From positions 1,292,806 through 1,356,805 of the forward strand of contig JAUICZ010000001.1 in the NCBI GenBank assembly GCA_030429205.1: DNA of 64,000 bases, given 5' to 3'. The position numbers and the translations under genes were made by a program. Positions 1-64,000 of this stretch are shown piece by piece (position 1 is the first letter of the stretch; every line of letters starts with the position of its first letter). The notes beneath the pieces are model-generated. The model had not been told where the DNA came from, did no database searches, and saw only the letters and a program-made list of their open reading frames with translations. This DNA comes from Bacteroidia bacterium. Its GTDB lineage: Bacteria; Bacteroidota; Bacteroidia; Chitinophagales; Chitinophagaceae.

Positions 1-24
1 GGGCTACCAGTCCTTAATAAATAG

Positions 25-810
25 CTAAGATTTGAAACTGGAATTTTTAAGCTTCATTTTGGTGAAGATTTCAGTGATTTTTTGCTTGGTATGCAATGCA
101 AAATCAGCATTCATCATCCAGTCGTAGTATTGTGGTTGATCCGTAAATACTTGTTCTACTTTCTGTCCTTTGTATTTCCCAAAGTTAAAAACAGGGTGCC
201 CGTCTTTCAACACCATTCGGCGTGCATAGTCTACCAATCCCTCGCCACCGGTAAAGTTGTGCAGTGCCTTCATATCGTTTTCAAGGTCACTATATTTATC
301 CAGCTGAGCTTGTAGTACTTCTATAGTCGCTTCCGTGTCGGCCTCTGCGCTATGGGCATTTTCTAAGCTCTTGTTACAATAGAATTCATATGCTGCACTC
401 AAAGTACGCGCCTCCATTTTGAAGAAGATCTGCTGTACATCTACAAAGCTGCGTTCTGTAAAGTCTACAGTCACATCTGCACGTAGAAACTCTTCTGCCA
501 ATACCGGTATATCAAATCTGGTTGCATTATAACCACCCAGGTCGCAACCTTTCATCCACTCATATAGCTCTTTTGCTATTTGTTTAAAGGTTGGGCTACT
601 TGCCACATCTTCATCGGTTATGCCATGTATTTCTGTTGAGCTGGCAGGTATGGGTATTGTTGGGTTGATGCGTTTAATATACTTGTCTTTGCTGCCATTG
701 GGGTTCATCTTTATCAGTGCCAGTTCTACTATTCTGTCTTTAGCGGTATCAGTACCTGTAGTTTCCAGATCGAAAAAGATGATAGGTCGTTTCAGCGCAA
801 GTTCAGCCAT
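25..810 (-). CDS. DnaQ-like 3'-5' exonuclease with C-terminal DUF3820-like tail
   Basis: A 261-residue protein with the three motifs of a DEDDh exonuclease: ExoI FFDLETTGT near residues 12-20 (D14, E16), ExoII around GGYNATRFDIPVL, and ExoIII HSAEADTEAT with the H-x4-D pattern. This fold removes nucleotides from 3' ends of DNA, as in the DNA polymerase III epsilon subunit. The last 70 residues (NFGKYKGQKVEQV, DWMMNADF) resemble the small domain appended to many stand-alone Bacteroidota exonucleases. It lies 12 bp downstream of mpl on the same strand, so the two are probably co-transcribed. Whether it proofreads or acts in repair cannot be read from sequence. Confidence 0.88.
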   Translation of the reverse strand: MAELALKRPIIFFDLETTGTDTAKDRIVELALIKMNPNGSKDKYIKRINPTIPIPASSTEIHGITDEDVASSPTFKQIAKELYEWMKGCDLGGYNATRFDIPVLAEEFLRADVTVDFTERSFVDVQQIFFKMEARTLSAAYEFYCNKSLENAHSAEADTEATIEVLQAQLDKYSDLENDMKALHNFTGGEGLVDYARRMVLKDGHPVFNFGKYKGQKVEQVFTDQPQYYDWMMNADFALHTKQKITEIFTKMKLKNSSFKS

Positions 811-822
811 TACTATGTGTTT

Positions 823-2190
823 TTACTTAATACGCTGCGAACATACGGTTTTCCAATCAATTCCGTCGAATGTGCCGGAGCTCATCAGCAATAAACATAC
901 AGGTTTGGTGCTGTTATTTAATAATTGTGTAACATGTTGCTCCAGCTCGCTTTTGTTATCTACAACTGTTAATCCATTTGTATTAAAATGTTGTGCTACC
1001 TCTTCTTTCTTTAACTCAGGCAGGCCTTTAAGGTCTATGGCATGGTGGCTGAAGTACACTACGGCATCGTCAGCACTATGCATACTGCCGTTGTATTCTT
1101 TTAAAAATTCTTCACTCAAGCTGCTGTATGTGTGTAGTTCAAAGCAGGCTATCAGCTGATGGTTCGCATATGCATCTCTTACCGCATTGAGCGTTGCTTT
1201 TAGTTTAGAAGGGGCGTGCGCAAAATCCCTAAATACAGTTAATTGCTCTTCATCAATCACCTTTTCTAAACGGCGTGCTGCACCTGTAAAGTCTTTTATA
1301 GCCTTGTAACAGTCTGCCCTGCTCACCCCCAGCTCTTCACATACTGCAAATGCGGCCTGCATATTCAGCAGGTTATGCGCCCCGAATACAGATACCTCAA
1401 CATCGCCATGCTCTGTTTCCAGCACAGGTTGCTCGTTGTTATAATGATATTTTGGTGTTTGGTATGGGGTGGCTTTCAGGTGTTGAGCAGATGATGCTAC
1501 TACTGCTTTAACCTCTTCGTCTTCATTATTATAGTATATAGGCACATCTTTTTCTATGCCTTGCAGGTATTGCTCAAACTGGTTGCGGTATATTTCGTAT
1601 GTGGGGAATACATTGATATGGTCCCACGCAATACCGCTTAATACCGTAATGTGGGGATGGTAGAAGAATACTTTCGGCTTCTTCTCAATGACTGAAGCGG
1701 GATATTCATCACCTTCCAGTAAAATAACTGGGGCATCTGTAAGTTGTACAGATTGGCTGAATCCTTGCACTTTGGCACCTACCAGATAATCGAACTCAAT
1801 GTTTTGATTACGCAGTATATGCATGATCATAGATGTAATGGTAGTTTTACCATGGCTACCTGCTATTACCACCCGTTTTTTGTTTTTTGATACCTCGTAT
1901 ACGTATTCGGGAAAAGAATATATAGGTATGTTAATATTTTGAGCCGCTACCAGTTCCGGGTTGTCTGCTTTAGCGTGCATACCCAATACAATAGCATCTA
2001 AATCTTGTGTAATTCGTTCGGGGTGCCAACCTTCTGCATCGGGCAAAATGCCTGATTCTGAAAGGTTTGTACGTGCCGGGTCGTTAATTTCATCGTCGCT
2101 GCCGGTTACAATATGCCCTTGTCTGTGTAGTGCTAAAGCCAGCTGGTGCATTACCGCACCGCCGATAGCTATAAAGTGTATGCGCTTCAT
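823..2190 (-). CDS. mpl: UDP-N-acetylmuramate:L-Ala-gamma-D-Glu-mDAP ligase (Mpl)
   Basis: A 455-residue Mur ligase. The N-terminus has the dinucleotide-fold-like loop HFIAIGGAVMHQLA found in MurC/Mpl, the ATP-binding P-loop AGSHGKTTITSM lies near residues 111-122, and EGDEYPAS and GAARRLE are in the Mur ligase middle and C-terminal domains. Mpl joins recovered murein tripeptide to UDP-MurNAc in the cytoplasm, recycling peptidoglycan. MurC is the paralogue to exclude; the GGAVMHQLA and LLEGDEYP variants favour Mpl. The gene is followed at 12 bp by the exonuclease gene and is divergent from a micro-lipoprotein gene. Confidence 0.88.
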   Translation of the reverse strand: MKRIHFIAIGGAVMHQLALALHRQGHIVTGSDDEINDPARTNLSESGILPDAEGWHPERITQDLDAIVLGMHAKADNPELVAAQNINIPIYSFPEYVYEVSKNKKRVVIAGSHGKTTITSMIMHILRNQNIEFDYLVGAKVQGFSQSVQLTDAPVILLEGDEYPASVIEKKPKVFFYHPHITVLSGIAWDHINVFPTYEIYRNQFEQYLQGIEKDVPIYYNNEDEEVKAVVASSAQHLKATPYQTPKYHYNNEQPVLETEHGDVEVSVFGAHNLLNMQAAFAVCEELGVSRADCYKAIKDFTGAARRLEKVIDEEQLTVFRDFAHAPSKLKATLNAVRDAYANHQLIACFELHTYSSLSEEFLKEYNGSMHSADDAVVYFSHHAIDLKGLPELKKEEVAQHFNTNGLTVVDNKSELEQHVTQLLNNSTKPVCLLLMSSGTFDGIDWKTVCSQRIK

Positions 2191-2200
2191 TAAATTTTAT

Positions 2201-2208
2201 TATCTTCG
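2201..2208 (+). promoter_or_regulatory. candidate Bacteroidota -7 element
   Basis: TATCTTCG differs by one base from the Bacteroidota -7 consensus TAnnTTTG and lies 47 bp before the micro-lipoprotein ATG, in the spacer divergent from mpl. No convincing -33 TTG was found at the usual distance, so this is a weak call. Confidence 0.3.
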
Positions 2209-2254
2209 TTTGAAATATAAGGGACGATTAAATTTATTTAACAAGGTAAACAAA

Positions 2255-2392
2255 ATGCAAAAAAACTCAACAATGAATCGTGTAGTAGCAGTGATAGCCA
2301 TTGTAGCAATGGTAGTGATGACCGCAGCTTCTTGTACATCTACAAGCAAATATGGTTGCCCTAATAAGTTAGAGGCGCCATCTTCTCTGTAA
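2255..2392 (+). CDS. 45-residue micro-lipoprotein of unknown function
   Basis: The ATG at 2255 gives a 45-residue peptide: a short basic start, a hydrophobic helix VVAVIAIVAMVVMTAAS, a lipobox-like TAASC, and a short exported tail TSTSKYGCPNKLEAPSSL. Type II signal peptidase would leave a mature lipoprotein of about 20 residues. The frame is open further upstream into mpl on the other strand, but only this part looks real, because the signal peptide starts here, a -7-like box precedes it, and a strong terminator follows at 2458. Function is unknown; the KYGCP tail is, from memory, seen in short Bacteroidota lipoproteins. Confidence 0.7.
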   Translation: MQKNSTMNRVVAVIAIVAMVVMTAASCTSTSKYGCPNKLEAPSSL

Positions 2393-2457
2393 TTCTCAAT
2401 ACCATTTAATGCTGTTTTGTAAGTGATTTAATATCATTTACCAGACTGTGGTACATA

Positions 2458-2492
2458 AAAAAACAGGAGGCGGATACCGTCTCCTGTTTTTT
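2458..2492. terminator. bidirectional intrinsic terminator
   Basis: Long hairpin: AAAAAACAGGAG at 2458-2469 pairs with CTCCTGTTTTTT at 2481-2492, and CGG (2471-2473) pairs with CCG (2477-2479) around an ATA loop. A/T runs on both sides let it end both the micro-lipoprotein transcript and the converging beta-barrel gene. Confidence 0.9.
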
Positions 2493-2513
2493 ATTAAGTA
2501 TTAAGTCATGTTT

Positions 2514-3140
2514 TTATTTGAAGGCAAAACCTACGTGAACTTGTATGGTATTGTTCTTCCATGTTTCGCTGGTAGGCATGCTGTTCAGGTCTGATAGCCC
2601 GAAAGTATAGCGTACACCAGCATTTAACTTCAAAGGTAGTTTTAACCACAATCCCACAACTCCGGACATATTTGCTGTCTTAAAGAAGTTATCCGGGTCT
2701 TTTACCATATTGTCTTTATCCTTTACAGAAATTTGCTGCGTGTATTGAGGCCCAAGCTGAATTACGGCATTACCAAACAACTTTAAATTCAAAAGTATAG
2801 GCACGCTTATATGACTTACAGAAAAGCTCCCGTTGTTAGAGGTGTCTTTCAAATCGTTCAGAACAGGTGATATTTTGTTTAGGTTGTACAACCTGTCTCC
2901 CTGAGCGGTAAATGTGCTGTTGCTGTATATGGCTTCTATTTGACCACCAATTTTTTTAACACCTGCACTAAAGAAAAGACCACCATGCAAGCCACTGCGG
3001 TAACCACCTGTCCAGGTATTACCCGACAGCTTTGAAAAATTAGCACCACCCTTTATACCGACATGAATATCTAAAGGACCCGGCTGTGCGAAAGACAATA
3101 CCGGTAAAAGCAAGGCTGATAATAGTATTAGTTTTTTCAT
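2514..3140 (-). CDS. outer membrane beta-barrel protein (PorT-like)
   Basis: A 208-residue secreted protein with a clear signal peptide (MKKLILLSALLLPVLSFAQ, cleavage after AQ). The rest alternates amphipathic strands and turns, contains GIKGGANFSKLSG near the mature N-terminus and LNAGVRYTFGLSDL near the end, and finishes with HVGFAFK, an aromatic C-terminus typical of barrels inserted by the Bam complex. This pattern matches the outer membrane beta-barrel / PorT-like family of Bacteroidota. Ligand and role cannot be assigned. It stands alone, converging on the micro-lipoprotein with a shared terminator. Confidence 0.8.
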   Translation of the reverse strand: MKKLILLSALLLPVLSFAQPGPLDIHVGIKGGANFSKLSGNTWTGGYRSGLHGGLFFSAGVKKIGGQIEAIYSNSTFTAQGDRLYNLNKISPVLNDLKDTSNNGSFSVSHISVPILLNLKLFGNAVIQLGPQYTQQISVKDKDNMVKDPDNFFKTANMSGVVGLWLKLPLKLNAGVRYTFGLSDLNSMPTSETWKNNTIQVHVGFAFK

Positions 3141-3188
3141 TGTTTTGAATTTTTAAATCTATGCAAAGTTATTAAAGCTTGTTGAATA

Positions 3189-4790
3189 TTAGCATTCAGA
3201 GATCATCAGAAACTGGTTTTTTAATGGCTGTATGTGCTTGTACAGCATCTTAATAAAACCATCACCGTATATAGTATAGTAGCTGATGAAGTTCTCTTGT
3301 CGCTCTTGCAGGCTATCTTTGGGGAATAGCCCTTGTTTTAAACGTGCTACGCGTTGCAGGTCTACATCCATATTGCGCTTTTCTGCACGCAGCATTTTTT
3401 GCTCTAAAACTTTAATCTGGTAGTTGATCTTAGTTATTACTGCCTCAGCAGATGAAGATAAGGTATTGTCTACCTGTTCGGCTTTTTCTTTCAGCTTGTT
3501 TAGCAGCTCCTCAATAGCCATTTGCTCTTCATCCAGCGTAAGGTGTTTCTCTGTATTCTTGTGTGCAAAGTGCTTTTTCAACTCATCTTCTTTCATGAAG
3601 ATCTGCTCGTCAGTTAATTCCAGCTGTTCTTGCAGGTCGTTATACTTTTTCTCTGCCCATAGTACAGACTGACGTAGCAGTATAGCAGGGTAGAACACTT
3701 TATAATGCGCAAACACCGTTTTTAGTTGAAACCAATAGGCCACCTCTGCACCACCACCTATAAATGCTACATCGGGTAACAGGCGTTCCTGTAATAATCC
3801 TCTTAGTATCACATTCGGGCTGAAATGCTCTGGGTGGCTCTTTAGCTCATTTAATAATTCATCTTTACTCCACGATATGTCGGTGTTCAACACCACCCAT
3901 TTATCATCCTGTCGCTCTATACGTTCACGCACATCACCTTTTAAATAAAACAGGTTGATGAAGCGCGGGTATGCCTGTGCTTTATATTGTTCGGCTAGTA
4001 TGCCCGCCTGTTGGCTAACCAGTGTGTTGGCTGTGTGGTTGATAAGATCGTCTTCAAAAATATCTACCACTTGTTGCTTCACTGCTGCGTCATCGGGGTC
4101 GAACACCACTAAACCGTAATGACCAAACAACTCGTTTACTAAATGTCTGGTAGCCGCTGCAATATTCTTCTTCCCCTGGTAAGCTTCTGTTATCAGCTCT
4201 TTTAGCTTTTCTGTATGCTCGTTGGGCGGACCCAGCTTTGTGAATAGCTTATTTAATAAAGGCTTCAGGCTTTTAGTGTCCATTCTGCCTACAGCCCCTG
4301 TTTGTCCGTTAGCATCCCATACATATTGCTCGTCTGCATACCTGAACTTGCCCAACTCATCGAGATCGTTATCTTCACTACCCATAAAGTATACAGGCAC
4401 AAAATGTTTGTCTGCATGCTTTTGGTTCAGCTCGTCTGTCAGTTTTATGGCATGTACTATTTTGTAGATAAAGTATAAATACCCCGTCAGTAAATTGGGC
4501 TGGTGCGCTGTGCAGATGGTAAATGTATTGTCGTTACCAAGTGCAGCTATATTATTTTCCAACTGTTCAGAGGTATTATGACCACTGTACTGGTTGCGAA
4601 GTATGGATACCAACGCCGCTCTGTCTACAGGAAAATCAGTTCGTTTGGCAATAGCTTGTTCAATACCGGTATTATCCGGTGCAAATTGGTAAAAAGCGTT
4701 CAATGCTTTATTGCTGTCCAGGTAATCCGTCACCAGCGGCGAGTAATATCCTGTTTGCTTGTATGGTATGTATGTAACCTTACAGTCCAA
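3189..4790 (-). CDS. bshC: bacillithiol biosynthesis cysteine-adding enzyme BshC
   Basis: A 533-residue protein of normal BshC length. Family blocks visible include TAHQPNLLTGYLYFIYK near residue 93, HFVPVYFMGSEDNDLDELG, FDPDD, ILRGLLQERLLPDVAFIGGGAEVAYW and a coiled-coil region rich in E and K at about 390-470. BshC adds cysteine to glucosaminyl-malate in the last step of bacillithiol synthesis in the cytoplasm, and its presence is typical of Bacteroidota as well as Firmicutes. BshA and BshB are not in the window, as is usual for unlinked bsh genes. It is divergent from radC. Confidence 0.93.
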   Translation of the reverse strand: MDCKVTYIPYKQTGYYSPLVTDYLDSNKALNAFYQFAPDNTGIEQAIAKRTDFPVDRAALVSILRNQYSGHNTSEQLENNIAALGNDNTFTICTAHQPNLLTGYLYFIYKIVHAIKLTDELNQKHADKHFVPVYFMGSEDNDLDELGKFRYADEQYVWDANGQTGAVGRMDTKSLKPLLNKLFTKLGPPNEHTEKLKELITEAYQGKKNIAAATRHLVNELFGHYGLVVFDPDDAAVKQQVVDIFEDDLINHTANTLVSQQAGILAEQYKAQAYPRFINLFYLKGDVRERIERQDDKWVVLNTDISWSKDELLNELKSHPEHFSPNVILRGLLQERLLPDVAFIGGGAEVAYWFQLKTVFAHYKVFYPAILLRQSVLWAEKKYNDLQEQLELTDEQIFMKEDELKKHFAHKNTEKHLTLDEEQMAIEELLNKLKEKAEQVDNTLSSSAEAVITKINYQIKVLEQKMLRAEKRNMDVDLQRVARLKQGLFPKDSLQERQENFISYYTIYGDGFIKMLYKHIQPLKNQFLMISEC

Positions 4791-4864
4791 AATCTGTTTC
4801 TGAATTAAGTGCTAAGGTAAAATTACCTGTTGAATTATAACTTATAAGCCTATAAACAATGGCG

Positions 4865-4893
4865 TTTGTTTAACAAATAAACCTTTAGTTTAG
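4865..4893 (+). promoter_or_regulatory. candidate promoter of radC
   Basis: TTTG at 4865-4868 and TAGTTTAG at 4886-4893 resemble the Bacteroidota -33/-7 pair, with a 17-bp spacer (slightly short) and one mismatch in the -7. The downstream edge is 15 bp from the radC ATG, so the leader would be very short. Confidence 0.3.
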
Positions 4894-4908
4894 TTGCAAA
4901 CTATTACG

Positions 4909-5598
4909 ATGAACCAACCCAACAGCATCAAGAATTGGGCAGAAGATGAACGCCCCAGAGAAAAACTGCTGCATAAATCACCTGCTGCATTAACAGATGC
5001 AGAGCTGTTGGCGATACTCATATCCAGCGGTACAAAAGAACGTTCTGCGCTTGACCTTGCACGCGATATCTTACAATTAGCGAATAATAACCTGCACGAT
5101 CTGGGCAGGCTGGATGTGGCGGCATTGCAGCAACCCAAAGGTATTGGTGAAGCCAGAGCCATTACCATAGCCGCAGCATTGGAGCTGGGCAGACGCAGGC
5201 AGGCTGCTGCCGGAGTTACCCGCCCCGTTATCAAACAAAGTAAAGATGCTGCAGAGATACTGATACCATTGTTGCGCGATCTTGCGCACGAGGTGTTTTA
5301 TGTATTGTACCTCAACAACTCAAACAAAGTCATCCGTTCTGAAAATATAGGTAAGGGCGGGCTGAACAGTACTGTGGCGGACATACGCATCATCCTCAAA
5401 AACACCTTGCTGAACAATGCTACCAAAATAATAGTAGGGCATAACCACCCGTCGGGCAATCTAAAAGCAAGCAGAGAAGATATAGCCATGACAATGAAGC
5501 TGAAAGAGTCTGCAAACATGATGGACATTAAGCTGCTGGACCATATTATTGTTGGTGGAAATGATTATTGCAGTATGGCCGATGATGGGCTGATTTAG
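4909..5598 (+). CDS. radC: DNA repair protein RadC family (JAMM/MPN+ domain)
   Basis: Start chosen at ATG 4909 (NQPNSIKNWAEDERPREKLL follows, the usual RadC N-terminus); a TTG 15 bp earlier is also in frame but less likely. The 229-residue protein has an N-terminal helix-hairpin-helix section (LADLGRLDVAALQQPKGIG style) and a C-terminal JAMM metal-binding motif GHNHPSGNLKASREDI. The family is named for DNA repair, but its true biochemical role is unsettled. It is a chromosomal copy of normal length and not of the short phage/plasmid type. Confidence 0.92.
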   Translation: MNQPNSIKNWAEDERPREKLLHKSPAALTDAELLAILISSGTKERSALDLARDILQLANNNLHDLGRLDVAALQQPKGIGEARAITIAAALELGRRRQAAAGVTRPVIKQSKDAAEILIPLLRDLAHEVFYVLYLNNSNKVIRSENIGKGGLNSTVADIRIILKNTLLNNATKIIVGHNHPSGNLKASREDIAMTMKLKESANMMDIKLLDHIIVGGNDYCSMADDGLI

Positions 5599-5647
5599 TG
5601 TCTTGTTTATTGTATATTGCGGCGACTAAAGCAATAACGAGCTATAA

Positions 5648-6634
5648 ATGCTAAAAATAGGTGTATTTGGCGCAGGCCATTTAGGTAAGATTCACATCAG
5701 CCAATGGAAAGAAGTAGAAGGCATTGAGTTTGTCGGTTTTTTCGATCCCGATGCCTCGAAGGCTGCAGCCGCAGCGCAAGAGTATGGTGTACAGAGCTAT
5801 GCCAGTATAGACCAGCTGATTGAGGATACTGATGCACTGGATATTGTTTCTACTACCATCACCCACTACGAGATAGCTAAAAAATGCCTGCAGGCAGGTA
5901 AACACATATTTATAGAAAAGCCGTTGGCGCAGTCGTTAGAAGAAGCCCAAGAGCTGGTACACCTGGTAAAAGAAGCCAATGTAAAATGTCAGGTAGGGCA
6001 TGTAGAGCGCTACAACCCCGCATACCTTGCGTTGGAAGAACAGAAGCTGCAACCCATGTTTATAGAGGCGCACAGGCTGGCACAGTTCAACCCAAGGGGT
6101 ACAGATGTATCTGTAATACTAGACCTGATGATTCATGATATTGATATTGTGATGCATTTGGTAAAATCTCCGGTAAGACGCATATCTGCCAGTGGGGTAT
6201 CTGTAGTGAGCGAATCTGCAGACATTGCGAATGCGAGAATAGAGTTTGATAACGGGTGTGTGGCCAACCTTACATCCAGCAGAATATCTATGAAGAAGAT
6301 GCGTAAAATGCGCCTTTTTCAAAAAGACGCCTACATCGGCATAGATTTTTTAGAAAAAAAGACAGAAATAATACAATTAAAAGAGGCAGATGCTCCTAAA
6401 GGGCAATTTGACTTGCCTATAGAAGTGCCGAGCGGTGAACGTAAAACACTATCGGTACAAATGCCTGATGTTAAGCCTGTTAACGCTATCAGGATGGAAC
6501 TGCAAGAGTTTGCAGACGCAATTAAAAACGATACAGATGTTCGTGTTTCTGTATATGATGGCTACCAGGCTATGGATGTAGCCCATCAAATACTAAAGAA
6601 AATGAGCCAACACAACGAACTTCACAGCGTTTAG
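5648..6634 (+). CDS. Gfo/Idh/MocA family NAD(P)-dependent oxidoreductase
   Basis: A 328-residue protein beginning with a Rossmann nucleotide-binding loop (IGVFGAGHLGKIH), followed by the family signature EKPLAQSLEEAQELV near residue 95 and a substrate domain with HVERYNPAY and DLMIHDIDIVMHL. Members oxidise or reduce sugars and sugar nucleotides with NAD(P). The next two genes (lipoprotein, polyprenyl glycosylphosphotransferase) follow with small gaps, so it may act on a UDP-sugar for surface polysaccharide; that role is inferred from context only. Confidence 0.88.
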   Translation: MLKIGVFGAGHLGKIHISQWKEVEGIEFVGFFDPDASKAAAAAQEYGVQSYASIDQLIEDTDALDIVSTTITHYEIAKKCLQAGKHIFIEKPLAQSLEEAQELVHLVKEANVKCQVGHVERYNPAYLALEEQKLQPMFIEAHRLAQFNPRGTDVSVILDLMIHDIDIVMHLVKSPVRRISASGVSVVSESADIANARIEFDNGCVANLTSSRISMKKMRKMRLFQKDAYIGIDFLEKKTEIIQLKEADAPKGQFDLPIEVPSGERKTLSVQMPDVKPVNAIRMELQEFADAIKNDTDVRVSVYDGYQAMDVAHQILKKMSQHNELHSV

Positions 6635-6654
6635 CACAATATTTGAGGGTAAAA

Positions 6655-7560
6655 ATGCGTTTTCAACGTAAGCAGTTTAGATTTATTGCACAGATGAGGT
6701 TAAATATTTTGTTATTGTTTATATCCTTTTCAATAGGGATAGTGGGGTGTGATGTCATCAACCCGTCTGAACCGGTACCGACATACGTCAAAATAGACAG
6801 TTTTAGTTTCAAACAAACCAAGCCACAGGAAGAAGGCCCGGTATCTACCGCCATTACCAGTGTGTGGATGTATTATAATAACGACCCCGTTGGTGTTTTT
6901 GATTTACCATGTAATGTGCCTGTGATAACAGAAGGTGATCAGGGTATTATATCTGTAGCGCCTGCAATTGCGCTAAATGGTTTATACGACCTGCAGCCGC
7001 AGTATACTTTCTACTCTTTTGATACTGTGACATTAAAAACCAATCCGGGTAATGTATTTGAATATACACCTACTACCAGCTACATAACATCGGCAGTATT
7101 TCAGTACAAAGAAGATTTTGAACTGGGCAACTCTTTTAGCCCATACATAGAAGGGGCTATTGGCGATACCTCTATAGTACAAACAAGTGACGCTACTAAA
7201 GTACACTCCGGCAGCAGATCAGGGTATATATATGTAGACAAAACCAACACTTACTCAGAGATCATTACAACTTCTCCCTTTGATATTACAGATGGTGAAG
7301 CTTATCTTGAACTAAATTATAAATGCTCCATACCTTTTGAAATAGGTATGTATAATACACTGGATAACGGGTTTGAAGCACTCAGCTATTTTGTTGGTGT
7401 CAACCCTACCGGTACCTGGAAGAAGATATATATAGATTTAGCCACCTATACATCTACTTACCTGGGTAAAGATTTTAAGCTCCTGATAAAATGCGGTTTA
7501 CCAGACGGATACTCTGATGGCTATGTATTGTTAGACAACATTAAAGTAGTTTCATTTTAA
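6655..7560 (+). CDS. hypothetical lipoprotein with C-terminal jelly-roll-like domain
   Basis: The preferred start is ATG 6655; ATG 6694 would give a shorter and cleaner signal peptide (MRLNILLLFISFSIGIVGC). Lipobox IVGC predicts lipidation. The mature protein has an N-terminal part of unknown type and, from about residue 155, a beta-rich section (SGSRSGYIYVDKTNTYSE, AYLELNYKC, YVLLDNIKVV) that looks like a carbohydrate-binding-module-like jelly roll, in which a 'damaged' beta strand set ends in the LLDNIKV motif. It sits between an oxidoreductase and a sugar-phosphate transferase, 5 bp before the latter, suggesting a role at the cell surface linked to polysaccharide. No named family is recognised. 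Confidence 0.7.
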   Translation: MRFQRKQFRFIAQMRLNILLLFISFSIGIVGCDVINPSEPVPTYVKIDSFSFKQTKPQEEGPVSTAITSVWMYYNNDPVGVFDLPCNVPVITEGDQGIISVAPAIALNGLYDLQPQYTFYSFDTVTLKTNPGNVFEYTPTTSYITSAVFQYKEDFELGNSFSPYIEGAIGDTSIVQTSDATKVHSGSRSGYIYVDKTNTYSEIITTSPFDITDGEAYLELNYKCSIPFEIGMYNTLDNGFEALSYFVGVNPTGTWKKIYIDLATYTSTYLGKDFKLLIKCGLPDGYSDGYVLLDNIKVVSF

Positions 7561-7565
7561 ACTAA

Positions 7566-8990
7566 ATGCGCCTTACCGGACTTAAAAGAACAGCTGTAAA
7601 AAGGCTACTGCTATTAGATTATATAGCGGCGCTTGGCGCTTGGCTGTTGTTTTGGGGATACAGGCATTATGTATTGGGCGATCTGGACTCTTGGTTTGCC
7701 TTTGGGCAGTTTTCTATAAAAGATTACTTTATGAGCCTGGTAGTAATACCGGGTAGTTGGCTACTGCTGTACATGATGTCGGGGACGTATTTTGACCTGT
7801 ACAGAAAATCCCGTCTGGACGAGATCAACAGAACACTTATTTCCTGCATATTGGGTAGTGTCATCATATCGATACTGATATTTGCTAACGATGCCGCAGA
7901 CTACTCTTACTTTATAAAGATCACGGGTAGGTACTTGTTTATACATACAGCAGCTACTTTGTTTTTACGCATGTTGTTGTTGAACCATGTTAAAAGCAAT
8001 TTGATAGAAGGGAAGGTAGGTTTTAATACACTTGTTATTGGTGGCAATAAGCAGGCAATTGACATTTACCAAAAAGTGAAGAATAGCCCCAAAGTATTGG
8101 GTAACATCTTCAAAGGGTTCATCTACTCTAACAAAGAGAATGGTAATGGCATGAGCCGGCATTTACCACAGCTGGGACATTTAAATGAGTTTGAGCAGAT
8201 AATTGATGAGCACGAGATAGAAGAGGTGATTGTAGCAGTAGACTCATCGGAACACCATTTGCTGGAGAATATACTGACACGCCTAAGCTACCGCCCTGTG
8301 GTAGTGAAGATACAGCCGGACTTATATGATATCCTTTCAGGATCAGTAAAAACCAGCAATGTGTATGATGCGGTACTGATACATATTTACCCCAACCTGA
8401 TGCCAGATTGGCAACGTGTTTGTAAAAGGGTTATTGATATATTCGCATCTTTATTTGCATTGGTGATATTGTCTCCTTTGTATTTGTTTGCAGCATTGCG
8501 TGTAAGGACATCGTCTAAAGGGCCTATTATATACAGGCAACTAAGGGTGGGTTTATTTGGTAAGCCGTTTTACATTTACAAGTTCCGCTCTATGTATACA
8601 GATGCAGAACAGAACGGCCCTGCATTGTCCAGCGAAGAAGATACGCGCATTACACCTTGGGGTAAGTTTATGAGGAAGTGGCGCATAGATGAGCTGCCGC
8701 AATTTGTAAACATACTGCTGGGTGATATGAGCCTTGTAGGACCAAGACCCGAACGTCAGTATTTTATAGACAAGATCATAGAAACACACCCGCACTATAA
8801 ATACCTGCACAAGGTAAAACCGGGGCTAACATCCTGGGGTATGGTACAGTTTGGCTATGCAGAGAATGTAGACGAGATGATAGAGCGTATGAAGTACGAC
8901 CTGCTGTACATCGAGAACTGCTCTCTGATGCTGGACTTCAAGATCATGATGTATACCCTAATTGTACTCTTCCAGGGTCGTGGGAAATAG
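7566..8990 (+). CDS. exopolysaccharide biosynthesis polyprenyl glycosylphosphotransferase
   Basis: A 474-residue polyisoprenyl-phosphate hexose-1-phosphate transferase. Four or five hydrophobic segments lie in the first 150 residues, then a nucleotide-fold linker (TLVIGGNKQAIDIYQK), another membrane helix, and the catalytic bacterial sugar transferase domain with YRQLRVGLFGKPFYIYKFRS, WRIDELPQFVNIL and SLVGPRPE. It starts lipid-linked glycan synthesis by moving sugar-1-phosphate from a nucleotide sugar to undecaprenyl phosphate. Its 3' end overlaps the converging folC by 33 bp. No other glycosyltransferase or flippase gene is nearby. Confidence 0.92.
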   Translation: MRLTGLKRTAVKRLLLLDYIAALGAWLLFWGYRHYVLGDLDSWFAFGQFSIKDYFMSLVVIPGSWLLLYMMSGTYFDLYRKSRLDEINRTLISCILGSVIISILIFANDAADYSYFIKITGRYLFIHTAATLFLRMLLLNHVKSNLIEGKVGFNTLVIGGNKQAIDIYQKVKNSPKVLGNIFKGFIYSNKENGNGMSRHLPQLGHLNEFEQIIDEHEIEEVIVAVDSSEHHLLENILTRLSYRPVVVKIQPDLYDILSGSVKTSNVYDAVLIHIYPNLMPDWQRVCKRVIDIFASLFALVILSPLYLFAALRVRTSSKGPIIYRQLRVGLFGKPFYIYKFRSMYTDAEQNGPALSSEEDTRITPWGKFMRKWRIDELPQFVNILLGDMSLVGPRPERQYFIDKIIETHPHYKYLHKVKPGLTSWGMVQFGYAENVDEMIERMKYDLLYIENCSLMLDFKIMMYTLIVLFQGRGK

Positions 8991-10316
8991 CAGCCCATTG
9001 TTGATGTTGAGGTAATCTATAGCTTCTCCTGTAACAAAAATGCTGCCCGTTATCAATAATGCATCTTCTTTACCCAAAGCTTCTCTGGCGGCTTTTACCG
9101 CATCGGCTACTGTGCCAAACACATCCCCTGCTAAGCCAAACTCCGCTGCTTTTTTCTTTACCTCGCTGGCTGCCATAGCCCGTGGTATATCTGCATTGCA
9201 GAAGTAGTAGGTAGCATCTTTGGGGAATAGTTGCAGTGCTTTGTCTACCTCTTTATCTTTTACAAAACCCAGCACAATGTGTTTTTTAGCAGCGGTTACA
9301 TTTGCCCATTGTTGCAGTACAAACGTAAGTCCGTTGGGGTTGTGTGCCACATCTGCTATAATAAGTGGTTCGTCTTGCAGCACATCCCACCTGCCGCGCA
9401 GCCCTGTTAGTTTCTTTACATGTTCCAGCGCAGCTATGGCGGTATCGAAAGGAAGATCTGCCATGCCCGAGGATACCAAAACCTCTCTGGCGGCTAATGC
9501 TGTTTTTATGTTAGAAGATTGATAGTCGCCCAGTAAGTCGGTAACCACATCATACATTTCTCTGCGTGCACGGTTAACGGCCTTAAAGGTTTGTGTTTTT
9601 AAATTGCTGTTGGTGCGCACCATATCCCACATGGCAGAAGCATGATACAATACCGTATGCTTGTGTACTGCCTGCTCGAAGAATACCTGCTCTGTTTCCT
9701 CGTGCTGCTCACCGATGACCACCGGCACACCTTCTTTTATAATACCTGCTTTTTCTCCTGCAATTTCTGCCAGTGTGTTACCGAGGAAATCCATATGATC
9801 GTACCCGATGTTGGTGATCACAGATAGTATTGGTGTGACCACGTTGGTACTGTCCAGCCTGCCGCCCATGCCTGTTTCCAGTATGGCAATATCTACCTCT
9901 TCTTCTGCAAACTTCTGGAAGGCCATGGCTACCGTTATCTCGAAGAACGAAGGCTCTATCTCTTCTATAGACTGTTGGTGTTTTGCTACAAAATCTACCA
10001 CCCAATTTTTACTGACAGCATTGCCATTGATGCGTATCCGTTCTCTGAAATCTACCAGGTGCGGAGAGGTGTACAAACCTACCTTATACCCCGCATGCTG
10101 AAACATAGCTGCCAGCATATGGCTCACACTGCCTTTACCATTGGTGCCTGCTACGTGTATGCTCTTGAACTTTTGATGCGGGTTGTTGAGTGCCTCGCAA
10201 AGTTTAAGCGTGTTAGTGAGGTCTTTCTTAACAGCTGCCGCACCTACACGGGTAAACATGGGCAACTGCTCGTATAAATAACTGATTGTTTGCTCGTAAG
10301 TATTTTCTGCTGACAT
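8958..10316 (-). CDS. folC: bifunctional folylpolyglutamate/dihydrofolate synthase
   Basis: A 452-residue Mur-ligase-superfamily protein. Landmarks are HVAGTNGKGSVSHMLA (P-loop, about residues 53-68), YTSPHLVDFRERIRING, ETGMGGRLDSTNVV, ITNIGYDHMDFLG and DVAHNPNG. FolC adds L-glutamate to dihydropteroate and to reduced folates. The gene is 6 bp downstream of a TonB-like gene on the same strand, so the two are likely co-transcribed even though their functions are unrelated. Its last 33 bp overlap the converging sugar transferase gene. Confidence 0.93.
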   Translation of the reverse strand: MSAENTYEQTISYLYEQLPMFTRVGAAAVKKDLTNTLKLCEALNNPHQKFKSIHVAGTNGKGSVSHMLAAMFQHAGYKVGLYTSPHLVDFRERIRINGNAVSKNWVVDFVAKHQQSIEEIEPSFFEITVAMAFQKFAEEEVDIAILETGMGGRLDSTNVVTPILSVITNIGYDHMDFLGNTLAEIAGEKAGIIKEGVPVVIGEQHEETEQVFFEQAVHKHTVLYHASAMWDMVRTNSNLKTQTFKAVNRARREMYDVVTDLLGDYQSSNIKTALAAREVLVSSGMADLPFDTAIAALEHVKKLTGLRGRWDVLQDEPLIIADVAHNPNGLTFVLQQWANVTAAKKHIVLGFVKDKEVDKALQLFPKDATYYFCNADIPRAMAASEVKKKAAEFGLAGDVFGTVADAVKAAREALGKEDALLITGSIFVTGEAIDYLNINNGLLFPTTLEEYN

Positions 10317-10322
10317 ATACGC

Positions 10323-11162
10323 CTAAGAACGTGTTTTGAATACAAAGGTAATACTCCCGAACTGTTCTTCGGGTGCTGTGGTACTTTTATTGAAGCGGAT
10401 ACGGCTGATCTTCTCCAAAGCAATATTCCTAAGCTGTGTATTACTGGCCGATACAATGCGTTTGTTGGTGATGATACCCTCTTTATTTACCGTGATGCGT
10501 ACCACTACCTTACCGCTCTCTTTAAAATCTGCATCGGGTGGTGGGGCTGCTACTATGTGCCGCCCATCGAGGCTGAAGTTGAAACCACGACCGCCATTAC
10601 CGGGAGTGCCCTCATAATTGTCTGCCCCTGCCGTACCGCCGGGTACGCCTCTGTCTCCATTACCTGTGGTGTTGCCCTCGCTACTGCCCGCTACATTGCT
10701 GCCTGCATTATTGCCCCCTTCTCCCGTAGCACCGGGGTACTGATATTTGGGTTTGGGAGCAGGCTTGGCATTGTCGGTTGCAGGTTGTGTGCTGTTGTTA
10801 TTGCGATTGCTGTTAACGGTTTTATGCTCGTTTGTATTGCTTGGTTTTTTACTGTCGTTGATGGCAGGCGCATCGGGGTCGTCGCTTTCCGGTGTATTAG
10901 TTGGCAGGGCATTGCTGCTGCTGTTGTTCATTTGCGGAGCACTCGATACCTCTGGTGCCGGAGCACCTACGGCCATGGGCTGATCGTCTCCGAAACCATC
11001 TTCGAAAGTACCCAGATTTACCTCTACCCCCATATCCTCCACAGGCTCTAGCTGTGGTATGGTATAGTTGATGAGGAAGAACAATAATAGTAACAACAGG
11101 TGTACACCCACCGTCCATGCGGCGGCTTTGTAATTGATTGTTTGTTGTTGTGCGATGCTCAT
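10323..11162 (-). CDS. TonB-like energy transducer / TonB-family protein
   Basis: A 279-residue protein with one N-terminal membrane helix (about residues 17-35, VGVHLLLLLLFFLINY), a long disordered linker rich in N, S, G, T and P, and a C-terminal TonB-like domain (VVRITVNKEGIITNKRIV, IRFNKS, GSITFVFK). The layout matches inner membrane proteins that pass proton-motive force from ExbB/ExbD to outer membrane receptors. In Bacteroidota such genes usually follow exbB/exbD; neither is next to it here, as the upstream side is a 790-bp gap. It precedes folC by 6 bp. Confidence 0.8.
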   Translation of the reverse strand: MSIAQQQTINYKAAAWTVGVHLLLLLLFFLINYTIPQLEPVEDMGVEVNLGTFEDGFGDDQPMAVGAPAPEVSSAPQMNNSSSNALPTNTPESDDPDAPAINDSKKPSNTNEHKTVNSNRNNNSTQPATDNAKPAPKPKYQYPGATGEGGNNAGSNVAGSSEGNTTGNGDRGVPGGTAGADNYEGTPGNGGRGFNFSLDGRHIVAAPPPDADFKESGKVVVRITVNKEGIITNKRIVSASNTQLRNIALEKISRIRFNKSTTAPEEQFGSITFVFKTRS

Positions 11163-11607
11163 AGCAGGGTTTAAAAATACTGAATAGTATTTAAGGGTGT
11201 AGTAATTGACTGTTAAAACGGTTAAGTTTTGTTAACTGCAACAATTTATTTTTTAGGGGTATTCGCAAATTTGCAGGCTTATTGGTTAATGATGTACTCA
11301 TTTTTGATGATTTAAGGGGCAGGTAAACTTGTGGTGGGCGTTTGCTGTGCTTTTTCATGATTGTGATAGCGTTTTTGGTTATAAAATCTACTATAATAAA
11401 TATACGCTTATTTGTATTAAATACCTATTAAACGGTTTGCGGGTTTTCTGTAATCTTTGGCGAATTTTTACCTGTTGTTAGTAGGTTCTGTACGTTTCTT
11501 TACAGAGGATGTGCAGTTTTGCCAATATGGTTGCACGGGGTTTGTTGTTTTGCCATTTTGACTGCTTTTTTTCTGTTATAATATCTTTTACTGTTCTTTC
11601 TCTGTCC

Positions 11608-11900
11608 TTTTCTTTTTACGCAAAAAGAAAGGACCAAAGAAAAGGCGCCGAGACTTGATTACCTCAAAAGTCTCGGTTGGGATTTCTATTATGCTGTAAT
11701 ACTACTGTGCTGCCGGGCCTTCTTCTCCCTCTTCATGGCGAGGACCGTAGGGGTAAAGCAACCATACAAAAACATGGTCATGCTGAACTCGATTCAGCAT
11801 CTAGCGAAACATGTACTCAGTACTCTAGACCCTGAATTGCGAAGCACTCATTGAGTCAACTAATAGACATCATGAACGAGATAATCAAGTTCAGGGTGAC
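11608..11900. repeat. composite extragenic palindromic repeat
   Basis: Three structures follow each other. TCCTTTTCTTTTT / AAAAAGAAAGGA around 11605-11634 is a near-perfect stem followed by ACCAAAGAAAAGGCGCC, wording typical of scattered REP-like elements. GAGACTT and AAGTCTC (about 11650-11675) form a second stem. CATGCTGAAC and TTCAGCATC near 11780-11801, with AGACCCTGA and TTCAGGGTGAC near 11827-11900, form a third element of the 'tcatgctgaact...ttcagggtgac' kind that recurs between genes in many Bacteroidota. Copy number in this genome cannot be checked here. Confidence 0.55.
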
Positions 11901-11918
11901 TTTTGTTTTGTTATGTGG

Positions 11919-11950
11919 TATTTCATTTCATCCCAAAAGTGGGATGGGAT
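11919..11950. repeat. ATCCCA-AAAG-TGGGAT hairpin, copy 1
   Basis: CATCCCA and TGGGATG pair around AAAG just past the stop codon of the 374-residue gene. An outer arm TATTTCATTTCATCCCA matches the reverse complement of copy 2 (13163-13194) in all but one of its 17 bases. The loop has the same orientation in both copies. There is no T run, so it is not a standard intrinsic terminator. Confidence 0.7.
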
Positions 11951-11953
11951 AAA

Positions 11954-13078
11954 TTAATTTTCACTCCTTCTCGCTATATCTGCTTCCGTTTCAAAATTAA
12001 CTTCTTGTGCGTGTACCCTGATTTTACCTACATAGCTATTTATCCCTTTTTCTTCATAGAATTCTTGTAGTTTGTCAAGACTTATCCACTTTGAACCTAA
12101 CAAGTTATCGATAAATAAATCAGAAAACAATTTATGACTAAGGGTTCTACCCACTATATTTTTGTTTGTCAACTTTACATCTTCTTCTTGTATTTTCTTT
12201 ACCATGCAAATAGGTATATGATCACCTGTAGAAAATAGATTAGCATCTGGTCTTGTCAAGTTACTTGTTGGCCTTAGGAATGCCGCACAATAAGGGAACC
12301 TAAAACCTTCTGGGTACTTTCCATTAGAATAATTTGAACAATAACCACTTTGACATAAATTACCATCAAGTTTTTTTATCTGGTCACTAACATTACCCTG
12401 TGAAAAGTATAACGTGTTTGTGTTCCATGTTTTGTATTGTAGATGAACAAACCTAACCCTATTGTTAATCAGGTCAAACTGTTCATATACCATATCTGTA
12501 CCAGTTACTCTTTCCCCTTTATCAGGATGTAATAAACGCATCCTTAAAACCCTGTTATTATCTAAAGAATAGTCTTGTAGTTTTTCATCTTCATATAATT
12601 TCTGCTCAAAAAAATCAAACCTTTTTAAAGTATTAAAATCGTGATTTAGTAAACTGTTTTCTGATATATCTTCTGGGTTAAAAAATTCAAGAATAGCTTC
12701 TAATTCGATAATTCTTTTCGTAATCATACTGGCATCATCCCCTTCGTTATTTTGTTCTAATAACTTCTGATTTATATCTATATCTTCTTGTACTAACTCT
12801 TGAGGTAGCACCTCTGAATTATTCTCTTTTGATGTAAAAAATGCTCTCTGTCTATAGTATTTTACTAATTCGTGTTCATTGGTCTTTGTTACTAATTGCT
12901 TAACTTCTTTAAAAAGCTCCTCATCTACATCTTTTATTAAAGCCATAGCCTTTCTATATGGAACCATCTGTTGGCTTCTCCTTGCAACACTTAGTGCTTC
13001 TCTCAATCCACAAAGCAACTTGAATGCATGGTTTCTTCTAACATCTTCTGTTACATTTTCATCTTTGAAATAGCTCAT
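11954..13078 (-). CDS. orphan AT-rich protein with possible QxK nuclease core
   Basis: A 374-residue cytoplasmic protein with no signal peptide or membrane helix. I do not recognise the family. The N-terminal third is helical and charged (LREALSVARRSQQMVPYRKAM). The central part contains GERVTGTDMVYEQFD followed after a short gap by RFVHLQYKTW, which has the D...QxK spacing of PD-(D/E)xK folds of the Mrr type. A cysteine-bearing stretch follows (GNLCQSGYCSNY, FPYCAAFLRPT), perhaps binding metal. Codon use is much more AT-rich than the neighbouring DUF3987 gene, the gene lies between two copies of one hairpin, and a perfect 16-bp palindrome sits 45 bp before the start. Recent acquisition is likely; a nuclease role is inference. 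Confidence 0.75.
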   Translation of the reverse strand: MSYFKDENVTEDVRRNHAFKLLCGLREALSVARRSQQMVPYRKAMALIKDVDEELFKEVKQLVTKTNEHELVKYYRQRAFFTSKENNSEVLPQELVQEDIDINQKLLEQNNEGDDASMITKRIIELEAILEFFNPEDISENSLLNHDFNTLKRFDFFEQKLYEDEKLQDYSLDNNRVLRMRLLHPDKGERVTGTDMVYEQFDLINNRVRFVHLQYKTWNTNTLYFSQGNVSDQIKKLDGNLCQSGYCSNYSNGKYPEGFRFPYCAAFLRPTSNLTRPDANLFSTGDHIPICMVKKIQEEDVKLTNKNIVGRTLSHKLFSDLFIDNLLGSKWISLDKLQEFYEEKGINSYVGKIRVHAQEVNFETEADIARRSEN

Positions 13079-13123
13079 ACATATATTTTTATATAAAAAT
13101 ATAATAAAAATGTATTGTAAAAC

Positions 13124-13139
13124 AGGGTGAAATCACCCT
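13124..13139. promoter_or_regulatory. palindromic operator-like site AGGGTGAAATCACCCT
   Basis: A perfect palindrome (7-bp arms, AA centre) 45 bp upstream of the 374-residue gene's ATG, embedded in AT-rich DNA. Near-identical sites lie before other accessory genes at 43090 and 63646, so it is probably a binding site for a repressor rather than a terminator. Confidence 0.5.
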
Positions 13140-13159
13140 ATTTTAGATTTATAGTAAAC

Positions 13160-13194
13160 CATTCCATCCCAAAAGTGGGATGGAATGAAATAGT
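13160..13194. repeat. ATCCCA-AAAG-TGGGAT hairpin, copy 2
   Basis: CATTCCATCCCA (13160-13171) and TGGGATGGAATG (13176-13187) form a perfect 12-bp stem around AAAG, just past the stop codon of the DUF3987 gene. It shares arms and loop with the copy at 11919. Together they bracket the AT-rich orphan gene. Confidence 0.7.
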
Positions 13195-13197
13195 ATG

Positions 13198-14628
13198 CTA
13201 ACCAGCTTTGCAATGCTTATCTACCCAACGCCACACAGTGGTACTTTTAGTTTTACTACCTAACACTTGCTCAGCAATCTCCTCGTAGCTCATACCCATA
13301 CTTCTACACCGGCAAGCTTCTTCTATCTTCTCCTTCTTATCCTCAATCTCTACCTCTTTGCTTTTGCTTTGGCGCAGTTCTATTTGCTCGTATACGTGTA
13401 AGGTGTAGTGCAGCAGGTGGGTGCTGATGGCGAGGGCATTATTAAAATCTGTTTTCAGGCATTTGAGTGTGCCGTCCAAACTATCAATAAACCGTATGCA
13501 GGTGAGCACCATGGCTATGCGGTAGGTGATGAGCCCGAGGCGGTTGACCGTACCATCCAGGTCGTCGCTGATGTGCTCCTGTATCTCTGTTTTTACAGCC
13601 GCAAAGTAGCGCACAAACTCTTTTTGCTGGTGGGGGTGCAGGGCAAACTGTACGGGCGTTTCTTTATGCTCCAGCTTTTTGTACATGGCTAAAAACCTGT
13701 CTGCCAGTCGCGCGAAATAGTATTCATCATCTCCGCCCTCATCATCAAACGGGTCTTTAAAACCTGCCCTGCTTTGCAGTACATAAAACATAAATCGGCT
13801 GAACAGCCCGTTCTCTATCGTAGGCAGCAGTTTGTGCAACTGCCCCTGTGTACCGCTCAATACTACACTCAACATGGGGCGGGTGATCTTTACATCCTCA
13901 TTGTTCGCCCGGCGAAAATAACTCACCGGCTCGTGGTGGAAACCCTTGCGCAGTACATCGTTAAAGTTGCCGTAGTCCTGCTTCAGCATATCTGCCAGTG
14001 TATCGCCCTCTGTCTCAAAAATAATACCCCTGCCATCGTTCTCGTCCAGTAGTTGCATCAAGGCAGTTTTGCTGCTGTTGGCGGGCAGGTACAGCTTTAA
14101 ATGCTTGGGTGGAGTGGGTGGTACGGGTGGCTCTTGCAGCTTGCCCTTGTCGTACAGCCTTACCTGTCTTTGGTAATGCGCCTGTTCTTCTGCAAACTTC
14201 TCGATAGCCTGTTTTGCCTGTTGCTCTCGGTAAGCGTCGGTAGCTTCTCCAAGGTCTTTCGCCCAAAGCAAAGCCCCTTTACCCGTGCCGTGTTTACCTA
14301 CTATAAAACAATACAGGTTGGGGTGGATGGTACGACGCATATACATGCCCTGTACATTGGGCAGCATACCGCTCAACAAGCCTATGGCGCCCATCAGAAA
14401 AACTTCTTGTCCTTCACGGTCGGGCAGTCGCTCGCAGGCTACACGCAGCAGTGGCGGCAGCTCGTCAAACAGCTCATCGCTCATGGGTAAAAAATCGGGG
14501 ATGTACTCCTCTTTGTCTTTGGGTGGTAGTCCATCATTCAGGTCAAAGTTCGGCGGAATGAATACTACCTTTTTGCCTTTGGGGGCATGTTCGTCATGGT
14601 TGCCCTTTTGGGCTTTGTCATCTTTCAT
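13198..14628 (-). CDS. DUF3987 domain protein with C-terminal helix-turn-helix
   Basis: A 476-residue protein with a P-loop-like motif VGKHGTGKGALLW near residues 110-122, IIFETEGDTLADMLKQD, and RPMLSVVLSGTQGQLHKLL, all features of the DUF3987 primase/helicase-like ATPase family common in mobile DNA. The last 45 residues (GMSYEEIAEQVLGS, STTVWRWVDKHC) form a helix-turn-helix of resolvase or transposon type. The GC-rich, normal codon use suggests long residence in this genome. The gene is read leftward behind a small XRE regulator. Such genes occur as orphans in Bacteroidota; whether this copy acts in replication of an element or in defence is unknown. Confidence 0.8.
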   Translation of the reverse strand: MKDDKAQKGNHDEHAPKGKKVVFIPPNFDLNDGLPPKDKEEYIPDFLPMSDELFDELPPLLRVACERLPDREGQEVFLMGAIGLLSGMLPNVQGMYMRRTIHPNLYCFIVGKHGTGKGALLWAKDLGEATDAYREQQAKQAIEKFAEEQAHYQRQVRLYDKGKLQEPPVPPTPPKHLKLYLPANSSKTALMQLLDENDGRGIIFETEGDTLADMLKQDYGNFNDVLRKGFHHEPVSYFRRANNEDVKITRPMLSVVLSGTQGQLHKLLPTIENGLFSRFMFYVLQSRAGFKDPFDDEGGDDEYYFARLADRFLAMYKKLEHKETPVQFALHPHQQKEFVRYFAAVKTEIQEHISDDLDGTVNRLGLITYRIAMVLTCIRFIDSLDGTLKCLKTDFNNALAISTHLLHYTLHVYEQIELRQSKSKEVEIEDKKEKIEEACRCRSMGMSYEEIAEQVLGSKTKSTTVWRWVDKHCKAG

Positions 14629-14711
14629 GGTTCAACTATTAAATGGTTTTCTAATAGTTATGTGGTAGGGCAAATGTACAATAAAATATTTAATTATTGT
14701 TTTTAACGAAT

Positions 14712-14954
14712 TTACAGCCCCTCTACCAGCTCACTTAATTCTATTTCGAGGCCTTTGCAGATCTGTGTCAGGTAGATGTAGGATGGGTTGAAATTCCCTT
14801 TTTCTAAGCTATGGATAGACTGCCTGTCTTTATCGACAGCGTTGCCGAGGTCTGCAAGAGACATTTCTTTGCCTTCTCTTATAGACTTGACCTTAGCACC
14901 TAGCTTCTTCAGCCGCTCTTTATCCTTTTTACTTAATGGGTGTGGCATCCACAT
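14712..14954 (-). CDS. small XRE-family DNA-binding protein
   Basis: An 80-residue helix-turn-helix protein: SIREGKEMSLADLGNAVDKD, RQSIHSLEKG and the typical LTQICKGLEIELSELV end. Start ATG 14954 (an in-frame ATG two codons on is equally possible; a TTG precedes). It lies 83 bp upstream of the DUF3987 gene on the same strand and probably controls it. The XRE plus DUF3987 pair recurs in Bacteroidota, by memory. Confidence 0.85.
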   Translation of the reverse strand: MWMPHPLSKKDKERLKKLGAKVKSIREGKEMSLADLGNAVDKDRQSIHSLEKGNFNPSYIYLTQICKGLEIELSELVEGL

Positions 14955-15045
14955 CAATAATAGATATCATGTGGATAGCAGTTGTAAATGGTACCTTTGA
15001 CAGTTGAAGTTACTTTATTACTTTCACATCCTGAAAATAATAACC

Positions 15046-15267
15046 ATGAAAAGTACTTATCCCGAGTTTGTACACCATGCAACAGAGCTGTCTGCGTATA
15101 TATACAGTGCAGATACTTTTATTATTGCGCTGAAGAATAAAGAGGTCATCCGTTTTGTAGCCGACGATGCTGATGAGTTTATTGCCTGGCTTACACACCA
15201 CGGCATTCGTGATATTAAGCACAAGGCGCGCAGCCCAGTGTATAACAGCTATTTTAATGCAAATTGA
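15046..15267 (+). CDS. hypothetical 73-residue protein
   Basis: Start ATG 15046; an in-frame TTG at 15004 has no support. The peptide (KSTYPEFVHHATEL..., FIIALKNKEVIRFVADDADEF, WLTHHGIRDI) is a compact alpha/beta sequence with no signal peptide. It has no recognised family. TTTG at 14996 and TACTTTC near 15010-15022 could be a promoter in the spacer divergent from the XRE gene. A GGTG-TTTT-CACC palindrome follows at 15281-15292. Confidence 0.6.
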   Translation: MKSTYPEFVHHATELSAYIYSADTFIIALKNKEVIRFVADDADEFIAWLTHHGIRDIKHKARSPVYNSYFNAN

Positions 15268-15494
15268 TGTAAAACGGTAAGGTGTTTTCACCCGTTATAG
15301 TTAAAGTATTGCTCATTAATATCACTATGGGTTAAATGTTGTTTTTACAACGGTGGGCCTGTAAAGAAATTGCAGTTAGTAATGGGGTAGGTATTTTAAA
15401 CTACCGGTTAGTTTTTTTGTGATTTTTAAGAATTACCCAACCTTTCTGTGACAATTCTCCCTCTACTACCTACAGACACTAAACTATTGACAAC

Positions 15495-17648
15495 ATGAAA
15501 AAACTCATCTACCTACCCTTGCTGGCTATATTATTTAGTCTGCAAGCCAATGCATCACATTTAAACGGCGGCGAGCTGCGTTACGAATTTAACGGCACCA
15601 GCTATGTGGTTTACCTAAGCTTGTATGGAGATTGTGCAGGAGCAGCAATGGCCAACTCTGCTACTGTAAACATCAGCTCTGTATCGCAAAGCCAGTCGTT
15701 CAATCTTGCGTTACAAAAAACATCTACCAATTATGTAACAGTACCTTGCCCGGGTGGTAGTACTAAGTGTACCAACCCTTCATCGAACTTGCCGGGTTAC
15801 TACATAGCAGAATTTATGGCTACGGTTACCTTGACGCCCGCGTCAGACTGGGTATTATCTACTACCATGAGTGCCAGAAACACTATGATCAACATTGGTG
15901 GTGGTAATTTGTATTTAGAGGCCACGCTGGATAACAGCAACGGAAACAACACCAATGCCTACTTGCCTAACACTCCACCTTTTTACATTCCTGCAAACAA
16001 TACCATATTGGTACCGATGCAGGTGCTGGATGCAGATGGTGATAGTGTAGTAATGGAAAAGATACCTGCTTATGTAGCTAAAAATTCATCGGCTACCTAC
16101 TCAACAGGCTTTTCTCCTACTGCGCCATTTGGCAGTAGTGGTACTTACACATTGAACAATACGAACAACACCATTACGCTAAAAGGTGTAGTAATGGGTA
16201 GCCACGCAGTTGCTTACCGTATGAAGGAGTATCGCAATGGTAACCTTATTGCCAGCTATACCCGCGACTTTGGTGTAGCGGTATTGCCGGGTAGTGCAAC
16301 GCTTACCTTCCCGCAGATAAACCCTAACAGCATACAAACAGCATATGCGTGTCCGGGTGCAGCGGGTACTGCAGCACTTAACTTTACAGACCCTAACAGT
16401 AACGATTCTGTTTATATAGATGTTGATATCCCTGCCGCTTTAACCGGTTGGAATGTTGTGGTTAATAATGTACCCGGTAAACCAACGGCTAATCTAGGCA
16501 TTACGTGGACAGCCCCGTCGAACCTTAATCCATCCGTGATACCGCATGCTTACATTAAATTACGTGTAAGAGACAACGCATGCCCTCGTAACATCGCCGA
16601 CTATGCTGTGCTCATCCGTATACAAAACTGCCCTACGGATAGTGTATGGCCCGGCGATGCCAACAGCGACAAGATCACCAATTTGTTAGACCCGCTGGCT
16701 ATTGCAGTGGCTTACGGTAAAACCGGTCCTACCCGCCCGAATGCTACAGTTAACTATGTGGCACAGTGGGCGCAAGACTGGTCGCACACATACCCTATAT
16801 CGGGTAAGAATGTGAAGCACGGCGACTGTAATGGTGATGGTGTAGTTAACCTGGCAGACCTTGGTGCCGTAGCACTCAACTGGGGGCAAACGCATCCTAA
16901 AGGTGGACCGCGTAGTAAAACTACAGGAGTGCCGGATCTGTATTACGATATCACAGGTATCAAGTTTGCACCGGGGGTAACGGTAGCCGTACCTATCAAG
17001 CTGGGTAGCACAACCGACCCGATGAATGATTTCTACGGATTGGGTACAACCGTTAGTATTGGTGGTGGTGTAGCATTATCATCTCAGGCAACTATCACAA
17101 CAAGTACCAGCTGGCTGGGCAACAGTAGCAATACGCTGGAGTTTAATAAAGATAAGAACTACGCTGTGGTAGATTGGGTTTATGCGCGTACCGATCAGCA
17201 AAACCAAAATGGTAGCGGTACTATTGCTACGCTGAACTTTACTATCTCGCCAAATGCAAAACCGGGGCAAACCATCGACCTTGATTTTGGTAACACCGTA
17301 ATGGTAGATAAAGACGGTAAGCAAATAACAGACTTTAACCCCATATCAGCATCGGCACAAATAGAGCCACAAGGTGTAAACGATATTGCATCTCAACTGG
17401 AACATGCAACTGTTGTACCAAACCCGTCGGGCAAACAGGCGCAACTACGTTTGCAATTAGTACAGGCAGATGATATACAGATAACCATTACAGACATGGC
17501 AGGTAAAACACTGTGGCAACAAACACAAACTGTAAGTAGTGGTGTACAATACATAACACTACCGGCAGCAGAGTTGGCTAATGGTATCTATATGGTAAAC
17601 CTTGCAAACAGTAACAGCCAAAAAGTAATGAAGTGGATAAAACACTAA
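15495..17648 (+). CDS. secreted type IX substrate with dockerin-like repeats
   Basis: A 717-residue exported protein. The signal peptide is MKKLIYLPLLAILFSLQANA. Beta-rich ectodomains occupy residues 20-370. Near residues 380-460 two Ca-binding dockerin-like loops, PGDANSDKITNLLDPLAIA and HGDCNGDGVVNLADLGAVA, are separated by about 40 residues. The C-terminal 80 residues (VVPNPSGKQAQLRL, ITDMAGKTLW, LANGIYMVNL, KVMKWIKH) are a type A sorting domain for the type IX secretion system. The dockerin pair probably serves intramolecular or cell-surface packing, as cellulosomes are not expected here. Ligand unknown. Confidence 0.85.
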   Translation: MKKLIYLPLLAILFSLQANASHLNGGELRYEFNGTSYVVYLSLYGDCAGAAMANSATVNISSVSQSQSFNLALQKTSTNYVTVPCPGGSTKCTNPSSNLPGYYIAEFMATVTLTPASDWVLSTTMSARNTMINIGGGNLYLEATLDNSNGNNTNAYLPNTPPFYIPANNTILVPMQVLDADGDSVVMEKIPAYVAKNSSATYSTGFSPTAPFGSSGTYTLNNTNNTITLKGVVMGSHAVAYRMKEYRNGNLIASYTRDFGVAVLPGSATLTFPQINPNSIQTAYACPGAAGTAALNFTDPNSNDSVYIDVDIPAALTGWNVVVNNVPGKPTANLGITWTAPSNLNPSVIPHAYIKLRVRDNACPRNIADYAVLIRIQNCPTDSVWPGDANSDKITNLLDPLAIAVAYGKTGPTRPNATVNYVAQWAQDWSHTYPISGKNVKHGDCNGDGVVNLADLGAVALNWGQTHPKGGPRSKTTGVPDLYYDITGIKFAPGVTVAVPIKLGSTTDPMNDFYGLGTTVSIGGGVALSSQATITTSTSWLGNSSNTLEFNKDKNYAVVDWVYARTDQQNQNGSGTIATLNFTISPNAKPGQTIDLDFGNTVMVDKDGKQITDFNPISASAQIEPQGVNDIASQLEHATVVPNPSGKQAQLRLQLVQADDIQITITDMAGKTLWQQTQTVSSGVQYITLPAAELANGIYMVNLANSNSQKVMKWIKH

Positions 17649-17677
17649 AGCAATAATCTAACCTACACTGTGCATAG

Positions 17678-17704
17678 AAAGGGCAGGCTGTAAGCTTGCC
17701 CTTT
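17678..17704. terminator. bidirectional intrinsic terminator
   Basis: AAAGGGCA (17678-17685) pairs with TGCCCTTT (17697-17704), with an inner GCT/AGC stem and T-rich flank. It separates the converging type IX substrate and GlxA-like genes. Confidence 0.85.
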
Positions 17705-17708
17705 TATT

Positions 17709-18689
17709 TTATACGGCAATAGCTTGTTTATTATATCTGTTTTTATATTCAATAGGCGATAAGCCTGTGACTTTTTTAAAAGTATTACGGAACGCTTTGG
17801 TGTCAGTGTAACCAACTTCATACATCACCTCACTCACTGTTTTGCGACTGTTCTCCAGATTCTTTTTTGCAGCCTCTATCTTTACACGTTGTATATATTC
17901 TGTGATGGTATTTGCCGTTGCTTTTTTAAACCTGCGCTCCAAACTTCGTCTGCCAACAGCAAAAGTCTCCGCCAGTTGATCTACTGTTAATTTCTCCGTA
18001 TAGTTTGCTTCAATAAATTCTTGTGCTGCTTTCACCTCTTTATCGCCATGTTCTTTTTGTCCGTTGAACATAATGAACCGAGACTGGTTGTCGCGTTCTA
18101 TTTCAATAGCAAACACTTTGGCAACAGTCATAGCCATCTCTCGTCCGGCATGTTTTTCTATCAGGTGCAGTATCAGGTTCAGGTAAGAGAAAGCACCGCC
18201 GCTACTGTATATGCCGTTCTCTTCTGTAATAATGCGTTCTGTTACTAATTCTACCTGCGGGAACATTTTACGAAACTGATTTTCTGCTACCCAGTGTGTG
18301 GCACATTTCTTACCATTTACCAAACCTGTTGAAGCCAGTAAAAAAGCACCGACACACAGGCTGGCTACCTCAGCCCCTTTTGCATATTGTTTGGTTATCC
18401 ATGGTATAAAATCTTTGTTCAGCTCAATAGCTTCAGCCAGGTCGCCGTCAACAGCGGGTATAATAATCAAATCTGTTTGTTCTACTTCGTTCACCAAAGC
18501 TGTTGCTGTTACGGTAAATAAGCTGTTGCCTACTACAGTCCGATCACTCAACCCAATAAGGTTGATGTTAAATAATGGTGGTGCACCTTGCATGCCCATC
18601 ATTTGGTTTACTTGTTGAAATATCTGGCGTGTACCTTCCAGGCTGGCAAGTATAGCACGCTGTGGTATAAGAATAGATACATGTAGCAT
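17709..18689 (-). CDS. GlxA-family transcriptional regulator (DJ-1/PfpI + AraC)
   Basis: A 326-residue protein with an N-terminal class I glutamine amidotransferase-like (DJ-1/PfpI) domain, including SLCVGAFLLASTGLVNGK where the nucleophile-elbow cysteine would lie (C117 region) and CATHW after it, and a C-terminal AraC/XylS domain with two helix-turn-helices (LTVDQLAETFAVGRRSLERR and VGYTDTKAFRNTFKK). It is a cytoplasmic regulator whose effector is unknown. It is divergent from a PhnB-like gene that it may control. Confidence 0.9.
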   Translation of the reverse strand: MLHVSILIPQRAILASLEGTRQIFQQVNQMMGMQGAPPLFNINLIGLSDRTVVGNSLFTVTATALVNEVEQTDLIIIPAVDGDLAEAIELNKDFIPWITKQYAKGAEVASLCVGAFLLASTGLVNGKKCATHWVAENQFRKMFPQVELVTERIITEENGIYSSGGAFSYLNLILHLIEKHAGREMAMTVAKVFAIEIERDNQSRFIMFNGQKEHGDKEVKAAQEFIEANYTEKLTVDQLAETFAVGRRSLERRFKKATANTITEYIQRVKIEAAKKNLENSRKTVSEVMYEVGYTDTKAFRNTFKKVTGLSPIEYKNRYNKQAIAV

Positions 18690-18812
18690 ATGCCAAAAAT
18701 AGGTAAATATCCTGTCGCAAATTGCCCTTTACAATGGCGCAAATACACACGGCGAAATTCTCAGTACGTCAATATGTTTGTAGTATCATTCACTCTTAAA
18801 ACAGTTTTTACA

Positions 18813-19250
18813 ATGACAACAGTTAGTCCATACCTGCACTTTAGCGGTAAATGCGAGGAAGCTTTTAACTTTTATAAGTCTGCATTAGGCGGCGATTTTC
18901 AAATGCTAATGAGGGTTAAAGAAATGCCTGCTGATGTGCCCGGCCCTAAGCCAACTACTAAAGAAGAAGGCGAACAGATATTACACATGGGGTTACAACT
19001 AAATGAAGGTACTATGATTATGGGTAGTGATATGCCTGCTGCCTACGGCCCTGCAACACCAGGTAAAAACTTTGCAGTATCTCTTGGTTTTGATACAGAA
19101 GAGGCAACTAAAAAAGCCTTCGAAGCAATGTCTGCAGGTGGTACCGTAACTATGCCGCTGGCACTTTCTTTTTGGGGTTCTTTGTTCGGTATGTGTATAG
19201 ATAAATATGGCATCTCGTGGATGTTTAGCTGTGAGCAAAAACAAGCATAA
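18813..19250 (+). CDS. PhnB-like VOC family protein
   Basis: ATG 18813 gives TTVSPYLHFSGKCEEAFNFY, the usual start of PhnB-like glyoxalase/bleomycin-fold proteins; earlier in-frame codons (18774) are less likely. The 145-residue sequence ends in MPLALSFWGSLFGMCIDKYG and ISWMFSC, the family's DxWG-type conserved end. Function is usually unknown despite the PhnB name. It is followed 1 bp after its stop by another short gene, so they form an operon. Confidence 0.85.
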   Translation: MTTVSPYLHFSGKCEEAFNFYKSALGGDFQMLMRVKEMPADVPGPKPTTKEEGEQILHMGLQLNEGTMIMGSDMPAAYGPATPGKNFAVSLGFDTEEATKKAFEAMSAGGTVTMPLALSFWGSLFGMCIDKYGISWMFSCEQKQA

Positions 19251-19251
19251 A

Positions 19252-19476
19252 ATGCAAATACCACTACAGTCAGTAGAAGTATTTACTACAAATGTTGAAG
19301 ATAATAATGAAGCGGCTGCATTGGCCGCTTTGTTATTGCAGCGATACCCGAGCAGTAAAGTGTCTTTCGATCTGGATGATTGTGATCGTATACTCAGGGT
19401 ACAGGGTAAAGCTCACCCCAAAGATGTGGTACAGTTTATGAATGACTGTGGTTATGAGTGTAAAGTGCTGGAGTGA
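19252..19476 (+). CDS. small HMA-like-fold hypothetical protein
   Basis: A 74-residue protein (QIPLQSVEVFTTNVEDNNEA, KVSFDLDDCDRILRVQGK, VVQFMNDCGYECKVLE). The beta-alpha-beta pattern resembles a ferredoxin-like HMA fold, but the CxxC metal motif is missing. Start ATG 19252, two bases after the preceding stop. Homologues in Bacteroidota are known to me only as hypothetical proteins. Confidence 0.75.
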   Translation: MQIPLQSVEVFTTNVEDNNEAAALAALLLQRYPSSKVSFDLDDCDRILRVQGKAHPKDVVQFMNDCGYECKVLE

Positions 19477-19481
19477 TATTT

Positions 19482-20159
19482 CTACCAATCGTAATTCTTA
19501 CGGTCTTTTTTTGCAGCCTCTATTAGCGTGTTGCAGTAAGCTTCAAAATCAGTGGCATCTACATTGTTGGGTGCGGTCATCCACTGGTATAATTTATTGT
19601 TGATGGTATTAATGGTGAGTGTACCATGCCTTAACAAAACACTGGTAACCTCTGCCCATTTTAAACTGTTGTTGCGTAGCCCAAGCGGTAATTTTATACC
19701 GTTGTCTGTAAAGTCTACATGTTTATGTTTTAGTTTACCACGTTCTGCATATTTAGCGAAAGCAAGTGCTGTGGTAAGTACAGCAAAAACAGCAGAGGGC
19801 ACATTCCACCCGCGATAGAAAAGGTATGCGGCAATGGCCAAACTCAAATAGGTTTCTACCAACCTGAAAATATTATTGTTGGGCACTTTGGTTACCCACC
19901 TGTTTCTAAAAAGAGTGCTGACGAATATAAAGCTACCTAACAATAGCACGATAGTACAACCCAGATCTACCGCATCAAAAACGTCTATTTGTTCTTGTTG
20001 TACTGCCGCAGGTAATGCATCCGGTAGTTCTATTACCATATTGTTCAGCAGCATAGTAATGCTAGCCATACCTATAAAGGCTAATGACGCCAACAGGTGT
20101 AATGCTGTTACCTGATGTGGTTTTACATTTTGTGTTGCCAGTGGTATTTCAAATGCCAT
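19482..20159 (-). CDS. hypothetical membrane protein with PH-like C-terminus
   Basis: A 225-residue protein with about four membrane helices (LHLLASLAFIGMASITMLL, CTIVLLLGSFIFVSTLF, YLSLAIAAYLFY, SAVFAVLTTALAFA). The cytoplasmic tail (DNGIKLPLGLRNNSLKWAEV, GTLTINTINNKLYQWM) looks like a bacterial PH-like beta-sandwich. Not recognised by name. It is the last gene of a three-gene leftward set (DUF1835, cupin, this one). Confidence 0.7.
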   Translation of the reverse strand: MAFEIPLATQNVKPHQVTALHLLASLAFIGMASITMLLNNMVIELPDALPAAVQQEQIDVFDAVDLGCTIVLLLGSFIFVSTLFRNRWVTKVPNNNIFRLVETYLSLAIAAYLFYRGWNVPSAVFAVLTTALAFAKYAERGKLKHKHVDFTDNGIKLPLGLRNNSLKWAEVTSVLLRHGTLTINTINNKLYQWMTAPNNVDATDFEAYCNTLIEAAKKDRKNYDW

Positions 20160-20178
20160 AATGCAAAAATAGTGTTGC

Positions 20179-20550
20179 CTAATCTTCTAGCCTAAAAGTA
20201 TCTGCTGCATGTTCTGCAATAGAGTTCATTTCCATAAACGTACAATCTGTTACGGGTATTAGCTCATGCCATATCATGGGTGGTATTTTAAAACGCATGG
20301 GTGCTTCGTAAACAGCTGTTTGTACTTCTTTATCGTCAATATGTTTCCAGTTAAAAGTACAGGTACCGCTTAGCAAAATGAGTATCTCCGGGTTTTTAGT
20401 GTCAGACAACCCTTTGTGGTAATGCCTGCCGCTAACGGTGTCGGCTTTTCTGTAAACGATCAGGTGTGTGCCTGTTCTGTTTTGTTCAAACTCGGCAGTA
20501 TAACCGCGCTCATCGCTTCCGGCAGGTGTAATGGGTGTTGCTATGATCAT
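20179..20550 (-). CDS. cupin-fold protein
   Basis: A 123-residue protein, all beta. RHYHKG near residue 43 and PEILILLSGTCTFNWK match cupin motif 1, with PPMIWHELIPV for motif 2; histidines at these positions may bind a metal. The start overlaps the stop of the upstream DUF1835 gene by 4 bp, implying translational coupling. WxcM-like sugar isomerase is a possible relative, but no substrate can be named. Confidence 0.75.
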   Translation of the reverse strand: MIIATPITPAGSDERGYTAEFEQNRTGTHLIVYRKADTVSGRHYHKGLSDTKNPEILILLSGTCTFNWKHIDDKEVQTAVYEAPMRFKIPPMIWHELIPVTDCTFMEMNSIAEHAADTFRLED

Positions 20551-21410
20551 GATGCTTCTTCGTTTTCTTCGGCAGATGCAGCCTCTGCACCTTCTTGTTC
20601 TGAGCTGCTGCCACCCGGTAGTTTTATGCTGAAGTCTTTAAGTGTTTTAGTGGTATCTCCATCGCATAGCAGTACTTCCTGATCTATCAGTTTTCTTAAC
20701 CTCCATCCCAAGTACAGGTCGCCTGTAGGGATGTTCAGCTTTTTCATTGCCTGATTTACTATACGGTGGGCTTTTGCAAACTGGTGAGAGCAGAAGCTAA
20801 TCAACTGTTCGTCAAAATGCGATGCCTCTTTTGTAAATAGTTTTTTACCACCTTCTAATAAACGCATTGCGGCATTCTCTTCAACCAGGTTGTCCCACTC
20901 TTCTCCATCTACCTCTAATTCGGCAGGTGTTACTACACGAGCCAGCTTTCTTGCCTTTACTAATTCTTTTGGTAGTATCTCGCTAATATTTTTAGGGTAA
21001 TACACCTTTCCTTCTTCATCTAGAAATGGTAATCCGGCAATGTTGAGTACAAAATATTTGTCCAGGTGCTTGTCCATATGGCGCAATAGCCAGTAATATG
21101 CACATACATCAGCAGGCCAAGGAGCCATCCACAACCAAACAACATCGTCCGGGTTTTGGTGCAGCTTGTTCACTATCTCCAGCACCCTTTGTTGGTCATC
21201 AACCTCAATTTCTTGCTTATCGTCGTTAATTACAGATCTCCAGAACTCGGTTCTTAACTGGCTAAAAGACTGATTTTCAGTCCTTTTGATCGGGCCTACG
21301 TGTAAAATATCTTTTAATACAGTTACATCTCCCTGCATACTATCTTCCTCGCTGATAGCCTCCAGCAAGGGGTTTGCTGCCATGTCGCCAACTACAATAT
21401 GGTGTATCAT
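20547..21410 (-). CDS. DUF1835 domain-containing protein
   Basis: ATG 21410 (IHHIVVGDMAANPLLEA follows) is preferred to an upstream in-frame start; the protein is then 287 residues. The N-terminal domain has the DUF1835 pattern HIVVGD...LKDILHVGP, WLWMAPWPADVCAYYWLL, and the C-terminal part RIVNQAMKKLNIPTGDLYLGWRLRKL matches the DUF3658 partner. Function unknown; no secretion signal. It is first in the operon with a cupin and a membrane protein. Confidence 0.85.
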   Translation of the reverse strand: MIHHIVVGDMAANPLLEAISEEDSMQGDVTVLKDILHVGPIKRTENQSFSQLRTEFWRSVINDDKQEIEVDDQQRVLEIVNKLHQNPDDVVWLWMAPWPADVCAYYWLLRHMDKHLDKYFVLNIAGLPFLDEEGKVYYPKNISEILPKELVKARKLARVVTPAELEVDGEEWDNLVEENAAMRLLEGGKKLFTKEASHFDEQLISFCSHQFAKAHRIVNQAMKKLNIPTGDLYLGWRLRKLIDQEVLLCDGDTTKTLKDFSIKLPGGSSSEQEGAEAASAEENEEAS

Positions 21411-21751
21411 AAGGTAAAAATACTCACTTCGCCGGGTTGCGGTGTATTTAAGCACAGTTTTGTATCCACATATGGTTGATATGGTGGTGAATAATATGTG
21501 TCAATAAGCTAACATCTGCTGCTAACTGTTCGTTATATACAAATCCCCTGAATGTGAAGGAGTAACGAGGGATGTCAATCTTTAATTACGATTAAAAACA
21601 CTTGTAAAAGGAATGTTAAAACACTACTTTTATAATCTTGAAAATAATATATGATAGGTGCTTAGCTGATGTTTCGGCTGGGTGCATTCTATATGCGAGT
21701 TAAAACAAGATTAAAAAACAAGAAAAATCTGTTGTGTTAATAATATAGTCT
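21411..21751. other. gene-free 340-bp divergent spacer
   Basis: Spacer between the leftward DUF1835 operon and the giant protease gene, AT-rich toward the right. It must hold both promoters, but no -33/-7 pair stood out clearly; TAATCTTG at 21633-21640 is one possible -7 for the giant gene. No small coding frame or RNA is supported. Confidence 0.5.
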
Positions 21752-24700
21752 ATGAAGAAGCTACTACTATTTTTAATGATCTTAGTTTCAGGAGTTGCAC
21801 AGGCGCAGCTTTGTGGTTTTGATGGTGCACATGGCCAAAGAATGCTGACCGATAGTGCGTACAGAAACATCGTAAATGCTGCCAAGGCAAGGTATACTTC
21901 TATGATGCAGACTGCCGGACAAAACGGCATCCAGCTTACTACCGGTTATGGTACAGAGTATCAAATACCATTGGTGGTGCATGTGATACATACCGGAGGT
22001 TCTGTAGGTACTACCTACAACCCTTCTACCTCTACGATCAACTCTATGATCTCTTATCTGAACGAAGCTTATGAAGCTACATATGCTTCTTACCCTGATA
22101 CAAATAGTGGAGGTGTACGCATTCCTATCAAGTTTGTATTGGCACAGCGTGACCCTTCGGGTAGCGCTACATCCGGTATCAACAGGGTAGACGGTAGCTC
22201 TTTGAGTGGCTATTCTTTATATGGTGTAAAACGCAACGGTAGTAACGGTGCTACAGACTCAGCAGTAAAATCTCTAAGTGTTTGGGACCCTGCAGATTAT
22301 TACAACATCTGGGTCGTAAATAAGATAGATAGTAACGATGGTACATTTGGTACATACACAGCAGGTTATGCATACTTTCCGGGTGCATCTGCAAGTATCG
22401 ATGGTACAGTAATGCTGGCTACTACAGCTACATCCGGTAATGTTACATTACCGCATGAGATCGGCCACGCGTTCAGCTTATACCATACCTTCCAGGGAGA
22501 TGGTACAGGTAGTACCTGCCCTACTAACGGTAACTGTACAACAGACGGTGACCTGGTATGTGATACGGAGCCACACAAAAGAACCTTAGGTTTTTGTGGT
22601 AGTGGTATGACCAACACATGTGTGAGTGCGACTTATGATGACGCAGTTGCCAAAAACATCATGAACTATGCTACCTGTATGGACAGGTTTACCCCCGGGC
22701 AACGTACACGTGTTATGGATGCGATGACGAATGAGCGTAGCGGTTTGGGTAGCTCTCTTGGTGTATTAGCGCCGGGCTCTTATCCTAAAGTAGCGGCATG
22801 TACTACTACTATTAGCGGTGGTAACGCAGGTAACGGTTTCGAAATGGGGCCAACACAAGTAATACTGAATGACTTGCGTTCCAGCTCTAATGGGTATACA
22901 AATGATAACTACAGAAACTATGTAGACCGTAGTAAGCAACAACAAGCGAATGTTATTGCTGGTGAAAGCTATACGCTTACGGTACAAACAACTACAAACA
23001 GACAAAGAGTACAGGTATATATAGATTATAATAACGATAGTACATTTTCCGGCGGTGAATTGGTTTATGACCATACAGGAACAATTTCGAATACAGAGAA
23101 TCATACAACAACATTAACTATCCCAACCAGTGGTATTACAACATGTACACCATTGCGTATGCGTGTGCTGGCAGATTACTATACAGCAACACCGGTTACC
23201 AATGGTTGCGGTACAATGGCATACGGACAGGCTGAAGATTTTGCGATCTACATCAAGCCACAGTCTGATACGGTTACTTTAACCAATGCGATTACATCGG
23301 GTAGCAGCCCAACCTGCCCAACAGGTAGTGTTACGTTTACAGCAAGTGCCAGTAAAACATTAAGCAGCCCTTCTTACCAATGGTATTTAAATTCTCAGGC
23401 GGTAGGTACAAACAGCAGTACATATACAGCGTCTAGTCTAAGTACAGGAACATATTATGTACAATGTAAAGTTACTTACGGAAACGGATGCTCTGCTACA
23501 GACAGCGGAACAACAAATGTAGTAACATTAGTATCAGGTAGTACGGTAACACCTTCTGTTAGTATCGGTGCCAGCCCTTCTGGTACAGTATGTAGTGGAA
23601 CAAGTGTAACGTTTACAGCAACACCAACTAACGGTGGTACAACACCTAGCTATCAATGGAAAGTAAATGGTAGTAATGTAGGTACAAACAGTACTACATA
23701 TACAACCAGTTCTTTAAGTAATGGTGATGCTGTTACTTGTGTAATGACGAGTAACGATGCTTGTGCCAGCCCGACAACGGGAACAAGTAATACAATTAAT
23801 ATGTCTATCTCGGGGTCTGTTACGCCGAGTGTGAGCATAGCATCCGGTAGTGGTACAACAATATGTAATGGTGCGAGTGTAACCTTCACAGCAACACCAA
23901 CTAACGGTGGTACAGCACCTAGCTATCAATGGAAGGTAAATGGTAGTAATGTAGGTACAAACAGTACTACATATACAACCAGCTCATTGAGTAATGGTGA
24001 TGCAGTTACTTGTGTGATGACGAGTAATGACCCGTGTGCCAGCCCAACAACGGCAACCAGTAATACGGTAAACATGACGGTGAACGGAACCGTAACACCA
24101 AGTGTTAGTATAGGTGCATCGCCGGGTAGTAGTATTTGTGCGGGTACAAACGTAACCTTCACAGCAACACCAACTAACGGTGGAACAACACCAAGCTACC
24201 AGTGGAAAGTAAACGGTAGTAACGTTGGTAGTAATAGCACTACATATTCTAACAGCTCTTTGAGCAATGGTGATATAGTTACTTGCGAAATGACAAGTAA
24301 TGCAGCTTGTGCCAGCCCGACTATGGTAACCAGTAACTCGATCAATATGTCTGTTACGGCAACGGTTACTCCAAGTGTGGCTATTGCATCGGGCAGTGGA
24401 ACATCAATATGTAACGGCGCGAGTGTAACGTTTACAGCAACCCCAACAAACGGCGGTACTACTCCAACATATCAATGGAAAGTAAATGGTAGTAACGTAG
24501 GTACAAACAGTACTACATATACAACCAGCTCTTTAAGTAATGGTGATGCTGTTACTTGTGAGATGACAAGTAATGCTGCTTGTCCTAGTCCGGCAACAGC
24601 AACAAGTAATACCTTAAATATGACAGTGCAATCGTCTGTTACACCAAGCGTGGCTATTGCATCAGGTAGTGGTACATCAATATGTAACGGTGCAAGTGTA

Positions 24701-27700
24701 ACGTTTACAGCAACCCCAAATAACGGTGGTACAACACCAAGTTACCAATGGAAAGTAAATGGTAGTAACGTAGGTACAAACAGTACTACATATACAACCA
24801 GCTCATTGAGTAATGGTGATGCAATTACCTGTGAAATGACAAGTAACGCTGCTTGTGCCAGCCCGACAGCTGCTACAAGTAATACCTTAAATATGACAGT
24901 GCAATCGTCTGTTACACCAAGTGTGGCTATTGCATCGGGTAGTGGTACTTCAGTATGTAACGGAGCAAGTGTAACATTCACAGCTACTCCAACAAATGGA
25001 GGAGCGTCACCAACATACCAATGGAAAGTAAACGGTAGTAACGTAGGTACGAACAGCTCTACATACACAACTACTACTTTAAGTAATGGTAATGCGGTTA
25101 CTTGTGAAATGACAAGTAATGCAACATGTGCCAGCCCGACAACTGCTACAAGTAACACCATTAATATGACGGTACAATCTACTCTTACACCAAGTGTGGC
25201 AATTGCATCGGGTAGTGGTACTACAATTTGTGCGGGAGCAAGTGTAACATTCACAGCTACTCCAACAAACGGAGGGGCGTCACCAACATATCAATGGAAA
25301 GTAAATGGTAGTAACGTAGGTACAAACAGTAATACTTTTACAACTACTACGTTAAGCAATAGCGATGCGGTTACTTGTGAAATGACAAGTAACGCAACAT
25401 GTGCCAGCCCGGCAACGGCTACAAGTAATACAATTAACATGACGGTGAATTCTCTGATTACACCGGCTAACACAATATCGTCGGGTAGCGGAACAACTAT
25501 ATGTACCGGTACAAACGTAACCTTTACAGCCTTCCCTGGTAATGGCGGTACATCACCAATGTATCAATGGAGGTTGAATGGTGCGAATGTTGGTACTAAT
25601 AGTAATACATATACAAACGCATCTTTGAGTAATGGTGATGTGATCACATGTAAGCTAACAAGTAACGCGGCATGTGTAAGTCCTGACTCAGCGATTAGTA
25701 ATAGTTTGACAATGACGGTGAATCCGTTCATAACTCCTTCTGTTAGTGTAGCACCGGCTCCTAACGATACTATATGCGATGGTGCTCAAGTAATATTTAC
25801 AGCAACGCCAACGAACGGTGGTACATCTCCTGCTTATACGTGGACGCTAAATGGCGATACTGTTAGTGGTATAACAACTAACTGGTATTTAACAGATACA
25901 TTAAATAACGGAGATCAGGTTGTTTGTGAAATGGTGAGTAACGAATCTTGTTTGACAACTCCGAATGCGACGAGCAATACTGTTTCTATGACAGTTAATT
26001 CTCTGATCGCTCCTGCGGTAAGTATAGCATCTAATAAAGGAACTATCATTTGTGTTACAGATACGGTAACCTTTACAGCAACGCCAACTAACGGTGGTAC
26101 GTCTCCAAGCTATCAGTGGAAAGTAAATGGCAGCAATGTTGGTACTAACAGTGCAACATATACAGCGATAGGCTTAACAAACAGTGATGAGGTTTCTTGT
26201 GTGATGACAAGTAATGCAACATGTGCGAGCCCGGTAACAGGTACAAGTAATACATTAACAATGACGGTGCAGGGTACAACGCCAAGCGTTAGTATAGCAT
26301 CAAGTGCGGGTACTACAATATGTGCGGGTACTAGTGTAACGTTTACAGCAACCCCAGCTAATGGCGGTCCTACTCCAAGTTATCAGTGGGAGGTAAACGG
26401 TAACTCTGTAGGTACAAACAGCAGCACATATGTTACAGCAGCATTGTCTGACGGAGATACGGTTACTTGTATCATGACCAGTAGCTTATCATGTTCTAGC
26501 CCGTCAGTTGTTTTAAGTAATAAAATAGGTATGACGGTGAATCCAAACCTAACACCTATCATAGCAATATCAGTTAGCCCGAATGATACAATATGTGCGG
26601 GTACGCAAGTTAAGTTTACCAGTACGTATGCAAACCAGGGTACAACACCAACTTTCCAATGGAAGGTAAACGGTAGCAACGTTGGTACTAATGCTGACAG
26701 TTTTGTAACAACAACGTTAGCAAACAACGATGTGGTTACAGTACAGTTGACCAGCAGTGAAACTTGTGTTACATCGAGCACAGCAACAAGCAATGGTATT
26801 ACAATGACGGTGAATCCAAACTTAGTTCCTGTTGCTACAATTGCTGTAACACCAAACGATACAATTTGTGACGCTGCAAATGCCATCTTTACATCCAGCA
26901 TTGCAAATGGCGGTACTACACCAACATATCAATGGCAAGTAAATGGTTTGAGTGCAGGGACAAATAATGATACATTCCAAACTACCGGTTTGATGGATGG
27001 TGACAAAGTGAGATTGATACTTACATCAAGCGAAACATGTTTGGCTAAGTCTGGTGATACAAGTAATGAGATCACTATGACGGTGGTACCAAACGTAACT
27101 CCTGTAGTGAGTATTGCGGTAACGCCTAATGATACAATATGTGCAGGTACAAGTGTAACTTTTACTGCAACCCCAACTAACGGCGGTACTACACCAACAT
27201 ATCAGTGGAAAGTAAACGGCACGAATGTTGGTACTAACAGTACAACATTTACAACAAGTACTTTGACAGATGGTGATGTTGTTGCTTGTGCAATGACCAG
27301 TAGCTTGCCTTGTGTAACATCAAGTACTGCAATTAGTAATGCAATAACAATGAAGGTTAACCCGATCATTACTCCAATGGTAACAATCGCGGTTAGTCCT
27401 AATGATACAATATGTGCCGGTACAACTACAACGTTTACCGCAACAACAACAAACGGTGGTACTGCGCCAACATACCAATGGAAATTGAATGGTAGTAATG
27501 TAGGTACAGGTGGTACTACTTACCTTAACTCTGGTTTGGCAGATGGTGATGTAGTTACAGTTGAGATGGTAAGTAACGGTGTTTGTTTAACTAAACCTGG
27601 TGATACGAGTAATGCTATTACAATGTCTGTAATACCAAACTTAACTCCGGTAGTTATTATCACTAAGTCGCCGGTAGATACAGTTTGTGAAGGTACAGCA

Positions 27701-30655
27701 GTAACTTTCAGTGCAACATCTGCAAATGGTGGTACATCACCAACATATCAATGGCAGGTAAATGGTTCTAATGTTGGTACAAACAGCCCGACGTACATAA
27801 GTACTACACTTAATAATGGCGATATAGTAAGGTTATCTATGACTAGTAGCCTGGTATGTTTAACCAAACCTGTAGATACAAGTAATACGGTTGCAGCAAT
27901 GGTAAATGCCAAGAAAGTACCGGATGTAACTATTACAGTTGCAGCTAACGATACTTTGTGTGCGGGTAATCTTGCAACATTCACAGCAGCTGCCGTTAAT
28001 GGTGGTACAACACCAAGCTATCAATGGCAGGTGAATGGAACTAATGTAGGTACTAATAGTAATACATATGCAACTACGGGCTTGTCTAATAATGACATGG
28101 TACGTTGTATTATGACAACAAGCGATACTTGTGTGACTAAGACAATGGACACAAGTAACGTAATAGAAATGACGATCACCCCGATCACTACTCCTGATGT
28201 AACGATCGCGGTTGCTCCTGACGATACAATATGTGATGGTAACACAGCAACATTCACAGCTACTGCTACAGATGCAGGTACAACGCCAAGCTATCAATGG
28301 CAGGTGAATGGTGTGAACGTAGGTGCTAACAGTAATATATTCGTAACTACTACATTGAATAATGCTGATGTTGTAAGATGTATTGTTACCAGCAGCGATA
28401 CTTGTGTTACCAAAGACAAGGATACAAGTAACACCATCACAATGACTGTGAAGCCGAACTTAACTCCGGTTATTACAATCACTGTAGCACCTAACGATAC
28501 AATTTGTGATGGTACATCAGTAACCTTCAGCACAACAGTAGCAAACGGTGGTACATCACCAACATATCAATGGCGCATCAACGGTACTAATGTTGGTACT
28601 AACAGCAGCACGTTCAGCAGCGGCACATTGTCTAACGGTGATGTTATAGATTGTATACTGACTAGTAGCGAAATGTGTGTGACGAAAGCGAAAGACACAA
28701 GTAATAGTATTACAATGACGGTGAATCCGAACTTGACACCTGAGGTCACTATTACGGTTAGTCCTGATGATACTATCTGTGCAGGCACAAGTACAACCTT
28801 CACTGCAACGCCAACGAATGGTGGTACTACGCCAACATATCAGTGGCAGGTGAATGGTAGTAATGCAGGTGCTAATAGTAACACATTTACCAGCACCACA
28901 TTAGCTGACGGAGATGTTGTAAGATGTATATTAACCAGCAGCGAAACATGTGTAACTAAGAGCATGGATACTAGTAACGTCATCAACATGACAGTTAAGC
29001 CATACTTAACACCACTTGTAGTAACTGTTGTTAGCCCGAACGATACCATTTGTGACGGTACTACAGTTACATTTACAGCAACGGGTGCAAACGGTGGTAC
29101 AACGCCGATATATCAATGGCGTGTGAACGGTACTAACGTAGGTACTAATGATACTACTTATACAACATCGTCATTGACAGATAAGGATACGGTGAGAGTG
29201 ATCATGACCAGCAGTGAAATGTGTTTGACAAAAGCTGCTGACACAAGTGATGATATCGTGATGACAGTGAATCCGAATTTGACACCTAGCGTAACAATTA
29301 CTGCCAGCCCGAATGACACAATATGTGACGGACAAATAACATCGTACAACGCAGTTGCTATTAATGGTGGTACTAGTCCAACTTACCAATGGAAGTTGAA
29401 TGGAACAAACGTAGGTATCAATAGTAGCGGTTATGCTACGGCTGGTTTGTCTACCGGTGATGAAATAGTATGTGTGCTTACGAGTAGCGAGGCTTGTGTA
29501 ACTAAGAGCATGGATACAAGTAATACGGTTACGATGTTTGTTCATCCATTAACCCAACCATCTGTTAGTATACTTGCCAACACAGGTACTACGATATGTG
29601 ATGGTGGAGAAGTGAAATTTAAATCAAACTGGTCTGGTGGTGGTACATCACAAGTGTTCCAATGGAGAAGGAACGGTGTAGATATTGCGGGTGCTACTAC
29701 AGATTCATTCACTACCAGCACCATGACAAATGGCGATGTGATTACATTGAGAATGGATATCACGGCAGAATGTCCTGATCCTGACAGTGCGGTTAGTAAT
29801 TTGTTAGCTATGGCAGTTGTTACACCAAGTGTATCTGTTGCAGTTAGCCCGAATGATACGATCTGTTTGAATCAATCAGCTATGTTTAGCCTTACAGGTA
29901 CTAATGTAGGTAACCTTCCTGTATACCAATGGAAAGTAAATGGTAACGATATGGTAGGTGCAGTTGCAGATGTATTTGCAATGCCAACTGTGAATAACGG
30001 AGACAAGGTGACGGTATCTTTTGTAAGCAGTGACAACTGTATTAATGCACCTGAAGTGCCAAGTGCTGATACGGTTACTATGGTTGTGAACAGTACAGCT
30101 GCTCCTACAGCAGGTATTACTGCTAACCCGAGCAACGTGTTCCAGGTAGGAGATGTGATATGGTTCACAAGTTCTGTTAATGTTCCGAATGCTACATACC
30201 AATGGCGTAAGAACGGTATAGACATTCCTGGTGCAACAGGTCTTGTGTATAACGAGTTGAATCCGAAAGACGGTGATACGATATCATTGTGGATCAGGTC
30301 TAATGACACTTGCCGTACTCCGGATACAGCAATCAGTAATATTGTGATACTAGAGCATGCTTCAGGTATTGCGCAAACACATCAGTTGTTTGATAAGGTG
30401 ACAATAGCGCCAAACCCGAACAACGGTACGTTTGTACTAAGCGGAGTGTTGAACACAGTATTGAGTGAAGAGAAAGTGACGGTAGAAGTGATCAATACTG
30501 TTGGGCAGGTGATATACAAAGAAGATGTTCAACTGCGTAAACACGAACTGGATGTGAGAATTGAGTTGGGTGATAAAGCGCACAATGGTCTGCATCTGAT
30601 CAGAGTATCTGCCGAAGGCAATAAACAGTTGTTGAAGTTTATTACCAATAGGTAG
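21752..30655 (+). CDS. giant secreted M43 metalloprotease with about 26 Ig-like repeats
   Basis: A 2967-residue protein with a signal peptide (MKKLLLFLMILVSGVAQAQ). The M43B (cytophagalysin/pappalysin-like) catalytic domain lies at about residues 60-340: zinc site HEIGHAFSLYH at 235-245, then the Met-turn region NIMNYATCMDRFTPGQ. A GEVED-like domain follows (RQRVQVYIDYNNDSTFSGGE). Some 26 Ig-like/CHU_C-type repeats of about 91 residues, each with a TICxG...YQWKVNG...SNTINM pattern and two cysteines, fill residues 505-2860. The C-terminus (TIAPNPNNGTFVLSG, INTVGQVIYKE, HNGLHLIRVSAEG) is a type A sorting domain. It should be exported by the type IX system and anchored or released at the surface. 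The repeats act as a long stalk or as an adhesin; the substrate is unknown. Confidence 0.92.
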   Translation: MKKLLLFLMILVSGVAQAQLCGFDGAHGQRMLTDSAYRNIVNAAKARYTSMMQTAGQNGIQLTTGYGTEYQIPLVVHVIHTGGSVGTTYNPSTSTINSMISYLNEAYEATYASYPDTNSGGVRIPIKFVLAQRDPSGSATSGINRVDGSSLSGYSLYGVKRNGSNGATDSAVKSLSVWDPADYYNIWVVNKIDSNDGTFGTYTAGYAYFPGASASIDGTVMLATTATSGNVTLPHEIGHAFSLYHTFQGDGTGSTCPTNGNCTTDGDLVCDTEPHKRTLGFCGSGMTNTCVSATYDDAVAKNIMNYATCMDRFTPGQRTRVMDAMTNERSGLGSSLGVLAPGSYPKVAACTTTISGGNAGNGFEMGPTQVILNDLRSSSNGYTNDNYRNYVDRSKQQQANVIAGESYTLTVQTTTNRQRVQVYIDYNNDSTFSGGELVYDHTGTISNTENHTTTLTIPTSGITTCTPLRMRVLADYYTATPVTNGCGTMAYGQAEDFAIYIKPQSDTVTLTNAITSGSSPTCPTGSVTFTASASKTLSSPSYQWYLNSQAVGTNSSTYTASSLSTGTYYVQCKVTYGNGCSATDSGTTNVVTLVSGSTVTPSVSIGASPSGTVCSGTSVTFTATPTNGGTTPSYQWKVNGSNVGTNSTTYTTSSLSNGDAVTCVMTSNDACASPTTGTSNTINMSISGSVTPSVSIASGSGTTICNGASVTFTATPTNGGTAPSYQWKVNGSNVGTNSTTYTTSSLSNGDAVTCVMTSNDPCASPTTATSNTVNMTVNGTVTPSVSIGASPGSSICAGTNVTFTATPTNGGTTPSYQWKVNGSNVGSNSTTYSNSSLSNGDIVTCEMTSNAACASPTMVTSNSINMSVTATVTPSVAIASGSGTSICNGASVTFTATPTNGGTTPTYQWKVNGSNVGTNSTTYTTSSLSNGDAVTCEMTSNAACPSPATATSNTLNMTVQSSVTPSVAIASGSGTSICNGASVTFTATPNNGGTTPSYQWKVNGSNVGTNSTTYTTSSLSNGDAITCEMTSNAACASPTAATSNTLNMTVQSSVTPSVAIASGSGTSVCNGASVTFTATPTNGGASPTYQWKVNGSNVGTNSSTYTTTTLSNGNAVTCEMTSNATCASPTTATSNTINMTVQSTLTPSVAIASGSGTTICAGASVTFTATPTNGGASPTYQWKVNGSNVGTNSNTFTTTTLSNSDAVTCEMTSNATCASPATATSNTINMTVNSLITPANTISSGSGTTICTGTNVTFTAFPGNGGTSPMYQWRLNGANVGTNSNTYTNASLSNGDVITCKLTSNAACVSPDSAISNSLTMTVNPFITPSVSVAPAPNDTICDGAQVIFTATPTNGGTSPAYTWTLNGDTVSGITTNWYLTDTLNNGDQVVCEMVSNESCLTTPNATSNTVSMTVNSLIAPAVSIASNKGTIICVTDTVTFTATPTNGGTSPSYQWKVNGSNVGTNSATYTAIGLTNSDEVSCVMTSNATCASPVTGTSNTLTMTVQGTTPSVSIASSAGTTICAGTSVTFTATPANGGPTPSYQWEVNGNSVGTNSSTYVTAALSDGDTVTCIMTSSLSCSSPSVVLSNKIGMTVNPNLTPIIAISVSPNDTICAGTQVKFTSTYANQGTTPTFQWKVNGSNVGTNADSFVTTTLANNDVVTVQLTSSETCVTSSTATSNGITMTVNPNLVPVATIAVTPNDTICDAANAIFTSSIANGGTTPTYQWQVNGLSAGTNNDTFQTTGLMDGDKVRLILTSSETCLAKSGDTSNEITMTVVPNVTPVVSIAVTPNDTICAGTSVTFTATPTNGGTTPTYQWKVNGTNVGTNSTTFTTSTLTDGDVVACAMTSSLPCVTSSTAISNAITMKVNPIITPMVTIAVSPNDTICAGTTTTFTATTTNGGTAPTYQWKLNGSNVGTGGTTYLNSGLADGDVVTVEMVSNGVCLTKPGDTSNAITMSVIPNLTPVVIITKSPVDTVCEGTAVTFSATSANGGTSPTYQWQVNGSNVGTNSPTYISTTLNNGDIVRLSMTSSLVCLTKPVDTSNTVAAMVNAKKVPDVTITVAANDTLCAGNLATFTAAAVNGGTTPSYQWQVNGTNVGTNSNTYATTGLSNNDMVRCIMTTSDTCVTKTMDTSNVIEMTITPITTPDVTIAVAPDDTICDGNTATFTATATDAGTTPSYQWQVNGVNVGANSNIFVTTTLNNADVVRCIVTSSDTCVTKDKDTSNTITMTVKPNLTPVITITVAPNDTICDGTSVTFSTTVANGGTSPTYQWRINGTNVGTNSSTFSSGTLSNGDVIDCILTSSEMCVTKAKDTSNSITMTVNPNLTPEVTITVSPDDTICAGTSTTFTATPTNGGTTPTYQWQVNGSNAGANSNTFTSTTLADGDVVRCILTSSETCVTKSMDTSNVINMTVKPYLTPLVVTVVSPNDTICDGTTVTFTATGANGGTTPIYQWRVNGTNVGTNDTTYTTSSLTDKDTVRVIMTSSEMCLTKAADTSDDIVMTVNPNLTPSVTITASPNDTICDGQITSYNAVAINGGTSPTYQWKLNGTNVGINSSGYATAGLSTGDEIVCVLTSSEACVTKSMDTSNTVTMFVHPLTQPSVSILANTGTTICDGGEVKFKSNWSGGGTSQVFQWRRNGVDIAGATTDSFTTSTMTNGDVITLRMDITAECPDPDSAVSNLLAMAVVTPSVSVAVSPNDTICLNQSAMFSLTGTNVGNLPVYQWKVNGNDMVGAVADVFAMPTVNNGDKVTVSFVSSDNCINAPEVPSADTVTMVVNSTAAPTAGITANPSNVFQVGDVIWFTSSVNVPNATYQWRKNGIDIPGATGLVYNELNPKDGDTISLWIRSNDTCRTPDTAISNIVILEHASGIAQTHQLFDKVTIAPNPNNGTFVLSGVLNTVLSEEKVTVEVINTVGQVIYKEDVQLRKHELDVRIELGDKAHNGLHLIRVSAEGNKQLLKFITNR
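23264..30350 (+). repeat. tandem array of about 26 Ig-like repeats (273 bp unit)
   Basis: Repeat units are about 273 bp long. Units 2 to 8 (23543-25450) are almost identical in sequence, with GTNSTTYTTSSLSNGDA-type blocks, which indicates recent tandem duplication. Later units (from about 25730) mostly share a different lead, SPNDTIC, and are more divergent. The array should be prone to recombination and to assembly collapse. Confidence 0.9.
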
Positions 30656-30676
30656 TAGCACACAACTGAAAATATA

Positions 30677-30712
30677 AAGAACAAGGGCTGTCGAATGACA
30701 GCCCTTGTTCTT
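30677..30712. terminator. bidirectional intrinsic terminator
   Basis: Perfect 16-bp stem: AAGAACAAGGGCTGTC at 30677-30692 and its complement at 30697-30712, loop GAAT. It ends the giant protease transcript. Confidence 0.93.
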
Positions 30713-30835
30713 TATACGGCAAATATCAATACCGCCAGTTGTTTTATTTTAAATAAATTAATATCAAATTAACATATAAGATAATATTTTTTGCATTATT
30801 GTTTGTATGTTTATGGAGAACTAAACAGCCAATCG

Positions 30836-31657
30836 ATGAAAATTAAAAAACACCTATTGTACCACGACAACGGAAAGCAGGTAAGCTTTGTTGATACACC
30901 AAATAAAAGCGGTAAAATAAAACCTAAGTACTTGTTGATGCACTATACCGCAACTACTTCGGCAAAATCTACGATCAATTGGTTTCAAAAGCCCGAGGCA
31001 CAGGTTTCTGCTCATTTATTGATAGATAGAGATGGTAGTATTACTCAGTTTGCTCCATTTAATGTGCGTACATGGCATGCGGGGCGTAGTAGCTGGGGGG
31101 CGTTAGTTGGCCTGAATGCTCACTCAATAGGTGTTGAATTGGTGAATGCGGGTAAGTTGATGAAGAACGACAATGTATGGTACTCTCCGCTGGATAGAAA
31201 GAAAATACCTGCAAGCCAGGTACTATATGCAATACATAAAAATGAACAGCATGCAGAAGGTTGGCAAGACTATACAGAGGCGCAACTAGAGGCAGCAATG
31301 GAAGTTGGGGCACTGTTGGTAAACGAATATGCATTGAAGGATGTGTTAGGCCACGATGATGTATCCCCTTTCAGAAAAACAGATCCCGGTCCTGCGTTTC
31401 CTATGCCGGGTTTTCGTTCCAGGATAATGGGCAGGAATGATGATAAGAGAGATATATTTAAGACTACAGTTAAACTGAATATAAGAGAAGGTGCAGGTAC
31501 TTTCTTTGAGAAGGTTGCAAAGCCCTTACCTCCGGGCACAGAGTTGCAGGTGCTTGATGTAGATGGTAATTGGAGTTTTGTATCGGTATTAGAGCCGGTA
31601 CATGGTATTATGGATCTGGAAGGATGGGTGTATAGTAAATACCTTGAACAGTTATAG
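30836..31657 (+). CDS. N-acetylmuramoyl-L-alanine amidase with SH3 domain
   Basis: ATG 30836 is preferred (KIKKHLLYHDNGKQV follows); an in-frame start 45 bp earlier is possible. Residues 30-200 are an Amidase_2 (AmpD-like) domain with zinc ligands suggested by LLMHYTATT, HAGRSSW and GHDDVSPFRKTDPGP. The last 65 residues (VKLNIREGAGTFFEKV, ELQVLDVDGNWSFV) form a bacterial SH3 domain. It cleaves the amide between N-acetylmuramate and L-alanine. No signal peptide is seen, which points to recycling or a cytoplasmic role, or to another export route. Confidence 0.88.
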   Translation: MKIKKHLLYHDNGKQVSFVDTPNKSGKIKPKYLLMHYTATTSAKSTINWFQKPEAQVSAHLLIDRDGSITQFAPFNVRTWHAGRSSWGALVGLNAHSIGVELVNAGKLMKNDNVWYSPLDRKKIPASQVLYAIHKNEQHAEGWQDYTEAQLEAAMEVGALLVNEYALKDVLGHDDVSPFRKTDPGPAFPMPGFRSRIMGRNDDKRDIFKTTVKLNIREGAGTFFEKVAKPLPPGTELQVLDVDGNWSFVSVLEPVHGIMDLEGWVYSKYLEQL

Positions 31658-31658
31658 A

Positions 31659-31689
31659 AAACGGGGTTACCATTACAGCAGCCCCGTTT
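31659..31689 (+). terminator. intrinsic terminator
   Basis: AAACGGGG (31659-31666) and CCCCGTTT (31682-31689) followed by ATTTTT, right after the amidase stop. Confidence 0.85.
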
Positions 31690-31712
31690 ATTTTTAGTAG
31701 AAGATTCCGGTA

Positions 31713-32132
31713 TTAATATTGTTCCAGCATATAGCGGATGACATCAGTAGTAGTAACAATACCTACCACATTATTCCCTTCCACTACCGGCAGAGAATGA
31801 AACTCTTCATTTGCAAAAATGTCGGCAACATCTCGTATAGTAGTTTCTGTGTCGATCACTTTTGGGTTGTTAGACATTACGTGCTCTATTTTAAGCATGT
31901 CTAAAACAGCTTCGTCTGCCTGCTCTTGCCCTTCGAAAAGAGAACTAAAGGTTAGGCGATTAATATCTGTCTTGCTAATAATACCTACCAGCTTATTATT
32001 GTGTGTAATAGGTACATGACGAAGTTTATTTTTATCAATTAAGTTTTTAACGCTATGTAAATCGTCTTTGCTCAAATCTGCAGTCAACACATCTTTTGTC
32101 ATTATATGTGTTACAGGTTCTCTTTTTTTCAT
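31713..32132 (-). CDS. two-CBS-domain protein
   Basis: A 139-residue soluble protein made of two CBS domains: VTHIMTKDVLTAD..., LRHVPITHNNKLVGIISKTD and IEHVMSNNPKVIDTE, FHSLPVVEGNNVVGIVTTTD. CBS pairs bind adenosyl nucleotides and regulate partner proteins; stand-alone pairs have no assigned partner. Normal length for the class. Confidence 0.9.
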   Translation of the reverse strand: MKKREPVTHIMTKDVLTADLSKDDLHSVKNLIDKNKLRHVPITHNNKLVGIISKTDINRLTFSSLFEGQEQADEAVLDMLKIEHVMSNNPKVIDTETTIRDVADIFANEEFHSLPVVEGNNVVGIVTTTDVIRYMLEQY

Positions 32133-32217
32133 GTTCTGTTCTTTTTATCAAAAGTATTTTTTAGAACAACTATTTGCTATGATAAAAAGCAGTTGCAAAC
32201 ATGATTTTCGTTAGGTT

Positions 32218-32760
32218 TTACTTCAGCCCCTCTAAGCCATCTATACTGTATCTGTTTTTTTCGCTTCTGTACGATTTCAAGCCATCTTCGCCTTTGTTTA
32301 TTGCATATTTGTCAAGTACATCTCTATGCTCTACAAACTCATATTTAGGCACAGAGTAGCCACAAGAATCTGATATGCGAGTTGTGTGCAACTTGATGTA
32401 TGCACGTACACCAATACGCTTGGGAAAGAGTTTTGAAAGATCGTCGAATTCAGGGTGTTGTGGTTCTATGATCTCTCCTTGTCCATATAGCCTAACAATT
32501 TTAGGAGGTCCGTCAAATGCACAAAACATGATAACCATCCTTTTATTCTCTTTGATGTGGGCAATTGTTTCAATACCACTGCCTGTAAGGTCTTGGTATG
32601 CTACGGTTTTACCATCGAGTATTCTGAAAGAGTCCAGCCCTTTGGGTGAGCAGTTTATATGTCCGTGTTCTGAAAGAGGTGCAGTAGATACAAAGAACAT
32701 CTGTTGGTGTTCTATCCATTCTTGTAGTTGCGGTGTGATATTATCGAATAGTTTACCCAT
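32218..32760 (-). CDS. pyridoxamine 5'-phosphate oxidase-family protein
   Basis: A 180-residue split-barrel flavoprotein with FFVSTAPLSEHGHINCSPKG near the N-terminus, TGSGIETIAHIKENKRMVIM, and CAFDGPPKIVRLYGQGEI. The family binds FMN or F420 and includes many general stress proteins; substrate unknown. It is single-gene and divergent from a TonB-dependent receptor. Confidence 0.88.
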   Translation of the reverse strand: MGKLFDNITPQLQEWIEHQQMFFVSTAPLSEHGHINCSPKGLDSFRILDGKTVAYQDLTGSGIETIAHIKENKRMVIMFCAFDGPPKIVRLYGQGEIIEPQHPEFDDLSKLFPKRIGVRAYIKLHTTRISDSCGYSVPKYEFVEHRDVLDKYAINKGEDGLKSYRSEKNRYSIDGLEGLK

Positions 32761-32892
32761 AAAGTAAAGTTATGGTAATTAGCCAATTAGTGAATTCTAT
32801 ATGCTAAGGTTGGGTATAGTCTGTTTTGACTGATATATTTACGGTTTGGGATTTTTTTTATTTTTCTAGCCGAGAAAATCTCATCATATTTG

Positions 32893-35322
32893 ATGTTTAA
32901 ATATATGGAGCAAAGAACAATAACCGGTATGTGTAAAACCCTGATATCTATTCTTTTGATATTATCGTCACAGGTAGTATATGCGCAAGGGAGAGTCGGT
33001 ACCGGAGAGATATATGGTAACGTATTAGATTCTGTAAGTGGCAAGCCCTTTTCGTATGCTATAGTAAAGGTGCTGAAATACCCGTCAGAAGAATTGGCCG
33101 GAGGAGCTACGACAACAGAAAATGGCGAGTTTACCGTAAAAGACCTGCCATATGGAAAATACAAGGTTAATGTGAGTTTTATAGGGTATAAAACCAAAGA
33201 AGTAAATCTGGTGGAACTCAATGCAAAAAAGAGTGCTTACCAGTTACAGAATATAAAAATAGCACCATCGTCTCTGGAGCTAAAAGAAGCCGTAGTTGTT
33301 GGAGGTACCCCGGAAGTGACATATGAAATAGATAAAAAGGTGGTGAATGTGGAGGATATGCAAAACACTGCCGGACAAACAGCCGTAGAGGTTTTAGCAA
33401 ATATCCCTTCTATTGTAGTTAGTTCTGATGGTACGGTTAGTCTTAGAGGATCTTCCAGTTTTACATTATTAATAGATGGTGTGCCTACCGTTTTAGAGGC
33501 GAGCGATGCATTGGCACTAATACCGGCAAATACCATTCAGGATATTGAAATAATTACGAACCCTTCTGCAAAGTTCAATGCAGAGGGTACAGCTGGTGTC
33601 ATTAATGTGATTACTAAAAAGAGTAAACTACAGGGTATAAGTTCATTATTAAATGCAACTGCCGGTACTTTTGATAATTATAATGGTAACGCTGCATTTA
33701 GTTTAAAGAAAGAAAAGATAGCTTTTGATGTAAATGCAAACTACCGTAATAGTTACAACCCCAGCGATGCAACAGAGAACAGGCAAACAATTTACGACAG
33801 CCTAACAAATGATTTAAATGCCTCGGGTTTAGGAGGACGTAAGTTTGGTGGCTGGGGAACAGGATTAGGATTGCAGTGGACACCTAACAGTGCTCATAAG
33901 TTGATTGTAAAAACAGATTATAACAATCGACGCATGAAGTTTTTTAAAGAGCTTGATTATGAAAACTATAATGACAATACTTTAGTCGAATCGTTTTTTA
34001 CGGATGATAGAACAGAGGTGGATATGTGGTCTAGCTCTTCCAGTTTAGTATATCAATACAACATTAACCGAAATAAAGATCATTACATCAGCATAGGAGC
34101 TATCGCAAATTTGAGGTATGTAGATCAGGCAGATTCTACTCTTTCTTATAATGGAGGCGACCAACTAATAAGAGGTAATGCATATACAGAGGTTGGGCCG
34201 TCCAATATGTATCGCTTCAACTTAGATTATAAAATGCCGATAAAAGACAAATATAATTTTGAGACTGGTTTGCAGGCTCAATTTGGCAGAAGCTTTGATG
34301 ATGGTGATAACTTTCAATATAACAATACAACCAACTTATACGAGCATTTACCACAGTTCAGCTCAGACGTTGATTATGTAAGAGATGTGCATGCAGCGTA
34401 TGCTTTATTCGGAGGTCAGTTAAAGAAAATAGGTTTTCAAGGAGGTTTAAGAGCTGAGTATACCTACCGAAAAGTAGCCTCGGATAACTTTCCTAACTCA
34501 ACTACAATCAACAGGGTAAACTTATTTCCTTCTGCTCACTTATCTTATTCATTTGAGAATCAGTCGCAAGTATTGTTGAGTTATTCCAGAAGAATAGAAA
34601 GACCCAGAAGCTGGTATTTTGAGCCATTCGTTACTTGGGAAAGCCCTTATGGTGTAAGAGGGGGTAACCCTGATTTGAACCCGACATATATTACAGTGGT
34701 TGACTTTAGTTATATGCACCCGTTAAAGCAAAATGGTTATTGGAGCATAGAGTCGTACTACAGAAGAAGCGCAGGTGCTGTTCGTTGGGTACAAACTACT
34801 TATCAGCCGGGTATCCTCATCAGGCAGCCATATAACATTGGTCTTGGGCAACGTGTAGGTGCTGAGGCTGCTTTGGACTATAGATTCACAAAATGGTATA
34901 AGATTAATACGGGTTTCAATGCTTATTATTATGATTTAAATAGTTCGTTTGGTCAACAGAACTTTAGCGCCAACTCGTTCAACTACAATATTAATCTGCG
35001 AAACACTTTTACTGTGAAAGGCTGGGCATTGCAATTGAATGGAAGGTTTATAAGCGGTTCTGTTCAACCGCAGGGTAAAAGCTTGTCGAATGTTGTGGGT
35101 GATGTGTCGTTGAAAAAGAGCTTTTATAAAAACAAACTCACCTTTAACATAAATGCACGAAATGCATTTTTGTCTGAGCGAAATATAAATTATATATATA
35201 CTGATAATGTTACGGTGTATGATGCAAACATACCGAGAGGGCCTATGCTCATGTTTACGGTTTCGCTGAAGCTAAATAACTATGAGAAGTTTTATAAGAC
35301 AGAGCAATTAGATGATTTCTAA
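32893..35322 (+). CDS. TonB-dependent outer membrane receptor
   Basis: ATG 32893 is preferred, with ATG 32905 also possible; the signal peptide is CKTLISILLILSSQVVYAQ. The 809-residue protein has a carboxypeptidase-regulatory-like beta-sandwich (IYGNVLDSVSGKPFSYAIVKV), a plug domain (VEVLANIPSIVVSSDGTVSL, PSAKFNAEGTAGVINVITKK) and a C-terminal 22-strand-type barrel ending in FTVSLKLNNYEKFY. This is the outer membrane beta-barrel family of TonB-dependent proteins. The ligand is unknown, and no SusD partner is adjacent. Confidence 0.9.
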   Translation: MFKYMEQRTITGMCKTLISILLILSSQVVYAQGRVGTGEIYGNVLDSVSGKPFSYAIVKVLKYPSEELAGGATTTENGEFTVKDLPYGKYKVNVSFIGYKTKEVNLVELNAKKSAYQLQNIKIAPSSLELKEAVVVGGTPEVTYEIDKKVVNVEDMQNTAGQTAVEVLANIPSIVVSSDGTVSLRGSSSFTLLIDGVPTVLEASDALALIPANTIQDIEIITNPSAKFNAEGTAGVINVITKKSKLQGISSLLNATAGTFDNYNGNAAFSLKKEKIAFDVNANYRNSYNPSDATENRQTIYDSLTNDLNASGLGGRKFGGWGTGLGLQWTPNSAHKLIVKTDYNNRRMKFFKELDYENYNDNTLVESFFTDDRTEVDMWSSSSSLVYQYNINRNKDHYISIGAIANLRYVDQADSTLSYNGGDQLIRGNAYTEVGPSNMYRFNLDYKMPIKDKYNFETGLQAQFGRSFDDGDNFQYNNTTNLYEHLPQFSSDVDYVRDVHAAYALFGGQLKKIGFQGGLRAEYTYRKVASDNFPNSTTINRVNLFPSAHLSYSFENQSQVLLSYSRRIERPRSWYFEPFVTWESPYGVRGGNPDLNPTYITVVDFSYMHPLKQNGYWSIESYYRRSAGAVRWVQTTYQPGILIRQPYNIGLGQRVGAEAALDYRFTKWYKINTGFNAYYYDLNSSFGQQNFSANSFNYNINLRNTFTVKGWALQLNGRFISGSVQPQGKSLSNVVGDVSLKKSFYKNKLTFNINARNAFLSERNINYIYTDNVTVYDANIPRGPMLMFTVSLKLNNYEKFYKTEQLDDF

Positions 35323-35331
35323 TTGCTGCGG

Positions 35332-36282
35332 TTACTTCAAAGCGTCTTCCAGCGGTTTGATCAGGTTGCGTTTGCCGTTTAGTATATCATTTAGTTGTGC
35401 ATGCATTTTTTGTACATAGTCCTTTTCAGGCAATTCACTACCGGCTACCCGAACATAGTAATCGTGTATGAATTGTTTTATTTCATTAACTATATTCTCA
35501 AGCTCATTGCCAGCAAGGTTATTAATATCTTCAGTTTGCTGGCTTGCAAAGAATAAGCCATTTGCTTTAGGGTAAGCAAACAGCTCTAAAGGAAGCGGGT
35601 TTAATCCACTATCTAAAGGTGGTTGTACCCAGTCTATATTAAGTATTCTGGCTCCAAAGTTGTGCACCACTTTTAGCCTTTTATCTGCAGGCATAGACGT
35701 AAGCTCAGTGTTTGTTCCATGCTTGTCACATTCCCATGTTATCACCCCTGGTTTTTTGCCTTCTAAGATTTTTATGGTTATGTAACGCACTATCTCACTG
35801 GGAATATAAGTGTCCGTTTGTTTAAGGTGTTCGGTTTTTTGTACTATGTTTTTTCCATAGTTGGCATTACGTACAACGTAAGCAAATAGTGCCGTTAATG
35901 GTTTGTTGGTGTTGTTATGATAGAGCTCTGATATGGAGTAAGAAACAACTTTATGGTTTTCAGGGTCTGTCTCGTCCATTACCACCGGAAATATTATTTC
36001 TGTTCTGTTGCCATCATCAGTATAGTCTTCTGTTAATAGTTCATAGTACTCTTCTTTGTCGGTCCGTTCATCTTCGTTGGGGAAAGCAAGCAGATAGTCT
36101 TCATACACTAAGTCGTAAATGCGGTTTGCCTGCTCAATAAGTTCAGAGTTTAAGAACATTTCATTCAAAATGTAAATGGAGTATTTCCTGCCATTTTTTG
36201 TGAAGCTATTTTCAGTAGTTAGCACACCGCCAATGTTGTAGATAATGTCTGATAGCTTTTGATCTTTCTCAATACTGAACAT
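35332..36282 (-). CDS. hypothetical protein
   Basis: A 316-residue soluble protein, acidic and of mixed alpha/beta character. Visible blocks are KYSIYILNEMFLNSELIEQA, NFGARILNIDWVQPP and LPLELFAYPKANGLFFA. No signal peptide, membrane segment or known motif was recognised. It converges on the TonB-dependent receptor gene, with only 9 bp between the stops and no terminator seen there. Upstream is the terminator of the DUF2341 gene. Confidence 0.6.
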   Translation of the reverse strand: MFSIEKDQKLSDIIYNIGGVLTTENSFTKNGRKYSIYILNEMFLNSELIEQANRIYDLVYEDYLLAFPNEDERTDKEEYYELLTEDYTDDGNRTEIIFPVVMDETDPENHKVVSYSISELYHNNTNKPLTALFAYVVRNANYGKNIVQKTEHLKQTDTYIPSEIVRYITIKILEGKKPGVITWECDKHGTNTELTSMPADKRLKVVHNFGARILNIDWVQPPLDSGLNPLPLELFAYPKANGLFFASQQTEDINNLAGNELENIVNEIKQFIHDYYVRVAGSELPEKDYVQKMHAQLNDILNGKRNLIKPLEDALK

Positions 36283-36332
36283 GGTTGTTATTTTAAGTAA
36301 AATAGGCTTTTTGTTTTACTATCTCTTAAAAA

Positions 36333-36366
36333 GAAAAAGAGCGCTTAAACTTAAGCGCTCTTTTTC
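36333..36366 (-). terminator. intrinsic terminator
   Basis: GAAAAAGAGCGCTTAA (36333-36348) pairs with TTAAGCGCTCTTTTTC (36351-36366) over 16 bp with a very tight turn. On the minus strand it is followed by a second T run, and it ends the DUF2341 gene (36383). Confidence 0.92.
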
Positions 36367-36382
36367 TGTGTGGTTTTTGTAC

Positions 36383-38434
36383 TTATAATTTAGTGAATTT
36401 AGTTTTGTTCAAAGGTTTGCTTTGTACATCAGATATTTCAATGAGATACATACCTGCAGCAAGACCGGATATGTTTACTTTCGTTGTGCCTGACCTGTCC
36501 AGTTTGTTTTCAGCTACCACCTTACCAACTTTGTCGATGATAGTATAAGTTACCGCTTCTTTAACTGAGGTATTGTGCTTAATGAATAGTTCATTACCAG
36601 TTGCAGGGTTCGGGTATATAACTACAACATCGTTGGCAGAAATACTGCTTACAGACTGTGGTGGTTCCACATATAATATTGCCGCAGCGCTGGTATCGCC
36701 GGGAGCTATACAGTTACCTGCATTATACAACAGACAACGGAACTGGTATCCGTTTTGTGCAGATGATACACGTTTTACACTTAGGGTAGTTGTTTTTACT
36801 CCATTGTAAATCGGACCGTCGTTTACATTTGCATATTGGCCACCAGGGTGTGCTACCTGCCACTGGTATTTGGCAGTACCTGAGTGTGTTATTTTGAACT
36901 TAACATTGTCGTTCGGTTTTGCTAATACATCCGAAGGGCTGGTGCTGACAATAGGATCAACATTTACAATAAGCTTTGCCGGGTTAGATGAAATAGATGA
37001 AGCACAACTGCTCGATACCATGCATCTATATTGGTTACCATTGAAACTATTTTTACTGTTTAATACTAACAGCTTTGCTGAGTTAACATTAGCGTAGTCT
37101 GCACCACTGGTCAAATTTGTCCAACCTGCACCGTTATTTACCTGCCATTGGTATATAAGGTCAGGACCTAAAGCACCAACTGTAAAGCCGGAAGGATCTC
37201 TCGGGCAAACTGTTGTGTCTGTCGGGTTTCCTCCGTTATCAATATTAATAGGCTGATTTACATTAATCTCTATAGGGTATGATTTGCCGGGTCCACATGC
37301 ATTAATGATTGTGAATGTCCCTTTATAAATGCCTGTGCTAGCTGAAGGAGGAACATTTATGGTGACATCATTAGGCATTAAAGTGCCGCCTGTAACATCT
37401 GTAAAACCTACAGTTTGTGCAGCACTCGACCACATAATATCATAAGCCATAGGGTTGCCCTTTGTGCCATTGTATTTTAAAATAGCTTGTGTATTACCCG
37501 AGCATATATGAGGGTTAGCCCCAAGTTCTATTTCTGCATTACCGCCACTTCCGGAGCCGCCCAATACATATGTTGGTTCGTTTGTAATGTTATTGGTGTC
37601 TACTGTGTAGTAATGAAAATCGGGTACCCCATACATATTGTTAGTTAGCACGGTAGTAGGGAATGTGTTTTGATTACAGCTGTTGCAATACCTCATGTCT
37701 GCATACGTAATGTATGGAGATGCCTGTGCAGCAGCACCATAATAATATTGGTGACCACTTGCATTGTGTAATGCTATTATATAATCTTTATTTGCCTCAA
37801 GCCATATATGTTTAGGCAGCAGTGTATAAGAGTATTGCGCTGAACTTCCTGCAACTTGTATCTGCTCAAGCTTAGCTTGTGTGCTGTAGTCAAATAAAGT
37901 AACCCAACGTGTAGTGCCATCAGGTGTAAGCTTTCCGAAGCTGGATACTATGATATCTCTTTTCGGGCTGAATTTTGCACTACGCTGACAATCTGATACA
38001 GTATTTGTGTTAGGTGGTTTTACGCTATCTGTTGATGAGTATGGCCCATTAAATGTTGCATAAGACGATGCAGCGCTTGCACTGGAATTACCATAGCGCA
38101 TATAAATAACTAAGTCTACCAACGGAGTAAGTGTGTCTATCCGCACCCAAATTTTTGTTTTGGTAGAGTTCATGCCCGAGTCAATAAAAAAGTAAAGAGG
38201 TTGTGTCCCCTGACAGTCTTTACTGAACCGGATATCACTACCGTCAGTCTTCATTTTATTCGCTGAGATTTCTGCAGCAGTATTAATGTAGATAGGTACC
38301 TGCCAACCCAGCACAAGGCTGTTTTCGTTATTGGTTACTGTTATTGGTTGGTTGTATTGAAATTGGGCTTGGGCAACAGAAAGTCCCCAAAAAAATGCTA
38401 ATGCCGTAAAAAGGCATCTTAGATTTTTGTTCAT
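36383..38434 (-). CDS. secreted DUF2341 / type IX sorting domain protein
   Basis: ATG 38434 is chosen because a signal peptide starts there (LRCLFTALAFFWGLSVAQAQ); a 25-codon upstream extension is poor. The 683-residue protein has a DUF2341 domain at about 25-140 (LGWQVPIYINTAAEIS, SDIRFSKDCQGTQPLYFFID, VDLVIYMRYGN), beta-sandwich domains, two Ig-like domains (YQWQVNNGAGWTNL, YQWQVAHPGGQYANV) and a type A sorting domain (VVIYPNPATGNELFIK, GLAAGMYLIEI). Expected at the cell surface or outside. Substrate or ligand unknown. Confidence 0.87.
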   Translation of the reverse strand: MNKNLRCLFTALAFFWGLSVAQAQFQYNQPITVTNNENSLVLGWQVPIYINTAAEISANKMKTDGSDIRFSKDCQGTQPLYFFIDSGMNSTKTKIWVRIDTLTPLVDLVIYMRYGNSSASAASSYATFNGPYSSTDSVKPPNTNTVSDCQRSAKFSPKRDIIVSSFGKLTPDGTTRWVTLFDYSTQAKLEQIQVAGSSAQYSYTLLPKHIWLEANKDYIIALHNASGHQYYYGAAAQASPYITYADMRYCNSCNQNTFPTTVLTNNMYGVPDFHYYTVDTNNITNEPTYVLGGSGSGGNAEIELGANPHICSGNTQAILKYNGTKGNPMAYDIMWSSAAQTVGFTDVTGGTLMPNDVTINVPPSASTGIYKGTFTIINACGPGKSYPIEINVNQPINIDNGGNPTDTTVCPRDPSGFTVGALGPDLIYQWQVNNGAGWTNLTSGADYANVNSAKLLVLNSKNSFNGNQYRCMVSSSCASSISSNPAKLIVNVDPIVSTSPSDVLAKPNDNVKFKITHSGTAKYQWQVAHPGGQYANVNDGPIYNGVKTTTLSVKRVSSAQNGYQFRCLLYNAGNCIAPGDTSAAAILYVEPPQSVSSISANDVVVIYPNPATGNELFIKHNTSVKEAVTYTIIDKVGKVVAENKLDRSGTTKVNISGLAAGMYLIEISDVQSKPLNKTKFTKL

Positions 38435-38645
38435 AATAGAGTGTATTGATATGATTTTTTCGTAAAGTTTCGGTAATGAAGTTACACAAATATGACGTAT
38501 AGTGTACACGTTTACAGTGCCATTATATATTTAGAATATTTTTTAAACTATTAGTTAGTAAACTTGATTTATTTAATGCATGTGTGCAGTGTTGGGTAGT
38601 CCTATATTTGAAAGATAATGTGTTATTAATCACATTAACTACAAT

Positions 38646-39272
38646 ATGATTTTTAATAAATTTGCGGCAGATATAAAGCTCATGACTCTTAAAGAAAGAC
38701 TATTAGAAAGAAGCGGTAATGTATGTGAACTATGTGAAGCCTCCGGCAACCTGAATGTATATGAAGTGCCACCACAAGAAGGCGGGTATGAAGAGAATAC
38801 AATATTGATATGCGACAAATGCCATGCTCAAATAAATAAGCAAGAAGAGCTGGATGGCACTCATTGGAAAGTTTTGACTACCAGTATGTGGAGTGAGGTG
38901 CCTGGTTTACAAGTAGTAAGCTGGCGTATGCTGAACAGGTTTAAGCATGAGGCCTGGGCTGCGGAAAGTTTGGATATGATGTACCTGGATGAAGAACGAC
39001 TAGAGTGGGCAAAGGCTACGGGAGATCATGAAAATGATGCATCTGTAGATTTGCACAAAGATGCCAACGGCGCATTGTTACAAAATGGAGATACGGTTGT
39101 GCTTACGAAATCTCTGGATGTAAAGGGGGCATCACTAAAGGCTAAGGTGGGCACAGTAGTAAGAAATATACATTTGGTAAAAGACAACACAGAGCAAATA
39201 GAAGGTAGAGTAGAAGGACAAATGATAGTGATACTGACCAAGTATGTAAGAAGACAAGCCCCCAAAGAATAA
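38646..39272 (+). CDS. PhnA-like zinc-ribbon protein
   Basis: A 208-residue protein (or 196 if ATG 38682 is used, which starts with TLKERLLERSGNVCELC). An N-terminal zinc ribbon has CELC and CDKC pairs, and the C-terminal PhnA domain has LLQNGDTVVLTKSLDVKGAS, KVGTVVRNIHLV and IVILTKYVRR. Despite the name, PhnA is not required for phosphonate use and its role is unclear. Followed after 87 bp by a GyrI-like gene. Confidence 0.85.
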   Translation: MIFNKFAADIKLMTLKERLLERSGNVCELCEASGNLNVYEVPPQEGGYEENTILICDKCHAQINKQEELDGTHWKVLTTSMWSEVPGLQVVSWRMLNRFKHEAWAAESLDMMYLDEERLEWAKATGDHENDASVDLHKDANGALLQNGDTVVLTKSLDVKGASLKAKVGTVVRNIHLVKDNTEQIEGRVEGQMIVILTKYVRRQAPKE

Positions 39273-39359
39273 ACCGTAAGTTTTTCATAGTGGTACAGTA
39301 TACTTGTTGACATAGGGTTGTCACTAAGCAGCTATATGTTTGCCTGTAAAAAGTATACT

Positions 39360-39986
39360 ATGAAACAAGAATGGAGAAAACAGGAAAAGTCTGTTTACTT
39401 ACCTAAAAGTAAACCTGAGCGTGTAAATATCCCTGCATACAAGTACATTGTTATAGACGGTGAGGGTAACCCCAATAGTGAAGCATTTGCTGAATGTGTC
39501 CAGGTGCTATACTCAGTTGCTTATGCGATTAAAATGGGGCTGAAGAAAGCAAAAGAGCAACCGGATGGCTATTCTGATTATACCGTATATCCACTAGAAG
39601 GCATATGGGATATTAATGATGAGGCAAAGAAGAACTTTACAGGCACCATTAATAAAGATGATCTTGTTTTTAACCTCATGATACGTCAGCCGGATTTTGT
39701 TGATGAGGATACCTTTAACCAAATGCTTGATCTGACTAAAAAGAAAAAGCCTCATGACCTGTTAGATAGTATGCGGTTTGAGTCTTTAAAAGACGGCGAT
39801 TGCATCCAAATGATGCATATAGGTAGTTATGATAATGAGTCTGCCAGTTTTGAGATGATGGAGCAATTTGCAGCAGAACAGGGTGTTGAGCGGCTTTCGA
39901 AAAAGCACAGGGAAATATACCTGAGCGATTTTAGAAAAGTACCGGAAGAAAAACTGAAAACAGTACTCAGGTTTAGGGTTAAATGA
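39360..39986 (+). CDS. GyrI-like small-molecule-binding domain protein
   Basis: ATG 39360 gives 208 residues (KQEWRKQEKSVYLPKSKPER follows). NIPAYKYIVIDGEGNPNS, YTVYPLEGIW, MRFESLKDGDCIQMMHIGSY and the C-terminal KHREIYLSDFRKVPEEKLKT match the GyrI-like domain found alone or fused to AraC/MerR regulators. It probably binds a small ligand. No DNA-binding part is present. Confidence 0.85.
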   Translation: MKQEWRKQEKSVYLPKSKPERVNIPAYKYIVIDGEGNPNSEAFAECVQVLYSVAYAIKMGLKKAKEQPDGYSDYTVYPLEGIWDINDEAKKNFTGTINKDDLVFNLMIRQPDFVDEDTFNQMLDLTKKKKPHDLLDSMRFESLKDGDCIQMMHIGSYDNESASFEMMEQFAAEQGVERLSKKHREIYLSDFRKVPEEKLKTVLRFRVK

Positions 39987-39994
39987 TACAACCA

Positions 39995-40026
39995 AAAAGA
40001 GGCCGCATTTATATGTGGCCTCTTTT
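39995..40026. terminator. intrinsic terminator
   Basis: AAAAGAGGCC (39995-40004) pairs with GGCCTCTTTT (40017-40026), with partial further pairing inside. It separates the converging GyrI-like and MbnP-like genes. Confidence 0.88.
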
Positions 40027-40044
40027 ATCGGAAAAGTTATTAAG

Positions 40045-40809
40045 TTACTCCATGCCAATAAAACCTATATTGTCATAAAATGCAGTAGCCATATTATAAG
40101 CGGTTTCTCCCGGCATATGTATTTTGCTGGTAACGCTTACACTAGGAGAGTTGTGCCAAAGCCTAGCAGGGTTGGCCTGAAGGTTGATAACACGGTTTTT
40201 GCTACCGTCAATTGTTAGTGTATGACCGGCAAAGTCTGTAGCTTTTTTTGTTACTACATTATACTGACCCTTAAAGCCTCCTAAATGAAAAGAGAATGCT
40301 CCGTCACTTGAATTAGGTGAGCTTCCTTCTGCTTTCAGCATGATATAACCGGTATTCCAGCTCCAAAACATACCATATGAAGGATCTAATGCTCCGGTTT
40401 GTGCACCGCTGACATTTTTAATGCTGTCTACCCCCATGGTGTATTGCATTTCAACATAATCTCCCGGAGGTATGTTCTTTATGTCAATATCAGACTGGTC
40501 GGGGCACATGGCACATACTAAGTGATAACTATTTGGCTCTTCCCACCACGTACCATCATTTTTCTTTAGTTTAATGTTCGACACATAAAATTTAAAGGTT
40601 GTGAACGTTAGCTTGTCTCCTGTTTTGGGATGATCTAGTGTTTTTCCGAGTTCCCAGGGCAAAAGGTTCGAGCCAAATACGTAATTGAACTGTATTTTCA
40701 TACTACCTTCTGTAGGTGTTACTACCGGTGTAGTATTGTCTTTTTTCTTACATGCGGCAAATGCTACCACTATAGATAAGCCTAATATGGCTAAATGCTT
40801 AATCTTCAT
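40045..40809 (-). CDS. MbnP-like lipoprotein, probable copper binding
   Basis: ATG 40809 is chosen because a lipoprotein signal begins there (LAILGLSIVVAFAAC, lipobox AFAAC); 254 residues. The block GALDPSYGMFWSWNTGYIML, with KFYVSNIKL and GDYVEMQYTMGVD before it, matches the MbnP family of periplasmic/surface copper-associated proteins. The CAMC pair near residue 105 could add metal binding. The neighbour upstream in the same direction is a small protein with a CNGKCYL motif, which supports a metal-related role. Metal choice is inferred from the family. Confidence 0.82.
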   Translation of the reverse strand: MKIKHLAILGLSIVVAFAACKKKDNTTPVVTPTEGSMKIQFNYVFGSNLLPWELGKTLDHPKTGDKLTFTTFKFYVSNIKLKKNDGTWWEEPNSYHLVCAMCPDQSDIDIKNIPPGDYVEMQYTMGVDSIKNVSGAQTGALDPSYGMFWSWNTGYIMLKAEGSSPNSSDGAFSFHLGGFKGQYNVVTKKATDFAGHTLTIDGSKNRVINLQANPARLWHNSPSVSVTSKIHMPGETAYNMATAFYDNIGFIGME

Positions 40810-40886
40810 AAAACTGTTTTTTGTATAATAAATAAATGGAAATGCAGCCATACTAACATTAGCTAAATGGCGCATTTTACGTTAGC

Positions 40887-41270
40887 TTATGAAGATGCTT
40901 CTGGAGGGCGAAAGAAACTGTATATATGGTCTGTTTCAATAAACTTTTTACTGTAAATGCTGTGTGTTTGGGTTGGTTCAGATAGGTGCAAAGAGGATAG
41001 TAGTATGTTTTTATTGCATAATACTATGTCTGTTATGTCAGCTTTTAAAGAATTGCTTTTATTATCCGTTTTAGAGTTTTGATCAGTTTTATCTAGCTGC
41101 TTTTTCAAATAACATTTACCATTACATTGTAATTCGGGCTTGTCTTTATTTACACATAAGTTTTGTGCAATATATTCTTTGTTTAACTCATATACAGTGA
41201 TGACACTCAACTTCATCATATTATGAAAGCTGAATACTACAAATAGTAATATGGATAGTGCGATACGCAT
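40887..41270 (-). CDS. small CNGKCYL-motif protein, probable metal-related
   Basis: ATG 41270 is chosen: RIALSILLFVVFSFHNMM gives a hydrophobic N-terminus; a nine-codon extension is possible. The 127-residue protein has the motif LCVNKDKPELQCNGKCYLKK, with three cysteines, and a low-complexity hydrophilic tail. By memory, this QCNGKCYL element recurs in Bacteroidota genes beside metal uptake or resistance genes, and its partner here is MbnP-like. Function is otherwise unknown. Confidence 0.65.
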   Translation of the reverse strand: MRIALSILLFVVFSFHNMMKLSVITVYELNKEYIAQNLCVNKDKPELQCNGKCYLKKQLDKTDQNSKTDNKSNSLKADITDIVLCNKNILLSSLHLSEPTQTHSIYSKKFIETDHIYSFFRPPEASS

Positions 41271-41480
41271 TGTATATGTTATACTCAAAGTTAGCAAATC
41301 TTTAAGTGTTATAATATGATTTTTGTCATGAATGAATGCTTGTCAATGTTGCCCTGTATAGGCAACTTATTATCTAGTATTAAGTGGCTAAAGGTTATGC
41401 TCCAGCTAATTTATTATGAGATTTAGTTGCGACGGAGAACGAAAACCTATACCGCTTGTGATAATAAAGTAGAAAAATAA

Positions 41481-41506
41481 AAAGCCGACTCGAAAGAGTC
41501 GGCTTT
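41481..41506 (-). terminator. intrinsic terminator downstream of the tRNA-Leu fragment
   Basis: AAAGCCGACTC (41481-41491) pairs with GAGTCGGCTTT (41496-41506), loop GAAA; the T run is on the minus strand, as expected behind a leftward tRNA gene. Confidence 0.88.
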
Positions 41507-41513
41507 GTCTCAG

Positions 41514-41570
41514 TGCCCCAGGGGGGAATCGAACCCCCACTCACTTGCGTGAACCAGATTTTGAGTCTGG
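41514..41570 (-). tRNA. 3' fragment of tRNA-Leu(CAA), attL of the island
   Basis: On the minus strand the anticodon arm (CCAGA-CTCAAAA-TCTGG, anticodon CAA) spans 41554-41570, followed by a long variable arm (TCAC/GTGA), the T arm (41522-41538, loop TTCGAAT) and the acceptor 3' strand CTGGGGC (41515-41521) with discriminator A; CCA is not encoded. The anticodon stem's outer end is followed by unrelated AT-rich sequence: no D arm and no 5' acceptor strand GCCCCAG. It is therefore not a working gene but the repeated 3' part left at one end by an integrase acting at this tRNA. The intact gene is expected at the far right end of the element. Confidence 0.85.
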
Positions 41571-41670
41571 CGATTATTGTATTAATATGATTTGATATGT
41601 TCCGAAGTGGTTGATTTTACTGCGTTTTATATTTTATTGAATCAGGTTGTTTCAAGAAAAAACGCAAAAT

Positions 41671-41717
41671 GTTGTACCTATGTTGTACCCGTATTTTTTA
41701 TGGTTTCTGTATCTTTG
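41671..41717 (+). promoter_or_regulatory. integrase promoter with GTTGTACC direct repeats
   Basis: TATCTTTG at 41710-41717 is a perfect TAnnTTTG -7 element 22 bp before the integrase ATG. GTTGTACC occurs twice, at 41671 and 41682, 11 bp apart (one helical turn), and could be bound by the integrase or a regulator. No well-spaced -33 was found. Confidence 0.5.
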
Positions 41718-41739
41718 TATGTAAATAAACCTGAAAACT

Positions 41740-42945
41740 ATGGCTTCGATAAAGGTTGTTCTGCGGAAAAAGAAGAATAAAGACGGCACATTTCCGCTTG
41801 CAATTAGAATAACTAAAGATAGGAAAACATCATTTATCCATTTAGGGCAGCACCTTAAAGAGAAGGATTGGGATGCAAGTAATCAAAAGGTTAAAAAGTC
41901 GCACCCCAACTCAATAAGGCTTAATAATTACATTCTGAAAAAATTGTCAGAAGCAAATGATAAGTCGTTGGAGTTAGAATCAACAAAGAGGGTGGTTACG
42001 GCAAAATCAGTTTCTCAAAAGATTAAACCTAAAAGTGGTGAAACTGTATTCTCTCAAGCGGATTTGTTTCTCGAAAGGCTTAAAGAAGCAGGCAAGTATA
42101 ATAGGTGGAACAATGAGAAATCTAATATCAGGCATCTTAAAGCCTTCCTGAAAAATGATATTGCCTTTCAGGAGTTAACTATTCCGATGCTAAACAGGTA
42201 TAAAACTTTTCTTCTCTCTAATTATCAAATATCCGAGAGAACTGCAATTAATCATCTGGTAACTGTAAGATCAATATTTAGTCAGGCAATTAATGAGGGT
42301 GCTTGCGATGCTAAATATTATCCATTTGGTAAGGGTAAGATTATTATCAAATTTCCAGAGTCTAAGAAGATTGGGTTAACTACAGACGAGGTTAGGAAAA
42401 TAGAAGAAGTTGAGCTGGAAGGGCGAGCGAATCATGCCAGAAACTTATGGCTGATTTCATTCTATTTTGCAGGGATGCGTGTTTCAGATGTTTTGCGTCT
42501 GAATTGGTCAGATTTTCATGATGGCAGACTTTATTATACAATGGGTAAGAATAATAAAACTGATTCATTGAAAGTATCAGAGAAAGCCCAAAAGATATTG
42601 GATATATATGAAAATGAAAGGGTAGCTAATAATGATCTGGTATTCCCCGATATTCGCCATGTTGACCTGTCTGATAAGTTTGAAGCTGAGAAAAAAATAA
42701 AGACCAGAATTAAGGTCGTTGATGTGATCTTGAGGAATGATGTAGCTCTGGCAGCAGGGATAAAAAAGAAACTGACAATGCACATAGCCAGACATACATT
42801 TGGCAATATTTCAGGAGATAGAATACCAATTCAGATGTTACAAAAACTATATAGACATACTGATATTAAAACAACTATTGGCTATCAGGCTAACTTTATT
42901 CACAAAGACACTGATGATGCTTTGGAAAGTGTGATAGGATTTTAA
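41740..42945 (+). CDS. site-specific tyrosine recombinase (integrase 1)
   Basis: A 401-residue tyrosine recombinase of the Bacteroidota conjugative-element type: an N-terminal arm-binding domain (VVLRKKKNKDGTFPLAIRI), a SAM-like core-binding domain (about 105-205) and the catalytic domain with R247 (GMRVSD), H348-x2-R351 (HIARHTF), a histidine in LYRHTDIKTT and the nucleophile Y382 (GYQ). All catalytic residues are present. It lies 170 bp from the tRNA-Leu fragment, reading into the element, so it is the likely agent of its integration. Confidence 0.95.
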   Translation: MASIKVVLRKKKNKDGTFPLAIRITKDRKTSFIHLGQHLKEKDWDASNQKVKKSHPNSIRLNNYILKKLSEANDKSLELESTKRVVTAKSVSQKIKPKSGETVFSQADLFLERLKEAGKYNRWNNEKSNIRHLKAFLKNDIAFQELTIPMLNRYKTFLLSNYQISERTAINHLVTVRSIFSQAINEGACDAKYYPFGKGKIIIKFPESKKIGLTTDEVRKIEEVELEGRANHARNLWLISFYFAGMRVSDVLRLNWSDFHDGRLYYTMGKNNKTDSLKVSEKAQKILDIYENERVANNDLVFPDIRHVDLSDKFEAEKKIKTRIKVVDVILRNDVALAAGIKKKLTMHIARHTFGNISGDRIPIQMLQKLYRHTDIKTTIGYQANFIHKDTDDALESVIGF

Positions 42946-43089
42946 TAAAATATCCAGTGAGTAAGTACCAATAGATGCAATCAATTCTATGTTTGGGTAC
43001 CTCTAACTTGATAATTACTGAAGTTTATCAAGCAATATTTTAACGAAAAAAACGCTAAAATCATTCAATTACATGGCAAGCGTATCTAA

Positions 43090-43111
43090 AATAGGGTGAA
43101 AACACCCTATT
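43090..43111. promoter_or_regulatory. palindromic operator-like site AGGGTGAAAACACCCT
   Basis: A perfect palindrome with 9-bp arms (AATAGGGTG / CACCCTATT) around AAAA, 69 bp upstream of the Trypco1 gene. It is nearly identical to the site at 13124 before another accessory gene. An integrase terminator is possible, but there is no T run after the hairpin. Confidence 0.5.
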
Positions 43112-43179
43112 GGGAGATGTTTTTTTTTCGGATTTTTATATTCAGTAAGTTTTGTTGATTATTAGATAATAAATGTGAT

Positions 43180-43479
43180 ATGGATAGAGCAAAAGTCAGA
43201 TTATCCGATGGAACTATTTGTTTAGTAGAAGTGAATAGAGCTTCAGCTAGAAAAGAAGTTGCCAATAGAGATGAAATTTTTGAGTTTGAATTAGTAAAAA
43301 AACAAATTAGAAAAATCACTGAAGACTGGGCAGAGACATTTAAACAGCTCAAACCAACTAAAACAGTACTTGAGTTTGGCATTAACTTAAGTATTGAATC
43401 TGGGGCACTAACTAGTGTTATTGTCAAAGGGGCAGGTGAGACTAATTTAAAAATAATTTTAGAGTGGGATAATAAATGA
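43180..43479 (+). CDS. Trypco1 (CU044_2847 family) protein
   Basis: A 99-residue protein matching the trypsin-co-occurring domain 1: an N-terminal beta pair (KVRLSDGTICLVEVNRASA), a central helix (VKKQIRKITEDWAETFKQL) and the strong family end TVLEFGINLSIESGAL, KGAGETNLKIILEW. Family knowledge: Trypco1 proteins are small partners of trypsin-like peptidases in predicted bacterial conflict systems. Here the next gene, four bases downstream, encodes exactly such a peptidase fused to a NACHT ATPase, so the two form one unit. Confidence 0.85.
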   Translation: MDRAKVRLSDGTICLVEVNRASARKEVANRDEIFEFELVKKQIRKITEDWAETFKQLKPTKTVLEFGINLSIESGALTSVIVKGAGETNLKIILEWDNK

Positions 43480-43483
43480 AAAA

Positions 43484-46270
43484 TTGGAAAAGATAATCGA
43501 GCTATTTAAAAAGTCTACTGTAAAACTCGTTTCGCAAGATGATAACTCAATAGTAGGTACAGGTTTTTTTATTTCAGACAATCATATACTGACTGCATTA
43601 CATAGTATATCGTTTCCACTCAATATTAATATTGTTTATCCAGGTGACTGGGAAACTCCGTTGAAATGGGCTTTATATAAAGAGTCCGAAAAATTAGACT
43701 ACGCGATTATTCAATTAGATGAAGATATCCCTGAAAAAGGAGTTTGTTCCTTAGGAAATAAATATCAGATTGATGACAAATTATTAATTATTGGCTACTC
43801 CATAGAAAATGAGTACGACGACGTTGTTACAATGAGAATTGAGGGATGGAGTAGAAATACACAGAACAGGAAATTACTTAAGGCAAAAGGAGGAAATATA
43901 TCGCGCGGGATGAGTGGAGCTCCAGTTCTCAACATGGATACTGGTGATGTTATTGGTATGATTTTAGAAACACGTGATGAAGAGAGTGATTTGGGAGGAT
44001 ATTTCGTGTCTATATATGATATACTTTCGGATAATGATGAAATAATAGCTTTCAATAACAATTGGCATACATTAAATCCTGTATGGAATAAGAATAAACC
44101 AAGTAGTAAATTAGGTATCGGCTACTATGATCAGACTTGGACAGACCAACACTTTTATATTTATCGTACTAACAAGTTGTCAATTGATGAAATATTGATT
44201 GCTCCTATTGTAAAAATGATAAAGTTTAGTGATGATGCTTTTGATGAAAATATTTTTGAACTTCCTATAGAGAATTTAATATCAAAATGCATTGATATTT
44301 TGGAGGCTCAATCAGTTCTTGTTATTACTGGTTCGTACGGAGCCGGTAAGTCAATATTTTGTAGGTTTTTTCAAAAAAAACTATTTGAGAATAACAACGA
44401 CACTGTATTTGTAAATTCTTATGAGTTAATTAATGATAAGATACAGTCGCGTGAATTACATAAGCTAGTAGTAGAGCGTTTCAAAGGTAAAAGTAATTCA
44501 TACATATTTCTAGATGCATTTGATGAGATATCCAAGATTACAACAACTGATGAAGAGGAATATGATTTCTTTAATTCCTTAGTGAAAGTATGTAAAAATG
44601 CTGGAGTTAAATTAATTATTAACTATAGAACATTAGACGCGATAGATAAGAAGAGTCAATATGACTATCCTGTCCTTTCGATTCTAGATAACCATAATTT
44701 AACTACTGTTACAATATTAGAGTTTCAGTTTTTCAACAATCGGAAAATAAACGAGTGGATTAATAATTATGCTTTGGCGATGAGCTATAAGGTCAGAAAA
44801 GAGGCGCTTACGATTAATGATGTGAAGAATGCGCATAAGAATCTTATATCAGCATGCAGTAATCCATTGTTTTTATACATGGTTGCGGTTAATTTTTATG
44901 ATGGGGAAGTGAGGCTTGAATCAATTAGAAATATATATGATGTTTATGAAAATTTTGTTAACAGTACGATTAAGGGGAAGTTTTCAGAGGAAAGGAAATC
45001 TGGAAATCAAATTATAAGGGGTATTACAAAAGAATATGAAGCTTTTTTGAAAGAAGTCGCATTTGAGATCGGCAAGAGGCATAATAACTTTGTAATAGAT
45101 GCAAAAAAAGAAATTGATGATGAGTTGTTGCTTGACAATAATGAAAATGTATTTGGTATTAGCGAAGATAGAATAGCAGTTCAAATTAGTTCTATCCTAA
45201 CAAGAATTTCTGACGATCAGGAGTTTTTAAATGGCAAAAGTATTAGCAAAAGGTTTTTAAACTGCTATTTCTTTACACAAAATGGAGACAAGTGGCTATT
45301 TAGAAACAACAATATTATGTTTTTCTTTTTGGCAAAGAAGGTCTTTGCTCAAATTGAGAAAGCAATAAGCATTTTTAGAGACAGAATAAATATAGAGGAC
45401 GCATTTACTCAAATAAAGGAGATTGAGAATATTCCTATTCACCCAATAATGTTAGAAATGCTCGTATATAAGCTGAATTCGCTCGACCAAACGACAAAGG
45501 CTAACCTGGAGTACTTTTTAAAATGTGCAATTGAAGAAGAGTATTTTCTAAGTATATCAGAAGATAAAGACTCGTTCAAAATTGACTTTAAGAAGGTCCA
45601 TCTAGATATATTTTTATGTATCCTATTTGTACAAATAAATAATGAAGGCTACCAAGGAATAAATTTCTTTTTTAAACGATTTACATGGTATCTCAGCGTA
45701 GCAAAACGCATTAATCCCAATATTCATTTTTTAGCTAAGAGATTTTATAAAACAGCTTCAATATCACATGCTGAACTAAGACGTCTAAATATTAAAGGGT
45801 TTAATTTCGACCAAGCTCAGTTAAAGAATGTAAAGTTTATACAAAATAAGATATATAACGTAAGAAAAAACGATACCACATTTAAGGATGTTGAATATCT
45901 GCTTTGTGATTTACAGAATGTTACTATGGATAATATTTCTGGGTCAATTAATTTCTATAATTGTATTATAGATCATATATACATAAACAACCCTAAAAAA
46001 GGTACTAGCTTAAACTTTGACAGGTGCAATATTAAAAGTGTTTTTATTAATTCTGATAAAAGAAGTAACCTGATAATCGCCATAAATAACTGTGGAATTG
46101 GGAATTTACACATAACTAATTGTTATGTAATTGAATTGAGATTGTCTCTAAACATCATAAGTAATATAAAGTACGTAAATTCCAGAATCAACTGTATCGT
46201 TGACAAAAACATTGGTTTTAATAATATTAAAACTGATGTTAAGTCTGAGATTAGTTATCAACACTTATAG
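43484..46270 (+). CDS. trypsin-like peptidase fused to NACHT/STAND NTPase, pentapeptide-like C-terminus
   Basis: A 928-residue protein; the only plausible start is TTG 43484, as the peptidase fold begins at once and the nearby ATG is out of frame. Residues 1-190: trypsin fold with GTGFFISDNHILTALHS (H40), KLDYAIIQL (D72) and SRGMSGAPV (S144), so the triad is complete. Residues 255-560: STAND/NACHT ATPase with Walker A GSYGAGKS (283-290), Walker B IFLDAFDE (341-348) and a sensor-like NYRTLDA. Residues 570-755: helical arm. Residues 756-925: repeats like LRRLNIKGFNFDQAQLKNV, resembling a pentapeptide beta helix, the likely target sensor. Probable anti-phage or conflict effector: sensing leads to ATP-driven assembly and peptidase activation. 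Inferred from architecture. Confidence 0.9.
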   Translation: MEKIIELFKKSTVKLVSQDDNSIVGTGFFISDNHILTALHSISFPLNINIVYPGDWETPLKWALYKESEKLDYAIIQLDEDIPEKGVCSLGNKYQIDDKLLIIGYSIENEYDDVVTMRIEGWSRNTQNRKLLKAKGGNISRGMSGAPVLNMDTGDVIGMILETRDEESDLGGYFVSIYDILSDNDEIIAFNNNWHTLNPVWNKNKPSSKLGIGYYDQTWTDQHFYIYRTNKLSIDEILIAPIVKMIKFSDDAFDENIFELPIENLISKCIDILEAQSVLVITGSYGAGKSIFCRFFQKKLFENNNDTVFVNSYELINDKIQSRELHKLVVERFKGKSNSYIFLDAFDEISKITTTDEEEYDFFNSLVKVCKNAGVKLIINYRTLDAIDKKSQYDYPVLSILDNHNLTTVTILEFQFFNNRKINEWINNYALAMSYKVRKEALTINDVKNAHKNLISACSNPLFLYMVAVNFYDGEVRLESIRNIYDVYENFVNSTIKGKFSEERKSGNQIIRGITKEYEAFLKEVAFEIGKRHNNFVIDAKKEIDDELLLDNNENVFGISEDRIAVQISSILTRISDDQEFLNGKSISKRFLNCYFFTQNGDKWLFRNNNIMFFFLAKKVFAQIEKAISIFRDRINIEDAFTQIKEIENIPIHPIMLEMLVYKLNSLDQTTKANLEYFLKCAIEEEYFLSISEDKDSFKIDFKKVHLDIFLCILFVQINNEGYQGINFFFKRFTWYLSVAKRINPNIHFLAKRFYKTASISHAELRRLNIKGFNFDQAQLKNVKFIQNKIYNVRKNDTTFKDVEYLLCDLQNVTMDNISGSINFYNCIIDHIYINNPKKGTSLNFDRCNIKSVFINSDKRSNLIIAINNCGIGNLHITNCYVIELRLSLNIISNIKYVNSRINCIVDKNIGFNNIKTDVKSEISYQHL

Positions 46271-46466
46271 TATTGAAATATTATAGTCGTAAATAACTAT
46301 TTCGTTAATACATTCTCCAGTTTTTCTTCTTTTGTTTTCAATACTTAAAAAAAATCGTATATTGATTTTTTATATAAGATAATGAGTCATTGTATAGAAT
46401 ATTTATATTGAATATAATTAGAATTTTCACTTTCTCTATATAGTATGCTTTTATACAAAACCGTCA

Positions 46467-46640
46467 TTATATAGCAGCAGAATTTGTTAAGATAAAATCA
46501 GCCCAATCTTGCGTCATGGTTTTGCCCATTTGAGGATTATGCTCTGTCATAGGTGGTATCAACGTTTTTGAGACGAGTGTGAATAACTTGCCATCAATAA
46601 CATGTGTCTATAATCAATCGTTTCATCATAAAAGCATAAG
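46467..46640 (-). pseudogene. relic of a P4-type integrase C-terminus
   Basis: Minus-strand translation gives HTRLKNVDTTYDRA in one frame, then after a shift MGKTMTQDWADFILTNSAA and a stop at 46467. These match the end of the intact integrase at 50184 (HAHRNSVDAAYDRA, IMMQDWADYIKKNAG). Further upstream the match fades with a shift and stop (IDYRHM against LGYRHE). The rest of the gene is absent. Probably the scar of an earlier island. The remainder of the 466-bp gap (46271-46737) holds only AT-rich sequence and the palindrome at 46710. Confidence 0.7.
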
Positions 46641-46709
46641 TGGTATATGGTACAGCAGTATGATTTAAAATGGGTTATTATCCCCTATTTCAGATAGTAC
46701 ATTATGCGT

Positions 46710-46730
46710 AATTTTGAGTTACTCAAAATT
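46710..46730. promoter_or_regulatory. 21-bp perfect palindrome before the type IX substrate gene
   Basis: AATTTTGAGT-T-ACTCAAAATT, 7 bp before the ATG at 46738. Its position in the leader suggests an operator or a hairpin blocking translation start. Confidence 0.5.
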
Positions 46731-46737
46731 ATATACC

Positions 46738-48147
46738 ATGAATTTCAAACTACAACTAATTGCATTGCTGCTATGCAGTACTCTTACTGCTACTGTAGCT
46801 TCGGCACAATGGAATAGCGTTCAGACGCTGGATGCAACTGGTAATACAGGTCTTTATTCCTCAATTTTATATCTGAACGGATATGTAATGGTTGCATATA
46901 GCAACAATAGTTCTGTTGATCTGAAGTTTATCCGCTCGACCAATGATACTGCTAATAATTGGATTTCTCCGATTACAATAGAATCAGTTGGTCAAACTGG
47001 AAGGGTACCGGATATGATTGAAGTAAGTGGAAGACCTGCTATTGCATATTATGATGCTACGTATAAAGACCTGAAATATGTACGTGCAGCTGATGGTAAT
47101 GGTTCTACATGGGATACTATTAGAACTGTTGTTTCAGCAGGTGATGTGGGAGGGAATCCTTCAATGGTTATTGCTAATGGTGCTCCTGCAATTTGCTATT
47201 TCAAAGGTGGTACACTTGACTTGATGTATGTTCGTGCAACTAATGGGCAAGGCTCTGTATGGGGCACTCCTGTAACAGTAGCTTCTTCTGGAAATGTTGG
47301 AATTTTCAGTTCTATGGTTATTGTGGATGACAATCCCGCTATTGCTTATTTTGATAACACAAATGGCGAGATAGTTTATGTTCGTGCAAATGATGCTAAT
47401 GGCACAAGCTGGGGAACCCCAGTTACTGTTGATGTAATTGGTACCGGTACTGCTAATATGGATTTGTCTATGAAGGTGGTAAATGGTGTGCCTGCCATAG
47501 CATATTATGATGTTACAGATAAGGACTTGAAATTTGCATATGCTGCAAATGCAACGGGTTCTAGCTGGAACACACCACTTACTCTGGCTTCTACCAGCAA
47601 TACAGGGAAGTTTCCATGTTTAAGTGTTATTAACGGACGTCCTGCAATTTCTTACTATGGAAGATATAATGATCTTTATTATATCAGAGCTAGTAATGCG
47701 GTTGGAAGTAGCTGGCCAACTAGCTCTGAAACTGTTTATAGTACAGGAAAAGTAGGTGCATGGTCATCAATTACTGAAGTAAATGACAAAGGCTATATCT
47801 CATTTCTTGATGTAGGTAAGGGCGATCTGTTATTCATCAATGAATCTGCGGCGCGTAGTAAGCCCGGTCGTCCAACTGTGGTTGGTGTAAGTCAGTCAGA
47901 AGATGGCAAGGTTACAATGTATCCAAATCCTGCGAGCAGCGTGTTAAACATTGAATACAGCCAAATATCTGAAGGTGCGAAAGTGTATCTTTTAGATATT
48001 TCAGGAAGGCTGTTAAACACGGAAGAGATAAAAGCCGGCAGCAGTGGTAAAATCTCTTTTGATGTAAGTAAATTACCTGGTGGAACTTATTTCATTAAGG
48101 TAAAAGGAGCTGATATAAGCTTCACTGAGAAATTTGTGAAACAGTAA
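46738..48147 (+). CDS. secreted repeat (propeller-like) type IX substrate
   Basis: ATG 46738 begins a signal peptide (LQLIALLLCSTLTATVASA). The 469-residue protein has about seven repeats of some 50-60 residues with PAIAYYDATYKDLKYVRA-like blocks, resembling a sialidase/exo-alpha-type beta propeller. It ends in a type A sorting domain (VTMYPNPASSVLNIEY, LPGGTYFIKV). Present inside the mobile element, it may be surface cargo. Ligand unknown. Terminated by a hairpin at 48160. Confidence 0.85.
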   Translation: MNFKLQLIALLLCSTLTATVASAQWNSVQTLDATGNTGLYSSILYLNGYVMVAYSNNSSVDLKFIRSTNDTANNWISPITIESVGQTGRVPDMIEVSGRPAIAYYDATYKDLKYVRAADGNGSTWDTIRTVVSAGDVGGNPSMVIANGAPAICYFKGGTLDLMYVRATNGQGSVWGTPVTVASSGNVGIFSSMVIVDDNPAIAYFDNTNGEIVYVRANDANGTSWGTPVTVDVIGTGTANMDLSMKVVNGVPAIAYYDVTDKDLKFAYAANATGSSWNTPLTLASTSNTGKFPCLSVINGRPAISYYGRYNDLYYIRASNAVGSSWPTSSETVYSTGKVGAWSSITEVNDKGYISFLDVGKGDLLFINESAARSKPGRPTVVGVSQSEDGKVTMYPNPASSVLNIEYSQISEGAKVYLLDISGRLLNTEEIKAGSSGKISFDVSKLPGGTYFIKVKGADISFTEKFVKQ

Positions 48148-48159
48148 AGAAGTATAGTT

Positions 48160-48190
48160 TAATGGATTGGGCATTAGCTCCAATCCATTA
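48160..48190. terminator. hairpin between converging genes
   Basis: TAATGGATTGG (48160-48170) pairs with CCAATCCATTA (48180-48190). The palindrome covers the last codons of the converging 121-residue gene (stop at 48174), so it serves as shared terminator although no long T run follows. Confidence 0.6.
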
Positions 48191-48539
48191 AATCATCAGC
48201 TAATTTTCTCGCAGTTTCCTCAAAGGCAAACCAAGCGAACCAGTTTTTAAGATCACCGTTGGGTTTAACTGGCTCGCCTAGCATGTCTTCAAATTCATAG
48301 CGCAATTCTTCTATTTCGTCATAATGATCGTCAAAGAATTTGTGTGTATCTACATAGTAGATAAGAGAGCTAATCATCCCTGACACGCAACCATATTGCA
48401 GAAGATCAGAAAAGAATGTTTCAACATCTTCACAATCATAATCTAATGCTTCTTGAGCAACACAGGCTTTTATAGTGTTAGGTTCATTTTCAATAATGTC
48501 TTCAAGCTTTTCTCTCAGGATAGATTGTTCTGCACTCAT
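48174..48539 (-). CDS. hypothetical acidic protein (DUF7222-like)
   Basis: ATG 48539 gives 121 residues, acidic and mainly helical (LREKLEDIIENEPNTIKACV, CEDVETFFSDLLQYGCVSG, HYDEIEELRYEFEDMLGEPV, FEETARKLADDLMDW). It resembles small proteins from Bacteroidota plasmids and phages annotated as DUF7222; the match is from memory. An ArdA-like DNA mimic is conceivable given the acidity, but no motif supports it. Confidence 0.6.
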   Translation of the reverse strand: MSAEQSILREKLEDIIENEPNTIKACVAQEALDYDCEDVETFFSDLLQYGCVSGMISSLIYYVDTHKFFDDHYDEIEELRYEFEDMLGEPVKPNGDLKNWFAWFAFEETARKLADDLMDWS

Positions 48540-48696
48540 AATTTTAACCGATTTAGAATTAATAATGCAATGGCCCAAAGTGAGGAAGAAGGCAGATGGT
48601 CAAGGAGGAACTATTGGCAAATCCTTTACGATCTGCCGACCTCACTACATTTGCATTTATTCATTCGAAGGAGGATTATGAAGCAGATAAAACAGT

Positions 48697-48942
48697 CTAT
48701 TTAGAAACAGTAAGAGGACTACTAAATAAGTAATAGATACTAACGCCTGTTAAATTGCAAAAGTGATATAGGCTATGGACAGGGATTTTATTTTTTCCTG
48801 ATTCATATTTCTGATATTGTTGACAGGTAATACCTAGCTCTTTAGCTACTTCATTTTGGGTTAGCCCCTTGGCTTTCCTAAATGTTTTGAGCCTTTTTCC
48901 TAACTCTTTATAAAAACTATCTTTTAGATTCAATGAATTCAT
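48697..48942 (-). CDS. XRE-family helix-turn-helix regulator
   Basis: An 81-residue XRE protein: LGKRLKTFRKAKGLTQNEVA, KELGITCQQYQKYESGKNKI, LYHFCNLTGVSIYYLF. Start ATG 48942, preceded by GGGAG 7 bp upstream, unlike most of its neighbours. A structured 150-bp region lies directly upstream and would be its 5' leader. It probably regulates the nearby island genes. Confidence 0.85.
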   Translation of the reverse strand: MNSLNLKDSFYKELGKRLKTFRKAKGLTQNEVAKELGITCQQYQKYESGKNKIPVHSLYHFCNLTGVSIYYLFSSPLTVSK

Positions 48943-48970
48943 CTATAACTCCCTGATGTTGTTTTTAGAG

Positions 48971-49115
48971 AGTCACCAAACAAATGTCTGGTGACTGGGA
49001 GTTAAACAGCCGTAGCGAAACGGCACAGTGCTTTTAAGCATATGCTCTGGACATGACACTATCTCCCAGTCATAGCTGAGAAACAGCATTTTTGGTTTCG
49101 ATCTGTGCAGACAGA
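48971..49115 (-). other. candidate structured leader RNA with two exclusive folds
   Basis: TGACTGGGAG (48992-49001) pairs perfectly with CTCCCAGTCA (49063-49072), enclosing a GCCG/CGGC hairpin (49009-49024) and an AGTG/CACT stem (49027-49060) with AGCATATGCT inside. A competing hairpin AGTCACCA/TGGTGACT (48971-48996) uses the same TGACT. A third hairpin TCTGT/ACAGA (49102-49115) follows. The strand is inferred, since the next gene downstream on minus is the XRE regulator. It could equally be a DNA operator array. Confidence 0.45.
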
Positions 49116-49193
49116 CCGTTCGCTAATGGGTGTTTAATCCCAAGGTCATATATGATGACTAGAAGAGAGTATAGTGTTTATTTGGGTGGGAAG

Positions 49194-49619
49194 TCAATAA
49201 AATGTGTAATACAGTATTATCACAAGTACTACAACCAACAAGACAGATAAAAATGTAATGTGATATACTTGCTTCCCGCGCTTAATGTCTGAGTTTACGC
49301 GATTAGCTATAAAACTGTCTTCAAAGTTTATTCCTAATGCAAGTTTGGAATATGTTTTATATACACTTAGTGATAATAAATAAACGTAGACCGTGCAAAG
49401 GAAAAAAATAACATTTGTTAATATGCCACTACTTATTATTTTAAATCTAATGCTATCGTCAATAATAATACCTTTTACATTAGAGTTGATTAAGTAGCCT
49501 AGTAACACGGCATTAATAGCTAGAAAAAAAGCAAATCCTTTAAAGTATTTATCGCTTATATCTATTATTATTCGATAGTATCTATCAATGAGTTCATTCC
49601 TCTTAATTGTTGTTTCCAT
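49194..49619 (-). CDS. hypothetical three-helix membrane protein
   Basis: A 141-residue protein with membrane helices FKGFAFFLAINAVLLGYLI, GILTNVIFFLCTVYVYLLS and a C-terminal VLLVVVLVIILYYTF. A short charged N-terminus precedes. Not recognised. The gene lies 55 bp after another small membrane protein gene on the same strand, in a pair located inside the nested island. Effector-type pairs of this shape occur in defence loci, but no motif confirms that. Confidence 0.65.
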   Translation of the reverse strand: METTIKRNELIDRYYRIIIDISDKYFKGFAFFLAINAVLLGYLINSNVKGIIIDDSIRFKIISSGILTNVIFFLCTVYVYLLSLSVYKTYSKLALGINFEDSFIANRVNSDIKRGKQVYHITFLSVLLVVVLVIILYYTFY

Positions 49620-49674
49620 GGCTGCAAAAATTATAATTTATTAAACTACGGTTTTATTAATAACTGCACTATTA

Positions 49675-50118
49675 TCAATTCAATACTATTGACAGTAAGG
49701 CTCCTATAAAAAGTGTTAGTGCTGAAAGCCAGTATAAAATTTTTAAGATATTTCTGTATGAAACGATCCTTCTGGTTCTATTATTTAAAAAATCAGCATT
49801 TAGTTGAGAATATAGACCAGCAGCTAAGTCAAGGCTATGTTCAGTAGCCTCACCAACTTTATAACATGTATTCATTATTCTTTGGTTTACCCTATCCATA
49901 TAAGCAGTGAAAATTGAAAATATACTTCCTAACAGCAAAGGAATGAATATATAGCTCCTTAGTTCAGGGTCTTTAAACATCCATTGTACAGCTATGAAAA
50001 TTGCAGCTATTGCAAGGAAAAACCTGTTCATCACTTTATAACGCCATTCAAAAAATGTATGTAAAAGTTTTCCGGTTTCTTCGTATTGCTTTATTAATTC
50101 AATTTTATTTTCTCTCAT
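49675..50118 (-). CDS. hypothetical membrane protein
   Basis: A 147-residue protein with an N-terminal amphipathic region, helices RFFLAIAAIFIAVQWMF and YIFIPLLLGSIFSIFTAYM, a cytoplasmic middle part and a C-terminal helix ILYWLSALTLFIGALLSIV. The 2-3 helix arrangement recalls SLATT-like effectors, without clear sequence proof. A degenerate AGGGG-AAAA-TCACCCT palindrome lies 57 bp upstream. Probably paired with the next membrane gene. Confidence 0.65.
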   Translation of the reverse strand: MRENKIELIKQYEETGKLLHTFFEWRYKVMNRFFLAIAAIFIAVQWMFKDPELRSYIFIPLLLGSIFSIFTAYMDRVNQRIMNTCYKVGEATEHSLDLAAGLYSQLNADFLNNRTRRIVSYRNILKILYWLSALTLFIGALLSIVLN

Positions 50119-50183
50119 TGTTTACATGTTGATATTCTTAATGCCAAAGTTACTTATTCCATTAATCTATATAAAGGGGAAAA

Positions 50184-51368
50184 TCACCCTGCATTTTTTT
50201 TAATATAATCAGCCCAATCTTGCATCATGATTTTTCGCTCGTCTAAGAACTGCGCCCTATCATACGCAGCATCAACACTATTTCTATGAGCGTGTGCAAG
50301 TTGACGGTCAACTACTTCGTGCCTATAACCTAATTGTTCTTTTATAGCTGTCATGGCTAATGCTCTAAAACCATGCCCTGTAGCTTTGCCCTTATATCCC
50401 ATTCTATAAAGCGCATAGAGGATAGTATTATTACTCATTGGCTTTCTTGGTGATGTTTGACTTGGGAGCACCCATTCCCATTGATGATTTGAACTATAAA
50501 GCTCTATTAGTATTTCCATTACTCTATCAGATAAAGGCACTATATGAGCTTTACTCATTTTCATTCGTTCTTCAGGGATTATCCAAACCCTATTCTTGAA
50601 GTCTATTTCCTTCCATGTGGCTTCAAGAAGTTCATTTGTTCTCACAAAGGTTAAAAGCATCAATTCAATAGCAAGCTTTGTACGGAGAAATAACCTCGCT
50701 TGATTTGTATGAAGCTTATAAATAAACTCTGGCAACTCTTTTACATCTAGCGCCGCATAATGTTTTGTTCTAGCGGTTTTAAAAGCACCGATAATATCTA
50801 CTGTTACATCTCTATCAGCTCTACCCGTAGCAACAGCATAGCGGAATATTTGACTGCTATACTGCCTTGCACGCTTAGTTGTTTCAAACAAGCCTCTCGC
50901 TTCGATCTTTTTAAGTGCATTCAATAATATTACCGGAGTAATAGATTTAATGGGAAGTCTTCCAAGTGTTGGAAATATATCAGTTTTCATTCTTTTTAGA
51001 ATAGTATTTGCATAACCTTCCGACCAACGTTCTTTCATGTTATCATGCCATTCTAAAGCTATGGCCTCAAAGGTTGTCTTTGACTCACTATAAGCTGTGT
51101 AGCGTTTTTCGATCTTGTTTAATGAAGGGTCTATATCGTTCTCTAAAAGCTTCTTTGATATGCCCCTTTTTTCTCTTGCTTCCTTTAATGATATTTGAGG
51201 GTATGAACCTAGTGCCAAACGCTTCTCTTTCCCTGCATAGCGGTACTTAAAGCGCCACAGTTTGGACCCTGATTTAGTAATTTCTATGTATAACCCGCCT
51301 CCATCATAGATTTTGCGTTGTTTTTCGTTTGTCTTAATGCTTGATAGCAACCTGTCTGTAAGTCGCAT
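50184..51368 (-). CDS. P4-type tyrosine integrase (integrase 2)
   Basis: ATG 51368 is chosen because AGGAGGT (51376-51382) lies 7 bp upstream, a genuine Shine-Dalgarno sequence and unusual in this phylum. The 394-residue protein has the DUF4102 N-terminal domain (DGGGLYIEITKSGSKLWRFK, LALGSYPQISLKEARE), a core-binding domain and a catalytic domain (VRTNELLEATW, GHGFRALAMTAI, LAHAHRNSVDAAYDR). This group usually targets tRNA 3' ends and is commonest in Proteobacteria. AlpA, also with a Shine-Dalgarno, is the neighbour. The gene reads away from a set of repeats that look like its attachment region. Confidence 0.93.
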   Translation of the reverse strand: MRLTDRLLSSIKTNEKQRKIYDGGGLYIEITKSGSKLWRFKYRYAGKEKRLALGSYPQISLKEAREKRGISKKLLENDIDPSLNKIEKRYTAYSESKTTFEAIALEWHDNMKERWSEGYANTILKRMKTDIFPTLGRLPIKSITPVILLNALKKIEARGLFETTKRARQYSSQIFRYAVATGRADRDVTVDIIGAFKTARTKHYAALDVKELPEFIYKLHTNQARLFLRTKLAIELMLLTFVRTNELLEATWKEIDFKNRVWIIPEERMKMSKAHIVPLSDRVMEILIELYSSNHQWEWVLPSQTSPRKPMSNNTILYALYRMGYKGKATGHGFRALAMTAIKEQLGYRHEVVDRQLAHAHRNSVDAAYDRAQFLDERKIMMQDWADYIKKNAG

Positions 51369-51390
51369 ATTCTCTACCTCCTGAGCTGTC

Positions 51391-51652
51391 TTGGGGGCAT
51401 GCTGGTTTTTTGCTAAAAATATGCCCCCAATCATGCCCCCAAATATCTTAGAATAGGTGGGACTCACACGGAAGACATGAAACGACAAAACGCCTGAAGG
51501 TGGCTGTTTGTCTAGTGTTATGGGAATGAATGAGACTTGTTGAAACCAGTTCCTGGCTCCGCGGGAGTGGTACACGTTTCCGCTTTAAGCCTCTGATTTA
51601 GAACAATACTGTCAATCACTTTTTTATGATATGCCCCCAAATGTGCCCCCAC
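51391..51652. other. five TGGGGGCAT arm-type repeats around a likely att region
   Basis: TTGGGGGCAT occurs at 51391 on the plus strand, and as ATGCCCCCAA at 51421, 51433 and 51631, with a variant GTGCCCCCAC at 51643. Within each close pair the spacing is 12 bp. Between them, 51480-51600, lie compact hairpins (GACAAA/TTTGTC, CTCC/GGAG, CCAG/CTGG). Repeats of this kind upstream of P4-type integrase genes are taken as integrase arm sites. No gene lies in 51369-51792. Confidence 0.6.
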
Positions 51653-51792
51653 ATTTAAAAGCACTACATATAGTATATAACACTAGGATTCACATTAGCA
51701 GATTTTAGCTATACACGCAAATATTTTATTTGGGTACTTCCGCAATATCAGAAGTTGAAATATAAGTTAGACATACAACTTATAGGAGGAAT

Positions 51793-52008
51793 ATGACAAC
51801 AACAAAACTTATCAGGTTACCACAAGTAAAAGAGAGAACGGGTTTACCTAAGAGTACGATCTATCGGAAGATAAAAGAGCGGACTTTTCCTCAACAAATA
51901 TCATTAGGTGAGAAAACCGTTGCATGGCTTGAAAGTGATATTGAACATTGGATAAATGAGAAAATTCAGGCTTCAAATAATAATGGTGTTAGCCTTTATG
52001 AGGAATAG
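51793..52008 (+). CDS. AlpA-family phage/island regulator
   Basis: A 71-residue winged-helix protein: LIRLPQVKERTGLPKSTIYR, KERTFPQQISLGEKTVAWLE, SDIEHWINEKI, the full AlpA pattern. AGGAGG at 51784-51789 gives a Shine-Dalgarno start. AlpA proteins regulate excision in P4-like islands, normally next to a DUF4102 integrase, as here. Its stop codon directly abuts the stop of the converging XRE gene. Confidence 0.9.
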   Translation: MTTTKLIRLPQVKERTGLPKSTIYRKIKERTFPQQISLGEKTVAWLESDIEHWINEKIQASNNNGVSLYEE

Positions 52009-52251
52009 TTAATCCAGTATTTCATCAGGCAGAAAGTCTTTAGGGGAACAGCCGAACAATTTAGCAAACGCCATTATATGGTTTAGGTTATATTTTGCCC
52101 TTCCCTTAGGGCTTTCAACTGCTGCTAAAAAGCTTTGGTCTATGTCCATCTGGTACGCAATATCCCTCTGAGAAAGCCCCTTTTCCTTTCTCATCTCTCT
52201 TACTTTGTCTATAACATATTGTTCAATTGGAGTAAGCTTTGCATTGTCCAT
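52009..52251 (-). CDS. XRE-family helix-turn-helix protein
   Basis: An 80-residue XRE regulator: IDKVREMRKEKGLSQRDIAY, QMDIDQSFLAAVESPKGRAK, ILMAFAKLFGCSP-like end, all from the helix-turn-helix class. It converges tail to tail with AlpA without any spacer (TAG|TTA). Its target is unknown; an outer membrane protein gene is divergent from it. Confidence 0.85.
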   Translation of the reverse strand: MDNAKLTPIEQYVIDKVREMRKEKGLSQRDIAYQMDIDQSFLAAVESPKGRAKYNLNHIMAFAKLFGCSPKDFLPDEILD

Positions 52252-52342
52252 ACCTCATAATTTGAATGTATAGTACAGCGACAGGAGATTTATTTAGATT
52301 ATACATGTATAATCATTAGATTTGCCTTCAAAACTTCTTAAA

Positions 52343-52927
52343 ATGAAAAAATCAGTACTATTTCTGGCATTACTCGCACTATGCACAAATTCCCAGGCAC
52401 AAGAAATTGAGAAACCTCCCAAACCGCCAGCCTTCAAGAAAGGTAGCGGAACAATTGCCTTTGGCGTAGGTTCCGGCGGAGGCTTTACCTATTATGGAGC
52501 TGCAACCACCTCCCCTTTGATCACGGCATCAATTGAAACAGCTTTTATCGATAATGTCGGTATAGGCACAATTGGCTTTGGTGCTCTTGCAGGGTTTAAG
52601 ATGGCTTCCTATGAGTATGCACTTAACCAAAAGGATAATTGGTATCATATTATTCTTGCGCCAAGGGCTAGTTATCACTTTGCCTTTCATCATGCTTTTG
52701 ACCCTTATGTTGGAGCTTCATTAGGCGTTAGCTACACGATCTATGATGATAATTATAACAATTCGATAGGCAGTACTGCTTACAACTTAAAACCCTTCAA
52801 AGTTGTTGGCGGTGTGTTTGCCGGAGCGAAGTATAATATCACAAGATGGTTCGGCGTGTTTCTTGAGGCCGGACTTGATGTATCACGGTTCAGAGCAGGA
52901 ATAAACTTCAACAAACTAAACAGATAA
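52343..52927 (+). CDS. outer membrane beta-barrel protein
   Basis: ATG 52343 begins a signal peptide (KKSVLFLALLALCTNSQAQ). The 194-residue protein has repeated amphipathic strands: GTIAFGVGSGGGFTYYGAAT, GIGTIGFGALAGFKMASYEY, PRASYHFAFHHAFDPYVGAS and WFGVFLEAGLDVSRF, typical of OmpW/PorT-like barrels. Followed 17 bp later by a lipoprotein gene, so surface cargo of the element. Confidence 0.75.
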   Translation: MKKSVLFLALLALCTNSQAQEIEKPPKPPAFKKGSGTIAFGVGSGGGFTYYGAATTSPLITASIETAFIDNVGIGTIGFGALAGFKMASYEYALNQKDNWYHIILAPRASYHFAFHHAFDPYVGASLGVSYTIYDDNYNNSIGSTAYNLKPFKVVGGVFAGAKYNITRWFGVFLEAGLDVSRFRAGINFNKLNR

Positions 52928-52944
52928 AATTAAACTCAAAAATT

Positions 52945-53490
52945 ATGAAAAGGATAATAATAGTAGCAATGCTGATAAGCTGCATTGCATGTAATAAAAC
53001 AGATAATAATAATCCGAGCAAGAATTCAGCAAATAACAATCAAACAGGTCAATGGGGTGAGAGTGTTATGACCATTAGCGATAATGGTAAAACTTACAAA
53101 ATAGAAAGCGATGCCGTAGGTTGTCAAAATTTCAATGATTTTGACGGTGCTAGCTGTTTCCTGAAAGTTGCAGACCACCCGAATAGCCACGAGGTAACAC
53201 TTTCTTTTATGGGTGAAAAGCAAGGTTCAGATAGGGTTGGTGAATATTTATATCATCGTGACCCTAATGAGAATCTACCCTCATATTACTATATAGTGAA
53301 AGGTGCTACTGAAGATGACAATATATTTTGGGGTGTAGATTCATCGATCATAGACATTACATCATCAGTAAGAAAAGAAGACTTTTCCGACCTGATAAGG
53401 GACAAAGGGACATTCAAAGCATGGATAAGCAGAGAAGAGAAAGGCAAAACACTTACCAAAATCATAACGGGTGAGTTTGATTGCTGGTAA
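52945..53490 (+). CDS. hypothetical lipoprotein
   Basis: A 181-residue protein with lipoprotein signal KRIIIVAMLISCIAC (lipobox CIAC), an N-rich spacer, and a beta-rich body (SVMTISDNGKTYKIES, SHEVTLSFMGEKQG, ITSSVRKEDFSDLIRDKGTF) ending in an EFDCW motif. Not recognised. It is in one transcript with the barrel protein and ends at a terminator. Confidence 0.7.
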   Translation: MKRIIIVAMLISCIACNKTDNNNPSKNSANNNQTGQWGESVMTISDNGKTYKIESDAVGCQNFNDFDGASCFLKVADHPNSHEVTLSFMGEKQGSDRVGEYLYHRDPNENLPSYYYIVKGATEDDNIFWGVDSSIIDITSSVRKEDFSDLIRDKGTFKAWISREEKGKTLTKIITGEFDCW

Positions 53491-53522
53491 ATAGAATTTT
53501 CATGGTGATAAGGTTTATAGGG

Positions 53523-53549
53523 GCTAGCCTGTTCTCAGGCTGGCTTTTT
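53523..53549 (+). terminator. intrinsic terminator
   Basis: GCTAGCCTG (53523-53531) and CAGGCTGGC (53536-53544), loop TTCT, then TTTTT. It also covers the end of the converging 85-residue gene (stop at 53535). Confidence 0.85.
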
Positions 53550-53792
53550 CATTTTCTCAAATTCAATTAATGCTTCTTCATGTATAGACTCTGGAATATA
53601 ATCACCTAAACCTTGAAACAGAATAATTGAATTGTCAGGTAGTGTAATATCAGAATCGGGCTTGCGCATGTTAATAGCATCAGCTTCTTTCATAACTATA
53701 TAAGCATAAAAGGGAATGCCTTCGGGTGTTGTGCCTTGCAGGAACTCAAGACTAGCGGTTTTATCTGAAATAATACGTTGTGCCAGATTCAT
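53535..53792 (-). CDS. hypothetical 85-residue protein
   Basis: A short soluble protein (NLAQRIISDKTASLEFLQGT, PDSDITLPDNSIILFQGLGD, SIHEEALIEFEKMKK). The start overlaps the previous stop by one base (TAATG), indicating coupling. No family recognised. It is the last gene of the leftward operon that starts at the repeat protein at 58405. Confidence 0.65.
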   Translation of the reverse strand: MNLAQRIISDKTASLEFLQGTTPEGIPFYAYIVMKEADAINMRKPDSDITLPDNSIILFQGLGDYIPESIHEEALIEFEKMKKPA

Positions 53793-54346
53793 TACTTAAA
53801 CATCTCCTCAACTTTTCCTACAGTCAAAGTTCTTACGATATTATTTGCTATTTCCTTAAGTGGTACTTTTGCCTTTTGTTCAGCTTGCCCTTTGTCCATA
53901 ACCAGAACTAACGGGCTGTTGCTAACAGCTACTATATTACCAGATTCCTTTGCCAATTGTATAGCTTTATCAACTAGTTGGTTTGCCACATCCTTTCCTT
54001 CATTCAATGTATTATCTCTGTTGTCACCGTTGTTATTGCAATAAAGAGTTGCTTCTATTTTACTTCTTTTAAATGGCTGCCTAATTATTATAGTATTAGC
54101 CTTAGAAATATCTTCTTTAATTTTTTCGCAAATGTCCAATTCTGTTATGGCAGTTGGATTATCTTTATATTGATGAAAGTACGACTTTTCATCCCCATAA
54201 TTCAGACTGTATGCTCCTTCAACATTCATCGCTACTGTATGTATTCCAGTGTCATAGTTTAAGTCTTGATACCACGCGACTCTGCCACTCTCATTAACTT
54301 CTATAATTAATGAACTATTCCTAGAAGCTCTATTTATTTCAGACAT
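53792..54346 (-). CDS. hypothetical 184-residue protein
   Basis: ATG 54346 is chosen; a 14-codon extension starts in a poor context. The protein is soluble and alpha/beta (SSLIIEVNESGRVAWYQDLN, INPTAI..., ANTIIIRQPFKRSKIEATLY, VANQLVDKAIQLAKESGNIV). No known domain. Coupled by TAATG to the next gene; 58 bp after the zinc-finger gene. Confidence 0.65.
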   Translation of the reverse strand: MSEINRASRNSSLIIEVNESGRVAWYQDLNYDTGIHTVAMNVEGAYSLNYGDEKSYFHQYKDNPTAITELDICEKIKEDISKANTIIIRQPFKRSKIEATLYCNNNGDNRDNTLNEGKDVANQLVDKAIQLAKESGNIVAVSNSPLVLVMDKGQAEQKAKVPLKEIANNIVRTLTVGKVEEMFK

Positions 54347-54404
54347 TATTAACCTTCTTCTTGATTGCTTTGGTACAGCATACCACAAAAAGGTTAAGAA
54401 AGTA

Positions 54405-55598
54405 TTAACGAAGTATATTAGAGAAAAGCTCCTTTACTAACAGAGCCAAAATGTCGTAATTATACCATAAAAACGCAATGAAGCCCCACACTAGAAGAAC
54501 GCCGATAACTCTAATAAGTAACAAATAAAGAAAGACCAACTTTAAAATTGATTTTGCATTAACTGCATCTGGTAATCCATTTATTTGATGAAGTATGTAA
54601 TTGGTGTGTGTATCAAGTGAACGCACGAAATTTTCATCAGGATAGTTAATCACTCCGTTTCTGATATATATATCCGTTTCTTGATCATTCGATTTAACTC
54701 TGTAAAGCTCGATGTAAGCAGCATATACTATTATTTCATCAGATAACTTGTTCGTGTCGCTGTTAGTAGATATATAATTAGAAGGAATTAACTTACGATA
54801 GATTTTAGTAGAAGTATCCCATGGAAAATCAATGCCTTTTTCATTGCTAAGAATTTTATTATTTGTGATTGTTTTTAATTCTGAAATAAGCTTTCTAAAT
54901 TGAAATACACTCCCATTTCCTTTACAGTTTTTGCATCTTATTTCACCTCTTCTGCGACAATTAGGACAAGTGTATTCTATTAAAATATCTCCATGGCACT
55001 TGGTGCAAATTTCTTCAATTTCTCTTTCTTCGTATTGAGAATAGCTATTAGGCTTCTTATTTCTAACAATCCTTGTTTTTTTTCCTAATCCCAAACAGCT
55101 ATTACATGGCCCTATTATTATACCCTTGCCGGAACATTCTTTACATGTAACAAATCTGTTGCCATTGCATACTTTACAGAAGTTTACTTCCTCTCCTCCA
55201 AACATTATCCATGTTAAGCTAATATCTTTATAATTTGGTCGTTTTTTGTCCCACAATAGTTCTAGCTGTTCGCTTGTTGTCTGGTTTATAAAAGGAGTTT
55301 CTTCAATTTTTATTTTTCTATGTTCGTTTTTAACGTGATTAGATATATTTATTAGAAAATATCTAGCATTTAATTTTACTGAGTTTTTAAAGGTAAACCC
55401 TGCATCTGTGAATGGAATTTTAAGCTTCCAGCTATCTAAAAGAGTGGCAAATTTTCCTTCTTCAGTATTATGCTTATGATAAATGTTGTTTAACTCACTG
55501 TTTAAGTTTTGGTACTCTTGATTTGTAAATTGAACAGAATAATTATTATATAAGTAGTCAGATAAGCTATGTATAGCTTTGTCTATTTCTTCATTCAT
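54405..55598 (-). CDS. DnaJ-type zinc-finger membrane protein
   Basis: A 397-residue protein. Residues 140-235 hold many Cx2C pairs in a DnaJ-like CxxCxGxG arrangement: CKVCNGNRFVTCKECSGKG, CNSCLGLGK, CTKCHGD, CPNC, CKNCKGNG. The J-domain itself is absent. A single or double membrane helix lies near 355-385 (LVFLYLLLIRVIGVLLVWGF). The N-terminal 130 residues are helical. A folding or scaffold role for the mobilization apparatus is possible. In the leftward operon upstream of small hypothetical genes. Confidence 0.7.
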   Translation of the reverse strand: MNEEIDKAIHSLSDYLYNNYSVQFTNQEYQNLNSELNNIYHKHNTEEGKFATLLDSWKLKIPFTDAGFTFKNSVKLNARYFLINISNHVKNEHRKIKIEETPFINQTTSEQLELLWDKKRPNYKDISLTWIMFGGEEVNFCKVCNGNRFVTCKECSGKGIIIGPCNSCLGLGKKTRIVRNKKPNSYSQYEEREIEEICTKCHGDILIEYTCPNCRRRGEIRCKNCKGNGSVFQFRKLISELKTITNNKILSNEKGIDFPWDTSTKIYRKLIPSNYISTNSDTNKLSDEIIVYAAYIELYRVKSNDQETDIYIRNGVINYPDENFVRSLDTHTNYILHQINGLPDAVNAKSILKLVFLYLLLIRVIGVLLVWGFIAFLWYNYDILALLVKELFSNILR

Positions 55599-55677
55599 AT
55601 CTGGCTTGGTTTATAATTCCTTCTGAAAGTTGTTCCTCTTTTGAATATCATGATCTTTCATTGACTAGTTTTTTGGA

Positions 55678-56046
55678 CTAAAGGCCTTTCACTCTTGGAG
55701 CTTCCTGACTAATATTCCCATTGTTATATTGTTGTCTTGCTTTCTCCATTTCAATTTTCATGTTTAGATATGCTTCTTTTTGTTTGTTAGGCAGATAGGT
55801 TAAATGGTACCATTCATGTATCATGAAGATTATTGAATTTAATATTAATAATAGCGCAAAAAAGAAACAGGGTAGAAGGAAAGCAAGCCCCATTCTTAAG
55901 TACTTACGGGGTTCGTATTTCTGCCATATCTCTTCTCTTGTGTAGCCCATTTCGCTGTATTCATCATATATGGAACTATCACCGCGATATTCTAGCTTTT
56001 GCCAGTCTTGAGAATTTTCTGCCTTTGCACGATAATATTCATGCAT
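55678..56046 (-). CDS. hypothetical single-helix membrane protein
   Basis: A 122-residue protein with a long central hydrophobic segment (LRMGLAFLLPCFFFALLLIL). The N-terminal half (DEYSEMGYTREEIWQKYEP) is acidic and the C-terminal half (LNMKIEMEKARQQYNNGN) is charged. No family recognised. It is the fourth gene after the coupling protein in the operon and may be part of the mobilization module. Confidence 0.6.
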   Translation of the reverse strand: MHEYYRAKAENSQDWQKLEYRGDSSIYDEYSEMGYTREEIWQKYEPRKYLRMGLAFLLPCFFFALLLILNSIIFMIHEWYHLTYLPNKQKEAYLNMKIEMEKARQQYNNGNISQEAPRVKGL

Positions 56047-56120
56047 TCCGGAAGTCAGTATTTTAAATGCTGCTCTACATGAAGCATATCCGCTAAATAT
56101 TATATATAGACAGATAAAGA

Positions 56121-56429
56121 TTAAGAGGCCAATTCTTTCACGCTATAGTTGGCACTCGCATATTCGAAGAACATTAATATAGCTGACAGAGATAGAAAGA
56201 AACCCCAGCCTAGATATATGGTTGCCCCGCAAATGACCGCGTTAAAGTTAAATGCCTTTCTACCTATGTTTTTCCGAGAATAGACTTTGATAGTTTCTGA
56301 TAAAGACCAGTATAAGAAAGCTAGAAATATGGCTGATTTAATAAAGAAGATTACTCCAAATTGTCCAAATATGGACTGAGCAATTTCCATTCCCCCGAAG
56401 GCTCCTCCTGATAGTTGTAATAAAATCAT
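56121..56429 (-). CDS. hypothetical membrane protein next to the coupling protein
   Basis: A 102-residue protein with two or three helices (QFGVIFFIKSAIFLAFLYW, FNAVICGATIYLGWGFFLSL). It starts 2 bp after the stop of the coupling protein gene, so translation is coupled. A small membrane partner at this position often belongs to the coupling protein complex. No homologous family is recognised. Confidence 0.65.
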   Translation of the reverse strand: MILLQLSGGAFGGMEIAQSIFGQFGVIFFIKSAIFLAFLYWSLSETIKVYSRKNIGRKAFNFNAVICGATIYLGWGFFLSLSAILMFFEYASANYSVKELAS

Positions 56430-56431
56430 TG

Positions 56432-57967
56432 CTAATTATTTTCGTCTTCAAAGTTTTGTTCAAAGATCACTTTCATGTGGTTTGTTCCTGTTGACCATCT
56501 TTTCCCTGTTGAAAAAACGATCCCTTCCACATCAAAGTTATTTTGCAGCCCGCCACTTTTAAAAAGCGTAAACTCCATTGGTTGAACTTGCGGCAAATAT
56601 GTTGTTTGCATGCTTTTATTGGATTGTATGTTCATTGAGAATAATGAGCGACTGGAACCTCTTGTTGAGTTGAATCCGATTGTACTACCTATTAAGTTGC
56701 TTGCATAATCATTTGTGACGGCATCTGAATTAGCATGAAATATTTTTGTAGCTAAATTTCCCATGAAACTATGGACTTGAGAATCAGTATTAGATTTTGC
56801 CCCCATCGCAGCCATATAGTTTGACAGATTTTGCGATAAAAACACAGTTGCAGCCCTTGAGCTTCTTGCTGTTGTAAGAAAAATCTGATCATATGGATTT
56901 AAGAAATACTGTGCTTCATCAGCCCATATAAAAACAGGCGTAGGGTGTTCATCTGTTTTTCTACGCTCAACAGCTTGTTGGAAAATGAGTTTGAAGATAC
57001 TTTGTGCCATTATCCCTGCCTCAAGGTGTTCTTTAACTGGAAAATCTAAAAGGATGATCTTATTATCGGTAAAAGCTTCTTCAGGTTTTAAAGTTGTTTT
57101 ACCTGAAAAGTGCTTTTCAAGTAACCCTGATAAAAAAGGCTCTGCTAAACCCATAAATGATTCTACAATGGTTGTATGAGTTTGACCAGTGATACCTGGT
57201 AATGATTCTGTAAAGTACTTATATATCGAATCATAAGTAGTAAATAAACTAGAGCCTTGTTCTTCCTCTTCAATATTTACATAAGCCAGAGCAAGGCATT
57301 TCAGAAAGTAATTTTTGGATAGTAGCTCGTCTTCAAAATTTTGCTGATAAACTAATCTTATTGCATTTCTCATATTTTGTTCTGAAAACGGCTTGCTTTC
57401 TGTTGGACTACTTGTAACGATAGCAATCATGTTTTTATAGGTAAGCTCTTCATTTGCTATAATAATTAGTTCAATCGTTTTGTTTAAAAGCCGTTTTAGT
57501 GCTGTGTCCCAGAATCTGTTATCGCTTCCTCCTTCAGAAGATTCATTAGTAATGCGATTCCCCATTTTATACAGATTCATAAAGATGTTCGTGATATTGA
57601 AAACCTCTTTAGCTCCCTCTCCTTCTCTTGTCATTTCATAGTCCAAGGGGTTGAAGATTATAGTTTTCCCCTCATGTTTCCCAGAATCATGGGTAGCATC
57701 CTTGCTGAAGTGTATTATATCATGTTCTCTATTTGTCTTTTTACAGTAATCCCACCATAAGTCTGCTTCGTCTGTTTTTGCACAAAGAACTAATCCGCCC
57801 CAACCTTTTTTAAGAAATTGTAGTGCAATAGCTTTGCCTGAACCGCTTGTTTTACCACTGCCTGTGCCACCTAATATTGATGTTCCTTTTATAGCATCAT
57901 CTACTGTCCAGTAATCTTGAGGGTTTGAGGAGAATTTTAATAGGACTTCTTGTCTCCAGTCTTCCAT
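56432..57967 (-). CDS. TraG/VirD4-like conjugative coupling protein
   Basis: A 511-residue ATPase with Walker A GGTGSGKTSGSGK at residues 33-45 and a Walker B-like PVFIWADEAQYFL at about 343-355, then a glutamine-rich sensor region SQNLSNYMAAMGAKSN. The first 30 residues lack the usual N-terminal membrane helices, so it may rely on the adjacent small membrane proteins. VirD4-type proteins dock the relaxase-DNA complex to a mating pore. No mating-pore ATPase is visible in the window. Confidence 0.88.
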   Translation of the reverse strand: MEDWRQEVLLKFSSNPQDYWTVDDAIKGTSILGGTGSGKTSGSGKAIALQFLKKGWGGLVLCAKTDEADLWWDYCKKTNREHDIIHFSKDATHDSGKHEGKTIIFNPLDYEMTREGEGAKEVFNITNIFMNLYKMGNRITNESSEGGSDNRFWDTALKRLLNKTIELIIIANEELTYKNMIAIVTSSPTESKPFSEQNMRNAIRLVYQQNFEDELLSKNYFLKCLALAYVNIEEEEQGSSLFTTYDSIYKYFTESLPGITGQTHTTIVESFMGLAEPFLSGLLEKHFSGKTTLKPEEAFTDNKIILLDFPVKEHLEAGIMAQSIFKLIFQQAVERRKTDEHPTPVFIWADEAQYFLNPYDQIFLTTARSSRAATVFLSQNLSNYMAAMGAKSNTDSQVHSFMGNLATKIFHANSDAVTNDYASNLIGSTIGFNSTRGSSRSLFSMNIQSNKSMQTTYLPQVQPMEFTLFKSGGLQNNFDVEGIVFSTGKRWSTGTNHMKVIFEQNFEDENN

Positions 57968-57979
57968 GATGTTAGAATT

Positions 57980-58405
57980 TTATCTCGTTCTACCTTTTGG
58001 TTTTGGTGCTTGTTTAGCTTGAGTTTGTTGTTTGGGCTTTACAGCTTGTTTCTGTTGCTGAGGTTTTGCCACCTGCTCGTGTTTGGCCGAGGCAAATTTT
58101 TGTGCATAAGAATTCATTTGCTTCTTGGGAGTAGCCTGTTTTGTTTGAGCCTGTTGCTTTGGTTGGACTGTTTGTTTCTGCTGCGGGGTATTCCCTAGCT
58201 CTTGTTTTATGGAAGCAAATTTTTTTGCATAGTCATTCATGCCTTTAGCATGATTTGTACCGAGCTTTTGATCAACAGTTTTCTTGTACGATTCTCTACC
58301 TTCTTTAATTATTCCTTGAGGTGTTTGAGCCTTATGGTTACCTCCTGCCATATCCATATTGGCAAAACGTTTTGCATAGCTATTGGGCTTTTTTGCTCTT
58401 GTCAT
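57980..58405 (-). CDS. low-complexity protein with three NxYAxKFA repeats
   Basis: A 141-residue strongly basic protein. The motif N(S/D)YA(K/Q)(R/K)FA occurs three times (NSYAKRFA, NDYAKKFA, NSYAQKFA), separated by Q/K/P/T-rich tracts (QTVQPKQQAQTKQATPKKQ). It has no membrane segment. It is 12 bp upstream of the coupling protein, so it may be a DNA- or relaxase-binding accessory factor. No recognised family. The short gene at 62657 shares the Q/K/P tail style. Confidence 0.65.
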   Translation of the reverse strand: MTRAKKPNSYAKRFANMDMAGGNHKAQTPQGIIKEGRESYKKTVDQKLGTNHAKGMNDYAKKFASIKQELGNTPQQKQTVQPKQQAQTKQATPKKQMNSYAQKFASAKHEQVAKPQQQKQAVKPKQQTQAKQAPKPKGRTR

Positions 58406-58467
58406 GGTGGGTGATTTTTGATAAGATATGTTACAACCAATTGAAATTAATAATTATTAAGGACAAA

Positions 58468-58926
58468 ATGACAGGAATTGATACAGAGTTTATTTTCAAT
58501 ATAAAGAAAGCTGAGAATGGTGATGTCGATTCTATTTGTAAGGTTATAGATAGATATAAGGAGATGGATGATTGGAATAAGGTTATAGAATATTTTGAGA
58601 TGCTAGTTGAAAATGAACCTAAGATTTGTGAAGAAAGGTTCTTAAAAATTAATGATGTTGAGCTTACTTATCAATTTATGTTGGAGATGATCGCTAAACA
58701 ACATTATGCTGATGATAATTTTGAATTGGCTTGTAAATGGGGGCAAAAAGAACTGGATTATTATAGATATATGAACATTAAATATGCAGATCAAACAGAC
58801 ATATCCTCACTGCATATCTACAAATATTTAGAAAGTGTTGGCGAGCTGGATAAAGCCCATAATGAGTTCCTATTGAGGTGGGAAATTGACAGACTAGATA
58901 ATGACAATACTCAAGCTAATTCTTAG
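58468..58926 (+). CDS. hypothetical TPR-like protein
   Basis: ATG 58468 gives 152 residues, a helical repeat protein (AENGDVDSICKVIDRYKEMD, WNKVIEYFEMLVENEPKICE, FELACKWGQKELDYYRYMNI, ESVGELDKAHNEFLLRWEID) of TPR/Sel1-like type. Divergent from the coupling protein operon. It precedes the relaxase with the candidate oriT in between. Function unknown. Confidence 0.65.
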   Translation: MTGIDTEFIFNIKKAENGDVDSICKVIDRYKEMDDWNKVIEYFEMLVENEPKICEERFLKINDVELTYQFMLEMIAKQHYADDNFELACKWGQKELDYYRYMNIKYADQTDISSLHIYKYLESVGELDKAHNEFLLRWEIDRLDNDNTQANS

Positions 58927-58937
58927 CTCCGATTCTT

Positions 58938-59071
58938 CCTTAAAGATGCGTTAAGGGGAGATGTCTGATGTATTTCGTTTTACGAATACATCGAATATTA
59001 TTTTACTTTCTGTATTATAAAAATACAGTTCTCAATATTTCATATTGAACCATGTTAGACCGTGTTGAACC
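58938..59071. other. candidate oriT: three hairpins and 10-bp iterons
   Basis: Hairpin 1 is CCTTAA/TTAAGG (58938-58956). Hairpin 2 is GATGTATT plus CG with its partner (58967-58992) with one bulge. Hairpin 3 is CTGTATT/AATACAG (59010-59028). Then TTGAACC, TTAGACC and TTGAACC start at 59045, 59055 and 59065, exactly 10 bp apart on the helix face. All lie 98 bp before the MobF relaxase start. The nic site is not identified. Confidence 0.55.
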
Positions 59072-59169
59072 AATATTTTTTTGCTCGGAAAAAAGCCGCT
59101 AATATGCTCTTCCGGCGATGTTTCGGTGCGCCTATAACTGAGGCAAGAAGTGTAAATAAAATTGGTTTT

Positions 59170-61953
59170 ATGTTGAGGATTAATGCTTGTGTTTCGGCGG
59201 AGGGAGCTAAGAGATATTATTCAGAATCTCATTATGTAGAAGGTAAGAATACACGCCTAGATTACTATAAAGAGAAAAGTGAATTTATGGGTCTGTGGGG
59301 AGGTAAAGCAGCTCACAAAATGGGCTTGAGTGATGGCATCCGAAAAGCTGATTTTGATGCTTTATGTGACAATAAACGACCTGATAAGGGTGAAACCTTA
59401 ACGGGGCGTACCAATGACAATAGACGCGTAGGATATGACTTCACCTTTAATGCAAGCAAGTCTGTCAGTATTGCACATGCTTTTGGAAAAGAGGAAGAAA
59501 AGCGAGAGATATTAGATGCGTTTCAAAAATCTGTCAGAAGTACAATGCTAGAGGTAGAAAAGAATATGCTGGCAAGGGTACGGAAGAAGAATGACAATTA
59601 TGATAGGGAAACAGGCAATATAGCTTATGGAGAATTTACACATTATACTACCAGACCTGTAAAGGGGATTCCTTACCCTCATTTGCACATTCATTGTTTT
59701 GTCTTTAATGGAACTTATGATGAAAAAGATAAAAAATGGAAGGCGGGGCAATTTGGACAGATCAAGAAAGATGCTTCATATTATCAGGCTTATTTCCATT
59801 CTAAATTAGCCAAGAATTTACAAGATGTTGGATATGCAGTAAGGAGGACCAAAGATGGTGTTGAGATGGAGGGTGTAAATAAAGGTTTGATCGATAAGTT
59901 TTCAAAAAGGACTAAAGAGATAAATGAACATGCTTTAAAACATGGGATTATAGACGCAAAAAGTAAAGCCAATATAGGTTCGAAAACCAGAGCTAGTAAA
60001 AAAGGAGCTGTAAGTGAAAGGGAGCAGCTTATTGAGTGGAAAAAGAGATTTTCGATTCAGGAGATAGAACAGGTTAGAAATTTGAAGAAGGAAAATCTAT
60101 CACCTGAAAACAGAGAAAATAAAAAATATGCAAAGCAGGCGGTAGAAGATTCTATTAACCACCATTTAGAGAGAAAATCTGTTGTATCTGATAAGGAAAT
60201 ATTAGCCTTTGCACTAAAAAGATCAATTGGGGAATCGGAACCAGAAAATGTAATAGCTGCTTTTAAAGAGAGGGCAGATGTTATTTCTGTAAAAGAGGGT
60301 AATCAAATATTGATTACTACTAAGGAAGCGTTAAGTGAAGAAAAGAAGCTGATCACTCATGCCAATTCTTATAGGGGTAAATTCAAACCTTTAAATAAAG
60401 ATTACATATTCCAAAATGAAGTTTTGAATAAAGAGCAAAAGAGAGCAATTCAACATGCACTTAGCACAAAAGACGGTTTGATAATTATTTCTGGTAAAGC
60501 CGGAACGGGGAAAACTACTTTAATGAAGGAGGTGAAAGCCGGTATCCAACTAAGCGGCAAGAAAATATTTTCTTTTGCCCCTTCCGCTGATGCAAGCCGT
60601 AATGTACAACGAAGTGAGGGTTTTGCCGATGCTGATACTGTTGCTTCATTGATCGGGAATAAAGACAAGCATTCGCAACTTAAAAACCAAGTATTATGGA
60701 TAGATGAAGCAGGACAGCTTTCTAATAAGGATATGAATAAATTGTTTGAAATAGCAAAGGAGCAAAACGCAAGAATAATGCTTTCAGGTGATATTAGGCA
60801 GCATAATAGTGTGAACAGGGGAGATGCGTTAAGAGTAATTCAAAAATATTCTGCTGTGAAGGCTATTACAGTTAATAAGATACAAAGACAGAAAAACAAG
60901 GAATATAGAGGTGCCGTGAAGCTTCTTTCAAACGGCAATGTTGAAAAGGGGCTGAACAAACTAGATCAGATTGGTTCTGTTCATGAGATAGAGAGGAATA
61001 ATGAAAGAGTTAAGGCTATCGCAAATGATTATATGGAATCTGCATATAAAGGGAAAATCAGCAAAAATGTTTTGGTTGTAGCACCCACTCATAAAGAGGG
61101 TGAACGAATAACAAAGCAGATAAGGTACCAGCTTAAAAATGAAGGGAGACTTGCGAGGGAAGATAGAGAGTTCAAAATTTTAAAGAAGGTGCAATTAACT
61201 GAAGTGGAGAAGAAAGATATTGATAACTACAAAGTTGGTCAGGTTCTCTCGTTTCATAAAAACATGAAGGGTGTGAGGGCTGGTTCACATCTTGCAATTA
61301 AAGAAATTCATAACAATTCAATAATAGCTAATGACAGACAGGGAAATCATTCAATTATTTCTCTGGATAATTCTGATAGGTTTAGTGTCTATGAGAAAGT
61401 TAAAATATATCTGACAGAGAAAGATAAAGTACGAATTACAGGCAACAGTAAGTCATTAGAAGGTAAAAGGCTTTATAATGGCTCTACTTATGAAGTTAAA
61501 GGGTTTGATGAAGCTGGAAATATAAAATTGTCTAACGGTTCTGTTATCTCAAAGAATTACGGGCATTTTAATCAGGGTTATGTTGTTACGTCTCATAGTT
61601 CACAGGGCAAAACTGCTGATAAGGTAATTATATCGCAAAGCTCTAACAGCATTAAAGCCTCTTCAATGGAACAGTTTTACGTTTCTGTCTCCAGAGGGCG
61701 CAATGCAGTTTCAATATATACTGATAATAAGCAGGATTTGCTAAGAGGAATTAAGCAGACGACTCATAAGCTTTCAGCAATGGAACTTACGGGTAAGACA
61801 AGTATGTTTAGCATGGTTCTAAAGAATAATAGATCAAAGATGCTTAAAGATTTAAAACAGAAAGTAGGATTGAGGATTGAGAATGCAAAGGCAAAAATCA
61901 AAGCAAATGAACTTCCGAGAAAGAATATTACAAGGGCGGTCAGAACTAGATAA
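59170..61953 (+). CDS. MobF-family relaxase/helicase
   Basis: ATG 59170 is chosen since MobF relaxases begin almost at once with the catalytic domain (LRINACVSAEGAKRYYSES, tyrosines 16 and 17). Length 927 residues. The metal-binding histidines are HLHIH at 171-175 with RRVGYDFTFNASKSVS before it. The C-terminal half is a RecD-type helicase with Walker A SGKAGTGKTTL (near 442), LWIDEAGQL, and GYVVTSHSSQGKTADKV. The protein nicks at oriT, binds the 5' end and unwinds the strand. The next gene overlaps its last 47 bp. Confidence 0.93.
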   Translation: MLRINACVSAEGAKRYYSESHYVEGKNTRLDYYKEKSEFMGLWGGKAAHKMGLSDGIRKADFDALCDNKRPDKGETLTGRTNDNRRVGYDFTFNASKSVSIAHAFGKEEEKREILDAFQKSVRSTMLEVEKNMLARVRKKNDNYDRETGNIAYGEFTHYTTRPVKGIPYPHLHIHCFVFNGTYDEKDKKWKAGQFGQIKKDASYYQAYFHSKLAKNLQDVGYAVRRTKDGVEMEGVNKGLIDKFSKRTKEINEHALKHGIIDAKSKANIGSKTRASKKGAVSEREQLIEWKKRFSIQEIEQVRNLKKENLSPENRENKKYAKQAVEDSINHHLERKSVVSDKEILAFALKRSIGESEPENVIAAFKERADVISVKEGNQILITTKEALSEEKKLITHANSYRGKFKPLNKDYIFQNEVLNKEQKRAIQHALSTKDGLIIISGKAGTGKTTLMKEVKAGIQLSGKKIFSFAPSADASRNVQRSEGFADADTVASLIGNKDKHSQLKNQVLWIDEAGQLSNKDMNKLFEIAKEQNARIMLSGDIRQHNSVNRGDALRVIQKYSAVKAITVNKIQRQKNKEYRGAVKLLSNGNVEKGLNKLDQIGSVHEIERNNERVKAIANDYMESAYKGKISKNVLVVAPTHKEGERITKQIRYQLKNEGRLAREDREFKILKKVQLTEVEKKDIDNYKVGQVLSFHKNMKGVRAGSHLAIKEIHNNSIIANDRQGNHSIISLDNSDRFSVYEKVKIYLTEKDKVRITGNSKSLEGKRLYNGSTYEVKGFDEAGNIKLSNGSVISKNYGHFNQGYVVTSHSSQGKTADKVIISQSSNSIKASSMEQFYVSVSRGRNAVSIYTDNKQDLLRGIKQTTHKLSAMELTGKTSMFSMVLKNNRSKMLKDLKQKVGLRIENAKAKIKANELPRKNITRAVRTR

Positions 61954-62296
61954 AGAATTAGAAGCTGCTAATAATAATCAGCTGGAAAATCTATTTATTT
62001 CTGATTTTTTTGGGGTTGAAGCAGTTCGTCAGTCACCTGCTTGTATTGATCTTAGGACTGCTGAGGGGGTTAGAACATCTTTACCCTACTCTCACATTGT
62101 TAGAATGGATTTTGATGAATCAGAGGGTATTAAAATAACAGGGACCTATATGAAAGTTGTTATTGAAGGTAGGGAACTAAGCAAGCTTTATGATTACCTG
62201 TCAGCTTTTAGAGTTAATTATATTAAAGTAGGTAATGGTTTAGACATTAAAGAAGAAGGACTTTATGTTGAGGAAATTATTATTGAAGATGTTTAA
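61907..62296 (+). CDS. hypothetical protein overlapping the relaxase end
   Basis: ATG 61907 gives 129 residues (ATG 61883 would add eight). NFRERILQGRSELDKELEAA is helical, and the body (LRTAEGVRTSLPYSHIVRMD, GIKITGTYMKVVIEGRELS) is beta-rich. The start lies inside the relaxase gene, so translation is coupled. No known family. Likely involved with the relaxase or mobilization. Confidence 0.65.
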   Translation: MNFRERILQGRSELDKELEAANNNQLENLFISDFFGVEAVRQSPACIDLRTAEGVRTSLPYSHIVRMDFDESEGIKITGTYMKVVIEGRELSKLYDYLSAFRVNYIKVGNGLDIKEEGLYVEEIIIEDV

Positions 62297-62302
62297 CTTT
62301 AT

Positions 62303-62656
62303 ATGAAATTGAACACCATGAAAGATGTATTCCTGTTTCTACTCATCCCTTTTGCAGTTATTATGGTTGCTTTTGCTATAAAGCGGAAAAAGATAGCGTC
62401 ATATTATGAGGATGTGAAAGAGAGAAATCCTTTAGAGCTATCAACTATTAATGCTACTCCAGAGAATATTATCATACAGCAGCAAAGTGCTGATATTGAA
62501 ACGGAAAAGAAGCGTCAGAATGCGAAAGACTCAAAAGATGATTTGTGGACTACCGCATTTTGGGTAATAGTGGTTCTAGGTTACTTGTTTCGTTCTTTTC
62601 TAGCAGAGGTTATTAATAGCTTTATGGTTTATTTAGAGTATGAACCTTTATTCTAA
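62303..62656 (+). CDS. hypothetical two-helix membrane protein
   Basis: A 117-residue protein with an N-terminal helix (VFLFLLIPFAVIMVAFAI), a charged linker, and a C-terminal helix (FWVIVVLGYLFRSFLAEV). It follows the overlap gene by 6 bp and ends the relaxase operon. Its stop directly abuts the stop of the converging gene (TAA|TTA). Not recognised. Confidence 0.65.
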   Translation: MKLNTMKDVFLFLLIPFAVIMVAFAIKRKKIASYYEDVKERNPLELSTINATPENIIIQQQSADIETEKKRQNAKDSKDDLWTTAFWVIVVLGYLFRSFLAEVINSFMVYLEYEPLF

Positions 62657-62887
62657 TTATTTACTTCTGCCTTTATTGATTTTTGGGGTTTGTTGTGCAG
62701 GTTTTGCTTGGGTTGGTTTCTTACCTAAGAGCTTTTCCATTTTAAATTCCGCTTTCCCGGAGATCAAACCTTTTAAATAATCTGAGTGATTGTTTTCAGG
62801 CTTAATGACTTGTTTTGCCAGCTTAGGCTCATATTTGGCAAGTATGTAGCCATGATTAAAACCTTTTTGATATTGTTTGGTAAGCAT
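62657..62887 (-). CDS. hypothetical basic 76-residue protein
   Basis: A short basic protein (QYQKGFNHGYILAKYEPKLA, SDYLKGLISGKAEFKMEKLL) with a QAKPAQQTPKINKGRSK tail similar in style to the 57980 protein. The GFNHGYILAKYEP part is helical. Ends with its gene abutting the converging membrane protein gene. Function unknown. Confidence 0.6.
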   Translation of the reverse strand: MLTKQYQKGFNHGYILAKYEPKLAKQVIKPENNHSDYLKGLISGKAEFKMEKLLGKKPTQAKPAQQTPKINKGRSK

Positions 62888-62891
62888 AGTG

Positions 62892-63161
62892 TTAGAATTT
62901 GTTTTTGACGTTCTTTTCTAAATATTCAAGAATTGATTCTTTATCATATAAAATGATTTTCTTTTCAGGTTGTGAGTAGCGTATATCACCATTATTTCTT
63001 CGCTCTAATAAGGTTGTTTTACTAGAGATTCGTAACATACGCATAGCCTCTTCCCCAGAAATCCATCGATCTTCTTTTATAGATTGTTTCTCTAAAATAC
63101 GCTCGACTGCTTTTTCAAGGAGCGTGTGAAAGGCTTCGTCTTCAAGGCAGATTACTTGCAA
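62892..63161 (-). CDS. helix-turn-helix (MerR/excisionase-like) DNA-binding protein
   Basis: A TTG start at 63161 (QVICLEDEAFHTLLEKAVER) is the only fitting start. The 89-residue protein has the Bacteroidota helix_turn_helix_17 pattern: WISGEEAMRMLRISSKTTLL, ERRNNGDIRYSQPEKKIILY. This class is found in mobile elements and acts as an excision or transfer regulator. Located 4 bp upstream of the Q/K protein gene and 5 bp downstream of the CFI-box gene. Confidence 0.82.
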   Translation of the reverse strand: MQVICLEDEAFHTLLEKAVERILEKQSIKEDRWISGEEAMRMLRISSKTTLLERRNNGDIRYSQPEKKIILYDKESILEYLEKNVKNKF

Positions 63162-63166
63162 CTGTA

Positions 63167-63598
63167 TTAGAGTTTAGAAGTTAGCTTTATAATTGCTTTG
63201 AATATTTTAAGTGCAAAAGCTGAAACAATCTTCTTAAATGAATTTTCTTTTGAGCTTATATTACTAGCCCAGTTTTGTCCAAATGATGATTCCCCAATTC
63301 TGTGATAAATATTGTTAATGTGCTTAATGGAAGTGCCTATGACTTTCTTTTGTAAAAGATTATTACGATAGGCGCGCATTATTTCTACTTCTGGATGATG
63401 CGGATGTCCATAATAAGCAGTTGCAATCCAGCAAGAACTTCTACTACTACCACCATTAGATTTCATTTTTTCTATGTTATCTCTGGTGTCTCGCTCTCTT
63501 TGACGCTGCATATCATTAGAGTGCTCGTAATATCTTTCCCATGCTTTTTGAGTTTTTGCTCTATCTTTTCTATACTGTGCTTCTTTCTCAGGTCTCAT
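63167..63598 (-). CDS. CFI-box-CTERM-type protein
   Basis: A 143-residue protein. The N-terminal 50 residues are charged and helical (KEAQYRKDRAKTQKAWERYY). The middle SCWIATAYYGHPHHPEVEIM followed by RAYRNNLLQKKVIG matches the CFI-box family pattern C-[FW]-I-A-T-A-x-Y-G-x-P-x-x-P-E-V. Function of this conserved box is unknown. A GGTG-AAAAA-CACC palindrome lies about 50 bp upstream. Confidence 0.75.
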   Translation of the reverse strand: MRPEKEAQYRKDRAKTQKAWERYYEHSNDMQRQRERDTRDNIEKMKSNGGSSRSSCWIATAYYGHPHHPEVEIMRAYRNNLLQKKVIGTSIKHINNIYHRIGESSFGQNWASNISSKENSFKKIVSAFALKIFKAIIKLTSKL

Positions 63599-63645
63599 GT
63601 TTTATGTTTTATAAGTAAAACTATCAATCATTTAAGGATGAGAAA

Positions 63646-63661
63646 AGGTGAAAAACACCCT
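63646..63661. promoter_or_regulatory. palindromic operator-like site AGGTGAAAAACACCCT
   Basis: GGTG (63647-63650) pairs with CACC (63656-63659), a one-base variant of the AGGGTG-AAAA-CACCCT site, about 50 bp upstream of the CFI-box gene ATG at 63598 and about 90 bp upstream of the start of the rightward gene at 63749. Confidence 0.4.
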
Positions 63662-63748
63662 ATTTGTGTAATTTTATTTTTAGGTATAAAATAGTATATT
63701 GTTTTATTCAGATGCTTGTTGCATTATCCATAATCTACAAGAAAATAT

Positions 63749-64000
63749 ATGGCAGACGCTCTATTGCCTTGGAGTAATTTAACATGGAATCAATTCCAGC
63801 GGTTAACGATTCATATTGCACAGCAAAAATATCCTGGACACTTCTTTGAAGAGTATCTAAAGCAGGGGAATGACCAAGAAGGTATTGATATAATAAATAG
63901 CGCGGTAGATTCAGAAGGTAAGTATATAACTCTACAATGTAAGCATGTTGTTAAACTCACAAAATCAGTACTTGCCAAAATCATTAATGACTTTAGCGAT
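63749..64000 (+). CDS. N-terminus of a restriction-endonuclease-like (Mrr/STAND) defence protein, partial
   Basis: ATG 63749 opens a frame of 84 codons running off the window. The sequence ADALLPWSNLTWNQFQRLTI then NDQEGIDIINSAVDS and YITLQCKHVVKLTKSVLAKI shows the D-(x)n-QxK core of the PD-(D/E)xK nuclease fold, in the form known at the N-terminus of Avs/STAND-type anti-phage proteins. The remaining domains are outside the window. Together with the Trypco1-trypsin-NACHT pair it marks the element as a defence carrier. Confidence 0.8.
   Translation, partial: MADALLPWSNLTWNQFQRLTIHIAQQKYPGHFFEEYLKQGNDQEGIDIINSAVDSEGKYITLQCKHVVKLTKSVLAKIINDFSD

Follow-up and report, generated by a model that had tools for sequence, protein, structure and literature searches.

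The tRNA-Leu(CAA) fragment described here appears to be the outer half of the attachment site of an integrative element (A), the first of three elements (A, B and C) stacked in one tRNA-Leu(CAA) gene. Judging from the sequence, we give this explanation as a whole a probability of about 0.92. The window, i.e. the whole 64-kb stretch of DNA that was analyzed, corresponds to C4:1292806-1356805 on one of the 12 contigs of a 3.64-Mb genome.

A tRNA-Leu(CAA) fragment and its copies

The first-pass annotation had reported a leftward 57-bp 3′ part of tRNA-Leu(CAA) that gives way to foreign DNA, with an integrase shortly after it. All of this agreed with our inspection: position 41514 is the discriminator A (minus strand), TCTGG at 41566-41570 closes the anticodon stem and completes the 57 bp, and a rightward integrase ORF starts at 41740, 174 bp past the loop. 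TCTGG fits both the tRNA and the element and could stem from either. The features of this end are as follows.

41481-41506, minus strand: terminator hairpin directly 3′ of the tRNA end (3 terminator-like sites in the stretch versus 0.2 expected)
41514-41570, minus strand: displaced 3′ part of tRNA-Leu(CAA) at the outer left end of A, spanning the discriminator base through the anticodon stem
41559-41565, letters on the plus strand: TTTTGAG, the anticodon loop (7 bp), common to all four tRNA copies and the putative crossover region
41559-64000, no strand: part of element A within the window; its right end, at window-equivalent 68066 (C4:1360871), lies outside
41670-41689, plus strand: tandem pair TGTTGTACC-TA-TGTTGTACC, putative arm-type integrase binding sites
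41740-42945, plus strand: tyrosine integrase of A, 401 aa (Pfam Arm-DNA-bind_5, Phage_int_SAM_5 and Phage_integrase)

No complete tRNA was detected in the 64-kb window by ARAGORN. A BLAST search of 41450-41760 against the genome itself returned C4:1360787-1360877 (E-value 1e-28), 1375522-1375609 (7e-30) and 1431672-1431732 (4e-21). The first two contain further 3′ halves of tRNA-Leu(CAA) (C4:1360825-1360877 and 1375555-1375609), and the third belongs to a complete gene.

C4:1431673-1431757 (window-equivalent 138868-138952), minus strand: complete tRNA-Leu(CAA), the sole intact tRNA-Leu(CAA) found in the genome

Since one matching copy is a complete tRNA, the fragment is not a chance similarity. 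An intact gene to the right, beyond 64 kb, had also been predicted; it is indeed present on the same contig, 97 kb away, and the suggested downstream search for a second copy thus yielded three more 3′ halves, one of them in a complete tRNA. Neither outcome named as fatal to the prediction, a lack of any second copy or an intact tRNA left of 41.5 kb, was observed; leftward, the search turned up no intact copy. One point of the prediction needs correcting: the right end of A (68.07 kb window-equivalent) carries only a further 3′ fragment, and it is the third element whose right end holds the intact gene.

All four 3′ halves share one orientation, and a 5′ half is joined to the rightmost alone. 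Their TTTTGAG loops start at C4:1334364, 1360871, 1375601 and 1431719, giving loop-to-loop lengths of 26,507 bp (A), 14,730 bp (B) and 56,118 bp (C). The copies diverge straight after the loop or inside stem bases that fit either side, and we infer that strand exchange took place at the 7-bp anticodon loop.

Repeats and terminators at the element ends

Pairs of TTGTACC spaced 11 bp apart occurred three times in 144 kb, at the left and right ends of A and the right end of B, and no exact pair was seen in 16,000 shuffled stretches. Correspondingly, the TGTTGTACC pair was present at both ends of A and only at the right end of B, for which no left-end repeat pair was found in the 144 kb examined. 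A different pair, AGTGCA, was detected twice in the same 144 kb, at the left and right ends of C. Finally, all four tRNA 3′ halves were followed, on their own strand, by a terminator-like hairpin, with 0.2-0.3 such sites expected per stretch.

Gene content of the three elements

The integrase of A contains arm-binding, core-binding and catalytic domains (Pfam), and its predicted catalytic R, HxxR, H and Y residues were located by eye after its catalytic domain had been aligned with that of XerA (5hxy). Further genes of A are listed here.

43484-46270, plus strand: cargo protein of A, 928 aa (listed with a TTG start), with a trypsin-like and a STAND-type NTPase region
50184-51575, minus strand: second integrase of a different type (Arm-DNA-bind_3, Phage_int_M), inside A
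56432-57967, minus strand: protein with TraG/TraD C-terminal domain, candidate coupling protein (E-value 4e-6, weak)
59062-61953, plus strand: TrwC-type relaxase with helicase domain, 963 aa (domain match)

The TrwC relaxase and the weak TraG/TraD match were the only conjugation genes among the 11 of 29 listed ORFs of A that were scanned, and A is probably an integrative, mobilizable element. The 928-aa protein also carries pentapeptide repeats and could be a defence protein; its match in PADLOC was limited to the protease region. Pairs of TGCCCCC lie by the second integrase, at 51422 and 51632. We considered a nested element around this gene and rejected it: repeats of at least 16 nt gave no convincing flanking pair, and the TGCCCCC pairs lie only near the gene.

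Element B has a loop junction at both ends and an A-type right end, without the left repeat pair. Its 11 listed ORFs, all of which were scanned, include sensor kinases, response regulators, methyltransferases and an outer-membrane protein, and none of them is an integrase or transfer gene. Elements with attachment sites at both ends that lack integrase and transfer genes are known as cis-mobilizable. A search of 98 genomes for relatives of the left end of B returned none except two weak, short matches. B is probably a remnant that is mobile only with help.

Element C, for which 28 ORFs were scanned, has its own integrase near the left end. A close relative of this integrase (68%) likewise follows a Leu(CAA) fragment with the same type of repeat. 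Metal-resistance genes of C encode RND pumps, P-type pumps and a MerT-like protein, and a cytosine methylase adjoins a weak type II restriction match.

That B has no integrase among its listed ORFs, and that the outermost sites share the same loop at a distance of 97 kb, would also fit a single composite island in which A, B and C move as a unit and the inner fragments are relics. We regard this as quite improbable, as A and C each possess their own integrase and their own matched end repeats, which is what separate elements should have. Joint excision of all three may nevertheless occur as a side reaction.

Relatives of the A integrase and their targets

Scanning named genomes with the A integrase gave 263 relatives, of which we analyzed the best 80. 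A 9-mer pair with 11-bp spacing and at most one mismatch preceded the integrase in 79 of these 80 (the one miss, L036, is cut at a contig end), and the first copy was TGTTGTACC in 68 of the 79. In 74 of the best 80 there was a tRNA fragment reaching from the 3′ end to the anticodon loop, and the distance from loop to pair was 114-118 bp in 71 of the 74 and 125-129 bp in the other three (L063, L071 and L073). Assigned by anticodon-loop pattern, the targets in these 74 were Met (39), Leu(CAA) (14), Leu(TAG) (13), Leu(TAA) (7) and Phe (1); the six unassigned loci are misses of the pattern or the feature, including L036. In L030, L035 and L090, ARAGORN also called a complete tRNA immediately ahead of the integrase. 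By eye, these calls were judged spurious, their 5′ part being element DNA, and for L030 and L035 a plausible complete tRNA gene exists elsewhere in the genome.

This recurrence bears on whether the fragments at our locus stem from duplication or from chance likeness among Leu tRNA genes instead of site-specific integration. Leu tRNAs are indeed alike, and weak tRNA-Leu(TAA) matches did appear in our searches. Even so, we consider this origin extremely improbable: all copies stop at the same loop, integrases and end repeats occupy fixed places, and the layout recurs in 74 of the best 80 relatives.

When mapped onto a tree of the A integrase and 79 of its relatives (80 integrases in all; L073 was left out), the six labels, i.e. 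five targets and 'none', required at least 14 changes, compared with 38.5 in shuffles. The target is therefore inherited, but has been switched repeatedly.

Two further integrases of the same family are encoded in the same genome, each behind a tRNA fragment and with a different repeat pair: L113 (C4:1061529-1062749) behind tRNA-Phe and L114 (C4:1113628-1114830) behind tRNA-Met. Outside the Met fragment of L114 lies the TTGTACC pair of another element, suggesting a further stack. Very small elements of this family were also seen between tRNA-Leu(TAA) copies, namely ∼4.1 kb at L025 (3807-7985) and ∼4.7 kb at L082 (3785-8525), the latter with two genes that presumably resemble a nucleotidyltransferase toxin pair.

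Position of the intact tRNA

To locate the intact gene relative to the integrase, the genomes of 24 loci, as well as the genus relative G001, were searched for a second copy. Eight loci were left out of the count, four since their targets differ from the pattern used (L064, L076, L087 and L091) and four because their second copy lay on a different contig or at the edge of one (L018, L021, L022 and L035). In all 16 remaining relatives, a complete tRNA was present at the integrase-distal end on the same contig, and 15 of the 16 had a repeat pair at this right end (L158 had none). In elements with variant repeats (L023, L024, L025, L028 and L030), the right pair was the same variant or differed by one base. 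The end repeats thus co-vary over 4-71 kb, as would be expected for candidate arm sites of one integrase.

In Aquimarina mytili (G070, C1:456581-552399), four 3′ fragments of tRNA-Met precede an intact copy of the gene, all in one orientation over 96 kb, a longer stack than ours. G001 was rejected as an empty site: C-type repeats are present at its tRNA-Leu(CAA), and the genes of our left flank lie elsewhere in that genome. No second tRNA fragment was found in G001.

Proposed mechanism and history of the tRNA gene

We propose that each integrase would cut at the 7-bp anticodon loop, with the stem arms serving as core sites. The left, integrase-side end of the element would be joined to the resident 3′ half, and its right end, consisting of arm pair, terminator and tRNA 3′ half, to the host 5′ half. 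The host promoter and 5′ half would stay in place and receive a new 3′ half and terminator. The restored gene would again be a target, and elements could therefore stack.

According to this recombination scheme, the leftmost 3′ half would descend from the host itself and that of the present tRNA would have been brought in by C, whatever the order of arrival. The two differ by three bases in the acceptor 3′ strand. In the predicted folds, all seven acceptor positions are paired in the presumed earlier tRNA and position 5 is unpaired in the present one, the rest of the fold not being a standard cloverleaf.

The leftmost fragment could instead be the right end of an older, since deleted element. 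Such a past would fit the likeness of its terminator to those of A and B, and also the fact that the genomes examined yielded no empty site. Against this stand the absence of an arm pair outside the fragment, the full pairing of its 3′ strand with the host 5′ half and the match of both acceptor strands to the host tRNA-Leu(TAA). We consider a deleted element unlikely, and the leftmost 3′ half is probably the host's original. In Taibaiella koreensis (G065, C24:24993-46179), the displaced Leu(CAA) fragment and the intact tRNA likewise do not agree in their 3′ halves, a possible exchange of half a gene.

Taken further, and with even odds in our estimate, these loci would reflect a Bacteroidota-wide integrase lineage of fixed end anatomy, with arm pair, terminator and tRNA 3′ half at the integrase-distal end and a matching arm pair at the integrase end. 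This lineage would have switched repeatedly between tRNAs for Leu, Met and Phe, using the anticodon loop each time. Its arrivals would each replace the host 3′ half and terminator, because the gene is restored from the far end, and would in this way build stacks and make tRNAs chimeric; at our locus, the result would be a mismatch in the acceptor stem of the sole intact tRNA-Leu(CAA) found. The locus offers a concrete example of mobile DNA that appears to have altered the acceptor stem of a host tRNA.

Comparison with known systems

Usually, the integrase lies beside the intact tRNA. This is also the arrangement at leuX, where intB adjoins the intact gene. At our locus, by contrast, it is the displaced fragment that neighbors the integrase, and the intact gene sits at the opposite end. 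The leuX/intB locus of E. coli K-12 (NC_000913) otherwise shares with ours a tRNA-Leu(CAA) and an adjacent integrase gene, which is a pseudogene in E. coli.

It is well established that tRNA genes harbor islands with 3′ fragments and a crossover at the anticodon loop (PMC4383910, PMC8371274). In the Islander collection, 3′ fragments are given for 3760 of 3919 islands and an anticodon-centred site for 2083, and tandems of three or more number only four (PMC4383910). Like these islands, our locus has a restored tRNA at one end, a displaced 3′ fragment at the other and, in A and C, an integrase inside (PMC4383910). The tRNA gene and the end fragments are in the correct configuration and in the same orientation, and the lengths (26.5, 14.7 and 56.1 kb) fall within the 2-200 kb that Islander allows. 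Integrases are found in A and in C; B, with none among its 11 listed ORFs, would fail the Islander integrase filter, and the stack of three also sets the locus apart from most Islander entries (PMC4383910).

Within the Bacteroidota, the IntCTnDOT subgroup including NBU1 has the same arm-binding, core-binding and catalytic domains, a likeness at the level of domains (PMC8138268). NBU1 likewise targets a Leu tRNA, going by the title of a paper in the reference list of PMC8138268, but reportedly inserts at the 3′ end of its target, in contrast to the putative crossover at the anticodon loop here (PMC8138268). The 10K island of Riemerella also occupies a tRNA gene, and its integration and excision were shown experimentally, but its 53-bp site is at Arg-tRNA with the integrase described as adjoining that tRNA (PMC6764341). 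Flavobacteriia elements in tRNA-Met and tRNA-Leu have been described (PMC12561888, PMC8694125). Among them, ICECleSHZ29-like ICEs reside in tRNA-Met-CAT and their circular form was detected; they target a tRNA as here, though with a 17-bp repeat at the 3′ end of the gene instead of the anticodon loop (PMC12561888). In our searches of open-licence literature, whose coverage was thin, neither this end anatomy nor integrase-distal tRNA restoration was found described.

The kind of element is thus known, and what is unusually clear here is its stereotyped layout, with half of a host tRNA gene apparently replaced by the latest arrival. The locus provides base-level ends for three stacked elements and two integrase types with candidate arm sites. 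Moreover, ∼80 integrases with varying candidate arm repeats and tRNA targets make arm recognition and target switching testable.

Follow-up and report, generated by a model that had tools for sequence, protein, structure and literature searches.

The right edge of the window, i.e. the whole stretch of 64,000 nucleotides analysed here (G000:C4:1292806-1356805 in contig coordinates), cuts through a gene, raising the question which protein starts there and what it does on the DNA carrying it. An ATG at position 63749 opens a frame on the plus strand that gives 84 residues and is still open at the window end (63749-64000), just as claimed by the original prediction, which took this part as a nuclease preceding a large STAND ATPase and named a stop within 100-200 codons or a missing ATPase as refuting outcomes of reading past the window end. 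Reading the frame on in the same contig, we found 1393 codons with zero internal stops (L002:749-4930, plus strand, the end being extended window coordinate 67930). As the gene continues to 1393 aa, neither refuting outcome arose, and the expected large STAND ATPase follows the nuclease in the form of a NACHT ATPase. Sequence and the model of a relative together give the order effector (nuclease), NACHT and C-terminal sensor, i.e. a tripartite layout: residues 1 to about 170 are predicted to form a Mrr-like PD-(D/E)xK nuclease containing D47, Q63 and K65; a NACHT ATPase that includes winged-helix and helical domains would occupy residues about 205-545, and an α-solenoid of α-helical repeats residues about 546-1393 (about 850 residues). 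The structural case is that of the AlphaFold2 models of the relative L033 from Chitinophaga sp. CF418, which is 36% identical to the query protein, was modelled in two halves and has the motif QSK where the query has QCK.

Within the nuclease head the motif is spaced D47-x15-Q63-C-K65, the putative metal-binding Asp of the PD-(D/E)xK core being encoded at 63887-63889 and the QxK motif Q63-C64-K65 at 63935-63943, both on the plus strand. In an alignment with 11 relatives, some of them only about 25% identical, G40, Q43, G45, D47, Q63 and K65 are invariant. The Pfam scores of the query are weak, the 84 visible residues alone matching Mrr_cat with E 0.0087 and Mrr_cat_2 with E 0.019, both under the curated cut-offs, and the full protein scoring under the curated cut-off for Mrr_cat; Mrr_cat_2 is matched by 8 of the 11 close relatives with a best E of 2e-8. 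Since the motif is invariant in all 11 relatives and Mrr_cat_2 is found in most of them, we regard the D/QxK pattern as no product of chance. Residues 12-127 of the L033 model show the α/β order of helices and strands expected for a restriction-endonuclease-like core, and motif, profile and secondary structure together argue for such a fold of the head, bearing out the Mrr-type QxK nuclease core that had been read from the visible residues. The weak Pfam scores and a canonical PD that is not obvious ahead of D47 would also fit a head being inactive as a nuclease and mediating only DNA binding or assembly, which we consider highly improbable, D47, Q63 and K65 being retained even at about 25% identity. 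We therefore favour a functional nuclease head, in which D47 is presumably essential.

The central region carries a Walker A motif at residues 223-231 (GDAHLGKTT, G223-T231) and a Walker B motif of the DGhDE type at residues 283-290 (IIIDGLDE). Across 15 divergent relatives G228, K229, D286, G287 and D289 are invariant and E290 is nearly so; the Pfam NACHT score of the query lies under the curated cut-off, those of the relatives L008 and L010 above it. In the model of the N-terminal half of L033 (pLDDT 84, pTM 0.80), residues 160-557 align with NLRC4 at Z 27.3 (VIA) with an rmsd of 4.0 Å over 365 residues, the likeness extending beyond the ATPase core through the winged-helix and helical domains; NLRP3 and NOD2 are matched at Z 25-26 and Apaf-1 at Z 14. 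The original prediction had assigned the protein to the Avs/STAND type. A true Avs (AVAST) protein, whose TPR-like repeats would directly bind a conserved structural protein of the phage (e.g. portal or terminase), would share the order of parts, as in Avs4 and other Avs proteins a nuclease-type effector likewise precedes the STAND ATPase, with a long helical sensor behind it, and residues 3-415 of the L033 model align with Avs4 chain 8dgf_B at Z 12.6 from the nuclease into the ATPase. However, with Z 25-27 to NLRC4, NLRP3 and NOD2 the ATPase is far closer to NACHT proteins, placing it in the NACHT branch of the animal NLRs and bNACHT proteins, i.e. a branch of STAND other than that of Avs, and PADLOC gave no model of any kind for the query, Avs types included, up to E 10. 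This makes an Avs protein very unlikely, so that of the earlier assignment the STAND part stands and the Avs part is replaced by NACHT. A sequence search of the PDB yielded no believable relative, the homeobox matches obtained there being due to chance.

The C-terminal half, too, would speak against an Avs protein. In the model of L033 it is almost entirely helical (pLDDT 83, pTM 0.50), its best structural matches being solenoids of the HEAT and armadillo type at Z about 13, a level that any helical repeat may reach, and in a profile search a designed HEAT-like alphaRep was matched at E 0.006. The predicted sensor thus looks HEAT/ARM-like, in contrast to the TPR-like sensor of Avs proteins, and nothing in the matches indicated the TPR-type sensor that had been anticipated. 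Divergence within the protein is greatest in this sensor: identity between the query and L021 is 40% in the head, 42% in the NACHT and 34% in the sensor, and that between the query and the distant L006 is 26%, 30% and 19%, respectively.

Full-length relatives sharing this layout were found in Chitinophaga, Pedobacter, Sediminibacterium and other Chitinophagaceae, and of 396 genomes from the family of the host 15 gave a match, more distant or partial ones counted; in genome contigs the relatives came from a query with an alignment, a query with the single protein giving none there. Viral contigs contained no relative, phage records showed one weak match to the NACHT region, and in plasmids we found partial matches only, to the head in Streptomyces and Rhodococcus and to the NACHT in a Bacteroides plasmid. 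The Streptomyces althioticus plasmid encodes an annotated NACHT protein (L047:5911-11196) whose N-terminal 150 residues are 29% identical to the query head, the remainder being unmatched. As this protein matches in the head alone, the nuclease head appears to be common to other chassis too. Conversely, the same NACHT and sensor are found with other heads: L007, L009 and L010 carry a DUF4062 head (by Pfam in L010 only, E 0.001, and by alignment in the others), L030 has another nuclease-like head, and one distant relative, by its sequence L028, has a SMEK head (E 7e-28). In a tree of the chassis calculated without the head, L028 and the Mrr-like-headed L027 are sisters with a support of 100/100, and because these sisters have different heads we conclude that heads are exchanged on a common chassis.

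Among described systems, bNACHT25 and bNACHT32 of clade 6, in which a PD-(D/E)XK nuclease at the N-terminus is combined with a NACHT module (PMC12169576), resemble the query in being single proteins with a PD-(D/E)XK head, a central NACHT and a C-terminal sensing region. bNACHT25 degrades DNA when a phage infects, and its defence is lost on D48A mutation (PMC12169576), this essential Asp lying at an almost identical position to D47 of the query. The same paper describes an NCH1 domain C-terminal to the NACHT (PMC12169576); no Pfam match to an NCH1-like domain was found after the NACHT of the query, and dependence on DnaJ, as in bNACHT25, is not to be presumed for it. By NACHT sequence the closest named antiphage model is EruA (NCBIfam NF058535, NACHT antiphage protein), matched by the query at E 0.036 and by the DUF4062-headed L007 at E 1.6e-14, in both cases over the NACHT region only and far under the 1000-bit cut-off; EruA differs in that the NACHT of the model begins near position 17, leaving no space for a nuclease head. 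L007 and L010 match PDC-S60 of PADLOC, a candidate defence protein, at E about 1e-22, so that PADLOC already lists relatives with a different head among its defence candidates, although this match is mainly over the DUF4062 head, which is absent from the query. The kind of system, i.e. a NACHT/bNACHT protein with a nuclease head, is already known, and the query is a new member of it.

Which DNA carries the gene is answered by two exact 56-bp attachment repeats in direct orientation. The left copy (41510-41565) corresponds to the 3' half of a minus-strand tRNA-Leu(CAA) gene, and the identical right copy lies at extended coordinates 68017-68072 (L002:5017-5072), separated by 86 bp from the end of the nuclease-NACHT gene, which is the last gene before it. 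The repeats delimit an element of 26,507 bp with a G+C content of 34.5% compared to 41.2% on its left. A tyrosine integrase with Arm-DNA-bind_5, SAM_5 and Phage_integrase domains (41740-42945, plus strand) begins 174 bp from the left repeat, and the 20-bp repeat TGTTGTACCTATGTTGTACC, with its left copy at 41670-41689 on the plus strand and its right copy at 67962, within the element and close to its right end, probably represents arm-type sites, to which the integrase would bind. The element further encodes a protease-STAND protein of 928 aa composed of a trypsin-like protease, an nSTAND3-like STAND ATPase and pentapeptide repeats (43484-46270, plus strand), a TraG/TraD-type coupling protein (56432-57967, minus strand), a TrwC/TraI-type relaxase-helicase (59062-61953, plus strand) and, between relaxase and nuclease-NACHT gene, a small HTH_17 DNA-binding protein (62892-63161, minus strand). 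Because the matching tRNA-Leu(CAA) repeats enclose all of these, protease-STAND, mobilization genes and nuclease-STAND lie on one element, confirming the proposal of a single element with the protease-STAND at the integrase end and the nuclease-STAND near the mobilization genes. With an integrase by the repeat and relaxase and coupling protein inside, we classify it as an integrative mobilizable element at tRNA-Leu. Type IV secretion genes besides the coupling protein were not recognised among the element proteins scanned, a subset of its genes, suggesting an element that is mobilizable rather than self-transmissible. Adjoining the coupling-protein genes, 54405-55598 (minus strand) encodes a protein of 397 aa that has DnaJ-like zinc-binding repeats of the CxxCxGxG type, matched weakly by Pfam, and ends in a hydrophobic segment at the C-terminus.

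Inside the element, at 50184-51575 on the minus strand, there is a second tyrosine integrase that differs in type from the first (Arm-DNA-bind_3, Phage_int_M), and the 17-bp repeat AATCAGCCCAATCTTGC joins 50207 and 46496. The second integrase makes nesting possible, as a nested or decayed insertion, the outer repeats still enclosing both STAND genes. A third copy of the tRNA-Leu(CAA) repeat further right (L002:19747 region) and an intact tRNA-Leu(CAA) at C4:1431673-1431757 (L018:15868-15952) show that insertions have occurred successively and in tandem, leaving tRNA 3' fragments behind. Neither Rfam nor ARAGORN gave a hit in the window, and the split tRNA fragments were located by eye and BLAST. 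In a comparison with genome G002 the right flank of tRNA-Leu is kept and the left flank is on other contigs, so this comparison gives no clean view of an empty site. The interval between two of the tRNA fragments (L002:5073-19740) holds two-component genes and no recognisable integrase; a further integrase by its sequence (L003:771-2021) adjoins the third fragment and is followed by a large cluster reading as metal resistance with two P-type ATPases and an RND pump (L003:6503-19081). Further on, a DNA cytosine methyltransferase is accompanied by a histidine kinase-like ATPase (L018:9617-12830). On the left side of the element we noted an open frame of 2967 codons (21752-30655, plus strand).

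The position as last gene before the right attachment repeat raises the alternative of a protein whose main role, instead of defence against phages, would be to protect the mobile element, either by attacking plasmids and rival elements that enter the cell or by killing cells from which the element has been lost. One relative, L034, likewise adjoins mobilization genes (a MobA-type relaxase with MobC). Such a position is, however, common for antiphage cargo too, no antitoxin-like partner was recognised, and most of the protein is made up by a large sensor-like solenoid, all of which renders protection of the element unlikely. We instead consider the product likely to be a bacterial NACHT (NLR-related) protein that unites antiphage sensor and effector in one chain, its gene being cargo at one end of the integrated mobilizable element. 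In keeping with this, some other relatives also have mobility genes beside them, namely an integrase (L043), a serine recombinase (L033) and the relaxase of L034.

By analogy, its function is most likely abortive antiphage defence by triggered DNA degradation. This would be a model according to which the solenoid senses either a product of the phage or a host protein that infection has perturbed, this recognition frees the NACHT module for ATP binding and oligomerisation, and oligomerisation gathers the nuclease heads, resulting in degradation of phage and host DNA, which would stop the infection at the expense of the cell. Infected cells would thus probably be killed to stop phages; sensing of the trigger, oligomerisation, DNA cutting and protection against phages are all steps that we infer from known systems of this kind.

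Only tentatively do we suggest a wider interpretation, in which the proteins would form a Bacteroidota-centred NACHT immune family with a conserved HEAT/ARM-like sensor for a cue unused by known Avs and bNACHT proteins, and in which the mobilizable element would pair the nuclease-NACHT protein with the protease-STAND protein, two sensors with different killing heads guarding the host of the element. With these findings the bacterial proteins related to animal inflammasome sensors gain a defined family, having full-length members of the same layout in Chitinophagaceae and Pedobacter and distant members with other heads. The sister pair L027 and L028 provides a clean, direct example of effectors being exchanged while the sensing chassis remains the same. 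Finally, a mobilizable element with two STAND genes of different effector types makes the idea of a layered, element-borne immunity testable.
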